Below, in pieces: positions 1-64,000 of a DNA stretch of 64,000 bases (positions are counted from its first letter, which is position 1; the number at the start of each line of letters is the position of its first letter). The DNA lies in assembly GCA_963971305.1 (NCBI GenBank), contig OZ020308.1, positions 25,635,275-25,699,274 of the forward strand. Direction: 5' to 3'. Both the position numbers and the translations under genes were made by a program. The DNA is from Arcuatula senhousia (taxonomy: Eukaryota > Mollusca > Bivalvia > Mytilida > Mytilidae). Under the pieces are notes generated by a model. That model saw only the letters and a program-made list of their open reading frames with translations, was not told the origin of the DNA and did not search any database.

Positions 1-396
1 GTGTTACTGTCCGTACGTTGCAATTAGTTGAATGCATGTCGGGGGTTTGCTGATTATGGCAACCAAATATGGACAGTGTGTCAAAATATTATTTAAGGTG
101 TTTTGGGGCTATTAGAATTCCACTATAGATCTTTTTCGTTTTTGGCACATTGATAGACCTTAATGAATATATATACAATATCAAATGAAAAGAGGGGGTC
201 ACCGATCTTTAAACGCGTTATCTTTATATATTAGAATATGTAGAGAGAAAAGCTATAAAGGCACCTAGAGAAGAATTCCTATTATTGAATCAGCTCAACA
301 TAAAAAAATGCCCAATTTTAAAGCTCCATGAACATACTTAATTCCTACTGTATTTCTTAAACTACTGGACATTTTTAAAAGTAGAATTTTCTTCTA
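1..396. other. No gene seen
   Basis: AT-rich sequence without an ORF, splice-bounded exon or repeat that I can recognise. Confidence 0.5.
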
Positions 397-789
397 ATAC
401 ACAGGCAAAATGTTGACTGCGTTTAACGTGCGTCTGGCGTACGTTAAACGCATGTCATCTGACGCATATTAAATTGCCGTTTCTAACCGCGTACGTCTGA
501 CGCACGTTAAAGATTTATCTTGGCAATATTTTTATTTCATAATAAAACACACTAAATAAATAACTTACTTACTTCATACATTTTAGGAAACTATATGTCT
601 GCCGTATGGTAAACGTATGTTTACCGCACATTTAAAAAAGGTACGTCTGACATATGTTTTTACAATAATTTGACGTACGTTTACCGTACAGCGGTTAGAA
701 ACGTATGTTTAACGTACGTTTATGCACTATGTCAGACGGACATTTTTATTAACGTACGTCAGATGTGTGTCTAAATTTTGCCTGTGTAT
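397..789. mobile_element. MITE with ATACACAGGC termini
   Basis: Both ends carry ATACACAGGCAAAAT in inverted orientation (397 onward and ending at 789). The interior repeats imperfect GTACGT/TTAACG palindromes such as AACGTACGTTTA, so the element can fold on itself many times. There is no ORF. I read it as a ~390-bp non-autonomous DNA transposon. The flanking TA suggests a TA target but does not prove it. Confidence 0.65.
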
Positions 790-1085
790 GGGTTATAACC
801 ATCGTCAATACACTGACTGCACATCAGATCAATTCCGGTTGTTAACATGTACCTATGTGAGGTCAAGACATCAAAGAAATTTGCAGCTATAGACGTCAGT
901 TTTTTAGTTATTCAATAAGAAACTGAAATATTATTGATCAGTTAGTCTCCTTGTTCAATATTTATGGGTCCAAAATATAAAAAAAAACATAAGTATTTCC
1001 TACAAATTGGGGACATGACATGTTATTATAAATTAACTCATATTTTAGTTAACTATATTTCTTAGTTTTCAAATACATATAAAAA

Positions 1086-1970
1086 TCATATCGAAAATAA
1101 AGGTAATAACAAAACTACCGAACTTGAATGATCAATCTCACAGTCCAGAGAAAATGACAAAATCGAATCAGTCATACCGGAGAATTGGTGGATCGCAATG
1201 GTCCTGACTTGGTACAGGCATTTCAAACGAAATGGTGGGTTAAACCAGGTTTTATGGCGCCAAACCTCCCTCTTCCATTGCGATCTTAGGATCCGGTAAT
1301 GACCATAGAACACAACATAGTTGTGAGACACAATAGGGATATTGAGGTGATCGTCTCAGTACAAAAGACCAGTCAAACACTAATTAAAACAACTAACTAC
1401 CATATCTTTTAACTCAATTTTGAACTTTTCTACTAGTGGCTGATAACGAAGAAAGAATTTTTTTAGTGATCGTATGAGACGTATTTTCTTATAGCCCTGC
1501 TCCAAAAGTCGGTCACGAAGAAATCGTTGTCTGATAAAAAAATCTGTGAAATGTGTGCAAGCTCTGGCATATCGAATAAGTTGTGAAATATAAACACCGT
1601 ATGCAGGAGAAGTAGGTATATTGCTCTGTAGATTAGGAAAATTAATAATTTGAAAATTAAAATCGTCTCGTTTATCGTAAATTTTTGTACTGAGATTACC
1701 ACCTGGGTCAAATTCGAGGTGCAAATCCAAGAAAGACGTGAAGCAATTTGATTCGGTGGTCTCTTTAATCTCCAATTCCGGAGGATATATCGAAGGAATC
1801 CATCTACCAAATGAAGTGTTATTGACAGAAAGGACATCATCAATATATCTGAATGTAAGATTAAATGACCTTGCCTCTTTCATCTTCTTGTTCTTTACGA
1901 GTCCCTGAAGAAATTCAGTCTCGTAATGAAACTTAAACTTATGAGACTGGGACATTAATACAAGATGTTT
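1086..1970 (-). pseudogene. Reverse transcriptase 3' fragment (Penelope-like)
   Basis: A reading frame of 191 codons (1955-1380) contains the RT active-site box FRYIDDVLS, followed by the conserved stretches PPELEIKETTES, FLDLHLEFD, YDKRDDFNFQIINFP and YGVYISQLIRYARAC. These mark the C-terminal half of the RT palm and thumb of a retroelement of the kind abundant in mussel genomes. The upstream part (fingers, GxxMGTNCAP box) and any endonuclease are missing. Downstream (1331-1086) lies a tail that recurs at 19.1, 19.5, 44.7 and 54.9 kb and so belongs to the element's 3' region. I favour a Penelope-like element because of the AMGT-type box seen in the 3355-3438 fragment, but a different RT clade is possible. 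Confidence 0.65.
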
Positions 1971-3354
1971 CTGTAATACAAAAAAAGTTAAATTAGTGAT
2001 ATAATTTTTTAAAATACATATGCATTTGATATAGATTAAACATTGAAATCCCCAGACTTGAGAAGGAATATAACATTTTTTAATAAATAACTAATAATGC
2101 AAAGTATCTGTGCTTCTACATGTAAAAATGTATTTGCATTTATATGCATATGGTTTTCAAAATAAAAGTTAACCAAAAAAAAACAAACGAAAAACGATGA
2201 TCAACATCTTACTAGACTAAATCGTCAATGAGATTAACGGATTTCAGTTGTAAAAACAGTTATCAGACGGCCACGCGTACACAGCTTGGGTCTGGCTTTG
2301 GCCATAAAGTTAATTAGATTAAATGACAATTAAGGTAATTATGAGGAGTGCAAAATTACGTTTAATTTTCATGATTGGTGGAACTAGAGCAGCCAGGTCA
2401 TGCTCCACTGTTCAGTTTTTCTGTAGTACTATTTTGTTAGTTTATTTTTCTGTTTCTATAATTCTGAATATTTTGGTATCATCTGCAAAAAACGTAGGAA
2501 TCAGAGCTTATTGTGTCTGCAGGGAGATCGTTATATAAAAATATAGTACGAAGAACACGGGACCAAAAAAACGTCGCGCCTTGTGGAATGCCTGAATGTC
2601 ACTTCTGTCGGGTCTGATAACTCAACATTGTGGGGCTTTATCGAATTCTTTCTGGAAATCGGTAAAACAAAATCTACATGATAGCCATTATCTAGTGCTT
2701 CTGTTTATTTGTTTAAGTTTCCTAGCAGTTGAAGTTATGTTGCCCCATATTGTTAGTTGGAATACATTTGTTTGTTTTCATATGGTCAACTATGTGTTCC
2801 CGACAGTACCATTTTCCGTGGTCTTATACATACTATAATCTTCAGTATAATTCTAATTCCCTTTTTGAAAATTGCACTAATTTGGGATTTTTCAAGCCAG
2901 TTGGTACTTTTCCTAAAGTCACGGTCGTTAATATATTTAAATTACTTTAATATTCTAGCTAATTGTTTAGATATTTTCATAGACTTGTATGTTAGAATGT
3001 CAAATACATGTCATGATACAAATACAACGTGTAAGAACTTTTTGTTGGTGGTTATCTGTAATACCTTAAAACCGTTAAAGCAAAGATGAATGCACTTACA
3101 AACCCAACGGTATTTCTTTAAAAAAAATAACTAGACAAAAGACTTTATGATATTATTTTTCGTTTTTGGAATGGTAAAAAACCCTTTTGTCCGAAAAATA
3201 TTTTTTTCCTATTGTCCAGAGTTTTTTTTCTTTGCTTGAAGAATAATGCTCTATAAAACATATGACTATAGATGGCATATACATGTATAAGGCGAACGTG
3301 AATAGTGGCGAACATGTACCAGGGCGAACGCGAATAAGGGCGAACGGACCCGGA
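1971..3354. other. No gene seen
   Basis: AT-rich sequence. Short ORFs of 60-110 codons occur but have low-complexity, hydrophobic translations with no family resemblance, no splice signals at their edges and overlapping frames. Near 3290-3350 a 16-18-bp motif (GGGCGAACGCGAAT-like) repeats about four times. Confidence 0.5.
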
Positions 3355-3438
3355 TTCGTAAGAGTATAAAAACAAATCGGCGAGGAGAGGAGCACAGTTT
3401 GTGCCCATTGGAATGCCGATTTGTTGTTGAAAAATCAT
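3355..3438 (-). pseudogene. RT fragment with MGTNCAP box
   Basis: The minus-strand translation includes QIGIPMGTNCAPLLADLFLY, the RT motif that precedes the YIDD catalytic box in these elements. It breaks off after about 28 residues into unrelated sequence. It ends at the start of the duplicated gene unit (3433 onward), the same junction type seen before units 2 and 4. Confidence 0.7.
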
Positions 3439-3640
3439 TTCTTAAATGCAAATAGCCCTGGATCTCAGCGGCTTATATTATAACTATATATCTATACTAT
3501 ACTTTACTATTGTTAACCTATAGAAATCAAATTAATTATATATTTTGTTTAAAGCAACTTACCCTAACGGTAAGACAGGACAGACAGACTCGAGGTAAAT
3601 GTAAATTTCCCCTCTTTTCGAGTGGGGTTCAAATTACATA
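3433..3640 (+). repeat. Unit 1 start: microsatellite-bearing 5' flank
   Basis: This flank starts with TCATTTCTTAAATGCAAATA and the AGCCCTGG motif, then a short ACTATACT tract (about 3483-3510), then CTATAGAAATCAAATTAATT and the ACAGACAGAC tract. The same order occurs at 10861-11030 plus 13955-14100 (unit 2), 15717-15780 plus 16215-16330 (unit 3) and 20092-20176 (unit 4). It marks the left edge of the tandemly duplicated gene unit. Confidence 0.6.
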
Positions 3641-3689
3641 AAACAGTTTTCCTTGTTGGCGCCTACGTGCTATAGTAAGCAGATAGTGT

Positions 3690-3919
3690 TTTTAAAAGCG
3701 ATGAACTTCAAGTAGTCTACCAATGTGCAATTTTCCAAACTATTATACAATGGCAATTTACGCAAGGGTGACGGCCTAGTATCTTTAAACATATCTTAAG
3801 TCTATAGAAAGAATAAATACAAAAACTCATCATAACAGTCACGTCTCGTCAGTTTTGAGCTGCTTTTCGTAGAAGAAAGAATGAAAATTGTTGTATTTGT
3901 TGTATTGTTGATCAGCTAG
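3690..3919 (+). pseudogene. Unit 1 promoter module and exon 1, broken
   Basis: The promoter module (AACTTCAAGTAG ... TTACGCAAGGGTGA) and the 5'UTR (CGTCTCGTCAGTTTTG) match unit 3. The ATG at 3881 opens a signal-peptide-like run, MKIVVFVVLLIS, which meets TAG at 3917. The GT donor expected just after is gone. The site equivalent to the unit 3 TATA box reads ACATATCTTAAG and is weak. This is a decayed copy of the unit 3 exon 1; its partner last exon is at 8809-9385. Confidence 0.7.
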
Positions 3920-4814
3920 TACTCCGTTATTAGTACTCCAATATTAATTCATTTAGCTCATTTTTGCATGTGCTTGGTGTTGACTATTTTGTCCCGGGTT
4001 CTTATAATCACTTTAACTGCTATTTGCATTTCAAACTAGGTGGTGTTCTATACTCCGGGCATGTTTAGTCGTGTTAAGTGCCGTATGTGGTTTCTTTGTT
4101 GTACTCGTTGCCCCTAGCAACTCTAAACATATGTCAAATTTGAAGACAAAAATACGCAAAAAAGGGTCTTTGTCCTTTTTTGAACGTTGTCAGTAATGCA
4201 GCTTTCGGTTCAGGTGAAACGTCACATGTATGGAATGAAGGCTAAAAAATAGTCCTTTCTTTTAAGTATTATTCCACATAAGGATCAGGCAGGGGGTGGC
4301 ACATCGATAATTTCCAATTTCAGATTTTGGGGTATAGATGCATTCATTTCACCATAAAAACAAACCCAATGCAGTTTTTACATCTTAATATGTATTTGAT
4401 GCCTAGATATTTTTTACTGGTTATATAGGAAAAAACTATGGCGGGAAATTTTCCCGTACTTTTCACTATACAATGTAACTAATTTTTAACTGGTAATATC
4501 TCTTAAACCCAAGATAGACTGAAAAATTTAGTGGTCAAAACAAATTTTACTGGGATTGCTTTATCTAATTTTGTTGAATTTTTTTGTGTATTTATTATCT
4601 TATCGATGTACCATCCTATTAATGGTTTCTACCAGATTCTTAGAAAGAGTAGTACTTAAAGACATAGAAACCTATCATTTTGGCAATTTTAGAAAAATAA
4701 TGAAATTCAGACTATTTGAAGAATACATTGTAAAACCTTTGAAGAAACTGTTTTCAAAAAACCTACCAGAAAGTATTCTTTTCGACGGAAAACTAAAGAA
4801 AAACGAGTAATACT

Positions 4815-5612
4815 GTGAGCGAGCTCACAAAAGGATACCCCCCGCTTCATATTGGACTCTGTACTGTAAAAGAAAAATCTCAAGTCCAGTTATCTCCCCT
4901 CAATGATAACCGAGAGCAATACAAATTCTTCATGCACATCTACAGATGATGTACTATCTTCATGTAAAGTTTCAACAAAATCCATCCAACGTTTTAAGAG
5001 GAGTTGCGCTTACAAGGTTTCCCATTGAATAATGTATTTAAAAAGAATAGGTCTAATTATCCCCCCTGAATGATGTCTGATTGCGATGAAAATTCTTCAT
5101 GCACATCTACATATGATGTTCTTCCTTTAGATTAAGTTTCATCAAAATCCTTCAAGCGTTTTAGGAGGAGAAGCGCTTACGAGGTTTCCCATTGTATAAT
5201 GTATTCAAAAAGTCTAAGTCCAATTATCTCCCCTTTATGATGTCTGATTGCTATGAAAATTCTTCATGCACATCTACATATGATGTACTTCCTTCATGTA
5301 AAGTTTCATAAAAATCCTTTGAGCGGTTTAGGAGGAGTTGCGCTTACGAGGTCTCCCATTTAATAATGTATTCAAAAAGTCTAAGTCCAATTATCTCCCC
5401 TAAATGATATCCAAGAGCAATGAAAATTCTTCATGCACATCTACATATGTTGTACTTCCTTTAGGTAAAATTTCATCAAAATCCTTCAAGCGGTTTAGGA
5501 GGAGAAGCGCTTACGAGTTATGAGGACAGACGGACAGACAGACAGACATACGGACAGACAGACAGACAGGGTGTTTCCTATATACCCCCCAAACTTTGTT
5601 TGCGGGGGGTTT
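4815..5612. mobile_element. Non-coding element with four ~175-bp repeats
   Basis: Four tandem copies of a ~170-180 bp unit (CTTCATGCACATCTACATAT, AATCCTTCAAGCGTTTTAGG and so on) run from about 4870 to 5515. A (CAGA)n/CGGACAGA tract follows. The ends carry ATACCCCCCGC (4836) and GCGGGGGGTTT (5600) in inverted orientation. No coding sequence is visible. This is a bivalve-type repetitive element, probably a non-autonomous DNA transposon. Confidence 0.6.
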
Positions 5613-5667
5613 AATAAACACAGTGTCAAAAAAGAGGACAAACTAATAATAGAATGTAAACACTTGC

Positions 5668-5931
5668 GGGTACCGGTACACTGAGAAACGAAAAGTAACC
5701 AAACGAAATGGAGCGGAACAAAAAAAGGATATCGGTAAAGAAGGAAACGTAAACAGTAAAATAAGCAACCACCGAAAGCTGTATAGAAAGGAAAACGAAA
5801 TTGAGCGACACTAGAAAAAAAAAGAAAACTGAATCGATTTTAGCCGACACCAGTCGTTTTTCTAAATTTACCGATTTCGTTTTCTCTTTGCCTCGTTTGG
5901 TTACATTTCGTTTCTCAGTTTAACAGTACCC
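5668..5931. mobile_element. Foldback MITE
   Basis: The left end (GGGTACCGGTACACTGAGAA then ACGAAAAGTAACCAAACGA) is mirrored by the right end (TCGTTTGGTTACATTTCGTT then TCTCAGTTTAACAGTACC). The translated frame across it is only the reverse of this palindrome and is not a gene. Confidence 0.6.
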
Positions 5932-6744
5932 AGTTTAACAAAAGTAAATATTTATGCTGGACATTACTTTATCAACGCTAATAATTAAAATAAGATTATT
6001 TTATAGAAAACTGCAAAACATTGAGCTTTTATGTTGGTAAAGGTAAGTTTAAGATATATTTTTAATATATGTACTTTGTATTCAATGTAAAAAATTGCGA
6101 AATTGATAGGTTCTATGTCTTTAAGGCCAAATAAACCTATCCGACTTCGGCTTTTTTACGCTAAAGTTGTTCAAAAATAAAAATCAAAAAATAGCACATT
6201 TAGATTTAAGCTAATCCGCTCGTCACCATGCCCTGCCGTAAGAAATGCTATGTGAGCATTTGGATTGGTTTATTTTCGAAATTAGTCTTTAAAACAATAA
6301 CCGTGGATCCATATTTTTATATAGTGGATCCAATTTTTTTATTGTTCTTATTTTAAGGCCAAAACGAATCAATATTTTCATCTAACATAAAAGTTCACAA
6401 GGGCCACCTACGAAAACAATACTGTCAAAATCCTAATTGTGGAGTACTGCATCAACACCTTAGATAAGTACCTAATCTTCATTTATGTCAGTTTAATAAT
6501 GAATTCATGTTTCCAAAAGTGAAACCGTTTCTGGTTGAATGTTGTCAGTCTGTTCAAGTAATACCTTGTACAAAATTACAACTGGTGCGTTTCCAAGAAA
6601 ATGCGAACCGTTATGTTTTTGTATAACATTCACGTGAAAAGCACTAAAAATTGCAAGCCTCGCTTCGCTCAGTGAAAACCAACTTATTCAAATCTTAAAC
6701 TATAAAATCTTGGATCTACCCCTGCAGCATTAGCGCTATGTCGG
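5932..6744. other. Unit 1 intron remainder
   Basis: No exon is recognised with confidence. From about 6480 to 6745 the sequence (TTCATGTTTCCAAAAGTGAA ... CTTAAACTATAAAATC ... CCCCTGCAGCATTAGCG) matches 14470-14700 and 16690-16915 of units 2 and 3, so it is conserved intron. The CCTGCAG at 6725, CCCGCAG in unit 2 and CCTACAG in unit 3 look like a shared splice acceptor, but no consistent reading frame follows. Confidence 0.5.
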
Positions 6745-7281
6745 GGAATTAAAGGTAAAAGAAGCAGAGGAACCAGTGGGGTATCCGAATGGAAAAAGTC
6801 CGAAAGGGCAGAGACAAAACCAGTAAATACCAACAAGAACGGGACAGAAACAGAAAACATGTAAAACATGGAAACACAAAATACTGAATATCAATCAACA
6901 ATGCGAACTCCAGTCGAAACAAGAGTGCACTCAGGTGCTCCGGAAGAGTAAGCAGTTCCTGCTTGCTATAGCACACCCGTCGCGTTGCCAATAGTCCAAT
7001 CAGCGGGTCATATCCGTAAAGGAAGACAAAACAAAACCCTATGACAAACCAACATCTGCAGTCATCTGAGAGATCGAAATCCCATATTTGTCTACAAGTG
7101 CATGATGTCTTCCGTATAATTTCTTGAGTAAAGACAGCAACCGAGGAGCAACATTACCCTGTGTGAGCAATTTTTGCGTCAGACGTGTCGCTCTGATAAG
7201 GAAATCGATGTAAGTCCCGCATGCTCTGGAGTAACGAATCAATTGAGATACGAAAACTCCATAAGCTGGAGCGGACGGAAT
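6745..7281 (-). pseudogene. Penelope-like RT 3' end inserted in unit 1 intron
   Basis: The minus-strand frame 7242-7039 reads SRACGTYIDFLIRATRLTQK, then LLTQG, LLSLLKKLYGRHHALVDKYG and DVGLS-stop. It is the RT thumb and C-terminus also found at 45.4-45.6 kb (plus) and 46.0-46.2 kb (minus). The tail continues to 6745 (GAGGAACCAGTGGGGTATCC). Compared with unit 2 the insertion sits between GGGGAATT and TTTTAAC, so it happened after the unit was duplicated. Confidence 0.65.
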
Positions 7282-7353
7282 ATTTTTGTTTTAACCGACC
7301 CAAAATGGTTAGACGGTGAACTGATATTAATGGTTCCATTGAAGACAGCTTGC
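7282..7353 (+). pseudogene. Candidate middle exon, unit 1
   Basis: A 24-codon stretch translates as VLTDPKWLDGELILMVPLKT. The matching stretch in unit 2 (14719-14790) keeps the same frame, VLTDAKFINGEQRLMVPLNT. About half of the differences fall at third positions, which hints at past selection on protein. No clean acceptor/donor pair joins it to exon 1 in phase, and unit 3 lacks it. It may be a lost exon or chance. Confidence 0.3.
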
Positions 7354-7400
7354 AATCTTTTTTCATATCAGTTTATCTTAATGAATTCGAGTGCTTTTAA

Positions 7401-7618
7401 GTGACCGACACTTTAAACTTAAAGAAGGGCTTGTTTTCCTGAAAAAAAATGAATATGAGTTCTGATGGTTTATTGCTAAATAAAATTTTGTTAATAAGCA
7501 AAAAAAATATTTGGCATTTTAGAAATAAATAGATTTTCCGCACCCTGTGAATAATAAAAAGTTTCTGACAAGAACAAAAAAAAGAACCCCCCTTTTGAAG
7601 TTAAATGATCGGTCTCTT
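7401..7618. mobile_element. MITE family A, unit 1 copy
   Basis: The ends GTGACCGACACTTTAAACTT and AAGTTAAATGATCGGTCTC are inverted relatives of each other; the interior is A/T-rich with a CCGCAC core. Copies sit at the same intron position in unit 2 (14824-15032), unit 3 (16985-18403, itself interrupted) and unit 4 (22145-22352), and a free-standing copy is at 62760-63027. The insertion therefore predates the tandem duplication. Confidence 0.7.
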
Positions 7619-7639
7619 TCATTTATTTTAAATCTTTCA

Positions 7640-7756
7640 TTTTCAGTTTTCAACGCAAATGAATTTCAAGTAGCTTACGCTGGCGTTAACTATTATTCAA
7701 TAAAAGCCAGAAATATTTTTACAAGAGTCAGGGCATTGCATTCATTTTAAAACATA
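7640..7756 (+). repeat. Intron copy of the promoter module, unit 1
   Basis: AACGCAAATGAATTTCAAGTAGCTTACGCTGG ... ATTTTTACAAGAGTCAGGGCATTGCATTC resembles the region just upstream of exon 1 in units 1-3. Equivalent intron copies are at 15062-15175, 18440-18545 and 22370-22490, each followed after ~40 bp by the last-exon acceptor. Confidence 0.55.
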
Positions 7757-8765
7757 CGGGGACTGTCTGTAAAAGTCGTGGACAAGCAATGATTTGAACC
7801 AATATGACGTACTAGGGATTAGTTTTTTACATAATATTTTTGAACATTTTCCTTTATTTCTGGTATATTGTTTTGCAAATGTTCGAAATAAATAGTGCTA
7901 AATTTTTAATTTTTTGACTCGCTGTATGGTTGGTCGGAGCAATGTAAGAATTTTTTTTCAGAAATATTCAGAATACTTAAAACAAGATCTCGCTATACAT
8001 ATACAATATCTAGCGATGCAATAAAACCTGTAGTACGTTGTTGCCGATAGGTAGGATGATGCACATACTAAATTTGAAGGGTTTATAATTTTAATTTATT
8101 GAGAAATCGGTATTTTGAGAATTGACATAAGTTTCATTGACGTAGAAAAAGTACTGATTTGCGAAGAGGCGGAGCAATGGACGGTTATAAAATCGTATGT
8201 TTTGGTCTGAAAAATATCAACAGATATATACAGATTCTTTAAATTGTGAAAAAAAAAGCTTACTGAGATACTTCTAATGGCATTTGCATTTCAGATGGAG
8301 ATAGAAAATAACCGATTGGCATGTTTTTTTTTGGTTTTAAGAAATAGCCATATTTTCTATATAGTACTGTTCCCATTAATAGACTTTGCCTGGAGTTGTA
8401 TTGTTGATGTCAAGTACTTGAATTGCCATGAAATTTGTGAATCAAATGTTTCCAAAAATGAAACAATACATGCAGAAATATGAATTAAGATACAACTGAC
8501 AAAATATAATGTTCAAAACTCATAAAAGTTTTTAAAATATTGCATTCAATATGACCATTTAGAAAAGAAATTGTGAACGTCTTGCTCCGGGTTATGAATA
8601 CGATTTATTTTCTAAATGATGAAAAATCAACTTGTACTTGTTTGTTTATTCTAAAATTTGGTACACAAAAAGACTACTCATTATATTATAACAAAATTTG
8701 AAGAAAATCCAATAAACATTATTTATTTTATATCAACTGTCCACGAACTTTACGGACAGCCCTCG
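7757..8765. mobile_element. Tc1/mariner-type element with TA target
   Basis: The ends CGGGGACTGTCTGTAAAAGT and ACTTTACGGACAGCCCTCG are inverted repeats of about 30 bp flanked by TA (7755-7756 and 8766-8767). Removing the element restores the intron sequence AAAACATA-TCTAAAATC found in the other units. No transposase frame survives (longest ORF 68 codons), so it is an internally deleted copy. Confidence 0.7.
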
Positions 8766-8808
8766 TATCTAAAATCTTTTTTCTAATCGACCAAACATAA
8801 TATTGTAG

Positions 8809-9385
8809 CTGTTTTCTTTAGACCACTATGCACCAAAATAATGACTGACATTACTATGCACAGTTCAAATTCTATTTAATATGACTGATAAGAACTGTAT
8901 TTTACCAAAATTTATCTGTAAAATGCAGATTTTATTTGATTCAATATCTTCATTATTTATCAATTTCTCTATTTTTACTGTTTTTTAATTGTCCTTAACT
9001 GTAGCAGACTATGACAGTTTATAACAGTCAATTTTGTTATGGTTTTTTTAACAAACCATGACAGTCATTTTAAATATTCGCCTTGATTTAAAATCACTGA
9101 TGTTGTTCGTTACTGTCATTGTCAATCATTAACATAACTTTACCTTGATTTAAATTTACTGACATAGACTGAAGGCGTTCCATCAATTAATCCTTGTCAG
9201 TCATTTCAAAACGAATTTGAACTGTACATGGTACTGTCAATCATTATTTTGGTTCATAGTGCTAGTGGAATGTTTGTTGGTTGCCAAGGATGGAAAAGAA
9301 ATTGTGTTATTGTAATAAATCACGAAGATTGTGCGAAGACCAACCAGCTTTCTTGTTGAAGAGGATCTTAACGGAAAGAAAAAAT
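8809..9385 (+). pseudogene. Unit 1 last exon, interrupted and frameshifted
   Basis: The acceptor TATTGTAG is intact (8801-8808). The exon begins VFFRP, is cut by a 438-bp MITE (8824-9261) and resumes SGMFVGCQGWKRNC. A 1-base deletion relative to unit 3 then shifts the frame before RRLCEDQPAFLLKRILTER. All three cysteines of the intact copy are still present across the two frames. Non-functional. Confidence 0.7.
8824..9261. mobile_element. MITE inside the unit 1 last exon
   Basis: The ends CACTATGCACCAAAATAATG and CATTATTTTGGTTCATAGTG are inverted repeats matching at 25 of 27 positions (counted to TGACTGACA). The interior repeats ACTGTCA/TGACAGT motifs. It lies between GAC and CTAGTGGAATG of the exon. 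I see no target-site duplication, so the superfamily is open; the CACTATG ends recall Transib termini. Confidence 0.7.
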
Positions 9386-9680
9386 AGACTTGATCGTAAA
9401 AAAATGAACATGTATCAGTTTAACTGCTTATATAAATTTATTTCTATCTAGAAGATCATATATACACTTTCATCTTGTAAATTTCATTCACGTAGAAAAT
9501 AAATTAATTATATTTCATTAATGAAATACTAGGCACAAATTGAAAGTGGTTGTAAATAAATGGTCCTTTTTAAGGAAGGTGATAACAAAACTTCAGACCT
9601 GGGATGATTAATAATTTTATATGCGAGTCAAATTTGCGTTGTTTCATGTTGATGTAAAATAAAAATAAAAGGATTAGAAA
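9386..9680 (+). repeat. Conserved 3' flank of unit 1
   Basis: From GATCGTAAAAAAATGAACAT to TTGCGTTGTTTCATG this stretch matches 15376-15680 (unit 2), 18745-19045 (unit 3) and 25015-25445 (unit 4, interrupted). It corresponds to the 3'UTR and downstream flank of the peptide gene. Confidence 0.6.
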
Positions 9681-9892
9681 TACTGTGGTTTCATTATTAT
9701 TCGTGGGGTGTCAATTTTTGTGGTTTTCGTGGTAGGCGTTGACACACGAAATTTAATATCCCATGAAAAGGAAATTTTACATTTATCTCCATGCTGCCGA
9801 GTTCAGCACCACGAATTTAAACATCCATGAAATTATCAATTTTCATCAAACCACGAAAATTGGTACCAACGAAAATAAATGAATCCACAGTA
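9681..9892. mobile_element. MITE with TACTGTGG termini
   Basis: The ends TACTGTGGTTTCATTATTAT and AAAATAAATGAATCCACAGTA are inverted repeats. Inside, CGTGG/CCACG motifs alternate. No ORF. A common bivalve-type MITE placed at the end of the unit 1 flank. Confidence 0.65.
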
Positions 9893-9969
9893 TTGGAAAC
9901 CCATTTTTGCTAAAAATGTTATGTGCATCATTCTCTACAAAAGCTTACACAATTCAATCCCTTAAAGGG

Positions 9970-10350
9970 TCAATATAGGTGTATGTAATAACAAAATTAT
10001 CGAAATTAGAGGATCAATGTCACTGTCCACGATTAAACAGGGAAGACATACCGGAAAGATTGAAAATCGCAAAGGTCTTGATTGGTACAGTCATTTCAAA
10101 AGAAATGATGGATTTAACACGGTTTTTTGTTGAGCAGAACCTCTTTTTTCACCAACACAAAACACAACAGTGTGGCACAATATGGGTTTTGAGGTGAATA
10201 TATCAGTACAACAAACAGCCAAACAATAAGCTAAACTAACCATTACGTTTAACAAAAGTAAGAATTTTTCACCAAGTTGCTGATAACAAAAGAAGATTTT
10301 TTTAAGAGATCGTATGAGAAATATTTTCATAAAACATTGTCCAAAACACG
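9970..10350 (-). pseudogene. Penelope-like 3' tail remnant
   Basis: The sequence is a diverged copy of 1090-1500: GTAATAACAAAATTATCGAA, a translated IRSLKKIFFCYQQLGEK remnant, and the tail motif AACACAACAGTGTGGCAC. No open RT domain remains. Confidence 0.55.
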
Positions 10351-10384
10351 TTATCAGTGCTAAATACTAATTTGCTTGTTGTTT

Positions 10385-10730
10385 ATCTTAAAAGTATCGA
10401 AATATGTATGTGAGACGTCTTTGTGGAGAGATTTAGATATAAAGTTTAGACAGCTTTTACATGAAATGACAGATTCGGGCTCCTATAAGCATCCTTTTTA
10501 TAATATCTGTGAGAAAAGTAGGTGATATATATAAATGTTAAAGGCAATAAACGTAAAATTCTAAATCAGTTGATAGGAATGAAGAAACGTTCATTCTGTA
10601 AAACAAGTCCTTTTCTTATAGGACAATTTTCGATTTGTTTTTGTCGAATTCACAAAGCGTCCTTAAACATTCTTATAGAGTCAATTGCACCTTGATAGCG
10701 CCTGTTGAACTATACATGTTATTATCTTAA
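10385..10730. repeat. Diverged repeat shared with 29.1-29.4 kb
   Basis: GAGACGTCTTTGTGGAGAGA, AGACAGCTTTTACATGAAAT, ATCTGTGAGAAAAGTAGG and TGAACTATACATGTTATT reappear in the same order and spacing at 29110-29410. It is an old duplicated segment with no coding frame. Confidence 0.55.
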
Positions 10731-10969
10731 AATGCCACTATGGAATTACGACAAAACTTAATTAGATTTGGCGAATGTTGTTGAAGCTTATTGTAATATG
10801 ATATGTTACTATGATTATTTCATACTTTATATTTCAAATAAGTATCAATATCATCTTCAAAATCATTTCTTAAATTCAAATAGCCCTGGAATCTCAGAAG
10901 CTAATGCCAGAACTCTATATAACTCTAGCAAGACTATATAACGCTCGGCTCGACTCGACCATTCGGCAC

Positions 10970-11030
10970 TACACTACACTTCACTACACTTCACTACACT
11001 ACAGTACACTACACTATACATTAATATGAG
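10970..11030. repeat. ACACT microsatellite
   Basis: A short imperfect CACTA/TTCACTA pentamer tract. It occupies the position of the microsatellite found in the 5' flank of every gene unit. Confidence 0.8.
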
Positions 11031-11286
11031 GCAGGTTAAACCTGTGACGCTCCCGAATTTACAATTAATTTAAATTTTTTGTTGTTCGAAAATAAAAACA
11101 AACTAGCTTTTAACGTGGGTCACGTCTGCGTTTGATGACGTCAAAAATTTTCAAAGAAAAAGCGTTAAAAAGACGCCGAAAGGTCGGGAAAACAAGCGTT
11201 GTATACCGGAAGTTGAAGGAAATTTCAGCTCATAGTACAACAAAAATATTGACATTCCTACCATTATCGCTCCCTTTGGGAGCGTA

Positions 11287-11834
11287 ATACTATACTATAC
11301 TATACTATACTATACTATACTATACTATACTATACTATACTATACTATACTATACTATACTATACTATACTATACTATACTATACTATACTATACTATAC
11401 TATACTATACTATACTATACTATACTATACTATACTATACTATACTATACTATACTATACTATACTATACTATACTATACTATACTATACTATACTATAC
11501 TATACTATACTATACTATACTATACTATACTATACTATACTATACTATACTATACTATACTATACTATACTATACTATACTATACTATACTATACTATAC
11601 TATACTATACTATACTATACTATACTATACTATACTATACTATACTATACTATACTATACTATACTATACTATACTATACTATACTATACTATACTATAC
11701 TATACTATACTATACTATACTATACTATACTATACTATACTATACTATACTATACTATACTATACTATACTATACTATACTATACTATACTATACTATAC
11801 TATACTATACTATACTATACTATACTATACTATA
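11287..11834. repeat. Perfect TATAC pentamer array, ~110 copies
   Basis: About 548 bp of uninterrupted TATAC repeats. I see no variant base in nine consecutive sequence lines. Such purity suggests recent expansion or ongoing slippage. Confidence 0.95.
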
Positions 11835-11859
11835 TTTATCCCCGCGCTAGCGCGGAATG

Positions 11860-13545
11860 ATGCTTTGCTGTTCGATGTACGTACGTCCGTACGTCCGTAC
11901 GTATGGCGTTAATGTCCAGGATAATCTCTGTAACCACTGGGAGTAGAAAGATGAAATTTGGGTCATTGATTGCAATGTGGGTGGGGACTGTGCCGAAGGT
12001 TTCGGAATTTTGATAATGCCCCTAGGGGCTGGGCTGCATAGGTTGCCTAAGGGCACATTATTCCTTCGTCACGCAACTCCTCCCAGGTTATTTGGAATAC
12101 CGAACTGAAACTTGGCTCAGTAGTTACACTATGGATGTAGATTCTACCGAAGGTTTCAGAATTTTGATATGGCCCCTAGGGGCTGGGCTGCATAGGTAGC
12201 CTTAGGGCACATTCCTTCGTCACGCAACTCCTCCCATGTTATTTGGAATACGGAATTGAAACTTGGCTCAGTAGTTGCACTATGGATGTAGACTCTGCCG
12301 AAGGTTTCGGAATTTTGATATGGCCTCTAGGGGCGGGGCTGCTTAGTTAGCCTAAGGGTACATTATTCCTTCGTCACGCAACTTCTCCTAGGCTATTTGA
12401 AATATGGAACTGAAGCTTGGCTCAGTAGTTGCACTATAGATGTAGATTCTGCCGAAGGATTCGGAATTTTGATATGGCCTCTAGGGGCTGGGCTGCATAG
12501 TTAGCCTAAGGGCACATTATACATTCGTCACGAAACTCCTCCAAGGTTATTTGGAATACGGAACAGAAACTTGGCTTAGTAGTTGCACTATCGATGTAGA
12601 TTCTGCCAAAGGTTTCGGAATATTGATATGGCCCCTTGGGGCTGGGCTGCATAGATAGCCTAAGGGCACATTCCTTCGTCAAGCAACTGCTCCCAGGTTA
12701 TTTGGAATACTAAACTGAAACTTGGCTCAGTAGTTGCAATATGGATGTATATTCTGCCGAAGGTTTCAGAATTTCGATATGGCCCTAGGGGCTGGGCTGC
12801 ATAGTTAGCCTAAGGGCACATTGTTCCTTCGTCACGCAACTCCTCACAGGTTATTTGGAATATCGAACTGAAAATTAGCTCAGTAGTTGCACTATAGATG
12901 TAGATTCTGCTGAAGGTTTCGGAATTTCGATACTGCCCCTAGGGGCTGGGCTGCATAGATAGCCTAAGGGCGCATTCCTTCGTCACGCAACTCCTCCCAG
13001 GTTATTTGGAATACCAAACTGAAACTTGGCTCAGTAGTTGTACTTTGGATGTAGATTCTGCCGAAGGTTTTGAAACTAGGGGCTGGCCTGCATAGGTAGC
13101 CTCAGGGCACATTATTCCTTTGTCAAGCAACTTCTCCTAGGTTATTTCGAATATGGAACTGATACGTTGCTCAGTAGTTGCACTATGAATGTAGATTCTG
13201 CTGAAGGTTTCAGAGTTTTGATAATGTCCCTAGGAGCTGGGCTGCATAGGTAGCCTAAGGGCACATTATTCCTTTGTCAAGCAACTTCTCCCAGGTTATT
13301 TCGAATAATATATGGAACTGATACGTTTCTCAGTAGTTGCACTATGAATGTAGATTTTGCTGAAGGTTTCAGATTTTTGATAATGTCCCTAGGAGCTGGG
13401 CTGCATAGGTAGCCTAAGGGCACATTATTCCTTCATAACGCAACTCCTCAGCAGTTGCACTATGGATGTAGTGAGCCAAATGTTTCGTAATTTTGATAAT
13501 GCCCTTAGGGGTTGGGCTGCATAGATAGCCTAAGGGCACATTCCT
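11860..13545. repeat. 153-bp minisatellite, ~11 copies
   Basis: The unit runs CATTCCTTCGTCACGCAACT, TTATTTGGAATAC, CTTGGCTCAGTAGTTGCACT, GATGTAGATTCTGCCGAAGG and the palindrome CCCCTAGGGGC. Starts of CCCTAGGGGC occur near 12019, 12172, 12324, 12476, 12630, 12784 and 12936, i.e. every ~153 bp. Later copies (13070-13540) are more diverged. Reading frames across it are by-products of the repeat. Confidence 0.9.
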
Positions 13546-13736
13546 TTGTCATGCATAATTCTTTACATTATTATCACTCCTACTACAAGGGAGAAGTCTC
13601 ATATTAATACATATACATTTGATAGTATTAGTAATGCTCATTATAGGGATTTATTTCTTTCAATTATTTGCCCTTATACTATCAAACACCAGAGTAGTGC
13701 GGGGATATGCAGCGTGGCTGCTTCGACTAGTATATT

Positions 13737-13955
13737 ATATTATACTATAATACACTACACTACACTACACTACACTACACTACACTACACTACACTACAC
13801 TACACTACACTACCACACCACACCACACCACACCACAACACACCACACCACACTACATTATACTTCACTACACTACACTACACTACACTACACTACACTA
13901 CACTACACTACACTACACTACACTACACTATACTACACTACACTACACTACACTA
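13737..13955. repeat. CACTA pentamer array with CCACA core
   Basis: Long (ACACT)n tracts flank a central block of ACACC/CCACA variants. The 144-codon frame across it is purely repeat-encoded (Thr/His/Leu/Tyr). Confidence 0.9.
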
Positions 13956-14184
13956 TTGTAAATCTATAGAAATTAGATAAATAATATATTTTGTCTAGGG
14001 CAACTAGACCTGTTAGCTCAAAATTACTAAAAAGGTTTGTACCGGAAGCAAAGACAGAGATACAGACAGACGGTCGAGGTGATTTTAATATAGCCTATCT
14101 TTTACGAGTGGGGAAATAAATGACTAAACAAAGCCTTCTTTAAACTGACGCATATGTGCTCTAGTAAGCAGATAGTGTTTCTTA

Positions 14185-14438
14185 ACACAAATAAAATTAT
14201 GAAATTCAAGTAGTTTACCTTTGTGTTCTTTACAAACTGTTACGCAAAAACAGCTTAGTCGGCATTATTTTCACAAGGGTGAGGGCATTGTATTTCATAA
14301 CATATAGAAGGTTTTAAGAAAGAATAATCAAATATTTAAGCTCTTCATACAAGTCACGTCTCGTCAGTTTTGCGCTGCTCTTCGTAGCAGAAAGAATGAA
14401 AAATCTTGTATTCGTTGTGTTGTTGCTCAGCACCTGAG
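14185..14438 (+). pseudogene. Unit 2 promoter module and exon 1, nonsense
   Basis: The promoter module and 5'UTR match unit 3 closely. The ATG at 14396 reads MKNLVFVVLLLST and then TGA at 14435-14437, where unit 3 has TTG. A GTACGT donor follows at 14439. The TATA position reads CATATAGAAG, weaker than in unit 3. One codon from being intact; its last exon (15220) is also broken. Confidence 0.75.
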
Positions 14439-14718
14439 GTACGTTCATAGATCTCTTTATTTTATATCAGCTTAGTTATATGTTCGTGTTTCAAAGTGTT
14501 AAACTGTTTATTGTTGAATGTTCTTTTGTCTGTTAAAGTTATAGTTTGTGCAAAATTAGAACACAATTATGTTTTTGCACAAAACTCAAGTGAAAAGCAC
14601 TAAAATAGTTTCACGTGTAACTTCGCTCGGCGAAAACCAATTTATTCAACTCTTAAACTATAAAATCCTGGATCTATCCCCGCAGCCTTAGCGATATTTT
14701 GGGGAATTTAGGATAAAC

Positions 14719-14790
14719 ATTTGTGTTTTAACTGACGCAAAGTTTATAAACGGCGAACAGAGATTAATGGTTCCATTAAATACGGCACGG
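14719..14790 (+). pseudogene. Candidate middle exon, unit 2
   Basis: The 24-codon frame VLTDAKFINGEQRLMVPLNT is the partner of 7282-7353. The preceding GGAATTTAG could serve as an acceptor, but the join would be out of phase with exon 1. Unit 3 carries a ~100-bp deletion at exactly this point, joining GCGATATTT to GTTTTCTTTTTT. Confidence 0.3.
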
Positions 14791-14823
14791 TTCTTTTTTT
14801 TACATTTCAGACTTCTAACGGCA

Positions 14824-15032
14824 GTGACCGACCCTTTTAACATAGGGAGGGGCTTGATTTATTTCCCTAAAAAATATTTTGAATATGAATTTTGATTGAT
14901 TTCTGCTAAATGAAATAATTTAAATAAGGAATGAATTATTTAGACTTGTATTTAAAAATAAATATCCTAACCGCGCATTGCGCGTAATAAAAAATTTCTG
15001 ACCAGATCAAAAATGTTCAACGGTCGGTCTCT
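14824..15032. mobile_element. MITE family A, unit 2 copy
   Basis: Ends TGACCGACCCTTTTAACATA and CAACGGTCGGTCTCTT. Same intron position as in units 1, 3 and 4. Confidence 0.65.
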
Positions 15033-15219
15033 TATTTTTTTTATATATCTCTCATTTTTATTTTTCAACGCAAATGAAATTCAAGTAGCTTACGCTGGTT
15101 TAAATTTCCAAACTATTATACAATAACAGTCAGATATATTTACGCAAGAATGGGGACATTGTATTCTTTTTAAAACATACCTAGGATCTTTTTGTAATAT
15201 CCCAAGCATTATATTGTAA

Positions 15220-15376
15220 CTGTTTCCCTTGGACCTAGTGGAATGTTTGTTAGTTGCCAAAAATGGAAAAAAAAGATTGACGTGGTATTGTGGAAAGATC
15301 AGAATGATTATGCGTAGATCAGCCAGCTTCACTGTTGAAGAGGATCTTAATGGAAATCAGAAAGAAAAAATATAAC
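15220..15376 (+). pseudogene. Unit 2 last exon, lost acceptor and frameshift
   Basis: Where unit 3 has TATTGTAG before the exon, unit 2 has TATTGTAA, which destroys the acceptor. The frame reads VSLGPSGMFVSCQKWKKK and then shifts by a net +2 bases before the region equal to LCVDQP. It also meets a stop early. Clear pseudogene of the unit 3 exon. Confidence 0.75.
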
Positions 15377-15786
15377 TGATCGTAAAAAAATGAACATGTA
15401 TCAATTAAACTTCTTATAGAAATTTATATCTATCTTAAAGATTATATATTCACCCTTTTCTTGCAAATGTCATTCATCCAGCATATAAATTAATTACATG
15501 TATATATATGCTGTTTGCTTCGATAATATGTAATGCTACATGTAAGTACAAATTGAAAGCGGGTGTTCATAAACGGTAATTTTTGTAAAGGAAGGTAATA
15601 ACAAAATTTTCAGACCTGATCAATAATTTGATATGGGGGTCAACTTTGCGTTCTTTCATGGTGTTGTAAAATAAAAAATGAGATGATTGAAAATATTGGA
15701 AATATTAAATATATAAATACTATACTATACTATACTATACTTAATCTTTAGAAATTAAATAAATAATATCTTTTGTTTAGATCAAT

Positions 15787-16222
15787 CCCGCGGGGGCTAC
15801 TTCTTATATAATCAATGGTATGAGTGTGCAGCATTAAGGGTCTTTTTTTCAGGCATCAAGGTGCAGAACAGGGTTAAAAATTCAGCCCATCTGTTACCAA
15901 CAGGACTACAAATATGTGAAAATCAATTAGTTTTATCAGTTAAATAGAAATAAACATGAAATATAACATTAGAATGCTTCTAAAAATGAAAGTTCCTGAT
16001 TTGTTTCCGCTCAAAAAAGTTCTTCCCATTGTGAATTTCGTCTGAATGGCTATATATACAGTAAAATATATATCCAAAAGCCTTTTGACGAGGTCATAAC
16101 AGGGTATGATATAAAGTGTAAGCTGGTATGTTTTCGCAAATTTCTTTATACTAACAGGGTCCGGTTCAGAACAGACCAACGACACAGGTATACCATAAAT
16201 CATAGGCAAAAGCCCCCCTGGA
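15787..16222. mobile_element. MITE in the unit 3 upstream flank
   Basis: The ends GGGGGCTACTTCTTATATAA / ATCAATGGTATGAGTGTG and ACACAGGTATACCATAAATC / ATAGGCAAAAGCCCCC are inverted repeats of about 40 bp. It separates the unit 3 microsatellite from its GCAACTAGACCTGTTA flank. An 89-codon minus frame inside shows no family resemblance. Confidence 0.6.
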
Positions 16223-16521
16223 GAGCAACTAGACCTGTTACCTCATGATCACAAAAAAATTGTACCAGACGCAAAGACAGAGATACAGACGGACAGTCGA
16301 GGTGATTGTAATATAGCCCATCACTTACGAGTGGGGGACTAAATGACTATACAAAGTTTTCTTGAAACTGACGCTTGTTTGCTCAAGTAAACAGATAGTG
16401 TTTCTTGACACAAATGAAATTATGAAATTCAAGTAGCTTACCCTTGTGTCATTTTCCAATTCATTATGCAATTAAAGGTTAGTCAGCATTATTTACGCAA
16501 CGGTGAGGGCATCGTATTTCA

Positions 16522-16529
16522 TATATAAG
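16522..16529 (+). promoter_or_regulatory. TATA box of the unit 3 peptide gene
   Basis: TATATAAG lies 86 bases before the ATG and about 30 bases before GTTCGTCATACAAGTC, the likely transcription start and 5'UTR. Units 1 and 2 have weaker versions at the same place. Confidence 0.6.
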
Positions 16530-16607
16530 ATCTTTAGAAACAAATACTTAGGTTCGTCATACAAGTCAGGTCTCGTCAGTTTTGCGCTGCTCTTCTTAGA
16601 CGAAAGA

Positions 16608-18741
16608 ATGAAAAATCTTGTTTTCGTTGTGTTGTTGCTCAGCACCTTGGGTAAGTTCATATATCTCTTCATTTTATATCAGCTTAGTTATATGTTCGTG
16701 TTTCAACGCATGAAAACGTTTATTGTTGAATGTTGTTTTGTCTGTTAAAGTGATAGCTTGTGCAAAATTAGAACACAATTATGTTTTTGCACAAAACTCA
16801 AGTGAAGAGCACTAAAAAAGTTGCACGCCCAACATCGATCGCTCAGCGAAAACCAATTTATTCAACTCTCAAACTATAGAATTCTGGATCCTCACCTACA
16901 GCCTTAGCGATATTTGTTTTCTTTTTTTCATTTCGAACTTTCTAACCATAATAACTTTATGAATTTGATGCCATTTACATGAAGTGACCGGCCCTTTTAA
17001 CATAAAGGTGGGCTTGATTTATTTTCCTAAAAATAGCTTTGATTGATTTCTGTTAAAGAAATTAATTTTAATAAGGAAAAAAATATTTAGACTTGTATTT
17101 AAAAATGAATATCCTTTCTGCACACTGCGCGTTATAAGAGTTTTCTTACCTGAACAAAAAAAAAACGAAGCCCCCCTTTTGAAGTTCAATCACGTTGGGT
17201 TACTTCCTATATAAAGGTGTACGTGGAATTGCCAAGAATATAGGTAGTTTTTTTTTCGAAAATTTATATTAAAATGGGTTTTGTTTTTAGACAATTTTAT
17301 ATAAAAATGGACACGCATTTTAATTTTCATTGAAAAAAAATCTGGTCTCATATAAATATTGGTCATGTTTTGTCCATTTTTAAATAGATATGCCCCAAGA
17401 AATTCAGCATCAGCTATAAGCTGTGAGAAATAATCTTCATCCCTAATTAAATTTGGCAACAATTAAGAGCTAATTTATACATGTACAAATATTTAATGAA
17501 AGCAATAAATATAACTTAACTGTTTACTGAATATAAATATCGGTCATAAAATTGTTGATTTGATATAAATATCGGTAATAAAGTTGTTGATTTGATATAA
17601 ATATGGGTAATTGAATTGTCGATTTGATATAAATATGGGTCATGAAAATTGTCGCTTTTATATATATAAATTTGTTTAATTTTCATTGAAAAAAAATCTG
17701 GTCTCATATAAATATTGGTCATGTTTTATCCATTTTTAAATAGATATGCCCCAAGAAATTCAGCATCAGCTATAAGCTGTGAGAAATAATCTTCATCCCT
17801 AATTAAATTTGGCAACAATTAAGAGCTAATTTATACATGTACAAATATTTAATGAAAGCAATAAATATAACTTAACTGTTTACTGAATATAAATATCGGT
17901 CATAAAATTGTTGATTTGATATAAATATCGGTAAAAAAATTGTTGATTTGATATAAATATGGGTAATTGAATTGTCGATTTGATATAAATATGGGTCATG
18001 AAAATTGCCGCTTTTATATATATAAATTTGTTTAATTTTCATTAAAAAAATCTGGTCTCATATAAATATGGGTCATGTTTTGTTCATTTTTATATAGATA
18101 TGCCCATGGAATTCGGCATCAGCGATAAGCTGTGAGAAATAATCTTCATTCCTTATTAAATTTGGCAACAATTAAGAGCTAATTTATACATGTATTAATA
18201 TTTAAAGAAAATGATAAAAATAACTTTACAGTTTACTGAATATAAATATGGGTAATAAAATTGTTAATTTTATATAAATATGGGTAATGAAAATTGGAAA
18301 TTTTACATAGATATGGGTATTGAATTGAAATCGAAATGGTACATCCCCACCTAGAAAAACCAAACAAACCACCCCCTCCCCGGGATTTAATAGTCGGTCT
18401 CTTTAATCTAGGCCAAATCTCTCATTTTCATTTTTACACGCCAATGAAATTCAAGAAGCTTACCCTGGTTTAAATTTCCAAACTATTATACAATAACATT
18501 CAGAAATATTTACGCAAGATTGAGGACATTGTATTAATCTTAAAACATATCTAATATATTTTTGTAATATCCCAAGCATTATATTGTAGCTGTTTCTTTT
18601 GGACCAAGTGGAATGTTTGTTAGTTGCCAAGTGTGGAGAAAAGAGTGTCGTGGTATTGTGAAACGGTCAGGGAGATTATGCGTAGACCAACCAGATTCAC
18701 TGTTGAAGAGGATCTTAACGGAAATCAGAAAGAAAAAATAG
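16608..18741 (+). CDS. Small secreted cationic Cys peptide (two exons)
   Basis: This is the only intact copy of the tandem gene family. Exon 1 is 16608-16650 (MKNLVFVVLLLSTL plus one base) with a perfect GTAAGT donor at 16651. Exon 2 is 18590-18741, after TATTGTAG. Both junctions are phase 1, so the join makes Ala-15 and an open frame of 64 residues. Residues 1-15 form a signal peptide, with cleavage likely after T-L-A. The mature ~49 residues start VSFGPSG and carry three cysteines (27, 34, 45), about 12 Arg/Lys against 4 Asp/Glu, and a Lys-rich tail (ILTEIRKKK). I do not recognise the family; size, charge and secretion suggest a host-defence or signalling peptide. The segment IVKRSGRLCVDQPDSLLKRI loosely resembles the last strand and helix of chemokines, which may be chance. 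The start is fixed by conservation in units 1 and 2. An odd cysteine count leaves one unpaired or a dimer. The 1.9-kb intron holds a MITE and a satellite. Confidence 0.6.
16985..18403. mobile_element. MITE family A, unit 3 copy, split by an insertion
   Basis: The left part (16985-17189, from GTGACCGGCCCTTTTAACAT to CCCCCCTTTTGAAGTTCAA) and the right end (TAGTCGGTCTCTTT, 18390-18403) are separated by ~1.2 kb of satellite-like DNA (17190-18389). Confidence 0.6.
17190..18389. repeat. ~355-bp tandem repeat with ATATAAATATGGG sub-motifs
   Basis: TCTGGTCTCATATAAATAT starts at 17341, 17697 and 18051, i.e. periods of 356 and 354 bp, about 2.7 copies. Within each copy a ~30-bp motif, TTGATTTGATATAAATATGG, repeats four or five times. 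No coding content; frames here repeat the same peptide because of the repeat. It was inserted into a MITE inside the intron of the peptide gene. Confidence 0.75.
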
Positions 18742-18923
18742 AACTGGTCTTAAAAAATGAACATGTATCAATTACACTTCTTATAGAAATTTATTTCTAT
18801 CTGAAAGATTATATATTCACATTTTTCTTGCAAACGTCATTCATCTTGGATATAAATTAATTATATATAATGCTGTTTGTTTTTATTATATGAAATACTA
18901 GGTACAAATTGAAAGTGGGTGAT

Positions 18924-18929
18924 AATAAA
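18924..18929 (+). terminator. Poly(A) signal AATAAA of the peptide gene
   Basis: AATAAA lies 183 bases after the stop codon, within the flank conserved among units. Similar AATAAA/ATAAAA sites occur in the other units. Confidence 0.4.
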
Positions 18930-19044
18930 CGGTCCGTTTTGAATAAGAAGGTGATATTAAAACTTCAGACCTGGAATGATCAATAATTTGATATAGGAGT
19001 CAACTTTGCGTTGTTTCATGGTGTTGTAAAATAAAAACGAGATG

Positions 19045-19260
19045 ATTGGAAATATTGGAAATAAAGGTAATAACAAAACTACCGAACTTGAATGATCAAT
19101 CTCATAGTCCAGAGAAAATGACAAAAACAAATCAGTCATACCGGAGAATTGGTGGATCGCAATGGTCCTGACTTGGTACAGGCATTTCAAACGAAATGGT
19201 TGGTTTAACCAGGTTTTATGGCGCCAAACCTCCCACTTCCATTGCGATCTTCAAGTCCAT
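19045..19260 (-). pseudogene. Penelope-like 3' tail, first copy
   Basis: Nearly identical to 1095-1285: AAAGGTAATAACAAAACTAC, GAATTGGTGGATCGCAATGG and ACCAGGTTTTATGGCGCC. The minus-strand frame reads LKCLYQVRTIAIHQFSGMTD in the 1086-1331 copy. Confidence 0.6.
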
Positions 19261-19439
19261 AAAATATATGTAGTTACATAGAATAGTGTGACACTGTAAA
19301 ATTTTCTTAACCCATAATATATAGCGTAAAATAGTGTGACACTGTTAAATTTTCTTTTAATTAGGTTTGATAAGTCGAACATAATAGGACATCTAGGATA
19401 TGAAAATTATCATGAATAGAATACAGAAGCCTTTGTCTG

Positions 19440-19930
19440 AAACTTTGTTGTAATCTTTTATTTGAGAGAAACACAAAACCAGAAGAATTAAAGATCGCAA
19501 TGGTCCTGACTTGGTACAGGCACTTCCAAAGAAGTGGTGGGTTAAACCAGGTTTTATGGCGCCAAACCTCCCTCTTCCATTGCGATCTTAGGATCCGGTA
19601 ATGACCATAGAACACAACATAGTTGTGAGACACATTAGGGATATTGAGGTGATCATCTCAGTACAAAAGACCAGTCAAACACTAATTAAAACAATTTACT
19701 ATCATATCTTTTAACTCAATTTTGAACTTTTCTACTAGTGACTGATAACGAAGAAAGAATTTTTTTAGTGATCGTATGAGACGTATTTTCTTATAGCCCT
19801 GCTCCAAAAGTCGGTCACGAAGAAATCGGTGTCTGATCAAAACATCTGTGAAATGTGTGCAAGCTCTGGCATATCGAATACGTTGTGAAATACAAACACC
19901 GTATGCAGGAGAAGTAGGAAACCCATTTTT
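19440..19930 (-). pseudogene. Penelope-like 3' tail and RT end, second copy
   Basis: Matches 1190-1610 almost base for base, including the stretch equal to the RT C-terminus (QGYKKIRLIRS region), and ends within the IRYARAC region. It breaks at the same kind of point as the 1.1-1.9 kb copy, suggesting 5' truncation or segmental duplication. Confidence 0.65.
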
Positions 19931-20129
19931 GCTAAAATTTTATGTGCATCATGCTCTATATAAGCTTACACAATTAAGCCTTTTAATGTCCAATAAAGGT
20001 ACACATAATAACAAAGTTATCAACATTGGAGAATCGATGTCAATGTCCAAGACAAAACATGGAAAACATACCGGAAAAATTGCAATCATTTCTTCATATT
20101 GAAATAGCCCTGGAATCTCAGAGGCTTAT

Positions 20130-20176
20130 GCCAGACCTCTATATAACTACACTACACTATTCTACACTACACTACA
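20130..20176. repeat. ACACT microsatellite, unit 4 start
   Basis: An imperfect CACTA tract after ATAGCCCTGGAATCTCAGAG, the same context as in units 1 and 2. It marks the start of the fourth unit, whose promoter and exon 1 I cannot find. Confidence 0.7.
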
Positions 20177-20189
20177 ATTACACTTATCT

Positions 20190-21570
20190 TATGAGATAAA
20201 TGGTGTTGCGCACAGCTCTGTTAAGTAATTGATATAATATAGAATGGATATGGTGAGCTGCAAAGTTAGAAAGGGGTGTCCGTGTGCCAACAGTGACGAA
20301 AATCATCTTTTTAAAGCCGTTGACACCGGAAAATCCAGCATGGGGTTGAGCTGGAATCGAACCCATACTCTGTCATCTATGGCGACTTCGCCTGCACTAT
20401 GTCCAGCGCCCTAGACCACTAGACCACCTTGGCAAGATAAAAAAATCTAGCTTTCGGTTGCCTAATTAAGCCTCCTCGTAGACAATCTAAGGTTGTAACA
20501 CAGTACACGATGAACATTAGGTGGGTAGGGAGAGAAAGATAGAGAATTGGTCGGAACTGGTATAGTAATATAAGTATATATGAGATAAATGGTGTTGCGC
20601 ACAGCTCTGTTAAGTAATTGATAAAATATAGAATGGATATGGTGAGCTGCAAAGTTAGAAAGGGGTGTCCGTGTGCCAACAGTGACGAAAATCATCTTTT
20701 TAAAGCCGTTGACACCGGAAAATCCAGCATGGGGTTGAGCTGGAATCGAACCCATACTCTGTCATCTATGGCGACTTCGCCTGCACTGTGTCCAGCGCCC
20801 TAGACCACTAGAACACCTAGGCTAGATAAAAAATCTAGCTTTCGGTTGCCTAGTTAAGCCTCCTCGTAGACAATCTAAGGTTGTAACACAGTACACGATG
20901 AACATTAGGTGGGTAGGGAGAGAAAGATAGAGAATTGGTCGCAATTGGTATAGTAATATAAGTATATATGAGATACATGGTGTTGCGCACAGCTCTGTTA
21001 AGTAATTGATATAATATAGAATAGATATGGTGATCTGCAAAGTTAGAAAGGGGTGTCCGTGTGCCAACAGTGACGAAAATCATCTTTTTAAAGCCGTTGA
21101 CACCGGAAAATCCAGCATGGGGGTTGAGCTGGAATCGAACCCATACTCTGTCATCTATGGCGACTTCGCCTGCACTGTGTCCAGCGCCCTAGACCACTAG
21201 ACCACCTAGGCTAGATAAAAAATCTAGCTTTCGGTTGCCTAGTTAAGCCTCTTCGTAGACAATCTAAGGTTGTAACACAGTACACGATGAACATTAGGTG
21301 GGTCGGGAGAGAAAGATAGAGAATTGGTCGCAACTGGTATAGTAATATAAGTATATATGAGATAAATGGTGTTGCGCACAGCTCTGTTAAGTAATTGATA
21401 TAATATAGAATGGATATGGTGAGCTGCAAAGTTAGAAAGGGGTGTCCGTGTGCCAACAGTGACGAAAATCATCTTTTTAAAGCCGTTGACACCGGAAAAT
21501 CCAGCATGGGGTTGAGCTGGAATCGAACCCATACTCTGTCATCTATGGCGACTTCGCCTGCACTGTGTCC
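20190..21570 (-). repeat. 389-bp satellite made of a tRNA-derived SINE
   Basis: Starts of GGTGTTGCGCACAGCTCTGT at 20202, 20591, 20979 and 21368 give a period of ~389 bp, about 3.6 copies. On the minus strand each copy begins with a tRNA-like head: A box TGGTCTAGTGG (first copy 20416-20426) and a perfect B box GGTTCGATTCC (20353-20363; next copy 20742-20752). A SINE body follows (AGCTCAACCCCATGCTGG ... GGCACACGGACACCCC). Each unit also holds ~190 bp of shared flank, so a locus containing one SINE was amplified as a block. Reading frames across it are repeat artefacts. Confidence 0.75.
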
Positions 21571-21679
21571 AGCGCCCTATGGGTTCGATTCCAGCTCAAC
21601 CCCATGCTGGATTTTCCGGTGTCAACGGCTTTAAAAAGATGATTTTCGTCACTGTTGGCACACGGACACCCCTTTCTAA
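21432..21679. repeat. 102-bp-arm inverted repeat ending the SINE array
   Basis: The last SINE segment (21432-21533) is followed after 44 bp by its exact reverse complement (21578-21679). The second arm holds a plus-strand B box GGTTCGATTCC. It looks like a fold-back template switch at the array end. Confidence 0.85.
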
Positions 21680-21715
21680 TTAGATACCCGCGAAAAAACC
21701 TACGTTATATACGGT

Positions 21716-22127
21716 ATTAGAAATACAAATCCCCTATTTGTCTATGAGTGCATGATGACTATCTTAAAAAAATCTTGAGTGACGACAGCAACCGAGGAAC
21801 AGCATAGCCCTGTGTCAACAATGTTTGTGTTAAATGTGATGACATAAAGTTGAAATCATCAAGTTTGTCACAGAGATTAGTTGAGAGTTTTTGAGAGTCT
21901 ATTTCGAGACATAGATCTAAATATGAAGCAGACTTATTAGAATCCGTTGTCTCCTTTATCTCAAGTTCAGAAGGATATATGAGATATAGAAAGTCACCAG
22001 ATCGAGAATTGTTCAGTGAAAGGACATCATCAATATAATGGAAAGTGAGGTAAAAAGAGAGAACCCGTCTATGATCCTTTTTGTCTAGAACATATTGTAA
22101 GATTCTAAAGGGGGTGAATTTATGCAT
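21716..22127 (-). pseudogene. RT fragment with YIDD box
   Basis: The frame 22127-21759 reads FYLTFHYIDDVLSLNNSRSG, IYPSELEIKETTDSNKSASY and LDLCLEID, then jumps from DDFNF to LTQTLLTQGYAVPRLLSSLK. That is an internal deletion of ~60 residues relative to the 46.2-46.6 kb copy. It lies just upstream of the unit 4 MITE. Confidence 0.65.
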
Positions 22128-22144
22128 TTTATGTCATAAAGCGA

Positions 22145-22352
22145 TCAACCATTTTAACTTGAATCGAGGGACTTGTTTTTTTTCTATGTTTTACTATGAG
22201 TTTTAATAGTTAGTAAAATTATGTTTTGAGTGAAAAAAAATTCCAGTTAAAAATAAACATCTTTTCCAAGCAAAACGAAAAATATAAAAAAAAATCTAAT
22301 CAGAACCAAAAAAAACCCCAACGTATCCCCCCTTTTCGAGCTAAATGGTCTC
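22145..22352. mobile_element. MITE family A, unit 4 copy
   Basis: Ends GATCAACCATTTTAACTTGA and GAGCTAAATGGTCTCTCC; same position before the last-exon module as in units 1-3. Confidence 0.6.
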
Positions 22353-22659
22353 TCCCTTAAAATCTTTAAAGGCAAATGAAATAGGAGTAGTTTACCATGG
22401 TGTCAATTTTCAATTTATTATACAATAACAGCTAGAAATATTAAACGCAAGATGACGGCATTGTATTCACTTTAAAACATATCTAAGATCTGTTTGTAAT
22501 GTGCGAAACTTTATATTGTAGCTGTTTCATTTGGACCTAGTGGAATGTTTGTTATTTGCAAATGAAGAAATCTTGAACGTGGGATTGTGAAAAGATCAAG
22601 GAGATTGTTCGTTGACCAACCAGCTTCGTCATTTGATAGGATATTAACGAAACCAGAAG

Positions 22660-25001
22660 CACGGCCACCAGACGGTCAAACGAGCAAAAGACTGTTAATT
22701 TGCCTGTAGCATGGAGATAAATGCGCCAGAAGTCCGTTACTCGAGTCGATTCTATGACTGTTAAGAGTAAATTTTAGTTTTAAAAGTCATTTATGTACAA
22801 AATCATTACTTTTTTGAAATAATGATTTGTTTTTGGCCAAAACAAAACCTGTCTGACAAAATGATTATCATTAGCGGATTGAATGGACGCAAAAAGTAAA
22901 ATCTTTGTCAACGGAGTTATAAATAAAATGAAAAGGCGATAGGAGAGGTAGAAGAAAAAACATGTTCAAAAATAGAATTTCTGAGTTTTTCAAATTTATT
23001 TACTCCAAAAAGTGGAAATATCAGTATCATAATTGTTAATCTTACACCCCATAATAATACTGGATACATTTGGAGATATTTTTATTATTCCGTCTTTTTT
23101 AAAACAGGATTTTCAGTAAACTCTAAAGATAATGTCGGTTAAAGAGTAAGTCAAAGTAAAAACTGTCTGTTAAGAGTTTTATTATCCCAATTCGTTTTTA
23201 ATATAATGCGTATGTATCTTTGCATGCAGTGCTTTATATTTGCGAGTAATTTATCAGATTTCTTCATTATGTTAGAAACGAAAATGTGACTTGTTTTCCT
23301 TATACCTTAGAGTGTTTGTAATTGGGTGCCAATATATTGGGCCAAATAAAAACATGTTTTTCCTGTTTTCCCTACCCTATTTTTCATGCCTAATCTAACA
23401 TTTTCAATGTCATATTTTGCTTAAGCAATGTTTAACTTTTATTATGCTCTTCATTTTCTCAAGGTGAAAACGAAAATGTAAGAAATAATGCCTACCTACA
23501 ATCTCTATTTTTATGCCCCATCTACAAATGAAGAAGGGCATATAGTGTTCGGGTCCGTTCGTCCGTCCGTCTGTTCATCTGTCCGTCCCAAATCCCCATA
23601 TTTCCAAATTCCCACTTACCGACCGATGCCACATCAATCATATTGGTATGGTAGATGCATCTAGTGATGCTAAGCACACTGCATGCTTCGGATGCTGGCT
23701 GTGACCTTTATTTTCCGCATGATTTACCACTTATAGAAGAATGGTTAAAGTCCATTCCTTCTTACTGACAAGTACCATAGCAACCACATTGGTATGGTAG
23801 GTGCACCTAGTGATGCTTATTACAATGCATGCTTCGGATGCTGACATTGATTTATATTTTCCGCATGAATGACCACTTATAGAAGAATGGTTAAGTTAAA
23901 GTCGATTCCATCTGACGGACAAGTGCCTTAGCAACCATGTTGATGCTTTAGTGATTGCGGAAAAAATAAATGTTGCGTAATGGGGCATAATGTCTTTTGG
24001 ACATATTCTTGTTTCACACATGTAACATGAAACACGGAGATTTTTATGTTTGGTCTTAAATGACAATAGTGTTAATGCTTAAATCTTGACTTGTAAAAGA
24101 ACATGTATTCACCATACATTATTTTTACTTTGAGGATTATAAATTTCATTCCGTCATAAGGGTTTGCATGGTAGGATTTTCTTTTTTTCCATAGAAACTG
24201 TCTGTTTCCAAAATCCGAATTTTTTTTCTTTTCATTTTCTATTCTAGAAAAATGAAAAAAAAACAAATGCATTTTTAAAATTGCATTTTAATGAATAAGA
24301 CAGAGAACAGAAAACAAATTAAGGAAATATGTTTCTGACCATTCACATAAAGTATCGAGAAGTGGAAATGGAGAACATGCATGTTAAAGAGATACATGGT
24401 AATGTGGGATGGAATAAAGTTAGGAACACTAAGATTTTTGTGAATCTTCAAGATCAGATCGCTAGCTGCAATAATCTATATTGATTTACTCGTAACCGAC
24501 CTGTTAACAGACCATAATTCAATTGACATGACTCATTAACCGACCGAATTTTCAATAACAATCAATATCTTCATTTATACGACACGAAAACATACACTAT
24601 TTTGGGGTTAGAATCTTAGGAGACCATTTCACACATCACAAACGATAACACAATCATTTTGTGTAAAATTACTGAAAAAACAACAGAAAGTGATTAAATT
24701 GTTATGTCGGAATATTGTGTACACATATATAAATTCGATTGAGTCAGACGCCTTCTTAAATTTCTTCTTTCGTTTAAATCCAATCAAAACGAGCAACCAT
24801 TTTGTCAGACATAATTTGTTTTACAAATGAGATTCTTTAAAAATGATAATAATAAAAAATGCAACTTACCTGTGGGTATTTTCTCGATAACATTTTAGTA
24901 ACAGTCTTTGACCAACTCGAGTAACAGACTTCTGGCGCATTTATCTCCATGCTACAGGTAAATTAACAGATTTTTGCTCGTTTGACCGTCTGGTGGCCGT
25001 G
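22660..25001. mobile_element. DNA transposon with ~88-bp TIRs and 5-bp TSD
   Basis: The left TIR 22660-22747 begins CACGGCCACCAGACGGTCAA. The right TIR 24914-25001 is its inverted copy with few mismatches. AGAAG flanks both sides (22655-22659, 25002-25006). No transposase ORF remains, so it is non-autonomous. A 5-bp duplication with 5'-CAC ends fits the Transib/RAG-like group among known superfamilies, but the heptamer is not canonical, so I leave it unassigned. Confidence 0.8.
23508..24010. mobile_element. Nested non-coding element with GGGGCATA ends
   Basis: Begins TTATGCCCCATCTACAAATG and ends AATGGGGCATAATGTC; the ends are short inverted repeats. A (GTCC)n tract follows the left end, then 2-3 copies of a ~165-bp repeat (TTGGTATGGTAGATGCATCT ... 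GCATGCTTCGGATGCTG). A typical bivalve repeat nested in the larger transposon. Confidence 0.55.
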
Positions 25002-25054
25002 AGAAGGAAAGGAATAGAACCGATCGTAAAAAAATAACATGTATCAGTTAAAAT

Positions 25055-25350
25055 ACACATACCAAAACGGTTATAAAACGGTGTAATTTGGTTATGCTGT
25101 ATATGCATATTTCAAGGAGTAACCACTCATCAGCAGCATTTGAATCAAATCATTGGAAGGTCAAACCCAAAAGTATTGAACAACGAAAAGTACTCAAACC
25201 CCCTCCAACAAATCGAACAGGGAAGCAAATTCCTGCACCATGTGCAGTTCAAGGAAAGAAACCTACCTGGTATTTTAAACAATTCTTAATTTAACAAATG
25301 GAAATTTCAACGACAAAATAGTAAATAACTATTATTATTATTAAACAAAG
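25055..25350 (+). other. Unexplained insertion with a 68-codon frame
   Basis: This block interrupts the 3' flank conserved in units 1-3 (between ACATGTATCAGTTAAA and TTTCTTTCTGAAAG). Its frame 25088-25294 is hydrophilic and lacks low-complexity character (KVKPKSIEQRKVLKPPPTNR). It ends in a TAA and resembles a piece of a real protein, but I cannot name it. It may be a captured exon or gene fragment. Confidence 0.3.
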
Positions 25351-25489
25351 TCATTTCTTTCTGAAAGATTATATAAAAACTTTTATCTAGAAAATGTTAT
25401 TCACGTAGCAAATAAATTACTTATATATGATGGATTTTTTTAATTCTATGAAATGCGTAAGGTGTTGTGGTGCCCCCAAACCTCTTTTG

Positions 25490-26240
25490 TTCCGGTACTT
25501 ACATTAAACACAACTAGGTTGTGAAGATATACACAGAAAAAATAGCTACGGATATTTTCATCCGTACACCATCCGTATTTCATCCGTAAAATTATGATTG
25601 ATTACGAATATTTTTCACCAGTGGCTGATAATGAAGAGAAAAATTAAGGGATCTAATGACATATTTTCTTATAAAAGAAGCAAAGGTGTACCAAAGGGGT
25701 AATCAGTATCATAAAACCGTAAAGACAAAGACAAAACCGGCAGACAAAAACTCAACAAAACAAACATTTTTAACACTTGTTTTATAGTCGGTGAAGGATA
25801 AACAAATCTGAAACATGCGTGCAATCCCTTGCTTATCTAATAAGTTGTGACATATGGACACCGTATGCACGTGAAGATGGTATGTTACTTTCCAGGTCAG
25901 GAAATTTAATAATTTTTAAATAAAAATTGTCTCTTTTATCGTTAGTTTTAAAAGAAGGTTAAAAACTACAGACTGGGAAGATCAGTCTCAAATGTATAAG
26001 CAATAATAAAGTTTGACAAAGATACACCGTAAAACTTCAAGATCTCAATGGTCCTAATTTATAATTTCAAGAAATGTGATGCTAAACTAGGTTTTATTGT
26101 GCCACATGTTACTCTTCCATTGCCATATTTGAAGGTACAAAGTTATGAATTGGGATTAATCTAAAGGTTCGTTGATAGCACAAAAACACAAAACAGTTGT
26201 GAAAATGATAATTGTTTGAAATAATTATTCCGTTTAAAAG
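25490..26240 (-). pseudogene. Decayed Penelope-like remnants
   Basis: Pieces such as CCAGTGGCTGATAATGAAGA, TCTTATAAAAGAAGC and AATAAGTTGTGACATA line up with 1435-1620. GATCTCAATGGTCCTAAT and GGTTTTATTGTGCCAC line up with the 3' tail. All frames are broken. Confidence 0.45.
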
Positions 26241-26842
26241 AAATTTTGTTTCCCCTTTATCAAGTCACTCACGGATAAAAGAGGCTAATTCATCTGTAAC
26301 TCAGAATCTATTACTGGATTTTACCTAATTCATCTACACAGTAAAGGTGTCCGCCTTCATTTTTAAGTTTAAAATAAAATGTTTTATCCAAGAGTAGAAG
26401 TTAGATAGCATGGTGAAAAGTTCTTTTCATGTGTTTTATTGAAGAACAAAAATTAAAAAGCATACTGAAAGAATTGTTGCATATGGTGAACACAAATTCA
26501 CCAGACTTTTCTTGTGAGGTAATTAATGAAAGGATATGGATTAAATGAACCTTAGACCACAACACATATGTTAACTGCAACTGAAATTAATTTCTATGAG
26601 CTGTATGACAATTTCAGAAAATTATTCCTCATCAGCAGCAGTAAAACCCAAACAAAGAAAATCAACAATTCAAAAGATGTTCGAAATGCATAAAACCAAA
26701 CGATATTCAAATATGTATAGCAGGCTTTCCACAGATGGGTGTTTGTTTCCCAAATTTGGCTATGGTTGAAAATATAGAAAATCAAAAACAATCTGTTGCT
26801 ATTGTTACCTAATATAATAATATATATTTCTATTTGAAACAA

Positions 26843-28353
26843 GAGGCTCCCAGGAGCCTGAATCGCTCACCTGAACTACACAGATACACATATTTTGTAG
26901 GTATTATTGTGCTTAACCATATGCGATTTAAATTTCTGAAATAACTTGGTTAGTTTTCAAGTTATTGGGCTTAATAAGTGCAAAATTTAGAAAAAAATTG
27001 AAAAAAGGGCAAAAACTCCCACATCAGCAGTCAGATCTTTTCCTAAATTTCAGGACAGGTACTTAATATGCTGATAACTTTCGATTTTTGCACAATTTTG
27101 ATATCTGAAACCATTTTTGAGTTATTAGCAAAAAAAATGAAATTTACACCCTATGTTCTATTTTTAGCCACGGCAGCCATGTTTTTTAACAAATCAAAAA
27201 TATGAACGATAGAGTTGTAGCATATAAGCTATTAAACAAGTGTGCCAAGTTAAGATGCAGTTGGTCTTACGGTGTCAGACAATTTAATCTTTGAGATTCA
27301 GGGGAAAAATAATGAAAAATGGTAAATTTTGTTGTTTTAAGGACAATAACTCCTAATAGAAATGGTCCTACAGCTTTGACCTAAATATATGAAATGTAGA
27401 TCTTGATGTGCTTGATCATATGCAACTTAAATTTTTGAAATATCTTGTATGGTCTTGTATAGTTTTTAAGATATATGGCTAAATAAGTGAAAAATTTTGA
27501 AAAAATCCAGAAAAAGGGCGATAACTCCTACATCAATTGTTGGATCTTCTTGAAACTTTCAGAGCAGGTAGATCTTCAGATGTTGATCACTTTTGTATCC
27601 AATCAGAATTTTGATATCTGTAACCATTTTTGAGTTATTAGCAAAAAACTGCAATTTACCCCTATGTTCTACATGTATTTTTAGCCATGGCGGCCATATT
27701 TTTTGACGAATCAAAAATCTGAACGATACACTTGTTGCATTTATGCCATTAAATAACTGTGCCAAGTTTGGTTGAAGTTGGATGTATGGTGTCAGACAAG
27801 TTAATCTTTGAAATTCAAGGAAAAAGTAATGAAATATGGTAAATTTTGACACTTTAAGGGTCATAACTCCTAAAAGAAATGGTTCCACAGCTTTGACCTA
27901 ATTACATGAAATGTAGATCTTAATGTGCTTAATCATATGCAATTTGAATTTTTTAAATATCTTGTATAGTTTTTAAGATACAGAATAGGGCTAAATAAGT
28001 GCAAAATTTTGAAAAAAATCCAGAAAAAGGGCAATAACTCCTACATCGGTTGTTGGATCTTCTTGAACATTTCAGGACAGGTAGATCTTGAAATGCTGAT
28101 CACTTTTACCCTGCCAGAATTTTGATATCTGTCACTGTTTTTGAGTTATTTGCAAAAAACTGTATTTGTAATCCGAACGCAAACTTTTTGCACAATACCC
28201 TAAGGAACAACCATATCAAGTTTGGCTGCATTTGGCCAATCAGTTTCAGAGAAGAAGATGTTTGAAAAAAACTAACGGACGACGGATGACGGACGACGGA
28301 CGGACGCAAAGTGATGGCAATAGCTCACATGACCCTTCGGGTCAGGTGAGCTA
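26843..28353. mobile_element. CTCACCTGA-ended element with ~510-bp repeats
   Basis: The left end GAATCGCTCACCTGA and the right end TCAGGTGAGCTAAAA are inverted. The interior holds ~2.6 tandem copies of a ~505-520-bp unit; the motif GGGCNATAACTCCTACATC occurs near 27007, 27509 and 28028. A GACGGACGACGGACGG tract precedes the right end. Two ~70-110 codon minus frames fall in the same place of each repeat and are repeat-derived. A widespread molluscan repeat type. Confidence 0.65.
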
Positions 28354-29094
28354 AAAAAGGGTTTTGGCAATTCTCCAAAATTTTGATACATAATTAAGTG
28401 TTGCTAGCTTTATAAGTAAACAACATGGCGGACGCAAAGGGAAACTAGGACTGTGTATTTTTAGGTTTTTTTTTAGTTCTAGAATAAAAACTTTTTATGG
28501 CCCTTAAGACAGCGAAAATCAAAACGGCGATGACCCAGGTTGAGGCTATTTTTTTAAAAACAAATGAACATCTGCTCTACTGGAAACTGTAATAAAATGT
28601 CAACATATTTGGGGAGAACAGTGTTCAAATTTCATGCAAATAAAGTCTGTTGACACTGTTTTTCAATTTTTTGAAGCAAATTATTGCTGTTTCCATGACA
28701 ACAGTGTAATGCAAAATTTCTTTTTTTATACATGATGACCCTATTTTCTCAAAAATTGTTTATTTATAAACCATTTGATATATACATGTAGTTATGCCAG
28801 AAAAAAACAATTGAATCGCAACATATATTTAAGTAAAGGGGGTCCTGTTCCATAAGAAAAAGCTTGGCTATCTGCGGAGCGCTGGCATAGCTAAGGCCAA
28901 AACTACGATGGAGGGAGTTAAACCTTAGGTGTTTGTAAATTTCTTTAATTATTCGCTGAACTCAATATTTCTACCAAAAACCATAGATTCCAAGATTTAA
29001 CCAAAGTACTCAATTCATATTATTTGCGAAATAAATTTTGATTTTGATAAGTTAATCATCTAATTCCAAATGGATTTTTTTAACTTGTGTGCTT
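28354..29094. other. No gene seen
   Basis: AT-rich sequence with no ORF over ~60 codons and no repeat structure that I can support. Confidence 0.5.
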
Positions 29095-29410
29095 TAAACG
29101 TACACAAAAGACGTTTTTGCGGAGAGATTTAAACATTAAGTTAAGACAGCCTTTACATCAAATGAGCGATTCGGGGTCTTATTAGCATCGTTTTGGAACA
29201 TCTGTGAGCAAAATAGGTGATAAGTCAACAAATTCAAAAATTCAAAAACAGATGATAGAAATGTAGACAGATTATTATTTAAACCTTTTTATATTGGTCA
29301 ATATTCTATTTTTTCTTTATTGAATTAAAACAAAACGATCCTATACAATCTCGTTGAATCCAGTCGACCTAGTAAGTAGCCTGTTGCACTATACATGTTA
29401 TTAACTGCAT
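29095..29410. repeat. Second copy of the 10.4-10.7 kb repeat
   Basis: AAGACGTTTTTGCGGAGAGA, AGACAGCCTTTACATCAAAT and TTGCACTATACATGTTATT parallel 10400-10720. Both copies are non-coding. Confidence 0.55.
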
Positions 29411-30395
29411 TTAAATATCCTAATCAATAGAGTTATCGGTCTATACAGGGATCTCAACTCAAGTTGTCTGGTCTAGTTTGTCCTTCACTCTAAAGAGCAT
29501 GAATAAAATAGCATAATAAATGAGATAATGCCTCTGTAAATTAGTCTTATATTAATTACTTAGATGTAACTGTTCACCATTCATTTCTAAAATTAGTTTT
29601 CATTGTCATACAGTTAATAAAATTGTAGAATGTATAACGATGTTTTATGTTTTTATGTATAACTTTTACTTCAATTTGAAAAAGGTATTAAAACTTAAGG
29701 TCACATTTTAGCATAAAACTGCTCACGTGAACATTTGCAATGTAAAACATATGTGTCTATTTCTTGGCGACTGGATAGATACTATAAGTTACTTAATGAC
29801 ACTACACACTTCTTTCTCTGGAAAACCAATTTTGGTCATCTCCCTAAAGCGTTCATAATCATCTAATGAAACATTTAATTTAATGGAGGTTACTAGCTGG
29901 CGTTCATCTTTTCTCCAAGAAATAACATAATATCATTTTGCATGTACATAACACGATTAGATTCTTGAAAATAGAACATCTAATGGGGCATTTAATGATA
30001 CCCCGCAACAATATTTATCAAGCGTTATTGATGAATAAAAATTTCATCTGGAAACTCAGAAATTAATTCAGTTTTATTCATCAAAGTGGCCGATCTCGAA
30101 AAACTTTGTTAGATCATCCTGAAAATTGACTTAACTGTGGTAAAGTTAACAAAAACACCGTTGTGAGACATAGTTAGGATACTGAGGTGATCAACTCAGT
30201 ACACAACAAATACCAGCAAGTTTTCAATAATGATACTATTAACAACAAAAAAACTAGTCTTAGCTGAAAAGTTCGAAATCAGAACTGAAGATAATCGTTG
30301 ATGTAAATGTCTAACTGATAATCGTTAAAATCAATAATTTCATTAAGGAATTGAAGCCTCCCATCAAGGAATAAGAGCGTTTGTCTTTCTTTTAG

Positions 30396-30491
30396 TATTA
30401 GCTGTAGCTTTAATTGTTTTCATGGTCATATCGATGGCTCTTTGTATTAGGAAATACAGAAAGAACAAGAACCAAAATGGTTGTGATGAAG
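30396..30491 (+). CDS. Orphan transmembrane exon
   Basis: The exon follows a strong acceptor (TTTGTCTTTCTTTTAG) and ends at a GTGAGT donor (30492). Both junctions are phase 1. It translates as a hydrophobic helix, LAVALIVFMVISMALCI, followed at once by the basic stop-transfer RKYRKNKNQ. Phase 1-1 exons with one membrane segment are typical of type I receptors. If the donor is ignored, the frame runs on (EEKYESALDSNRKKACSKR) to TAA at 30557, a possible short cytoplasmic tail. No ectodomain exon is visible within several kb, so this is either an outlying exon of a gene with long introns or a relic. Function cannot be named. Confidence 0.45.
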
Positions 30492-31008
30492 GTGAGTTTG
30501 AAGAAAAATATGAGAGTGCATTGGATAGCAACCGAAAAAAGGCATGTTCCAAACGATAAAGATCTATAAAAATTAGATTCTTAGCCTTTTTGCATTCCTT
30601 TTTAGCAGCGTAATTAAAAATATATTGCATGAAATTCAAAACAAATCTCAAAATTGTCAGGGAAAGTCCAATTTTGGAAATAAAACAATTAACATAGAGG
30701 ATAACGACCGAAATTTAACGTAGGATGCACAATTATTAAACACTTCATACTCAAAGTCTGGAAATATCATATTATTAGTACTTAGAAGTGTGTATGCTAA
30801 CAGAAATTTCATACGATTATCTTTTTTAATGCAATAGTAGTTGCACAAACGAGTGAGTAAATGTGTTAGTTGGATTTAGAAGGCTGTCAACTTGTCCAAC
30901 GTGATCTTCCAAAACAGTTTAGTTTAGTTTGATTCCGTTTTTTAGAAGTCAAGTGACCAGCACCTAGGGCCACATCGTCTTCCTGGTACACGTCCAATAG
31001 AAAGATTT

Positions 31009-31177
31009 ATAGGTTCTTACATAAGTTCTTGGAAAAGACCGGCTGATCTTTCACGAGTGATAGAATTTTTCAGTCTTTTTGCGAGTGGAGCGCAGCGGAA
31101 CGAGTCAAAAGACCCCAAAAATTCTATCACGAGTGAAAGATCATTGCCGGTTTTCCAAGAACGCGTGTAAGTACCTA
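31009..31177. mobile_element. Foldback MITE
   Basis: ATAGGTTCTTACATAAGTTC at the left is mirrored by the right end at 31177 (GTGTAAGTACCTAT). The arms (GATCTTTCACGAGTGATAGA and so on) pair through most of the 169 bp, including GGAGCGCAGCGGAACGAGTC at the centre. Confidence 0.75.
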
Positions 31178-31555
31178 TTTCTTCCGTAAGAAATTAATCT
31201 TTAAATTCTGAAACCTAAGGTGACTGCATTCTAAAAACCGAAAGTTTAAAATAACGATGCATTTCATTGGTCGGCATCATGGATCAATATCAGTACCGGC
31301 GGTTATAATTGGTCAATTGACCAGTGTGAGATCGCTGCACGTGCTCGCATATCAACCTGGTCATCTCCCACTGAAAAGAGTCATTTACGGAAGAATAATG
31401 TTTCTTGACAAGGAGCCCAAGACTGCAATCGGATCATCCTCGGCATTCTTACAAAACCGGTCTTTACATATTTCTAAGCAAAAAACCCCAAACAGTTCAC
31501 ATACTCACAGTTATGCTATGAAATTGGACGTCGATGTTTCTTAATTACCATAAAA
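31178..31555 (+). other. Intergenic with an unconvincing 95-codon frame
   Basis: An open frame at 31257-31544 has no recognisable domain and no splice signals at its ends. I do not call a gene. Confidence 0.4.
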
Positions 31556-31559
31556 GGAT

Positions 31560-32470
31560 GAATGGGGTTAATTTTTGGGTCCCCCTTTTTTGTTTCGAAA
31601 TAAGGGGCCCAAAAGGGGCAAAAATAAAATATTTTATTTGTTTCCACCACAACTTTGGTCCTAGTTGGCCTTTTGCTGTGAAATTTGTCAAGAATGTTTC
31701 TTACAATAAAAGAATGAACCTGATGAATTATCGCGCGCCTTTTCTCCATTATGTAATTAGGGGCCAAAGGGGCCAAAATCAAATCTTTTTTATTTGTGAT
31801 CTGATTTTGATTTTTTTTGCAAGTTTGTTCTTGTCAAATAGCATATGCAAAATTGAGAATTAATTTTTGCAACCACCTTTTTCCCCCTGTTACGTAATTA
31901 GGGGCCACAAGAGACCAAAATCGAACCTTTTTTTACTTTTGATACATTGTTACATTTTTTTTGCATGTTTGTTCTTGTCAAATAGTAACTACAAAATTGA
32001 GAATTAATTTTTGCGACCCCCGTATTTCCCCCAGTTACGTAATAAGGTGCCAAAAGGATCCAAAATCGAAACATTTTTTATTTGTGGTCCGATTTTGAAA
32101 GTCTTTTGAACATGTGTGTTCTTGTCAAATAGCGGATACAAAAATAAGAATAGATCTTTGCGACCCCCCCCCTTTTCCCCTATTACCTTATAAGGGACTA
32201 AAAAGGACAAAAACTTGTGATCCAATTTTGAAATTTTTTTGCATGATTGTTCTTGTCAAATAGCGGTTTCAAAATTTAGAATTAATTTTTGCTACCACTC
32301 TTTTTCCCCTATTACGTAATTAGGGGCCAAAGGGGCCAAGATCGGAACTTTTTTATTTGTGGTCTGATTTTGATTTTTTTGGCATGTTTGGTCTTGTCAA
32401 ATAGCGGATACAAAATTGAGAATTAATTTTCGCGACCCTCCTTCCCCCCCCCCCATATTACGTAATTTGG
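31560..32470. repeat. ~145-bp tandem repeat
   Basis: AATTAGGGGCCAAAGGGGCC, TTTTTATTTGTGGTC, TGTTCTTGTCAAATAGC and ACAAAATTGAGAATTAATTT recur near 31755, 31900, 32040, 32190 and 32320. The copies are diverged from each other. ORFs here are repeat-derived. Confidence 0.75.
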
Positions 32471-32618
32471 GGCCAAAATGGAAACTTTGCACTCTATTAA
32501 CAGATTAGCAATATCTTTTCTTGCTTTTAAGAAGTTAGGGTCAAAGGGGTCAAAACATAATTAATAATAGATTAACCAAAAAATGGGTCTATTTCTTTAT
32601 ATAAAATTGAGCGGAGAT

Positions 32619-32762
32619 ATTGAAATGATATAAATATGATAATGTAAGTATACATTTTTTCTATTTACTTTTAAAATAGTTAAAGATCTAATGAATTTTA
32701 ACTATTTTAAAAGTAAATAGAAAAAATGTATACTTACAATATCATATTTATATCATTTCAAT
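32619..32762. repeat. Near-perfect palindrome, 66-bp arms
   Basis: Arm 32619-32684 (ATTGAAATGATATAAATATG ... AAAATAGTTAAA) and arm 32697-32762 are reverse complements with one mismatch, separated by 12 bp (GATCTAATGAAT). Such an AT-rich hairpin is recent or maintained; it may be a tiny MITE. Confidence 0.9.
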
Positions 32763-34217
32763 GTGGGTGGAAAGTCCACCAAAGAAGGCATGTGTCAAAA
32801 ACCTTTGTTAGTCCACCATGGGCAGCATGTGTCGAAAGCAATTGACTATCCATATTGGGCCTAAAAAGTAAAAGTTTCAATGTGTTGGGGTCGTATCATG
32901 CTGCACGCGGCGAAGCTTTTTATTTTATCATAGTACATGTAGTATGCTGATTTTTAGTACGTGTTTTCCTTATAAAAATATATTATAAACTATGACGTAA
33001 TGAATTGCTTTAAGGGTATCCATTGTTATTTAATTTCTTTTAGCGCATCTGGCCAAAGTCCATTTTAGCTAATGCCACCACAATGCGTCCGTCGTCTTCC
33101 GTCGTCTGTGAACAATTCAAAAAATTTCTGAAACCACCGAAAAAAATTTATCAAAACTTTGCATGAATGATAAAGTACACGTCGGCAAGAAACGCTTCTC
33201 ATTTTAAAGAAATTAGATTCAAACAAGTCGGCTGTTACTGAAAATATAACATATAACTCTTTACAATTGGGAAACTATAACATATGAGAATCAACCGACG
33301 AATCTAAGGCTCTATAAAATCAAAAGCTCAGCAAAAGTCTGTTGTTTTGGGTCGAGTTGAGTCAGTTTACCCCTAATAGTAGTAATGTCACTTTAAATGT
33401 CAAAAACAGCGCTTTTCATATTTGTTCCATATATAATGAAAATTATTGCAGATAAGGAAAAGCTTGTCTCTTGCTTTAGCCTTCATCTCATTGAGCTCTT
33501 TAAAAATCTTCCAGGGTTAAAGATGTCAGATGACCCCTAAATAGGGGTTATGGCTCTTAAAATGTCCAAAGAAACGGTTTTTCATGTTTCATCATATGGG
33601 TTTAGCTTAACTTTGGGTTCCTGAGGAGAATCAATCTCAAATGGTTTTGAGAAAAGACAAAACAAAGACACGGAAACCATGCTGGAAGAAATGAAGACCG
33701 CAATGGTCGTCACTTGGTATAGGTAAAGGTACATAATATTGAGACCTAGGATCAATGTTAATGGGGTTGGTTAATCTTAAAATTTATTATAAATTTGTAA
33801 CAAGTCATATTACCAAAATTAACCCCGATAAAGCGACCATTTAGAATTTTTAGTTGGGAGGCAATACAAAGATCAATTAATTGCTGCCAATGTGTGTTGA
33901 AAACATTATCTATTATTATAGTTCTTAAGATTTTTTCCTAACAAATTTTAATTAAACAATTCAATCTATCATATAACATATTCCAAAAGCAAAACCGACC
34001 GGGTGATAATCTTTTTATCTATCACCCTCGCGGGTGATATTGTTTTATCTATCACCCTCTCGTGCGCCGAGCTCGTGCTCAGCCTCAATTTGACATTTTT
34101 GATCAGTTGTAAAATTCATAGTATTTAGAATCAATAATATTTCGTGCAAAGTCTTTATTTTAACTAAAACTGATTAATGCATCTACTAACAGACAAACGC
34201 CTAAACAAATAAAAAAA
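32763..34217. other. No gene seen; short repeat pieces
   Basis: Contains pieces of bivalve repeats: AGCGCATCTGGCCAAAGTCC with a GTCCGTCGTC tract near 33040-33105, a small Penelope-like tail near 33660-33740, and GGGTGATA inverted motifs at 34000-34070. No coding exon recognised. Confidence 0.45.
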
Positions 34218-34300
34218 AATACAAATGACAACAAAGTTCCAGACAATTAATTTTTCTACGCCTGAGGCGCATTTCGTCTATTCAAGACTCATCAGAGGCG

Positions 34301-36456
34301 CTCTACCAAAAATATTGAAAATGCCAAACACTATATGAATATGAAGAGCATAGAACAGTAAAAACCAAAAATACTAAACTGGGGAACCAAATTATAACTA
34401 AGATAATCAACCTATGTCTTGTGTAGGAAGAACCTTAGGGTTTAGACGATTTTGAAATTTAGACGGATCATTTAAAACTTTGATGTTTTCTCCAACTCAA
34501 AAGTGTTGGTGCCGGAGCGGGCTAACCTCGGGGAATTAAAACTCCACCAGCAGTGCTAACCTTCAAGTGTGTTCGAAATACAAATGACAACAAAGTTCCA
34601 AACAATTAATATTTCTACGCCTGACGCGCGTTTTGTCTTTTCAAGACTCATCAGAGGCACTCTACCAAAAATATTGAAAATGCCAAACACTATATGAATA
34701 TGAAGAGCATAGAACAGTACAAACCAAAAATACCAAACCGGGGAACCAAATTATAATTAAGATAATCAACCTATGTCTTGGGTTGGAAGAACCTAAGGGT
34801 TTATACAATTTTGAAATTTAGACGGACAATTTAAAACTTTGATGTTTTCTCCAACTCAAAAGTGTTGGTGCCGGAGCGGGCTAACCTCGGGGAATTAAAA
34901 CTCCACCAGCAGTGCTAACCTTCACGTGTGTTCGAATTACAAATGACAACAAAGTTCCAGACAATTAATTTTTCTACGCCTGACGCGCGTTTTGTCTATT
35001 CAAGACTCATCAGAGGCGCTCTACCAAAAATATTGAAAATACCAAACACTATATGAATATGAAGAGCATAGAACAGTAAAAATAAAAAAATACTAAACTG
35101 GGGAACCAAATTATAACTAAGATAATCAACCTATGTGTGGGGTAGGAAGAACCTTCGGGTTTAGACAATTTGGAATTTAGACGGATTATTTAAAACTTTG
35201 ATGTTTTCTCCAACTCAAAAGTGCTGGTGCCGGAGCGGGCTAACCTCGGGGAATTAAAACTCCACCAGCAGTGCTAACCTTCACGTGTGTTCGAATTACA
35301 AATGACAACAAAGTTCCAGACAATTAATTTTTTTACGCCTGACGCGCTTTTCGTCTATTCAAGACTCATCAGAGGCGCTCTACCAAAAATATTGAAAATG
35401 CCAAACACTATATGAATATGAAGAGCATAGAACAGTAAAAACCAAAAATACTAAACTGGGGAACCAAATTATAACTAAGATAATCAACCTATGTCTTGTG
35501 TAGGAAGAACCTTAGGGTTTAGACGATTTTGAAATTTAGACGGATCATTTAAAACTTTGATGTTTTCTCCAACTCAAAAGTGTTGGTGCCGGAGCGGGCT
35601 AACCTCGGGGAATTAAAACTCCACCAGCAGTGCTAACCTTCAAGTGTGTTCGAAATACAAATGACAACAAAGTTCCAAACAATTAATATTTCTACGCCTG
35701 ACGCGCGTTTTGTCTTTTCAAGACTCATCAGAGGCACTCTACCAAAAATATTGAAAATGCCAAACACTATATGAATATGAAGAGCATAGAACAGTACAAA
35801 CCAAAAATACCAAACCGGGGAACCAAATTATAATTAAGATAATCAACCTATGTCTTGGGTTGGAAGAACCTAAGGGTTTATACAATTTTGAAATTTAGAC
35901 GGACAATTTAAAACTTTGATGTTTTCTCCAACTCAAAAGTGTTGGTGCCGGAGCGGGCTAACCTCGGGGAATTAAAACTCCACCAGCAGTGCTAACCTTC
36001 ACGTGTGTTCGAATTACAAATGACAACAAAGTTCCAGACAATTAATTTTTCTACGCCTGACGCGCGTTTTGTCTATTCAAGACTCATCAGAGGCGCTCTA
36101 CCAAAAATATTGAAAATACCAAACACTATATGAATATGAAGAGCATAGAACAGTAAAAATAAAAAAATACTAAACTGGGGAACCAAATTATAACTAAGAT
36201 AATCAACCTATGTGTGGGGTAGGAAGAACCTTCGGGTTTAGACAATTTGGAATTTAGACGGATTATTTAAAACTTTGATGTTTTCTCCAACTCAAAAGTG
36301 CTGGTGCCGGAGCGGGCTAACCTCGGGGAATTAAAACTCCACCAGCAGTGCTAACCTTCACGTGTGTTCGAATTACAAATGACAACAAAGTTCCAGACAA
36401 TTAATTTTTTTACGCCTGACGCGCTTTTCGTCTATTCAAGACTCATCAGAGGCGCT
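34301..36456. repeat. Higher-order repeat: two 1078-bp blocks
   Basis: The three-monomer block 34301-35378 is repeated as 35379-36456 with, to my eye, no difference. Shared diagnostic variants include ATGTCTTGTGTAGG, ATGTCTTGGGTTGG and ATGTGTGGGGTAGG in the same order. Monomers within a block differ much more. This is recent unequal exchange, or possibly an assembly duplication. Confidence 0.85.
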
Positions 36457-37493
36457 CTACCAAAAATATTGAAAATGCCAAACACTATATGAATATGAAG
36501 AGCATGGAACAGTTAAAACCACAAATACTAAACTGGGGAACCAAATTATAACTAAGATAATCAACCTATGTCTGGGGTAAGAAGAACCTTAGGGTTTAGA
36601 CGATTTTGAAATTTAGACGGATAATTTAAAACTTTGATGTTTTCTCCAACTCAAAAGTGTTGGTTGCCGGAGCGGGCTAACCTCGGGGAATTAAAACTCC
36701 ACCAGCAGTGCTATCCTTCACATGTGTTTGAAATACAAATGACAACAAAGTTCCAGACAATTAATATTTCTACGCCTGACGTGCGTTTTGTCTTTTCAAG
36801 ACTCATCAGAGGCACTCTACCAAAAATATTGAAAATGCCAAACACTGTATGAATATGAAGAGCATAGAACAGTAAAAACCAAAAATAAATACTAAACTGG
36901 AGAACCAAATTATAACTAAAATAATCAACCTATGTGTGGGGTAGGAAGAACCTTAGGGTTTAGACAATTTTGAAATTTAGACGGATAATTTAAAACTTTG
37001 ATGTTTTCTCCAACTCAAAAGTGTTGGTGCCGGAGCGGGCTAACCTCGGGCAATTAAAACTCCATCATCAGTGCTAACCTTCACGTGTGTTCGAATTACA
37101 AATGACAACAAAGTTCCAGACAATTAATATTTCTACGCCTGACGCACGTTTTGTCTTTTCAAGACTCATCAGAGGCGCTCTACCAAAAATATTGAAAATG
37201 CCAAACACTATATGAATATAAAGAGCATAGAACAGTAAAAACCCAAAATACTAAACTGGGGAACCAAATTATAACTAAGATAATCAACCTATGTCTGGGG
37301 TAGGAAGAACCTTAGGGATTAGACAATTTTGAAATTTAGACGGATAATTTAAAACTTTGATGTTTTCTCCAACTCAAAAGTGTTGGTGACGGAGAGGGCT
37401 AACCTCGGGGAATTAAAGCTCCACCAGCAGTGCTAACCTTCACGTGTGTTCGAAATACAAATGACAACAAAGTTCCAGACGATTAATTTTTCT

Positions 37494-37537
37494 ACGCCTG
37501 ACGTGCGTTTCGTCTATTCAAGACTCATCAGAGGCGC
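37494..37537 (-). ncRNA. Hammerhead ribozyme, type I, core intact
   Basis: Read on the minus strand: stem I GCGCCT/AGGCGT, CTGATGA, stem II GTCT-TGAAT-AGAC, GAA, stem III AC-GCAC-GT, cleavage after GTC. The only array 1 copy with all catalytic positions. Predicted cleavage lies between 37500 and 37499. Confidence 0.75.
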
Positions 37538-37722
37538 TCTACCAAAAATATTGAAAATGCCAAACACTATATGAATATGAAGAGCACAGAACAGTAAAAA
37601 CTATTTTCTAAAGTCATTTCATAAGGCAACATTTTATTTCAGTTTAATTTTTGAAAACATATAAAAAGATTTGAAAATCCGTCGGTTAAATGATTCAGTA
37701 TAATAAATTAAATGTTATATAT

Positions 37723-37836
37723 CTGAGAGGGTGATAGAGTAGATTGCTACCCTTCAAAAAGACATTGTCAACCTCGGCTGCGCCTCAGGTGACAATCCTT
37801 TTCTCAGGGTATCAATCTACTCTATCACACTCTCAG
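37723..37836. mobile_element. Foldback MITE between the two arrays
   Basis: CTGAGAGGGTGATAGAGTAG at the left is mirrored by CTACTCTATCACACTCTCAG at the right. The centre holds GTCAACCTCGGCTGCGCCTC / AGGTGAC. The remaining spacer (37603-38397) is ordinary AT-rich DNA with no gene seen. Confidence 0.7.
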
Positions 37837-38440
37837 CTATATGTTATTTATATAGAGTTTCTGTTTATGCATAAATCATTACAACAATCCTCAGGTAAAA
37901 TTTCCTGAATGGATTGATGCATCTGGACTTCATTATCAATAAAATCTAAATGATACCCAATTCTTAAATTAAGATCGACAATTAATAAAATGCTTCCTTT
38001 ATCAGCTAATTGTGATATTTCACTTTCTAGTTTTATATAGTCATCATTATAATGAGGAGAGTTTACTGGTGGTATATAACAAGCACAAAAAAATATCTTT
38101 AGCTAATCAAAAAACATCTTTATCAAGTTTAAGCCACAGCCTATTGGGTGATATACTCAAATATTTTAACTCATTTATCCCTTTCTGTATATGAGATTTA
38201 AAAATTATGACTATACCTCCACTATACCGTTTTGATCTACGGGTCTTGTTTCGACATTTTTGAATAATTTTGAAATTAGGAATCTAAACATCTAAATCAG
38301 TGCCTTTTTTAGTTTCTAATAGAATATTGATATCATTTTAAAAGTTAATTAAGAAAAAACCAGCTTTGCATTTGCCTCATAAATCATTAATATTCCAAGA
38401 AATACAAATGTAAACAAAGTTCCAGACAATAAATTTTGCT

Positions 38441-38484
38441 ACGCCTGACGCGCGTTTCGTCTATTCAAGACTCATCAGAGGCGC
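38441..38484 (-). ncRNA. Hammerhead ribozyme, type I, intact
   Basis: Minus strand: GCGCCT | CTGATGA | GTCT-TGAAT-AGAC | GAA | AC-GCGC-GT | C, cleavage, AGGCGT. All core residues match the hammerhead consensus. The short stem III is the form seen in metazoan satellite and retrozyme hammerheads. Confidence 0.85.
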
Positions 38485-38794
38485 TCTACCAAAAATTTTG
38501 AAAATGCCAAACACTGAATATGAAGAGCATAGAACAGTATAACCAAAAATACCAAACTGGGGAACCAAATTATTACTCAGATATTCAACCTATGTCTGGG
38601 GTAGGAAGAACCTTTGGGTTTAGACAATAATGAAATTTAGACGGATAATTTAAAGCTTTGAAGTATTCTCTAACTCAAAAGTGTTGGTGCGGGAGCGGGC
38701 TAACCTCGGGAAATTAAAACCTCATCAGCAGTGCTAACCTTCACGTGTGTTCGAAATACAAATGACAACAAAGTTCCAGACAATAAATTTTGCT

Positions 38795-38838
38795 ACGCCT
38801 GATGCGCGTTTCGTCTATTCAAGACTCATCAGAGGCGC
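38795..38838 (-). ncRNA. Hammerhead ribozyme, stem III weakened
   Basis: As 38441 but with ATC at the cleavage site instead of GTC. The second stem III pair becomes C-A. Core otherwise intact; activity probably reduced. Confidence 0.7.
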
Positions 38839-39148
38839 TCTACCAAAAATATTGAAAATGCCAAACACTGAATATGAAGAGCATAGAACAGTATAACCAA
38901 AAATACCAAACTGGGGAACCAAATTATTACTCAGATATTCAACCTATGTCTGGGGTAGGAAGAACCTTAGGGTTTAGACAATTTTGAAATTTAGACGGAT
39001 AATTTAAAGTTTTGTTGTATTCTCCAACTCAAAAGTGTTGGTGCCGGAGCGGGCTAACCTCGGGGAATTTAAACTCCACCAGCAGTGCTAACCTTCACGT
39101 GTGTTCGAAATACAAATGACAACAAAGTTCCAGACAATTAGATTTGCT

Positions 39149-39192
39149 ACGCCTGACTGGCGTTTCGTCTATTCAAGACTCATCAGAGGCGC
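39149..39192 (-). ncRNA. Hammerhead ribozyme, variant stem III loop
   Basis: Core, stem I and stem II as 38441. The stem III tetraloop is GCCA instead of GCGC, with both closing pairs kept. Confidence 0.8.
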
Positions 39193-39204
39193 TCTACCAA
39201 AAAT

Positions 39205-39394
39205 CAGAATTCCGACCAGTACCTCCCCGTGGTGGAAGACGGGCCCTGCTCCAGCGATAACAAATGATACTCTGGAGCAGCTAACACTGGCGGTGGTGTG
39301 TCATGGGCTGGACGACCCATGGCACATAGCTAGTCTATTAGTCGATGCAGAGGGGCTTTCCCTTAGTCACGACTATAAATACCTATCAGTCAGT
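39205..39394. mobile_element. 190-bp GC-rich insertion with 11-bp TSD
   Basis: The monomer sequence CTACCAAAAAT occurs on both sides (39194-39204 and 39395-39405). The 190 bp between them are much richer in G+C than anything nearby. Internal stems include GCTCCAG/CTGGAGC and CATGGG/CCCATG. A reading frame is open across it (LEQLTLAVVCHGLDDPWHIA), but an 11-bp duplication points to retroposition. No poly(A) tail and no good tRNA-type boxes are seen. It may be a structured-RNA retroposon or a retrocopied gene piece; unidentified. Confidence 0.6.
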
Positions 39395-39701
39395 CTACCA
39401 AAAATATTGAAAATGCCAAACACTGAATATGAAGAGCATAAAACAGTATAACCAAAAATACCAAACTGGGGAACCAAATATTACTCAGATATTCAACTTT
39501 GTCTGGGGTAGGAAGAACCTTAGGGTTTAGACAATTTTGAAATTTAGACGGATAATTTAAAGCTTTGATGTATTCTCCAACTCAGAAGTGTTGGTGCCGG
39601 AGCGGGCTAACCTCTTGGAATTTAAACTCCACCAGCAGTGATAACCTTCACGTGTGTTCGAAATACAAATGACAACAAAGTTCCAAACAATAAATTTTGC
39701 T

Positions 39702-39745
39702 ACGCCTGATGCGCGTTTCGTCTATTCAAGACTCATCAGAGGCGC
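39702..39745 (-). ncRNA. Hammerhead ribozyme, stem III weakened
   Basis: Same ATC variant as 38795-38838; core residues intact. Confidence 0.7.
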
Positions 39746-40055
39746 TCTACGAAAAATATTGAAAATGCCAAACACTGAATATGAAGAACATAGAACAGTA
39801 TAACCAAAAATACCAAACTGGGGAACCAAATTATTACTCAGATATTCAACCTATGTCTGGGGTAGGAAGAACCTTAGGGTCTAGACAATTTTGAAATTTA
39901 GACGGATAATTTAAAGCTTTGATGTATTCTCCAACTCAAAAGTGTTGGTGCCAGAGCGGGCTAACCTCGGGGAATTTAAACTCCACCAGCAGTGCTAACC
40001 TTCACGTGTGTTCGAAATACAAATGACAACAATGTTCCAGACAATAAATTTTGCT

Positions 40056-40099
40056 ACGCCTGACGCGCGTTTCGTCTATTCAAGACTCATCAGAGGCGC
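40056..40099 (-). ncRNA. Hammerhead ribozyme, type I, intact
   Basis: Identical to the 38441-38484 motif at all core and stem positions. Confidence 0.85.
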
Positions 40100-40409
40100 T
40101 CTACCAAAAATATTGAAAATGCCAAACACTGAATATGAAGAGCATAGAACAGTATAACCAAAAATACCAAACTGGGGAACCAAATTATTACTAAGATATT
40201 CAACCTATGTGTGGGGTAGGAAGAACCTTAGGGTCTAGACAATTTTGAAATTTAGACGGATAATTTAAAGCTTTGATGTATTCGCCAACTCAAAAGTGTT
40301 GGTGCCGGAGCGGGCTAACCTCGGGGAATTTAAACTCCACCAGCAGTGCTAACCTTCACGTGTGTTCGAAATACAAATGACAACAAAGTTTCAGACAATA
40401 GATTTTGCT

Positions 40410-40453
40410 ACGCCAGACGCGCGTTTCGTCTATTCAAGACTCATCAGAGGCGC
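40410..40453 (-). ncRNA. Hammerhead ribozyme, first stem I pair changed
   Basis: The base after the cleavage site is T instead of A (TGGCGT), giving a U-U mismatch next to the scissile bond. Catalytic core intact. Confidence 0.7.
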
Positions 40454-40765
40454 TCTACCAAAAATATTGAAAATGCCAAACACTGAATATGAAGAGCATA
40501 GAACAGTATAACCAAAAAATACCAAACTGGGGAACCAAATTATTACTAAGATATTCAACCTATGTCTGGGGTAGGAAGAACCTTAGGGTTTAGACAATTT
40601 TGAAATTTAGACGGATAATTTTAAAGCTTTGATGTATTCTCCAAATCAAAAGTGTTGGTGCCGGAACGGGCTAACCTCGGGGAATTTAAACTCCACCAGC
40701 AGTGCTAACCTTCACGTGTGTTCGAAATACAAATGACAACAAAGTTCCAGACAATAAATTTTGCT

Positions 40766-40809
40766 ACGCCTGATGCGCGTTTCGTCTATTCAAGACTCAT
40801 CAGAGGCGC
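40766..40809 (-). ncRNA. Hammerhead ribozyme, stem III weakened
   Basis: Same ATC variant as 38795-38838. Confidence 0.7.
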
Positions 40810-41076
40810 TCTACCAAAAATATTGAAAATGCCAAACACTGAATATGAAGAGCATAGAACAGTATAACCAAAAATACCAAACTGGGGATACAAATTATTA
40901 CTAAGATATTCAACCTATGTCTGGGGTAGGAAGAACCTTAGGGTTTAGACAATTTTGAAATTTAGACGGATAATTTTAAAGCTTTGATGTATTCTCCAAA
41001 TCAAAAGTGTTGGTGCTAACCTTCACGTGTGTTCGAAATACAAATGACAACAAAGTTTCAGACAATAGATTTTGCT

Positions 41077-41120
41077 TCGCCAGACGCGCGTTTCGTCTAT
41101 TCAAGACTCATCAGAGGCGC
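41077..41120 (-). ncRNA. Hammerhead ribozyme, stem I altered
   Basis: Stem I 3' strand TGGCGA carries two changes; CTGATGA, GAA, stem II and stem III are intact. Confidence 0.65.
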
Positions 41121-41431
41121 TCTTCCAAAAATATTGAAAATGCCAAACACTGAATATGAAGAGCATAGAACAGTATAACCAAAAAATACCAAACTGGGGA
41201 ACCAAATTATTACTAAGATATTCAACCTATGTCTGGGGTAGGAAGAACCTTAGGGTTTAGACAATTTTGAAATTTAGACGGATAATTTAAAACTTTGATG
41301 TATTCTCCAAATCAAAAGTGTTGGTGCCGGAGCGGGCTAACCTCGGGGAATTTAAACTCCACCAGCAGTGCTAACCTTCACGTGTGTTCGAAATACAAAT
41401 GACAACAAAGTTCCAGACAATAAATTTTGCT

Positions 41432-41475
41432 ACGCCTGACGCGCGTTTCGTCTATTCAAGACTCATCAGAGGCGC
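41432..41475 (-). ncRNA. Hammerhead ribozyme, type I, intact
   Basis: Matches 38441-38484 exactly in core and stems. Predicted scissile bond lies between 41438 and 41437. Confidence 0.85.
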
Positions 41476-41894
41476 TCTACCAAAAATATTGAAAATGCCA
41501 AACACTGAATATGAAGAGCATAGAACAGTATAACCAAAAATACCAAACTGGGGATACAAATTATTACTAAGATATTCAACCTATGTCTGGGGTAGGAAGA
41601 ACCTTAGGGTTTAGACAATTTTGAACTTATTGTCAATGAATTCAACATATTCATAAAGTGTTAATCATAATACAGAAAAAAATATGCAATTATACAGGTC
41701 AAATTAAGGATTTAGTCAGATTTAATAGTGTACTCTTAAATCATTACTTTGTGCATTTATCAATGTATCTCTTAAAAACAAATTTATGAAACTTTACTAT
41801 CTGAATATTTTTGTAAATTTATAATAATAATAAAAAAAAGAGATGATTTGAACTTCAATGTATCAGAAAAACTCCACTTGTCTCCTTAGGGAAC

Positions 41895-42514
41895 GGTCAT
41901 TATTTATCAGCTGAGGGGGTTGGGTGATTTTAGAGGGAGTCGAAAATAAATTTCATGCTAAATTGAGGAGGTCTAAAATTATTTACTCACAACAAGTGAG
42001 GGGGTCGAAATTCAATATATCATTTTTTAAAGAGTATGCCATGTATTCTTGTTCGAGATGTTTGGAGTAGGTTTTGCATTTAAATTCCCATTGCTTTCAG
42101 AAATTCCTTTGTTGAAAATTGTTAATGCTTTACTATGTATACTCTACCCAAGAACATTAAATAAACACGTTATTTTAAAATGTTCCTGCTCTATCCTACA
42201 ACACAATAGAACTTATTCAAACAGGTTCCAGTTCGGCATACCGGTCTCAGTTTGGTATGTTCTTCAATTAGATAATGTGATTGGCATTTTTACCTTTATT
42301 GGTAGAGCTCCTCTGAGGAGTTTTGAATAGACGAAATGCGTGTCAGGCGTTGCAAAAATTGATTACCTTGAAATTTGTCTATACTGCATCAAATAATTTT
42401 TGTAATGGGAGGGGGAGATTTTCTGAGGGGGTTGAAATTTTTGTATGGTTATCAGTGAGGGGGTTGAATATTTTTACAAGAAACTTGAACAAAATCAGCT
42501 GATAAATAATGACC
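41895..42514. mobile_element. MITE carrying a plus-strand retrozyme fragment
   Basis: The ends GGTCATTATTTATCAGCTGA and TCAGCTGATAAATAATGACC are perfect 20-bp inverted repeats. GAGGGGGTTG motifs lie near both ends. The interior (about 42200-42360) holds part of a retrozyme monomer in plus orientation. The 93-codon frame at 42049 is chance. Confidence 0.75.
42307..42350 (+). ncRNA. Decayed hammerhead, plus strand
   Basis: GCTCCT, CTGAGGA (position 7 is free to vary), GTTT-TGAAT-AGAC, GAA, AT-GCGT-GT, C then AGGCGT. Core residues survive, but stem I has a mismatch and stems II and III use wobble pairs. Likely a fossil. Confidence 0.6.
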
Positions 42515-42603
42515 CTTCACTTAATCAGTAATGCACAAAGAAAGATAACTCCATTTTCTATGAAACAACAAAGTAACATGGTTGGATCCAGTATTGAAAG
42601 CCC

Positions 42604-42850
42604 CATTGAAATTAATGCATTACCAACTTTAGAAATAAATTCATAGAAATTTCATCTTTAAAATGCCAAATCTTTTATACTTCATTCGATGAAGATAAGA
42701 TGCAGTATGTTCGTTTTCAGTAATAAAACCATATACCTTTGCAGCATATTTTGGCTTTTCACATGTCATTGTTTGTACACATTGTAATTTCGCAGTAAAT
42801 TCCATTAATACGCATACCTCAATAAATGCACTGGCAAAAATCAAAATGTA
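42604..42850 (-). repeat. First of two ~245-bp direct repeats with a shared frame
   Basis: Pairs with 43886-44124. On the minus strand both begin a frame MEF(T/A)AKLQC, then QTMTCEKPKYAA, which is followed here by a possible GTATAT donor. The second copy has a TAG after KYAA. The 67-codon frame in this copy is not recognised; it may be an old duplicated exon. Confidence 0.4.
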
Positions 42851-43332
42851 CTTTTAATAAAACTTTTAATAAAAATGTCAATTACGTACCAGAAAGCTCT
42901 CATACAAAGGGGCGGATCTAAATGACGCATGCATATTTACTGAATTCATCCCAACAACAATCAGAAAAGGGTCTCCCTATGTTCCCAAACAGGTACATGT
43001 ATCATCCTCAAAAGATTTAAAAACCAAGAAAATATATATATAAATTTAACAAATAAAAATTGTAAAGAACATTTTTTTTTCAGTATAAATCAACAATTAT
43101 TAAATGAGTAGGTGTACACATGTTTATATTTAAAAAATATTAATACCATACATAATATCTATTTGCATTGCATTATTGCCATGATTGTACCTATCATTAA
43201 ATCTTGACTTACAATTACATGTCATATGATATAGAGGAAAATACTTTTCAAACAGTCTATTAAGCATACAATGGCCGATGTTTCGCCTCTTTCTGCAGAC
43301 TGTGGACTGCTTTCAGTATCAGCCACTTTACA

Positions 43333-43719
43333 TTAAGGATGGTCACTCCTCAATTTTCTTATATCAAACTTTTTATACTTTGTGGTGTAAATGATAAATA
43401 GCTGTCCATTTTATCAAATGACAAAAAGAAAACCATAGGTCCGTGCACTCATGACATTAAAAATTTGGCGGGAAATTAGACTCCTCTAGATTTTACATTA
43501 CTTTTGCCTTGAGATATTTTTGACCTTATAAACTATGAAGTTGTATCAAGAATTTTAAGAAATTTTATACAGTTGGATCTTAAGGTTTATAAAATCAGAA
43601 AATGTTATAAAAAGTAGAGGTCAGTGTGCAAAAACGTTCTTCAGTATTCAAAGGTAAAATCTAGTGGATTTCCGAATTCTGACTGAAATCCAGAAATATG
43701 AACAGTGACCATCCTTAAG
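43333..43719. mobile_element. MITE with TTAAGGATGGTCACT ends
   Basis: TTAAGGATGGTCACT at the left and AGTGACCATCCTTAA at the right are perfect inverted repeats. Related by ends to 57698-58045. No ORF. Confidence 0.75.
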
Positions 43720-43885
43720 TGTGACCATTGACTATACCTAAGCAGAAATCATTATTTTTGTATAGCACTATTCCGTCCTCTTTATTTTATAAAGTTTTCG
43801 CTACTGATTCGTACCTTTGTGGGATGTATTATGATTTCCGTGATGGATAATAGAGGGATGAATTCATGTTAAAATCCATTTGATT

Positions 43886-44124
43886 TAATGCGTTACCAAT
43901 TAAATTGTTTTTTATAGAAATTTCATCTTTAAATGCCAAATCTTTCATTATTCATTCGATGAAGAGAAGACACAGAATGTTCCTTTGCATTAAGAAAACC
44001 ATATATCTATGCGGCATATTTTGGCTTTTCACATGTCATTGTTTGTAAACATTGTAATTTCGCAGCAAATTCCATAAATACTCATACCTTAATATTATGA
44101 ATGCACTGGCAAAAAATCAAAATG
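43886..44124 (-). repeat. Second ~245-bp direct repeat
   Basis: Copy of 42604-42850 with a nonsense codon; see that entry. TTTTGGCTTTTCACATGTCA and TTGTAATTTCGCAG are identical in both. Confidence 0.5.
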
Positions 44125-44194
44125 TGTTTTTTTTTATGATTTTTTTTATATATGTCATGGAGTTGAAAGAGCGTGTCTTATTGATGTATACATA

Positions 44195-44360
44195 TTTTCT
44201 GAATTTATCCCTAGAACTGACAGACGAATTGCTTACATGGGGTTTTGTCGCTCCTCCTTTGTTTCGTCCATTAAGAAATTTTTAAGAAGGCATCATGTGC
44301 TCAAAGACAAGTATGGGTTTCCTAATACTCAGATTAGTACAAAAATCAGCTTGTCATAAA
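44195..44360 (+). pseudogene. RT C-terminal fragment, plus strand
   Basis: LTDELLTWGFVAPPLFRPLR runs into a frame break and continues RRHHVLKDKYGFPNTQ, then ISLS-stop. It is the thumb end of the same RT family, in plus orientation. Confidence 0.6.
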
Positions 44361-44499
44361 ATGTTGGTATTGTTACAATTAATATCCTTGAAAGCAACAT
44401 CCTTACTGTGTTTATATTTCACAATTTATTTGATATTCCAGGGCTTGTACAAATTTTTCTGATTTTTTATAGGACATCGCTGACTCCGCCACCGACTGT

Positions 44500-44990
44500 T
44501 AGACTAAGGTTATAAAAAATACGTCTCATACGGTCCCTTAAATCCACTTATGGAAAAAATCAAAAATATGCTGAACGTATTTGTTAGTGATTTTTTTTAT
44601 TAGTGTTTTGCTGATTGTTGTACTGAGATGATCATCTTATTATCCCTATTATGTCTTCACAACCGTGTTGTATTTTGTGTTATTACCGGGCCCTATGGAA
44701 TGTAGGAGGGAGGTTTAGCGAGCCATAAAACTTGGATTAACCCAGCATTTTATTTTAAATGCCTGTACCAAGTCAGGACCATTGCGATCTTTAAATTTTT
44801 CGGTGTGTCTTCCATGTTATGTCTTTTCTCTTGGACATTGAGATCTAAACTGGTCAAACTGTTTCAACGTATGCACATAACAACAGGTTTGATCAGTTTA
44901 ATTGAGATCGATCCTCCAAGGTTAGTATTTTATTACCTCTATTTACTGGATATGACTTACACAAAATTGTTCGGGGTTTTGATAATCAGG
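44500..44990 (+). pseudogene. Penelope-like 3' tail, plus strand
   Basis: ATACGTCTCATACGGTCCCT, TGGATTAACCCAGCATTTTA, GCCTGTACCAAGTCAGGACC and TTGGACATTGAGATCTAAAC are the reverse complement of the 1090-1500 tail. It lies downstream of the 44195 fragment, so the two belong to one plus-strand remnant. Confidence 0.55.
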
Positions 44991-45084
44991 AAATGCTTTC
45001 CTTTATGGAGTATCTGAGTTCACTCTCGTTTCAAGTTTAACGTTATCAACATATTTGTTCAGTTTGGTGGACGTGTTTTCAGCA

Positions 45085-45624
45085 AACAAAGGGGTTTGAA
45101 TGGGCAAAACTTGCTGATGTGTTTATTCATTCATATGAAGCAGACTTTTTACAATTATTTTTACACAAAAAAAGATCGTATACTAGCTCTCTATTTACAG
45201 CTCACGTTCCGTTATATGTCCTTTCACTGAATATTTCTCGATTTGGTGACTTTTTTCTATCTCATCTTGAGAAAAAATCACAACAGATTCTAGGAAGTCT
45301 GCTTAATATCATCAACAAAACTGTATGACAAATGTGATGACTTCAACTATCCAATCGTGAATTTTCCTCCTTGTGTAGCAACATTCCGTCCGCTCAAGCT
45401 TATATAAATAACGTATAACAATTGATTCGCTATTTCAGAACTTGTGGGAATTACATCGGTTTCTTTGGTAGAGCGTCGCGTCTGACACAAAAATTGCTAA
45501 CACAAGGTTATGTTACTCCTCACTTGCTGTTATCACTTAAGAAATTTTACGGAAGTTATCATGCGCTTATGGACATATATGAGATTTCTAACTCTCAGAT
45601 GATTACGGATGTTGGTTTATCATA
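45085..45624 (+). pseudogene. RT fragment, plus strand, frameshifted
   Basis: HSYEADFLQLFLHKKRSYTS, LSLNISRFGDFFL (the YIDD box is mutated) and, after shifts, YDKCDDFNYPIVNFP are followed by LIRYFRTCGNYIGFFGRASR, LTQKLLTQGYV and DVGLS-stop. At least two frameshifts and internal stops. Confidence 0.65.
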
Positions 45625-46003
45625 GGTTTTTCTTTTGCCTTCATTTACCAGATTTATGAAGTTTTTCTGTTGTATAATCTTCCTTATGTTCTTTACTAAA
45701 AATGCCAAAGCAGAGGTACCAATGGGGTATCAGAATTTCAAAAGTCCGAAAGGGCAGAGGCAAAACCAGTAAATACTAACAAAAACGGGACAAAAACAGA
45801 CAACATATAAAACATTGAAACACAAAAATAACTGAATATCAATCAACAACGCGAACTCAAGTCCAAACGAGAGTGAACACAGGTGCTCCGGAAAAGTAAG
45901 CAGTTCCTGCTTGCTATAGCACACCTGTCGCGTTGCAAACAGTCAAATCAGTGTGTGAAATCCGGTAAAAGAAGACAAAACAAACCCCTATGACCAACCA
46001 ACA

Positions 46004-46590
46004 TCTCCACTCATCTGAGGGATCGAAATCCCATATTTGTTTATAAGTGCATGATGTCTTCCGTAAAATTTCTTGACTGAAGACAGCAACCAAGGAGCAA
46101 CATAACCCTGTGTGAGCAGTTTTTGCCTTAAACGAGACGTTGTGCTAAGGAAATCGATGTAAGTCCCGCACGCTCAGGAGTAACGAATCAATTGAGATAC
46201 GTAAACTCCATAAGATGGAGCGAGCGGAATGTTGCTACACAAGAAGGGAAAGTTGACGATTGGAAAGTTGAAGTCATCACGTTTGTCATAGAGTTTTGTT
46301 GAAAGTTTTCCTTGAGAATCAATTTCAAGATGTAGATCTAAATATGAAGCAGACTTCCTAGAATCCGTAGTGTCCTTAACCTCAAGTTCCTGAGGATATA
46401 TAAGATTTAGAAAGTCACCAAATCGAGAATTGTTCAGTGAAAGGGCATCATCAATATAACGGAAAGTGAGATTAAAAGAGAGAGCTAGTCTACGGTCTTC
46501 GTTGTTTAGAATTGATTGTAAGAAGTCTGATTCATATGAATGAAGAAACAAATCAGCAAGCAAAGGTGCACAAGACGTTAGCTTGATAAT
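46004..46590 (-). pseudogene. RT fragment with intact YIDD frame, minus strand
   Basis: The frame 46563-46174 reads LADLFLHSYESDFLQSILNN, LTFRYIDDALSLNNSRFGDF, YPQELEVKDTTDSRKSASYL, YDKRDDFNFPIVNFPFLCSN and YGVYVSQLIRYS. It is the best-preserved RT piece in the window, 129 codons spanning the catalytic box. A frameshift near 46175 leads to the thumb (46004-46170). It lies tail to tail with the 45085-45624 copy. Confidence 0.75.
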
Positions 46591-49500
46591 ATTGTATAAG
46601 GAACCAGTGGGTTCAATGCAAGTCTTTTTTTCGTCTATGCAAATCTTTATGTAATTTCTGTTTCGTGTCTTTTGCGTCCCCTTATTGGAGTACGTTCTTT
46701 GAGAACTACTTTGGTATTCCTTCGCTTCTTTGAAATATACATTCCTTACTTCTACATTTCATTCAATGGGGTTCTTAAAGGCAAACAATAAGATAAAACA
46801 TAACAGTTCCATAATCTTTGTATATTTTATTATTACAAGTAATGTCACTTCTATAAATAATTATTATTCAAATAGCAACAAAAGATAAAATATTCAAATA
46901 ATGCATAAATAAATCAAAAACACCATTGGCACCATGTATCAACAGGACAAGTATAAACACATAAAATATAAGAGAGTTTGCTTTTTTGGTTAAACGAAAA
47001 TTTATGTTTCAATGTTTTACATCGAAGTTTTCAAAAAACGGAAACTTTAATTTATGATTATATCTATACACATCAAACTTTGTTACCCTGAAGCAAACTC
47101 CCTTATCTTACAAAAATATGAACCCTAACCCGTATTTTGAAAATGCACCAGAAATTTGGTAAAAACGTTAATACGTAACTAAATTAAACACATGCATTTA
47201 TGTACATTTGGAATAGCCAGTTTAATAGCACAAGAAGTTGAATTTTGGTCAGCGGAAAAATATTCCTGAACAAATAAAGTATTATAAAGCTAGTTCACTT
47301 GCAGTTAAAGTCATACGAATTTTGCGTGGATTTTTCTTTTTGTTTGTTTTGAATGAATAAGAGGCATTTAAAATTGAAAAATGGATTTAGCAACCCCCCC
47401 AAAAAAAAAATAAAAATGTGAAAAGTGAAGTCGAGTGCGAATTAACTTTATTTTACTTAGCTCATGGAATAGTTTGTAACTACACAAACAAATAAAATTA
47501 CAAAAAAAACTTTAAATCTTCTTGAAAAGGAAATCAAGCATTTTATTCGGATAAGGATGTTATTCAATACGTTGTCCTTTTTTGGAAGTCTAACCGTACT
47601 TATCCGATTATCTTATAAAAACCAAATATGCTTGAACTCTTGGCCAGTTTTGTTTCCTTTTTGTAAACTTCGGAAGTTGGCCTTAGTGGGGTTATTAAAG
47701 TCATCAAAATACTTCAAATGGTACATAATAATGAAGATGTCATAGAAATACCATTAATTTAATGCATTTCCATGAATAAAATAATAGGTGGGGAGTGTTT
47801 GACTATGACTTATTTATTATTCAATATGAATTTTATATATTTTTTTTTTAACCTGATCAAATGAAAAATAGCTTATTGTCCAATTGGGACATTTATATAT
47901 TACTAGAATAAAAGTAAATAAAAGTTATATAATAAATGATAAAGATATAACCAACAAAAATATTCCTCGATCAATACATTAATCTTCAATATGCAATGTA
48001 TTTATGCACGTTGTATTGCATTTTTTTTCAATGTCCTCAATGACATTGAAATATAACAAGTCTTGGTCTACCAGACCACAATATCAACAATGCTGGCAGC
48101 TTTCCAGTTATATTTCTATAATTAGTCAAACTTAACACACGAAAAATACTTAGACCGTACTTAAACAGTCAAAACAAAAACCGGAACACTCTTATTGAAC
48201 CTCTCATAAGATGTTCGTTATACAAGGCTACTTCAGACCGTCTGAAAAGGGTGTGTACAGTAGGTGTCGACTTTCTGTCGACTTCGAAATTAACCAGTAA
48301 GCAAGTCCTTATAAAGCAGGACCTTTGTCAAATATATACCTTTTTTTCTAAATGATATTCGAAACAAAACTAAATCATTAGATACATGTATTAGCAATTT
48401 AACGTAAAAGTGTTAAACTGATAAATTTACCCCATCATTTAGATTTTTGAAATGCAGGATGTACCCATACCAAGTCAAATCAAAGCATGTTGACATTGGC
48501 ACCTCTTTACCTTTTCACATGTTAGGAATAATGTTTTCGTGTGGCGGTGGTATCACCCCTTTACCCACTAAAATATAACTAGCTTCATGTATCAAAGACC
48601 AACCCCGGAATAGTCCTTTTTAGAAAGTATTTTCGGGAATTGCGGACCTGAGCAATATTTTACTTATTCACTACAGGTTTACGACTTCCGGGTCGGCCTC
48701 ACCATTGAAAATCTGTTGAAATTAACTAAATTCATCAACCTGTTAAAACATTTTTAAATCTGTCTGCCACAGCCTAAAACTCATAAAACATACATTATCA
48801 TCCAAGACTTTTCTCCAAACCAGTTTATTTGATTCGGGAAGAAGAAATTACGCCAAAAACGGATAGGGATAAATAGATATTTTCCTTAGCTCAACGTTGA
48901 ACACACAATGTGGCCGACCCACAAAGGGAAACTACTCTTGCAAAAATTGAAATAAAAGACTCGGAATCGGAATTCCGGATGACTTTTTTCAAAAGGGCTA
49001 TAGGGAGGTCCTTAAGCAGTCGTACAGCAATACAACATATCATAACTCCCAAGTATTGGAAAAAATTCAACACAAACCAAAAATCGAGAAAAATGCAATT
49101 AAGCTGTTCTTATTAGAATTAAATTTACCATGTATGGTTGAGGAATCTAAAGATGTTTACAAATTTCAAAATTTATTAACTGTACTTAACGCAATATATG
49201 CTTCCTTGTGTTTATATCGAAAACGAAACAAATATAGTCTGTACCAAAATTGTTAATTTAAGTTCCCAATAGGGTTTATTTATAGTGTTGTTGACTATAA
49301 TTAAAACAGTTGAAATACAAAAAAAAAACATTTCATTTTTTATGTATAATGCATATTTCATCAGATGTAAATTAAATATAAAAATATTGGATTTCATCCA
49401 CGACAATATGAAAAAAAAAACGATAGTGACAATGATAATAGACTTACATTCATATACCCATGTGTCCTACATGATTATGATTTATTCTTACATCATGTAA

Positions 49501-51874
49501 TGACCTTAAATTTGTATATAACATATAGGTAAATGTTTTGGAATTCAAATAAAAAACTATGAGCAAAATCTATTCTCGGAGATCAATAACTGTCGATGCT
49601 CACAAAAAACTTTCAAAAATTTTGTTTAGGCACTATGAAAAAGAATTTGAAAAAATGTCTGTATTAAAATGAGTTCAATGAACTTTCGTATTCCATCTTC
49701 TTCTTTCAACACAGCTTGCGGTATCTTATTGTGATTGAAGAAAAATGATAACATCACGTGATTCAATGAGATCGATGGCAGACGACAGCTGATTATCGCA
49801 GAATCCAACAAGGGAAACCCCGTTTCTTCTCCGCTTGTGTTGGAAATTCCGGCAAATGATATCGATGGAAAACCATTTACCTGCAATAAGCTACAAATAT
49901 TTGATTGTCATGGATATAGTACCTTTGGTTCCGGTCCATTCCCCAAGAGTTTTGGAATCTCCAGACTTGTTACTTTAGATGATTAGGATATTTGAATTTC
50001 GGTGGTAATCGATGAATATTATTAGACAATAATCTGAAAAAATATAGAGAAAAAATACAAAGGATAAAAGAAAACCAAATGCGTAAAATATTAAGAAGAT
50101 AACGATGATAAATGTTCTATAATTATTCCCAAATTCATTATCTTAACAGTACGTGACACAATCTTAATGCATCAATTCAAAACTCTCAAATTAAAACAGT
50201 CAGTGGCCTTCATTGCGACCAGAGGTCGCTGTTCGGTGTTTTCTTTTAAAACGATGGCCCATATCGATCCTGAAAAAACGGGGTGCAAAAAGCATTCCTA
50301 TCTAAGCAAGGTTAACAAAAGGCTCGACCGTAGATTATGAAATTTACATATGTTGGAATAAAAAGCTACGCCAAGCGCAGCAGTTTTAACCATATGGATA
50401 GTTCATTGCTTTGGTCACATGCAGCCCATGTTGGACTTACAAAGCGTTTTGACACATGTATCCTGTGTTGGACTAAAAAATGCATATTTGACACCTATAT
50501 ATTTACATTAACATCTTATTTACATAATAATTGATGTAATTGGCCCTTTGACCCCTAATTTATTTGACAGAATTATGTGAAAAATTCAATAAAGAAAGAA
50601 TTTTCAAAATCAAATGAATAATTGACATTTTACAACAGTTTTGTCAATACACACAATTAAGCCCCTTTTGGCCCTTTTTTCTAAAACAGTTGGGGCTGTT
50701 GGGTAAATTAAGTTCGTTGCTCATTATGTAGGACAATGAACCTAATTTTATAACCCTAAACGATTATGTTATGTAATGTACAGTTTCATCGTATCATTAT
50801 ATGATTATCTTAGATTTTTGGTAAACTTCCAATGACTACCGTGGGAAAAACTTAACAGCTGTCATTACAAAATAGTAAACATTACTACGACACGTGCCTC
50901 TCACGTGCGTAGTTCCACAACAAAGAGGGAGAAAATCTAGCTACCGTTTTAACATGTTTAAGATAGATAATGACCTCATACAGGTCATATATATAAATAT
51001 TCATTGTTCGATTGTATAAGTTGCACTTTGAAAAAAAAATGTTTCATAATTATAAACCATCACCCGTTTGATTAAATGTTTACACTTGAAATACTACATG
51101 AGGTTAGCTACTACCAGTTCTGTTTAAAAATATACAGATAAACTAAAAATTATTTTCAAAATCCAATTTCGAGAATGGCAATGAATAAACACAACTTCTT
51201 GTGAGAATTTAATTATCAAAAGCAAATGAAAAACAATGTCAGTTGGATAATGATTTAAATATCTCTTTGTAATATCAAAATATTTGAAAATAATCATATC
51301 ACCATACTATCTATTTTCTTTGTATAATAAATCATATCATCTATTCTTTCTGTCCCCGTTTGATTAACATTTTGACATTTTATTTGACGGGGGCTTTCTG
51401 CCTGCCTTTTTATTTTCAAAACAATCGCAGCCTGTTTTTTTTTTTTCATTTTCAAACTTACTATATTTTTTTTCAGCCAGAAACACCTTCTTGATTTTTT
51501 TTTAATTCACTGTCCTGCCTTTATTTCCTGATTTTGTCATCCTACTTTCATCTTTTAAATTTCACCATACCCCATGTAGTAACAGTTTGAATTTATAAAT
51601 CAGAATTTTAATATAGAAAACCATACTGTGTTGTTAATTTCGAAAATATATTTTATAACTTTAACAAGAAGTAAATATAATATTTTATTTTATATATTTT
51701 ATAATATTTTTTTTTATTTAACAGTTTAAATTTAGATGCAGTGCAAAATACTGTAATGTGACTTACTGTCATAACTTCCGTATAGACAGGTATGTGGATA
51801 TCAAGTTCATTATTTATCTATAGTTCCAGCCATATGGAATGTAAAACATGAATACAAAATGTTAAAAAGCTCAC
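46591..51874. other. Long stretch without a recognised gene
   Basis: AT-rich, non-repetitive to the eye. Short ORFs (47557, 48910, 49056, 49285, 49626, 50337) lack family resemblance. The 49886-49626 minus frame is GC-richer and starts after a TTATTGCAG acceptor-like site, so it is the only one that could be an exon. No exon call is made. Confidence 0.4.
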
Positions 51875-52177
51875 AATTTTAGCGCAAACACGTTCTTTTT
51901 CCAGCAATGGTGTACCACGGTTTAAATGCGCATTTGCATAGATTTCATTTAATTCATCTCCTACGATCCTGTACGATCTACCAACTAATTCTGGTGTCAC
52001 TATTTGGTCACAATTATCCATTATTTCTCGCCATTTTGTACTTCTATTGTTTTCTAAAGCTTCTTTCTCTCTGAATCTAATTCCAACTTCCCGCGCAACA
52101 AAACCAAAACATAATTTGCATATAAAAACAAACAATGCCACGTGCTTGGGAAGACACAATTCTATAATATGCGTCAC
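51875..52177 (-). CDS. Candidate exon with BH3-like motif (Bcl-2 family, BAK-like?)
   Basis: The minus-strand frame contains VTPELVGRSYRIVGDELNEI. The GDE preceded by hydrophobic spacing fits the BH3 consensus (L-x-x-x-G-D-E/D), and VGRSYRIVGDELNEIY lines up well with the BH3 helix region of BAK proteins. The frame ends at KERVCAKI followed by a GTGAGC donor (51874-51869), phase 0. The 5' limit is uncertain: the frame is open to 52177 (EVTHIIELCLPKH), with an ATATATAG acceptor-like site just upstream. A BH1/BH2 exon (NWGR motif) should lie further downstream on this strand, but I did not find one down to 49 kb. It could be a lone or relic exon; assignment is tentative. Confidence 0.35.
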
Positions 52178-52887
52178 TTCTTTACTATATATAAATGATT
52201 CGTCATTCCGGTATCCATAGAAAAAGCTTTGTTAAGATAAAGTCTGTCGCATGCTTGTTATTTTTAACACATTTTACTATGATGCAATGCATTGAGTTTT
52301 AAACTTTCCACATTGACCTGGTTTCAGTACACGTTGACTGCATATTTATATGATTTAATAAGTGGTTTACGACCTAATCAATAGACTTTAATACTTTATA
52401 AGATGACTCATAGCTAGAGTTTCTTTGTGTCTATATATCTATATGGAAGTGCTTGTGGAAAAAAAATCAAGGACATTGAAAATCCCTCTGATTGAAATTT
52501 GGAATTGTGCCAATGTGTCATATAACCGTCAAGTTATGAAATTAACACCGTTAAAAAGTCAATTGATTTAAAAACACATTTGTTTATGGTTTGTTTTGCA
52601 CCTGTCCCGTTAGATATGAAAATGAAGTTGTTGAATCATTATAGCAGTTCAATGCAAAAGATAATTGCTTCTTACCACGTTTAATGTATTTTAAAAATGA
52701 TACAAGTGTTAATAATTCCAGAACAAAGTTGAATTCTGATATTTTAACTTGACTAAATGTTACCTTAATGAAGTTAATAAGAATTACAATATAAAACTTG
52801 ATAACAATTCAAATATTCAAAAGTCCGTCCTCATACCATTTAAATTAAAATGCTTATTATGCCTTGAACCAACCCCACATACATTTA
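52178..52887. other. No gene seen
   Basis: AT-rich sequence between the BH3-like exon and a MITE. No recognisable upstream exon. Confidence 0.4.
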
Positions 52888-53131
52888 GAGGCGACCGTTT
52901 GATTTTTTTATTTGAGGGGGGGGTTGAAATAAAAACGCAAGATGACAAAACCCAGAAATAAAAAAGCAGGACAGTGCTTTGAAATAAAAAAAGAGCAGAA
53001 TAGTATTTTTGGCTAAGAAATTAATAGTAGATTTAGAAATAAAAAAAAAAGATTGCACGCAATAGCGCGCAAAAAAATCCATCGAAGAAAATATCCATAG
53101 CCTCCAATAAAAATCAAATGGTTGCTCCCTT
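52888..53131. mobile_element. MITE with GGCGACCGTTTGATTTTTT ends
   Basis: GACCGTTTGATTTTTTTATT at the left is inverted as AATAAAAATCAAATGGTTGC at the right. The interior is A-rich on one strand. A diverged half copy is near 51350-51560. The 95-codon minus frame is non-genic. Confidence 0.6.
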
Positions 53132-54817
53132 ACCCAATATTGCCTCGAATGTCTGTCTTTGTTGACAAGCAAAAGGGAAATTATTTATCATTTTTTATGA
53201 AACCATGATTTTTTCATGCAGTAATTCTGCATTTGTCTACCAAGGACTATGAATATTTCATTAACATATCAAACTGACTCCTTTGAAATAACAACAATGA
53301 CAAAGAATCCTGTTAATTAAGTAACATGTCATAAATAATCAGACCCTTTGTTCCTAAGCATAATTGATTTCCGGAGTAACTCCGGACTTTTCGTATTATA
53401 TAACGTGGACTTTCCAACACTTATTGAAGATTGTCCCGAACCATACATAATGGAAAATATGAAAATGATTAATATTTCTGCAGTTGGTTAATTAAAAAGG
53501 TGGAAGCTATTGTTCTTTTTAGATGGAACTGCTAAACAACTTTTTTTTTAAAGTTTTTTTGTGATGTCTACCAGTAGATTTTATTATTTCATTCACAAAT
53601 AATTAGCTAGGATAACTTGTAAAGAGCTGTGTATACCTTTTAAAAGTAGTTATACCTGCCAAATAATTCTTTTATTTACTTATGTATGTGAGCCACATTG
53701 CAGCATCTTATGGTTTCCTTATATTCAATAAAAACATTACATAGTTTATTTGTTCAGATATAAGTAAAAGGCATATTTCGAACACTTTTAATCTAAGCTA
53801 CATTCATTTGAACAAAAATGGAAAGTTCTATTCAAATAACATTTTCCTTTATATGTTCATTTGAAGTGGGAGATAAAGTTTTGGTTGGATAGAGCTTGAT
53901 CATAAGCAATAATCGTCTTGTATTAATAGCATGTTAAAGTTAAATTAAATGTGCCTTTTTCTTTAATAAACAAGCAGCTTAATCTTCATTTATTGCATCT
54001 AAAAAGCATGCTTTGTTCGAGCCATTCTGTAACTTCTTAATCATGATCTATGATTTGATAAAAGAAAAACAAAGCAAGGGTGATTGAAGCATCATATTCT
54101 TATAGTGTGCTTTTATTTCATTAAAGTTTTCTTTTTGCATATTTCTTAGTCCATTGATAGAACCAATTTATGGTGGCTGTTGCTTTAAATTTTCAATTAA
54201 ATTTTCGTTGAGTTCCTGTTAATCAAAAATGGTTAACTATGCTATCATATAAAAGATTAAGTTATTTGTAACAGTTATATTTAAGTTATACTCCATAAAA
54301 GTTGAAAGATATATTAAGTGCAGTTCTCTGTAAGAATCAGGCAAAATCTAAAATGATTGAATCATGATTTTAAAAACACACGGTTTTGACAATGCATTGT
54401 CATTCAAAATAGCCTTCTAACGAAGAAACTATCATTAGTTATCATCTCCAGTGTCAGAGGATGGAGAAAAAATTCTGTTACAATGATAGGAATTTAGTAT
54501 GACTTGACACGAGTTATCTCCCTTAGATCCAAACTTAATATGCATTTCAACCAAAATATATCTCTAATTTCTGACACTTTTTAGTAGTGCCAATGTATTT
54601 TTTGTTACTTTTAAAGCGTTTTGAACAGTATTTTGAAGTCAAACTTGTGTGGTTTTTAAATCATGATTCACTCATTGCCTGATTCTTAATACAGAGAATA
54701 GCACTTAATATTTGAGTAGTTATTTTCACATTACTCATTATCTATATCTTATAATAAAAATTATTTTAATGCGGTTTATAATCAAAGTTATGGTATAAGT
54801 ATAATGCTTAAGACATC
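53132..54817. other. No gene seen
   Basis: AT-rich, with no ORF over 60 codons and no repeat structure that I can support. Confidence 0.5.
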
Positions 54818-55045
54818 CTTAACAACCTTGCTGCGACATAAAACCTGTTAAACACACCATTCCGTTTGAAATACCTGTCCAAGTCAGGACCATTGCAATC
54901 TTCATTTTTTCCAGTATGCCTCCATGTTTTGTCTTTTCTCTTTGATTTTGAAATTGATCCTCAAAGTTCGGCAATTTTGTTATTACCTTTATTTCAGATA
55001 TTGTTGTTATCTTTCCGATATAAATGTCCATTCTGCACAAAACCC
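54818..55045 (+). pseudogene. Penelope-like 3' tail, plus strand
   Basis: CCATTCCGTTTGAAATACCT, GTCCAAGTCAGGACCATTGC and GTTCGGCAATTTTGTTATTA are the reverse complement of the 1090-1240 tail. RT part absent. Confidence 0.6.
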
Positions 55046-55399
55046 TGACATTTTAGGTCAATAAATATGCACTCTAAGTCATGTGAGTGCAAAGAACAAT
55101 TTTGTGGAGAGAAAAAAATATATTTGTTGCAATCTCAACTGCGTCTCTAACAATAGAAAGTATCATCAAATAAATAGACAAGCTTTTTCCTGAGTTTTGA
55201 AAATAGAGTTAATTTGTGAAACTCAGATTTTTTACACGAATTGCACGAGATTAAATTGATTTCAGGATAACCGTCTTATTATGCAATACGTTTTTCTCTA
55301 AAATTTAATTAGATCATTAACTCATTTGGGGAAAGCAAAGAGGACCATAGAGCATATTCGTAAATAATAATATTTCGAGAAAAAAAACCAATCTATTTG

Positions 55400-56010
55400 A
55401 AATTAAAATGACAAGAAAGTTTCAGACAATTAATTTTGTAACGCCTGACGCGCGTTTCGTCTATTAAGTACCACTTTTTATAAGAATCATGCAAAGAGCG
55501 ATCCTACACCAATTAATTTTTATGTGTTTATACTCCTACTAGCACCCTGCTTTGATCTTTTGTGCTCTTTTTCCAAAGTAGCCCTGGTCCTGAGAGAAAA
55601 AATATATATAGAATACGTTGGAAAAATGTAAGAAAGGGAGATAACTCTTAAAATTGTCAATAATTTCAATAGAAACCATTGTAACAAAAATGGCAAGATT
55701 TCTCCCAGGACCAGGCAGTTATGAGGAAATTGTTATTTATTTCTTATTTTGTATACTTTGAACTATCTTTCGTTAAAAATAAACCACTGTAGCCTTTTTA
55801 TCAATGAATCACTTTTCTTCAATTTAGCATGATTCTTAGGTGGAATACTACTTAAAGACTCATCAGAGCTAGGCACTCTACCAAAAATATTTAAAAAGCC
55901 AAAAACTAGATGATTATGAACAATATTGAACAAAGAAACCCAAAATACCAAAATGAGGAACCAAATTATAACTAAAATGATTAAACTATGCCTGGGATAG
56001 GAGGAACCTT
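55400..56010 (-). pseudogene. Solo retrozyme monomer split by a MITE
   Basis: Left part 55408-55467 (AAAATGACAAGAAAGTTTCA ... CGCGCGTTTCGTCTATTAA) and right part 55852-56005 (AAGACTCATCAGAG ... ATACCAAAATGAGGAACC) are one monomer. The interruption lies in the ribozyme's stem II loop, so the hammerhead cannot form in one piece. The right part is truncated after GGAGGAACCTTGG. Confidence 0.7.
55468..55851. mobile_element. 384-bp MITE with TTAA target duplication
   Basis: Flanked by TTAA (55464-55467, 55852-55855). Ends GTACCACTTTTTATAAGAAT and ATTCTTAGGTGGAATACTAC are inverted relatives, sharing AAGAATCATGC inside. TTAA targets are typical of piggyBac-type elements. It inserted into the retrozyme hammerhead. 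Confidence 0.7.
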
Positions 56011-56139
56011 GGAGTGAAACCTTGGCTTTTTGTTTTATTTGTCGTATGTGTTTTTTTTTTATTTAGGTCCGTTTCTTTGTTTCTTTCTACTGTACTACAC
56101 ATGCGATAAAAAGATGGCAATTTTTATTTTTTTAGAATA

Positions 56140-56145
56140 TTTATT
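56140..56145 (-). terminator. Poly(A) signal of the ankyrin/SOCS gene
   Basis: AATAAA on the minus strand, starting only seven bases after the TAA stop (56154-56152). A very short 3'UTR, or the real site is further on. Confidence 0.35.
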
Positions 56146-56151
56146 CATTAA

Positions 56152-59100
56152 TTAATAATTGACAATAGGTAAAATACAAGTTTTCAGTTCTGAGCTTATC
56201 TTAAGTTGGTGAATTGCGTTTGCGTTTCTATCAGAATGTTCCCATATATATCTAGCAGTTAAGAATTTCAATGGTTGTATCGTAACTACTTGTCTATTCA
56301 ATTCTATCTGAACCATTTTGATATATTTAGCGATCTGTTCGATAGGTCTATAATGTCTATTCTTGAACAATCTAAGAGCATCCTTAACTGACTGTCTTGA
56401 CATATACTTGCACATTTTTAACATGATTTCAACATGTTTTATATGATCTGGTTGTCTATTGTAGGGCGCTATGAGACTAAGTTTATCTAAAAGGGTATCT
56501 AAGTATGTATTAATGAAATATTTATCGTTGACTTTGTGATTCGGGTCGGCTCCATATCGAAGCAGAAACCGAAATACTGCTTCATCGACTCCAAGAGATA
56601 CTGCAGTCTTTGAATATTGATGAAGAACAGGTCCTAATACTGTATTTTTAAGTTTTGATGTCTTTTTTGTTTTGTTCTTCTTATTGTTGTGTGATAATAG
56701 TGCCTCACCACATTCAAGAACGAATTTGACAGCCAAGGCACTGGATTCCATGTACTCGGTATACGTTTCGACAGTTTCTAGCAGGCAGTGCATGGCAGAA
56801 GCGAATGAAGGTCTCCCTACAAGAGATTTCTTTCCCCTTGACTGCATCAGTTGTTCGTATTTTTGTTCATCAAACGTTGGATCTGCCCCGGCCTCTAGAA
56901 GTAATCGAACACATTCAACATAATACTGTGTGTTGATAGAATCATGCATGCAAAGAGAATTAAAGAGAAGACTGTATAGAGGGTATGTATTAGTAGGGTC
57001 TTTTGTATTAACGTTCGATTTGTATTTGATCAATATTGTCGTCACATCCGGCAGACTTGCGTAACCCCTTCGACCGAATTCTTTTCCGGAACTAAATGTG
57101 AAAAGCATATGATACGGATTCTTTCCCTCAAACAGTTCAGCAACTTTTACACCAGTAGCAAGTAAATAATCAAGACACACCGCCCTTGCACACTGTATTG
57201 CGATTCTCGTCGCTTCCATCACGTCATCCATTTTATATTTCTGTTTCAGTAGAAACTTTACTGCTTCTGAAGACCCGGCGAGTGTTGCAAGAGACAAGTA
57301 TCCACTTTTGCTGTGTTCTGGATGCTTTTTCACGACGCAAATGTTCAGTAACAAATGAACGCAGTCTAATTGGTTGTTCTTTGCTGCAACATCCAGAGCA
57401 GTGATCTGAAAACAGCAATATATTTACATGTTTAAATTGTTTAAAAATTTTAGGAAATTAAATTTGGCTTATGTTTTGAAACTTGCTTATTGATACCATG
57501 CTTTTTATTTCTAAATTGATGCATTCATTTGTTTTGTGTCTCTGTTAAGTTTTAAATCATAATAAACGATAGCCCATTTGGTATAAATCGGCATATAAAA
57601 CTATCCATTATTTTTCGACAAAATATCTTGATCACACGAACAGTTGTGTATCGCCAAGTGCGACTTGTGATATTTGCTCAACATTATAATGTCACAGTTA
57701 AGGATGTTCGCTAGTCGGTTTTAAAATAAAGTATCTAAATTTTAATATTAGATGAATATACCTTAGGTGAAGGTACAAAATAAGCTTAAACAATTCTTGG
57801 GTTGCCAAACTAGTTTTCCGAGATAATCAGAGATCAAAATTGAACGGGAAAATGCTTTTTATGTCTTTTTCATATTCTAGCACTAGACTTTTTTAGTGTA
57901 TAAACCTATGAAAAAAATGAGAAGAAATTTATAAAACTTTTTAAAGTACCTTTTTATAGCCTAGTTAATCCCTTTAAAACGGTAAAATCTCGAGCTATCC
58001 GAAAATCTGACAAAATCTTAATTATTGACCGGCGATCATCCTTAAAATAATCACATAATGCTCCCGTTGTTAAACTTTCTCATAGTATTACATTTATATA
58101 TTTTCTTTCAATAATACAAGTGTGGACTCTAATGCATATTGCCTAGCAAGCCGCTATGGACACAAAAAGCAAAGGTCTGCTTTAGTAACATAAAAAAAGA
58201 CTTTATTATTTCTAGGTCCTGCTAAGGTTTATTGTTGAATTCTATAAGTAGCCTTTGTTGTACACATACTATAAAATAAATCTAAAATTAAGCCATTTTA
58301 AGATAAACATAAATTATGTTGATGAATCTAAGTCATGTAAGCGTTTATCCTAAACATTATTTGTTTTTAGATCCAGTACATTGTACATGTAGGTTTATTA
58401 TCTCCTATTTAGTTTAAAATAAATGCATCAAAGTTTGGTTATGTTAGTGGATGAAATAGGAAACTATTGCAGATAGAGAAAAGCTGTTGCTTGCTTAAAC
58501 CTTCAGCTCATCGAGCTCTACAAAAGTCTACATTGGATCAAAGATGTCACAGTCTGTTGTTTATAGGTCTTTATATATACTTATAAATCAGCTTAATGTT
58601 TAAGTTTAAAAAAGTTTCAATCTTCAAATTATTCTGAGAACAAAAGCTACCAACGGGATTCTGGGAATACCGAAGACGAAAATCAAACATATATTTTTTG
58701 CCTAGAAATTTTTACAATTTTCGTTTTATAATATTACTATTTTCAACATTTAGTTGCATTCCAAGCATGCGAAGATGTAAAAAAAATCGTACATTGTTAT
58801 TTTGACTTTTTTCTAAGTGTGACCAAAAGGCAAACTGGACTCATCCTTTTTTTGTATTTTTAGTCTTGTGCCAATGCAAGACGGCGAGCAGCGACTTATG
58901 GTCATGCTGAAGACTGCTGGCTGATTTCCATTGTGATTTTTTAAATTCCCGTTTCTTTATGTTGGTTGTGTCACGTACAATTATTCCACATTTATTTATC
59001 GTCTACTTTAATGGTTATCATTTGTCAGATCAGCCTATGATATATAGAATATTATGTACTTTTCTTTTTGATACTATCTATATCTAGGAGAGTATCAGAC

Positions 59101-60886
59101 GAGTCCGCACACAGGGGGTCGGATTCTCGTCATTTATATTGACTTATAAATAAAATCGACCCCCTACTCTATAATCCAAGCCCCTGTGGTTCCGCACAGT
59201 TAAAATTATTTTCTGACATGTTTGTAAGACAAGTGTGGCGACTTTGGTCTCTGTGTGGTGAATCGACAAAATTGCCAAGCAATGATAACATTTTCGAACA
59301 ACCAATAACTTGTGACAGATAAGTTTATTTTTCCGGATCCCGCAATAGCTTTGTGAGAAATAGATAAAATTATTCATCCTTATTAAAATGACCTAGATCA
59401 AGACAGACGAATGACCCAATGTGGCTATTTTGTCATTTTCTAAAAATCAATAAAATGCTTGAATTGTGTGTGTCTGATTGACCTATATTTCTGTCTGTGA
59501 TAATAAACTATCTTCAATGAATTAACATTTTGCAGTCAAGTACGCTTAAACATGTGCACAACCTGATAGAGTACGCTACATGATCTAGTTGAATCGCATT
59601 GTTGCTTTAAAACACCGCCACATAAAAGCATGAAATACGAAGATGATGTGTACAACTTTTTTGCATGATTAACTTAGTTTTGGTGTCCGATTAGTATTTT
59701 TGTCCTTTAAAACTTTATTCAATTAAGTAAATTTTCGCAATCCAACATCAAATATCCATTTATACGCTAAAGTTACGCAAGATATGCTACACTGACTAAA
59801 ATATAATCCGAAGCGGAACACATAATCTACTGGTCGCGGCCATATTGTCTTGATGGGAATCCGAAGATTGAGAATCCGAATATAGCCACCGAGTGAAAAG
59901 TGAAAGTATGTACATTGCAAAGAGCTTTTGTAAATATAGAAATAACGGAAACAAACGACCTAATTGAAGTATCGCTGACAATCTTTTTATAATAGGTAGT
60001 AATAACAATCTTTGAAACTTTGTATAAGGAATGCACGTTATGCAAATCATAAATATGCATTTAAAAAAGTTTGTCTTATAATGTTAAAGCAGTGTATTTT
60101 AAAACTTATGAAACATTTTTTTTAAAAAAAAGCCTTCACACAATATAAAATTAACATAAACGTCTTGAGATATCTTGAAAATGGGACCTTAGATACATCT
60201 AATGACACTACTAGACACAAATATGTCTCAAGATGTGGTTTTATTCTCTAAGCAAAATAAAGCTAAAATAAAATGAATTGAATTGTCGTTCGTTCCTAGT
60301 TACAGAGAGATTCAATTCAAATGTAAAACCACTTTCTTACTACAATATGATTATCTATACTAATCAATTTTGCATCTTTGATGAAAATATATGCAAAATG
60401 TATAGAAAATGTACGAACACCTTGCATCAGTGATCATACAGTAACAACTCCTTATTAAATTGTTCATAAAGTTCGTACCTTTCGTTGATTTTCTAGTTTG
60501 ATGCATAAGTTTTTATCATCTCTGTTCATAATTTCTGGATAAATCAGCGTAGATAATGCTCTGTCGTCATTAGGTCTATGTGTTACAATGCTGGTTATGA
60601 TGGTCCTGAGGCCTAGCTTGGCTGCAAGGTGAAGGTAGGGGTTGTACTTAGGTTGGTGGGATTCATTGAAGAATTCATGAGATAACAGGTATTCCACTGC
60701 TTCTGCGTTTTTCAGTAAAATACAATGATGTAAAAGGTCAAGGTCGTTTTCATCGGTCCACTCGATGATATGTTTTAATTTTGTCTCTCCCAGGTAATGT
60801 CGTAGTCTGTCCACTGGTGCTTGACTCCGGACTGCTTCAATAAATTCTTTTATAGTCTTTTGGATATTGCCGCTTGTCGAAGACAT
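56152..60886 (-). CDS. Ankyrin-repeat and SOCS-box protein, two coding exons
   Basis: Exon 1 is 60886-60479 (136 codons, ending KLENQRK) with a GTAC donor. Exon 2 is 57405-56152 (417 codons plus TAA), after TGCTGTTTTCAG. Both junctions are phase 0, and the join restores an ankyrin repeat (ITALDVAAKNNQLDCVHLLL). Total 553 residues. Ankyrin-like helices appear at about 50-100 (DLLHHCILLKNAEAVEYLLS; YNPYLHLAAKLGLRTI), 137-156, 165-190 (SGYLSLATLAGSSEAVKFLL), 255-300 (YVECVRLLLEAGADPTF) and 410-430 (EAVFRFLLRYGADPNH). The last ~45 residues (LKFLTARYIWEHSDRNANAI ... LKISSELKTCILPI) fit a SOCS box, the elongin B/C- and cullin-5-binding module. Such proteins act in the cytosol as substrate receptors of ubiquitin ligases; the substrate is unknown. 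The ATG lies 13 bases after an acceptor (TTTTTCAG, ~60901), so there are 5'UTR exons upstream. The intron carries a MITE (57698-58045). The exact family member cannot be named. Confidence 0.8.
57698..58045. mobile_element. MITE in the ankyrin gene intron
   Basis: TTAAGGATGTTCGCTAGTCGG and CCGGCGATCATCCTTAA are inverted ends. Same TTAAGGATG terminus as 43333-43719 but a different interior. Confidence 0.7.
58046..60478. other. Rest of the ankyrin gene intron
   Basis: AT-rich intron. Near 59105-59205 a short inverted pair (CGCACACAGGGGGTCGGATT against AATCCAAGCCCCTGTGG) may be a small foldback. Three overlapping minus frames at 59723-60060 are not exons that I can support. Confidence 0.5.
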
Positions 60887-61043
60887 CTTTGTACTAAGTC
60901 TGAAAAATACAAATCAGCTTTCTTTTCTGATTTTGTTCTATAAATCAAATTAACTCTAAATATTGATACTTTGTAAATAGTTTTACTAGTAGGAAGTACT
61001 GACGGTCTGTTTTACATTACAATAATAAAGCAAACACCTTACC
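60887..61043 (-). other. 5'UTR introns of the ankyrin gene (candidate splice sites)
   Basis: Minus strand: an acceptor TTTTTCAG precedes ACTTAGTACAAAGATG. Upstream, TTTCTAGAG followed by GTAAGGTG (61042-61035) is a good donor, so a short untranslated exon may end at 61043. A second donor-like CGTAAG/GTAAGTT lies at 63062. These are predictions only. Confidence 0.35.
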
Positions 61044-61732
61044 TCTAGAAATAAAGAAAAATGTTCAGGAAAGAACAATACAAAAGAGCAAGCAGCTTTT
61101 TAAACAATAATTTCCGAGCTTCAGAAAGTATCGTTGACCATCAAAAGCATTCAGTTTGGGTTGAAATATTAAACAACAATTATGAAAAATTCATTATTGT
61201 TTACAATTTAATAAATGGTGTTCATATTATAGATTCGTAATCGCTGTTGAAAATCGATGACAACATTTTACGAAACTGTATGTAGTTCAAAGTTATCTGT
61301 TTAACCATTGTTTTAAAACATCTCTACGCTTTGATTGAAAATATGTATATTAAAAATAATGAGATGTGGAATAAGTGTACGCGACACAGCCCACAATCAA
61401 GCGGCAATTCAGAAAAAGCACAATGGACATGCAATGCTCGCGGTTCTGCAATTGGCCCATGGTCTAAATAAAATGCATATAATTCAAATCCAGTCATGAA
61501 ATAGTCACAGATAAACCGATATATTTCTTAAACAAGGAATAGAAAACATCAAAAAGACAAGTACAAACGAAAGCTGTATTGAATTGATTTTATGTTTTAT
61601 ACTAAATTTGGAAACATTTATAAGCTTATTATTGCTCTTGAAAATCATATGAAAAACGTCGAAATATTTAGGGACTTGTCGTGTACTGAATTCTTAGACT
61701 TTGATATAAGCATCGGACTTTATTTTTTGTCT
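61044..61732. other. Upstream flank of the ankyrin gene
   Basis: AT-rich; no gene or element recognised. May hold the promoter if the 5'UTR exon at 61043 is the first one. Confidence 0.35.
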
Positions 61733-62158
61733 TTAAGGTTCTTCTAAATGAAAAATGGCTGCCATGCATTGTCAATACAAAACTTTCAAAAAATACACAG
61801 CCTACATGAAATAAGTATTTTACTAAAGTTATATTTAAATGAATGTTTTAAAACTTATCTAAAGCAAGCTAGAAATAATTACAAATAAAAGCTGTCTTTT
61901 AAGGTAAAATATTACATATTTGTAAGGATGTGGTCGAATGGTAGGATAGTAATCAGACGCACCTTACATGTTTATATAAATAAAATCAAATTAAGACTCA
62001 TTATGGGATTTTAAATACTAGCTTGCTCTGGGAATTGGTAAGTTAAATCTAATTTGACAGGTTTTGAACAAAATACATCATTTGCTCAATCTGTGTATTT
62101 TTTGAAAGTTTTGTATTGACAATGCATGGCAGCCATTTTTCATTTAGAAGAACCTTAA
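61733..62158. mobile_element. MITE with ~68-bp perfect TIRs
   Basis: TTAAGGTTCTTCTAAATGAA, AATGGCTGCCATGCATTGTC and AATACAAAACTTTCAAAAAA continue to ATACACAG. The right end mirrors this base for base. Ends in TTAA like the other TTAAGG elements. High TIR identity suggests a recent insertion upstream of the ankyrin gene. Confidence 0.85.
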
Positions 62159-62759
62159 ATGCTGCTCATGCGAGGTTACTCCTTGTAATATCGATATACA
62201 GCATAACCAAATTGAACGTTTAATACCCGTTCTAGTATTTGTATTCTGAAACTAATTGTAGAAAAATATAGTCGATAATTGCATTTACAAAGTTGATTTT
62301 TTTAGACAAAATACAGGACGCAAGAGAATCCAAGACGTGGAAACAAACAGTGGTCAGCAAAATACACCTTAAATCTATAGAATGGCATTACAGGTGTGAA
62401 TGCATTTCAGACAAATAGAAGGTTAAAATTAACATTATCAAAACAAAACAAATTATTATAGTTCTTTTAAAAAAAGTATGAACAAGGTGTTGAACATTTT
62501 TCAAAAAGTCGGAATTTCAATACTACTTTTAAAGAAAAGTACTAAAGAAAAGTTATTCTTAAACGCAAATTGATCCATGAGAACCATTAACGCAACAATG
62601 AAAAAACATAAAAGACATTTAGGTGTTCTGGAAGGTAAGGCAGTTCCTATCTGTTCTAAACCCTGATAATATCATATATTCCTCTTTGATACACATGTTA
62701 GTAAAATGCTGTTCATCGAACGCAAACAATAATGAATAAATTAGTCCACTAGTGTGTAA
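62159..62759. other. No gene seen
   Basis: AT-rich, no ORF or repeat recognised. Confidence 0.5.
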
Positions 62760-63027
62760 GGGACCAACCATTTAACTTGAAAGGGGGGCCTTGGTTTTTT
62801 GTTTTGATCAGAATTTTTTTTTCCGCGCACAAATTTTTTTTTCGAAGGCGTCGCGACAGAATAATTTTTTTTATTATCAGCATTACTTTTTATAGCAGAA
62901 ATCCTTCTTCATAATATTTTTATTCTTACCCTCAGCTGCCAAAATATTTTTTTTCATCAAAAATAATTTTCAGGATATCTTTTTAGAAAAAAAAACAAGC
63001 CCCACTTAATGTTAAATGGTCGGTCCC
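62760..63027. mobile_element. MITE family A, free-standing copy
   Basis: GGGACCAACCATTTAACTTG at the left and TTAAATGGTCGGTCCC at the right are inverted. The interior has TTTTTTTTCCGCGCAC and GAATTTTTTTTTC motifs. The best-preserved copy of the family found in the peptide gene introns. Confidence 0.75.
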
Positions 63028-63577
63028 TAAGTATTTTTTATTAAAAACAAAGTAAAACTTACCTTACGATTGAACTTATTTAATGTTTATTCCAATTATA
63101 ATCTAACGCAAAATTAAAGTTTAAAAGTGATTGCCTAATAAATGCTTAAGCATGTTACATCAACATGATCTCAATTTTTAGTTGCAATAAAAAAAATTAT
63201 ATAAAGTAAAGACCAAGTCTAAACTTGTAAGGAAGTTTATGAATTATGATTTAATATTTAACTTTTAAATGACTTGTATGAATTAAAAGATCAAAAGAAA
63301 TGAATTATAAGTTAGCGATCTTTTGATTTTTCGATGATATGCTTTCATAATCTAAAGCTAGTTTCATCTGATTAAGCTTTGTGTGGTATAAAACGGGATT
63401 AATTGTCAAGTAAATCATCCCATAGTCAATAAAACAACAAATATATATTGAATATTTTCTTAATAATAATATAAACGTACTAATAAAAGAGCTTTCATAA
63501 TCTAAATTACTTGTGAAAAAGCTGCAAATCATGCATGTTACATATATGTTTTCCACGTTGTACATTTCAGTTCTAAT
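63028..63577. other. No gene seen
   Basis: AT-rich; the 86-codon minus frame at 63565-63305 is hydrophobic low-complexity sequence with no support as a gene. Confidence 0.5.
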
Positions 63578-63935
63578 ATAAATTATAACAAAGTTCCAAA
63601 CAACAAATTTTGCTACGCCTGACGCGCGTTTCGTCTATTTAAGACTCGTCAGAGGCTCTCTACCAAAAGATGAAAATGCCAAACATTATATGAATGTGAA
63701 GAGTATAGAACAATTATACCAAAAATGTCGAATGAGAAACCAAATTTTGACTAGGACCAACCTATGTCTGGGGTAGGCAGAACCTTAGGGTTTTGACAAT
63801 TTAGAAATTTAAACGGATAATTCATAGCTTTGATGTGTTCGTCAACACAAAAGTGTTGATGCCGGAGCGGGCTAACCACCAGCAGCACTAACCATCACGG
63901 ATGTTAGAAATATAAATTACAACAAAGATCTAACA
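63578..63935 (-). mobile_element. Solo retrozyme-like monomer
   Basis: A complete monomer of the satellite outside the arrays, from ATATAAATTATAACAAAG to a second ATATAAATTACAACAAAG (63910 onward). It therefore ends with a repeat of its own start, as expected for a dispersed, slightly longer-than-unit retrozyme copy. Lacks part of the GCTAACCTCGGGGAATTAAA segment. Confidence 0.7.
63615..63658 (-). ncRNA. Hammerhead ribozyme, type I, solo copy
   Basis: Minus strand: GAGCCT, CTGACGA (position 7 variable), GTCT-TAAAT-AGAC, GAA, AC-GCGC-GT, C, then AGGCGT. Catalytic residues intact; stem I keeps four pairs next to the core. Confidence 0.75.
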
Positions 63936-64000
63936 GAGAACAGTCTTGAATTCCCGTTGGTTTTTTTTTCTTAATCACATCAAACACCTTGCCCTGATTT

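Follow-up and report, generated by a model that had tools for sequence, protein, structure and literature searches.

Retrozyme arrays in the mussel Arcuatula senhousia and a Penelope-like element as their most likely copying partner

Introduction

Two tandem arrays of hammerhead-bearing repeats in the genome of the mussel Arcuatula senhousia raise the question of what these repeats are and by which machinery they are copied. Both lie in a stretch of 64,000 nucleotides, here called the window (assembly GCA_963971305.1, contig OZ020308.1, positions 25,635,275 to 25,699,274). Metazoan non-LTR retrozymes have been described as carrying a type I hammerhead in tandem units that measure 150-450 bp and are low in GC, long target-site duplications being optional; in Mytilus galloprovincialis they form a size class of 350-390 bp, and closure of their circles by a host ligase has been reported (Cervera and de la Pena 2020, PMC7229834).

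Results

The repeat, termed RZ1, occurs on the minus strand in array 1 (34217-37601), with ten hammerhead copies in units of about 359 bp, and in array 2 (38399-41628), with nine copies in units of about 354 bp. The RNA 3' junction lies at 34217 in array 1 and at 38399 in array 2, and the RNA 5' ends lie near 37600 and 41628, respectively. A preliminary description had placed the motifs at 34218-41627 on the minus strand with a spacing of about 354-363 bp. Location and strand stand, as does the spacing for 15 of the 18 steps between the 19 motifs; the remaining three measure 311 bp, where a monomer is short, 553 bp, owing to an insertion of 189 bp, and 947 bp, across the gap between the arrays. 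The insertion breaks up array 2 at 39205-39393 and has the 12-bp direct repeat TCTACCAAAAAT on both flanks, while in array 1 a three-unit block of 1077 bp occurs again at 99.8% identity. GC content of the RZ1 unit is 39.3%, and no coding frame of at least 120 aa, counted from stop to stop, was present within 34217-41628. Further tandem arrays in the 64-kb window have periods of 154, 167, 356 and 389 bp.

The hammerhead arrays are real and far above chance. Across the genome of 1.04 Gb the core pattern matched exactly 19,456 times and its reversed control not once. Three type I hammerheads with intact core and stems all matched Rfam model RF00163 with 36.5 bits and an E value of 1.6e-5 each (38441-38484, 40056-40099 and 41432-41475, minus strand). 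The Rfam gathering score (Hammerhead_1) was reached by three of the 19 array copies and by a solitary copy at 63615 (42.6 bits). The claim that every monomer carries the complete layout did not hold: all core bases are kept in 13 of the 19 array hammerheads, and core plus every stem in five (41432, 40056, 39149, 38441 and 37494). Core position G12 is changed to A in six copies (GACAAA instead of GACGAA), all belonging to array 1, where they account for six of ten. Among the 13 copies with a full core, the 2-bp stem III is mismatched in six, and stem I carries one or two mismatches in another two. In conservation within RZ1 the hammerhead ranks 12 of 354 sequence windows.

Additional RZ1 copies in the window comprise a solitary diverged copy on the minus strand (63575-63925; hammerhead at 63615-63658), in which the CCCCGAGG side of the hairpin described below is absent, and a minus-strand copy truncated inside the hammerhead (55396-55465), whose 3' junction is that of the other RZ1 copies. 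Diverged fragments were found at 42256-42378 (plus strand, with a decayed hammerhead at 42307-42350) and at 55852-56010 (minus strand). The type I hammerhead, the tandem arrangement of non-coding units 354-359 bp long, the GC content and the dispersed copies all agree with the earlier reading as a retrozyme, and the arrays are thus supported as insertions of RZ1, a non-coding metazoan non-LTR retrozyme.

Single and partial RZ1 copies are dispersed across the genome. At loci picked for the presence of a hammerhead, insertions have a common RNA 3' junction 46-48 nt beyond the ribozyme cut, with 61 of 80 ends at unit positions 40-52. Agreement falls from 0.92 at unit position 46 through 0.79 and 0.57 to chance level at 49. 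The 19 ends found elsewhere comprise one explained by the 189-bp insertion, three by Penelope-like insertions, and 15 that are diverged, short or unexplained. Genome-wide, the 26-mer ending at unit position 46 had 14,671 matches and the 26-mer crossing this position 8,099; among the 100 ribozyme places listed, the crossing word followed in 21 of the 31 with the next ribozyme one unit on and in four of the 69 without.

The 5' ends of these insertions fall at any position in the unit, with a weak cluster at positions 18-38 (8 of 61). Two of 61 lie within 3 nt of the cut, which is no excess, and one of the two (L012) is a miscall because the ribozyme goes on upstream. Since 5' ends are not enriched there in these hammerhead-selected loci, the cut linear monomer was rejected as the usual template. 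There was also no excess of target-site duplications in 58 RZ1 insertions (three of at least 6 nt, against 4.2% expected). One 3' junction combined with free 5' ends is the trace expected from internal initiation, which has been demonstrated for a Penelope-like element (PMC11167929). At three loci (L019, L030, L060) RZ1 abuts the 3' end of a reverse transcriptase (RT) element at unit positions 144-145; a composite retrozyme-RT element was rejected here, since the retrozyme resumes beyond at positions 141-150, and these are Penelope-like insertions into retrozymes.

An abundant autonomous Penelope-like element with GIY-YIG and RT domains is present in the same genome, and a Penelope-like fragment (45708-46758, minus strand) with an RT frame at 46177-46758 and a 3' region lies in the window. 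When an RT query of 316 aa was compared with the genome, 14 of 126 scored matches were identical and four of 126 had an open frame of 1065 aa; the identical RT regions indicate recent copies, and judged from these sequences the element has been active recently. Its 3' end is fixed at CTTCTTTC (37 copies). In the candidate helper L079, GIY-YIG (residues 199-249) precedes RT (784-920) in one frame. The RT matched RVT_1 with 25.7 bits (E 1.1e-5), under the Pfam cut-off of 29.6, and RVT_1 is precomputed for three of the 120 homologues listed. The GIY-YIG match of L079 itself is weak, with 14.2 bits and an E value of 0.055 against a cut-off of 22.6; among 40 homologues of residues 100-330, 12 have PF01541 precomputed. 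Two named homologues of the Penelope-like protein come from the pearl oyster Pinctada imbricata, in keeping with a bivalve host. L079 stands in tandem with pseudo-LTRs, the unit recurring at 3347 bp. Hammerheads are common, though not universal, in the pseudo-LTRs of Penelope-like elements; in L079, the one full element examined, none was detected by Rfam up to E 10 or by descriptor.

The genome contains a second retrozyme family, RZ2, unrelated to RZ1, with copies in the window at 25050-25317 (minus strand, end at position 50 of its unit) and 62157-62252 (plus strand, end at position 56). A hairpin, CUGCUGGUGGA...UCCCCGAGG, lies 20 nt past the junction in the Penelope-like element, 21 nt in RZ1 and 18 nt in RZ2, and the motif CTGCTGG starts at +21, +22 and +19, respectively, past the independently mapped junctions. 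An RZ1 example at 39959-40000 (minus strand, unit positions 62-103, coordinates taken from unit 39708-40061) starts 14 nt beyond the point where the junction falls in that unit. Element and RZ2 match over 57 nt at 81% identity (E 1.5e-6), and in shuffles of the 70 nt past the junctions 0 of 5000 equalled this pair. For element and RZ1 the figure was 1 of 5000, a significance limited to these 70 nt; compared with the whole element, RZ1 gave no significant match (E 0.19), its score falling among the highest of 300 shuffles. The outer stem of the hairpin covaries, its letters differing on both sides with pairing retained. In a longer stretch of the element leader the minimum-energy fold takes another stem, two long stretches folded no better than shuffles (z -0.78 and 0.21), and conservation along RZ1 does not single out the hairpin, which takes rank 114 among the 354 sequence windows.

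Discussion

RZ1 belongs to a kind already known, the metazoan non-LTR retrozymes described in M. galloprovincialis. The first interpretation as a retrozyme is supported; it had overlooked that some copies are defective, that the junction is fixed and that there is a likely helper. How RZ1 is copied is probably best explained by a Penelope-like RT that docks on the hairpin of a circle or an uncut multimer. Minus-strand transcription would yield multimeric RZ1 RNA, which the hammerhead would cut into units of about 354 nt to be closed into circles by a host ligase. On a circle or an uncut multimer, the RT of the Penelope-like element would dock on the hairpin and begin synthesis at UAUUUC, a point about 20 nt upstream of the hairpin and 46-48 nt beyond the ribozyme cut. 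Copying upstream for part of a lap or for several laps would fix the 3' junction, leave the 5' ends free and produce units in tandem, to which DNA-level duplication could add more, as in array 1. The role of the hairpin as docking site is suggested by its sequence and position, and the template would be circular or uncut RNA.

The strongest competitor, less probable yet to be taken seriously, keeps the same helper and makes the uncut multimeric transcript its usual template, so that ribozyme and circles have no role in mobilisation. Six dead ribozymes among the ten units of array 1 would fit this, as would the lack of a 5'-end excess at the cut and the finding that ribozyme mutants of the Anolis Penelope-like element insert equally in vitro (PMC11167929). 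It leaves the high conservation of the hammerhead unexplained, however, and mussel retrozyme RNA is described as mainly circular (PMC7229834); moreover, array 1 was enlarged also by DNA duplication, so that its dead copies need not stem from reverse transcription. That another non-LTR element, a LINE or a different Penelope clade, moves the retrozyme and that the hairpin was captured or is shared by coincidence appears unlikely: the match between RZ1 and the element is indeed short and significant only when restricted to the junction, but two unrelated retrozymes and the element have the motif at nearly the same distance past independently mapped junctions, and the match to RZ2 is an extended one. 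Ordinary satellite DNA, propagated through unequal exchange and dispersed at the DNA level with an incidental hammerhead, would account for the near-identical block in array 1 but is highly improbable, as DNA exchange predicts no fixed end and scattered single and partial copies share one 3' end with free 5' ends.

RZ1 resembles the Mytilus retrozymes in its thousands of copies, its low GC content and its non-coding units, which stand in tandem and carry a type I hammerhead, a likeness judged on these features; the fixed internal 3' junction, the shared hairpin and the helper set it apart from the account in PMC7229834. Target-site duplications, optional in that account, were not in excess in RZ1. 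Within the open-licence literature searched, including PMC7761336 and PMC11722881, the fixed junction, the shared hairpin and the helper are new as far as that search extends. Reverse transcription of the Anolis Penelope-like element starts internally and requires about 54-61 nt of RNA beyond the start (PMC11167929). Like this element, RZ1 has a hammerhead cut upstream of a putative internal start, would need RNA beyond that start, and shows tandem copies and 5' truncation. The Anolis start lies 85-92 nt past the cut (26 for the cut and 111-118 for the start, counted from the start codon), compared with 46-48 nt in RZ1; in the candidate helper, GIY-YIG precedes RT, and L079 yielded no hammerhead.

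Naiad-type permuted Penelope-like elements, abundant in invertebrates, have GIY-YIG before RT in one frame. The candidate helper resembles them in its N-terminal GIY-YIG, a likeness of domain order; we know of no published link between permuted elements and retrozymes. In SINE-LINE pairs, a non-coding element borrows the RT of its autonomous partner through a common RNA structure, and RZ1 may borrow the Penelope-like RT in the same manner. The piece shared by SINEs is the copied 3' tail, whereas the hairpin of RZ1 lies beyond the start point and is missing from short insertions. Most likely, the two retrozymes are templates of this Penelope-like element as SINEs are of LINEs.

Because synthesis would move away from the hairpin, an RNA would have to be circular or tandem to provide the dock together with a template of full length, and the circle made by the ribozyme would therefore serve copying itself. 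On balance, we favour the view that animal retrozymes live as RNA parasites on Penelope-like elements and have an RT-docking hairpin beyond an internal start, a dock shared here by at least two unrelated retrozymes, and that the circle serves their copying. If the hairpin is truly shared, at corresponding distances from corresponding junctions, it would identify the partner that copies animal retrozymes, make the matter a simple question of stem mutation and suggest a reason for the circular RNA.

Hammerhead arrays and genome-wide abundance of RZ1

The retrozyme family RZ1 makes up two tandem arrays of hammerhead repeats on the minus strand, at 34217-37601 (array 1) and 38399-41628 (array 2). 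According to the preliminary description, 19 hammerhead layouts lie at 34218-41627 and every monomer encodes one. Hammerhead-derived sequence was present at all 19 positions, but the core bases were kept in only 13 copies, and core, stem I, stem II and the 2-bp stem III together in five, so that the claim was right in kind but too generous. The covariance model (Rfam Hammerhead_1) accepted three of the 19 array copies but not the remaining ones; a solitary hammerhead at 63615-63658 was also accepted. In six of the 19 copies, all of array 1, the core residue G12 is replaced by A (AAA instead of GAA), a change that cripples hammerheads. The 553-bp step in array 2, which is one array with an interruption, is caused by a 189-bp insertion at 39205-39393, another mobile element flanked by the 12-bp direct repeat TCTACCAAAAAT. 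Array 1 contains a higher-order repeat (34258-36411) in which a 1077-bp block of three monomers is duplicated at 99.8%; therefore unequal exchange has also lengthened this array at the DNA level, dead ribozymes included.

The hammerhead core pattern had 19,456 exact matches in the 1.04-Gb genome and its reversed control none. An Rfam-based genome search (145,145 first-look candidates, 74 scored, 64 listed, 62 of these above the cut-off) is no measure of copy number.

Further tandem arrays in the window are located at 4873-5517 (167 bp), 11991-13449 (154 bp), 17319-18327 (356 bp) and 20190-21579 (389 bp). In none of them did an Rfam hammerhead reach the gathering score. A perfect ATACT pentanucleotide array (109.6 copies, 100%) occupies 11287-11834, and ankyrin-repeat frames are found on the minus strand at 56155-57423 and 60467-60913.

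RZ1 insertions share a fixed RNA 3' end

RZ1 was mapped in the window and in loci fetched from the same genome, using as reference the 354-nt unit from 39708-40061 (base 1 being the first after the ribozyme cut) and leaving out 11 loci that were duplicates or overlapped others (L001-L003, L005, L006, L036, L040-L042, L044 and L058). Of the 86 stretches obtained, 80 were away from locus edges, and in 61 of these the RNA 3' end (the junction) fell between unit 40 and unit 52, most often at 46-48. The match to the unit was mostly above 0.9 through unit 46 (except at variable positions 37 and 42) and then fell to 0.79, 0.57 and chance. The 5' ends were scattered across the unit; lengths ranged from 49 to 3383 nt, 19 of the 61 stretches exceeding 402 nt (one lap plus 48). 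Among the 19 ends outside unit 40-52, one is the 189-bp insertion, three are Penelope-like insertions, and the other 15 are diverged, short or unexplained.

Word counts over the whole genome agreed with this mapping: a 26-mer stopping at unit 46 occurred 14,671 times versus 8,099 for one crossing it, only the direction of the difference being informative because the two words differ in sequence. Of 100 ribozyme places listed on contig C1, 31 are followed by another exact ribozyme at a distance of one unit; the crossing word came after 21 of these, versus four of the remaining 69.

Target-primed reverse transcription is expected to leave insertions that share one RNA 3' end and vary in their 5' ends. 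As the fixed end lies 46-48 nt past the ribozyme cut and not at the cut, the copied RNA was probably uncut or re-closed across it. Target-site duplications were not found in excess of chance at RZ1 insertions. Two insertions within copies of a reverse transcriptase (RT) element, in L056 and L008, look by eye like clean insertions at a TTTC or TTC common to target and retrozyme.

A Penelope-like helper candidate

The RT element is an autonomous GIY-YIG/RT Penelope-like element, fragments of which lie at 46177-46758 and elsewhere in the window. Of 4,257 homologues of the element, 120 were listed, and three of these have a precomputed RVT_1 domain. When the genome was searched with a homologue of 316 aa, 126 of 62,790 candidates were scored. 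Of these, 14 were identical over 316 aa and four had an open frame of 1065 aa, which points to recent activity. L079, a tandem copy with a repeat period of 3347 bp, contains the complete frame; in it GIY-YIG (199-249) precedes RT (784-920), and neither domain reaches its Pfam cut-off. Among 40 homologues of residues 100-330 of this frame, 12 had a precomputed PF01541 domain. No hammerhead was found in L079. The 3' ends of the element fade at CTTCTTTC in 37 copies. Three Penelope-like insertions (L019, L030, L060) occupy one retrozyme spot, unit 141-150 (CTTTGATG on the element's strand), which is a target preference.

A hairpin common to the element and two retrozyme families

The element carries a hairpin, CTGCTGGTGGACAAATTGTCCCCGAGG, just past its start site; given this place, it is expected in tandem RNA and absent from most insertions. 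The RZ1 version is CTGCTGGTGGAGTTTAAATTCCCCGAGG. Outside RZ1, a motif scan of the window and the fetched loci returned three places, in L079, L018 and L055. The latter two belong to RZ2 (L018:2804-3232; L055:1-578; window 25050-25317 and 62157-62252), an unrelated retrozyme family with a 383-nt tandem unit and, by descriptor, its own type I hammerhead layout, different from that of RZ1 (ATGCTA-CUGAUGA...). Of the 11 RZ2 stretches, six stop at unit 45-56, just before the shared motif, and one of the other five is cut off by a locus edge. Across the genome the RZ2 leader pattern had 3,883 matches, many of the 100 listed being in arrays of 382-383 bp.

CTGCTGG starts at +21 (element), +22 (RZ1) and +19 (RZ2) from the junctions as set here. 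When the comparison was restricted to the junction, shuffles matched in 0/5000 (element versus RZ2), 1/5000 (element versus RZ1) and 11/5000 cases (RZ1 versus RZ2); without the restriction, element versus RZ1 was not significant (E 0.19). The excised 39-42 nt hairpin adopted one topology in four of five sequences (one with an outer-stem mismatch) and a similar one in the fifth, with z-scores from -3.44 to -1.01. In longer stretches RZ1 keeps the shared hairpin and the element's leader prefers another stem, neither being more stable than shuffles. The outer stem pairs as GATATC/GATATC and GATGTC/GACATC in the element, GATAACC/GGTTATC in an RZ2 variant and GGTTAGC/GTTAGCC in RZ1; its letters thus differ on both sides yet still pair. 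One mismatch occurs in the commonest RZ2 form and in two element forms.

The helper-type leader pattern had 97 genome matches, a few of them RZ2-like. Six such hairpins at G000:C2:5621419-5622475, five at 165-168 bp steps, form a short tandem array, perhaps a third parasite. Three further copies lie at G000:C3:2671505-2672203 in 320-325 bp steps.

Proposed mobilisation

The kind of element, a metazoan non-LTR retrozyme, is already known from M. galloprovincialis: PMC7229834 reports cleavage in vitro and circular RNA from tissues for repeats of 350-390 bp, and proposes that Penelope-like elements are strong candidates for moving them. According to PMC7761336, no motif pointing to a retrozyme mover was seen. 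A search of literature free of subscription, main texts only, found no report of the shared motif or fixed junction. As shown in PMC11167929, an Anolis Penelope-like element starts internally, 85-92 nt past its hammerhead cut, unlike the RZ1 junction at 46-48 nt, and needs RNA to frame position 172, 54-61 nt beyond the start.

These sequence comparisons are most simply explained if both retrozyme families bear the hairpin on which the reverse transcriptase of the element would dock. Synthesis would run away from the hairpin in RZ1 and RZ2 RNA, so that a ribozyme-cut monomer would yield at most 48 nt, and a circle or uncut multimer one lap or more. If true, the docking-hairpin account would give both ribozyme and circle a part in mobilisation.
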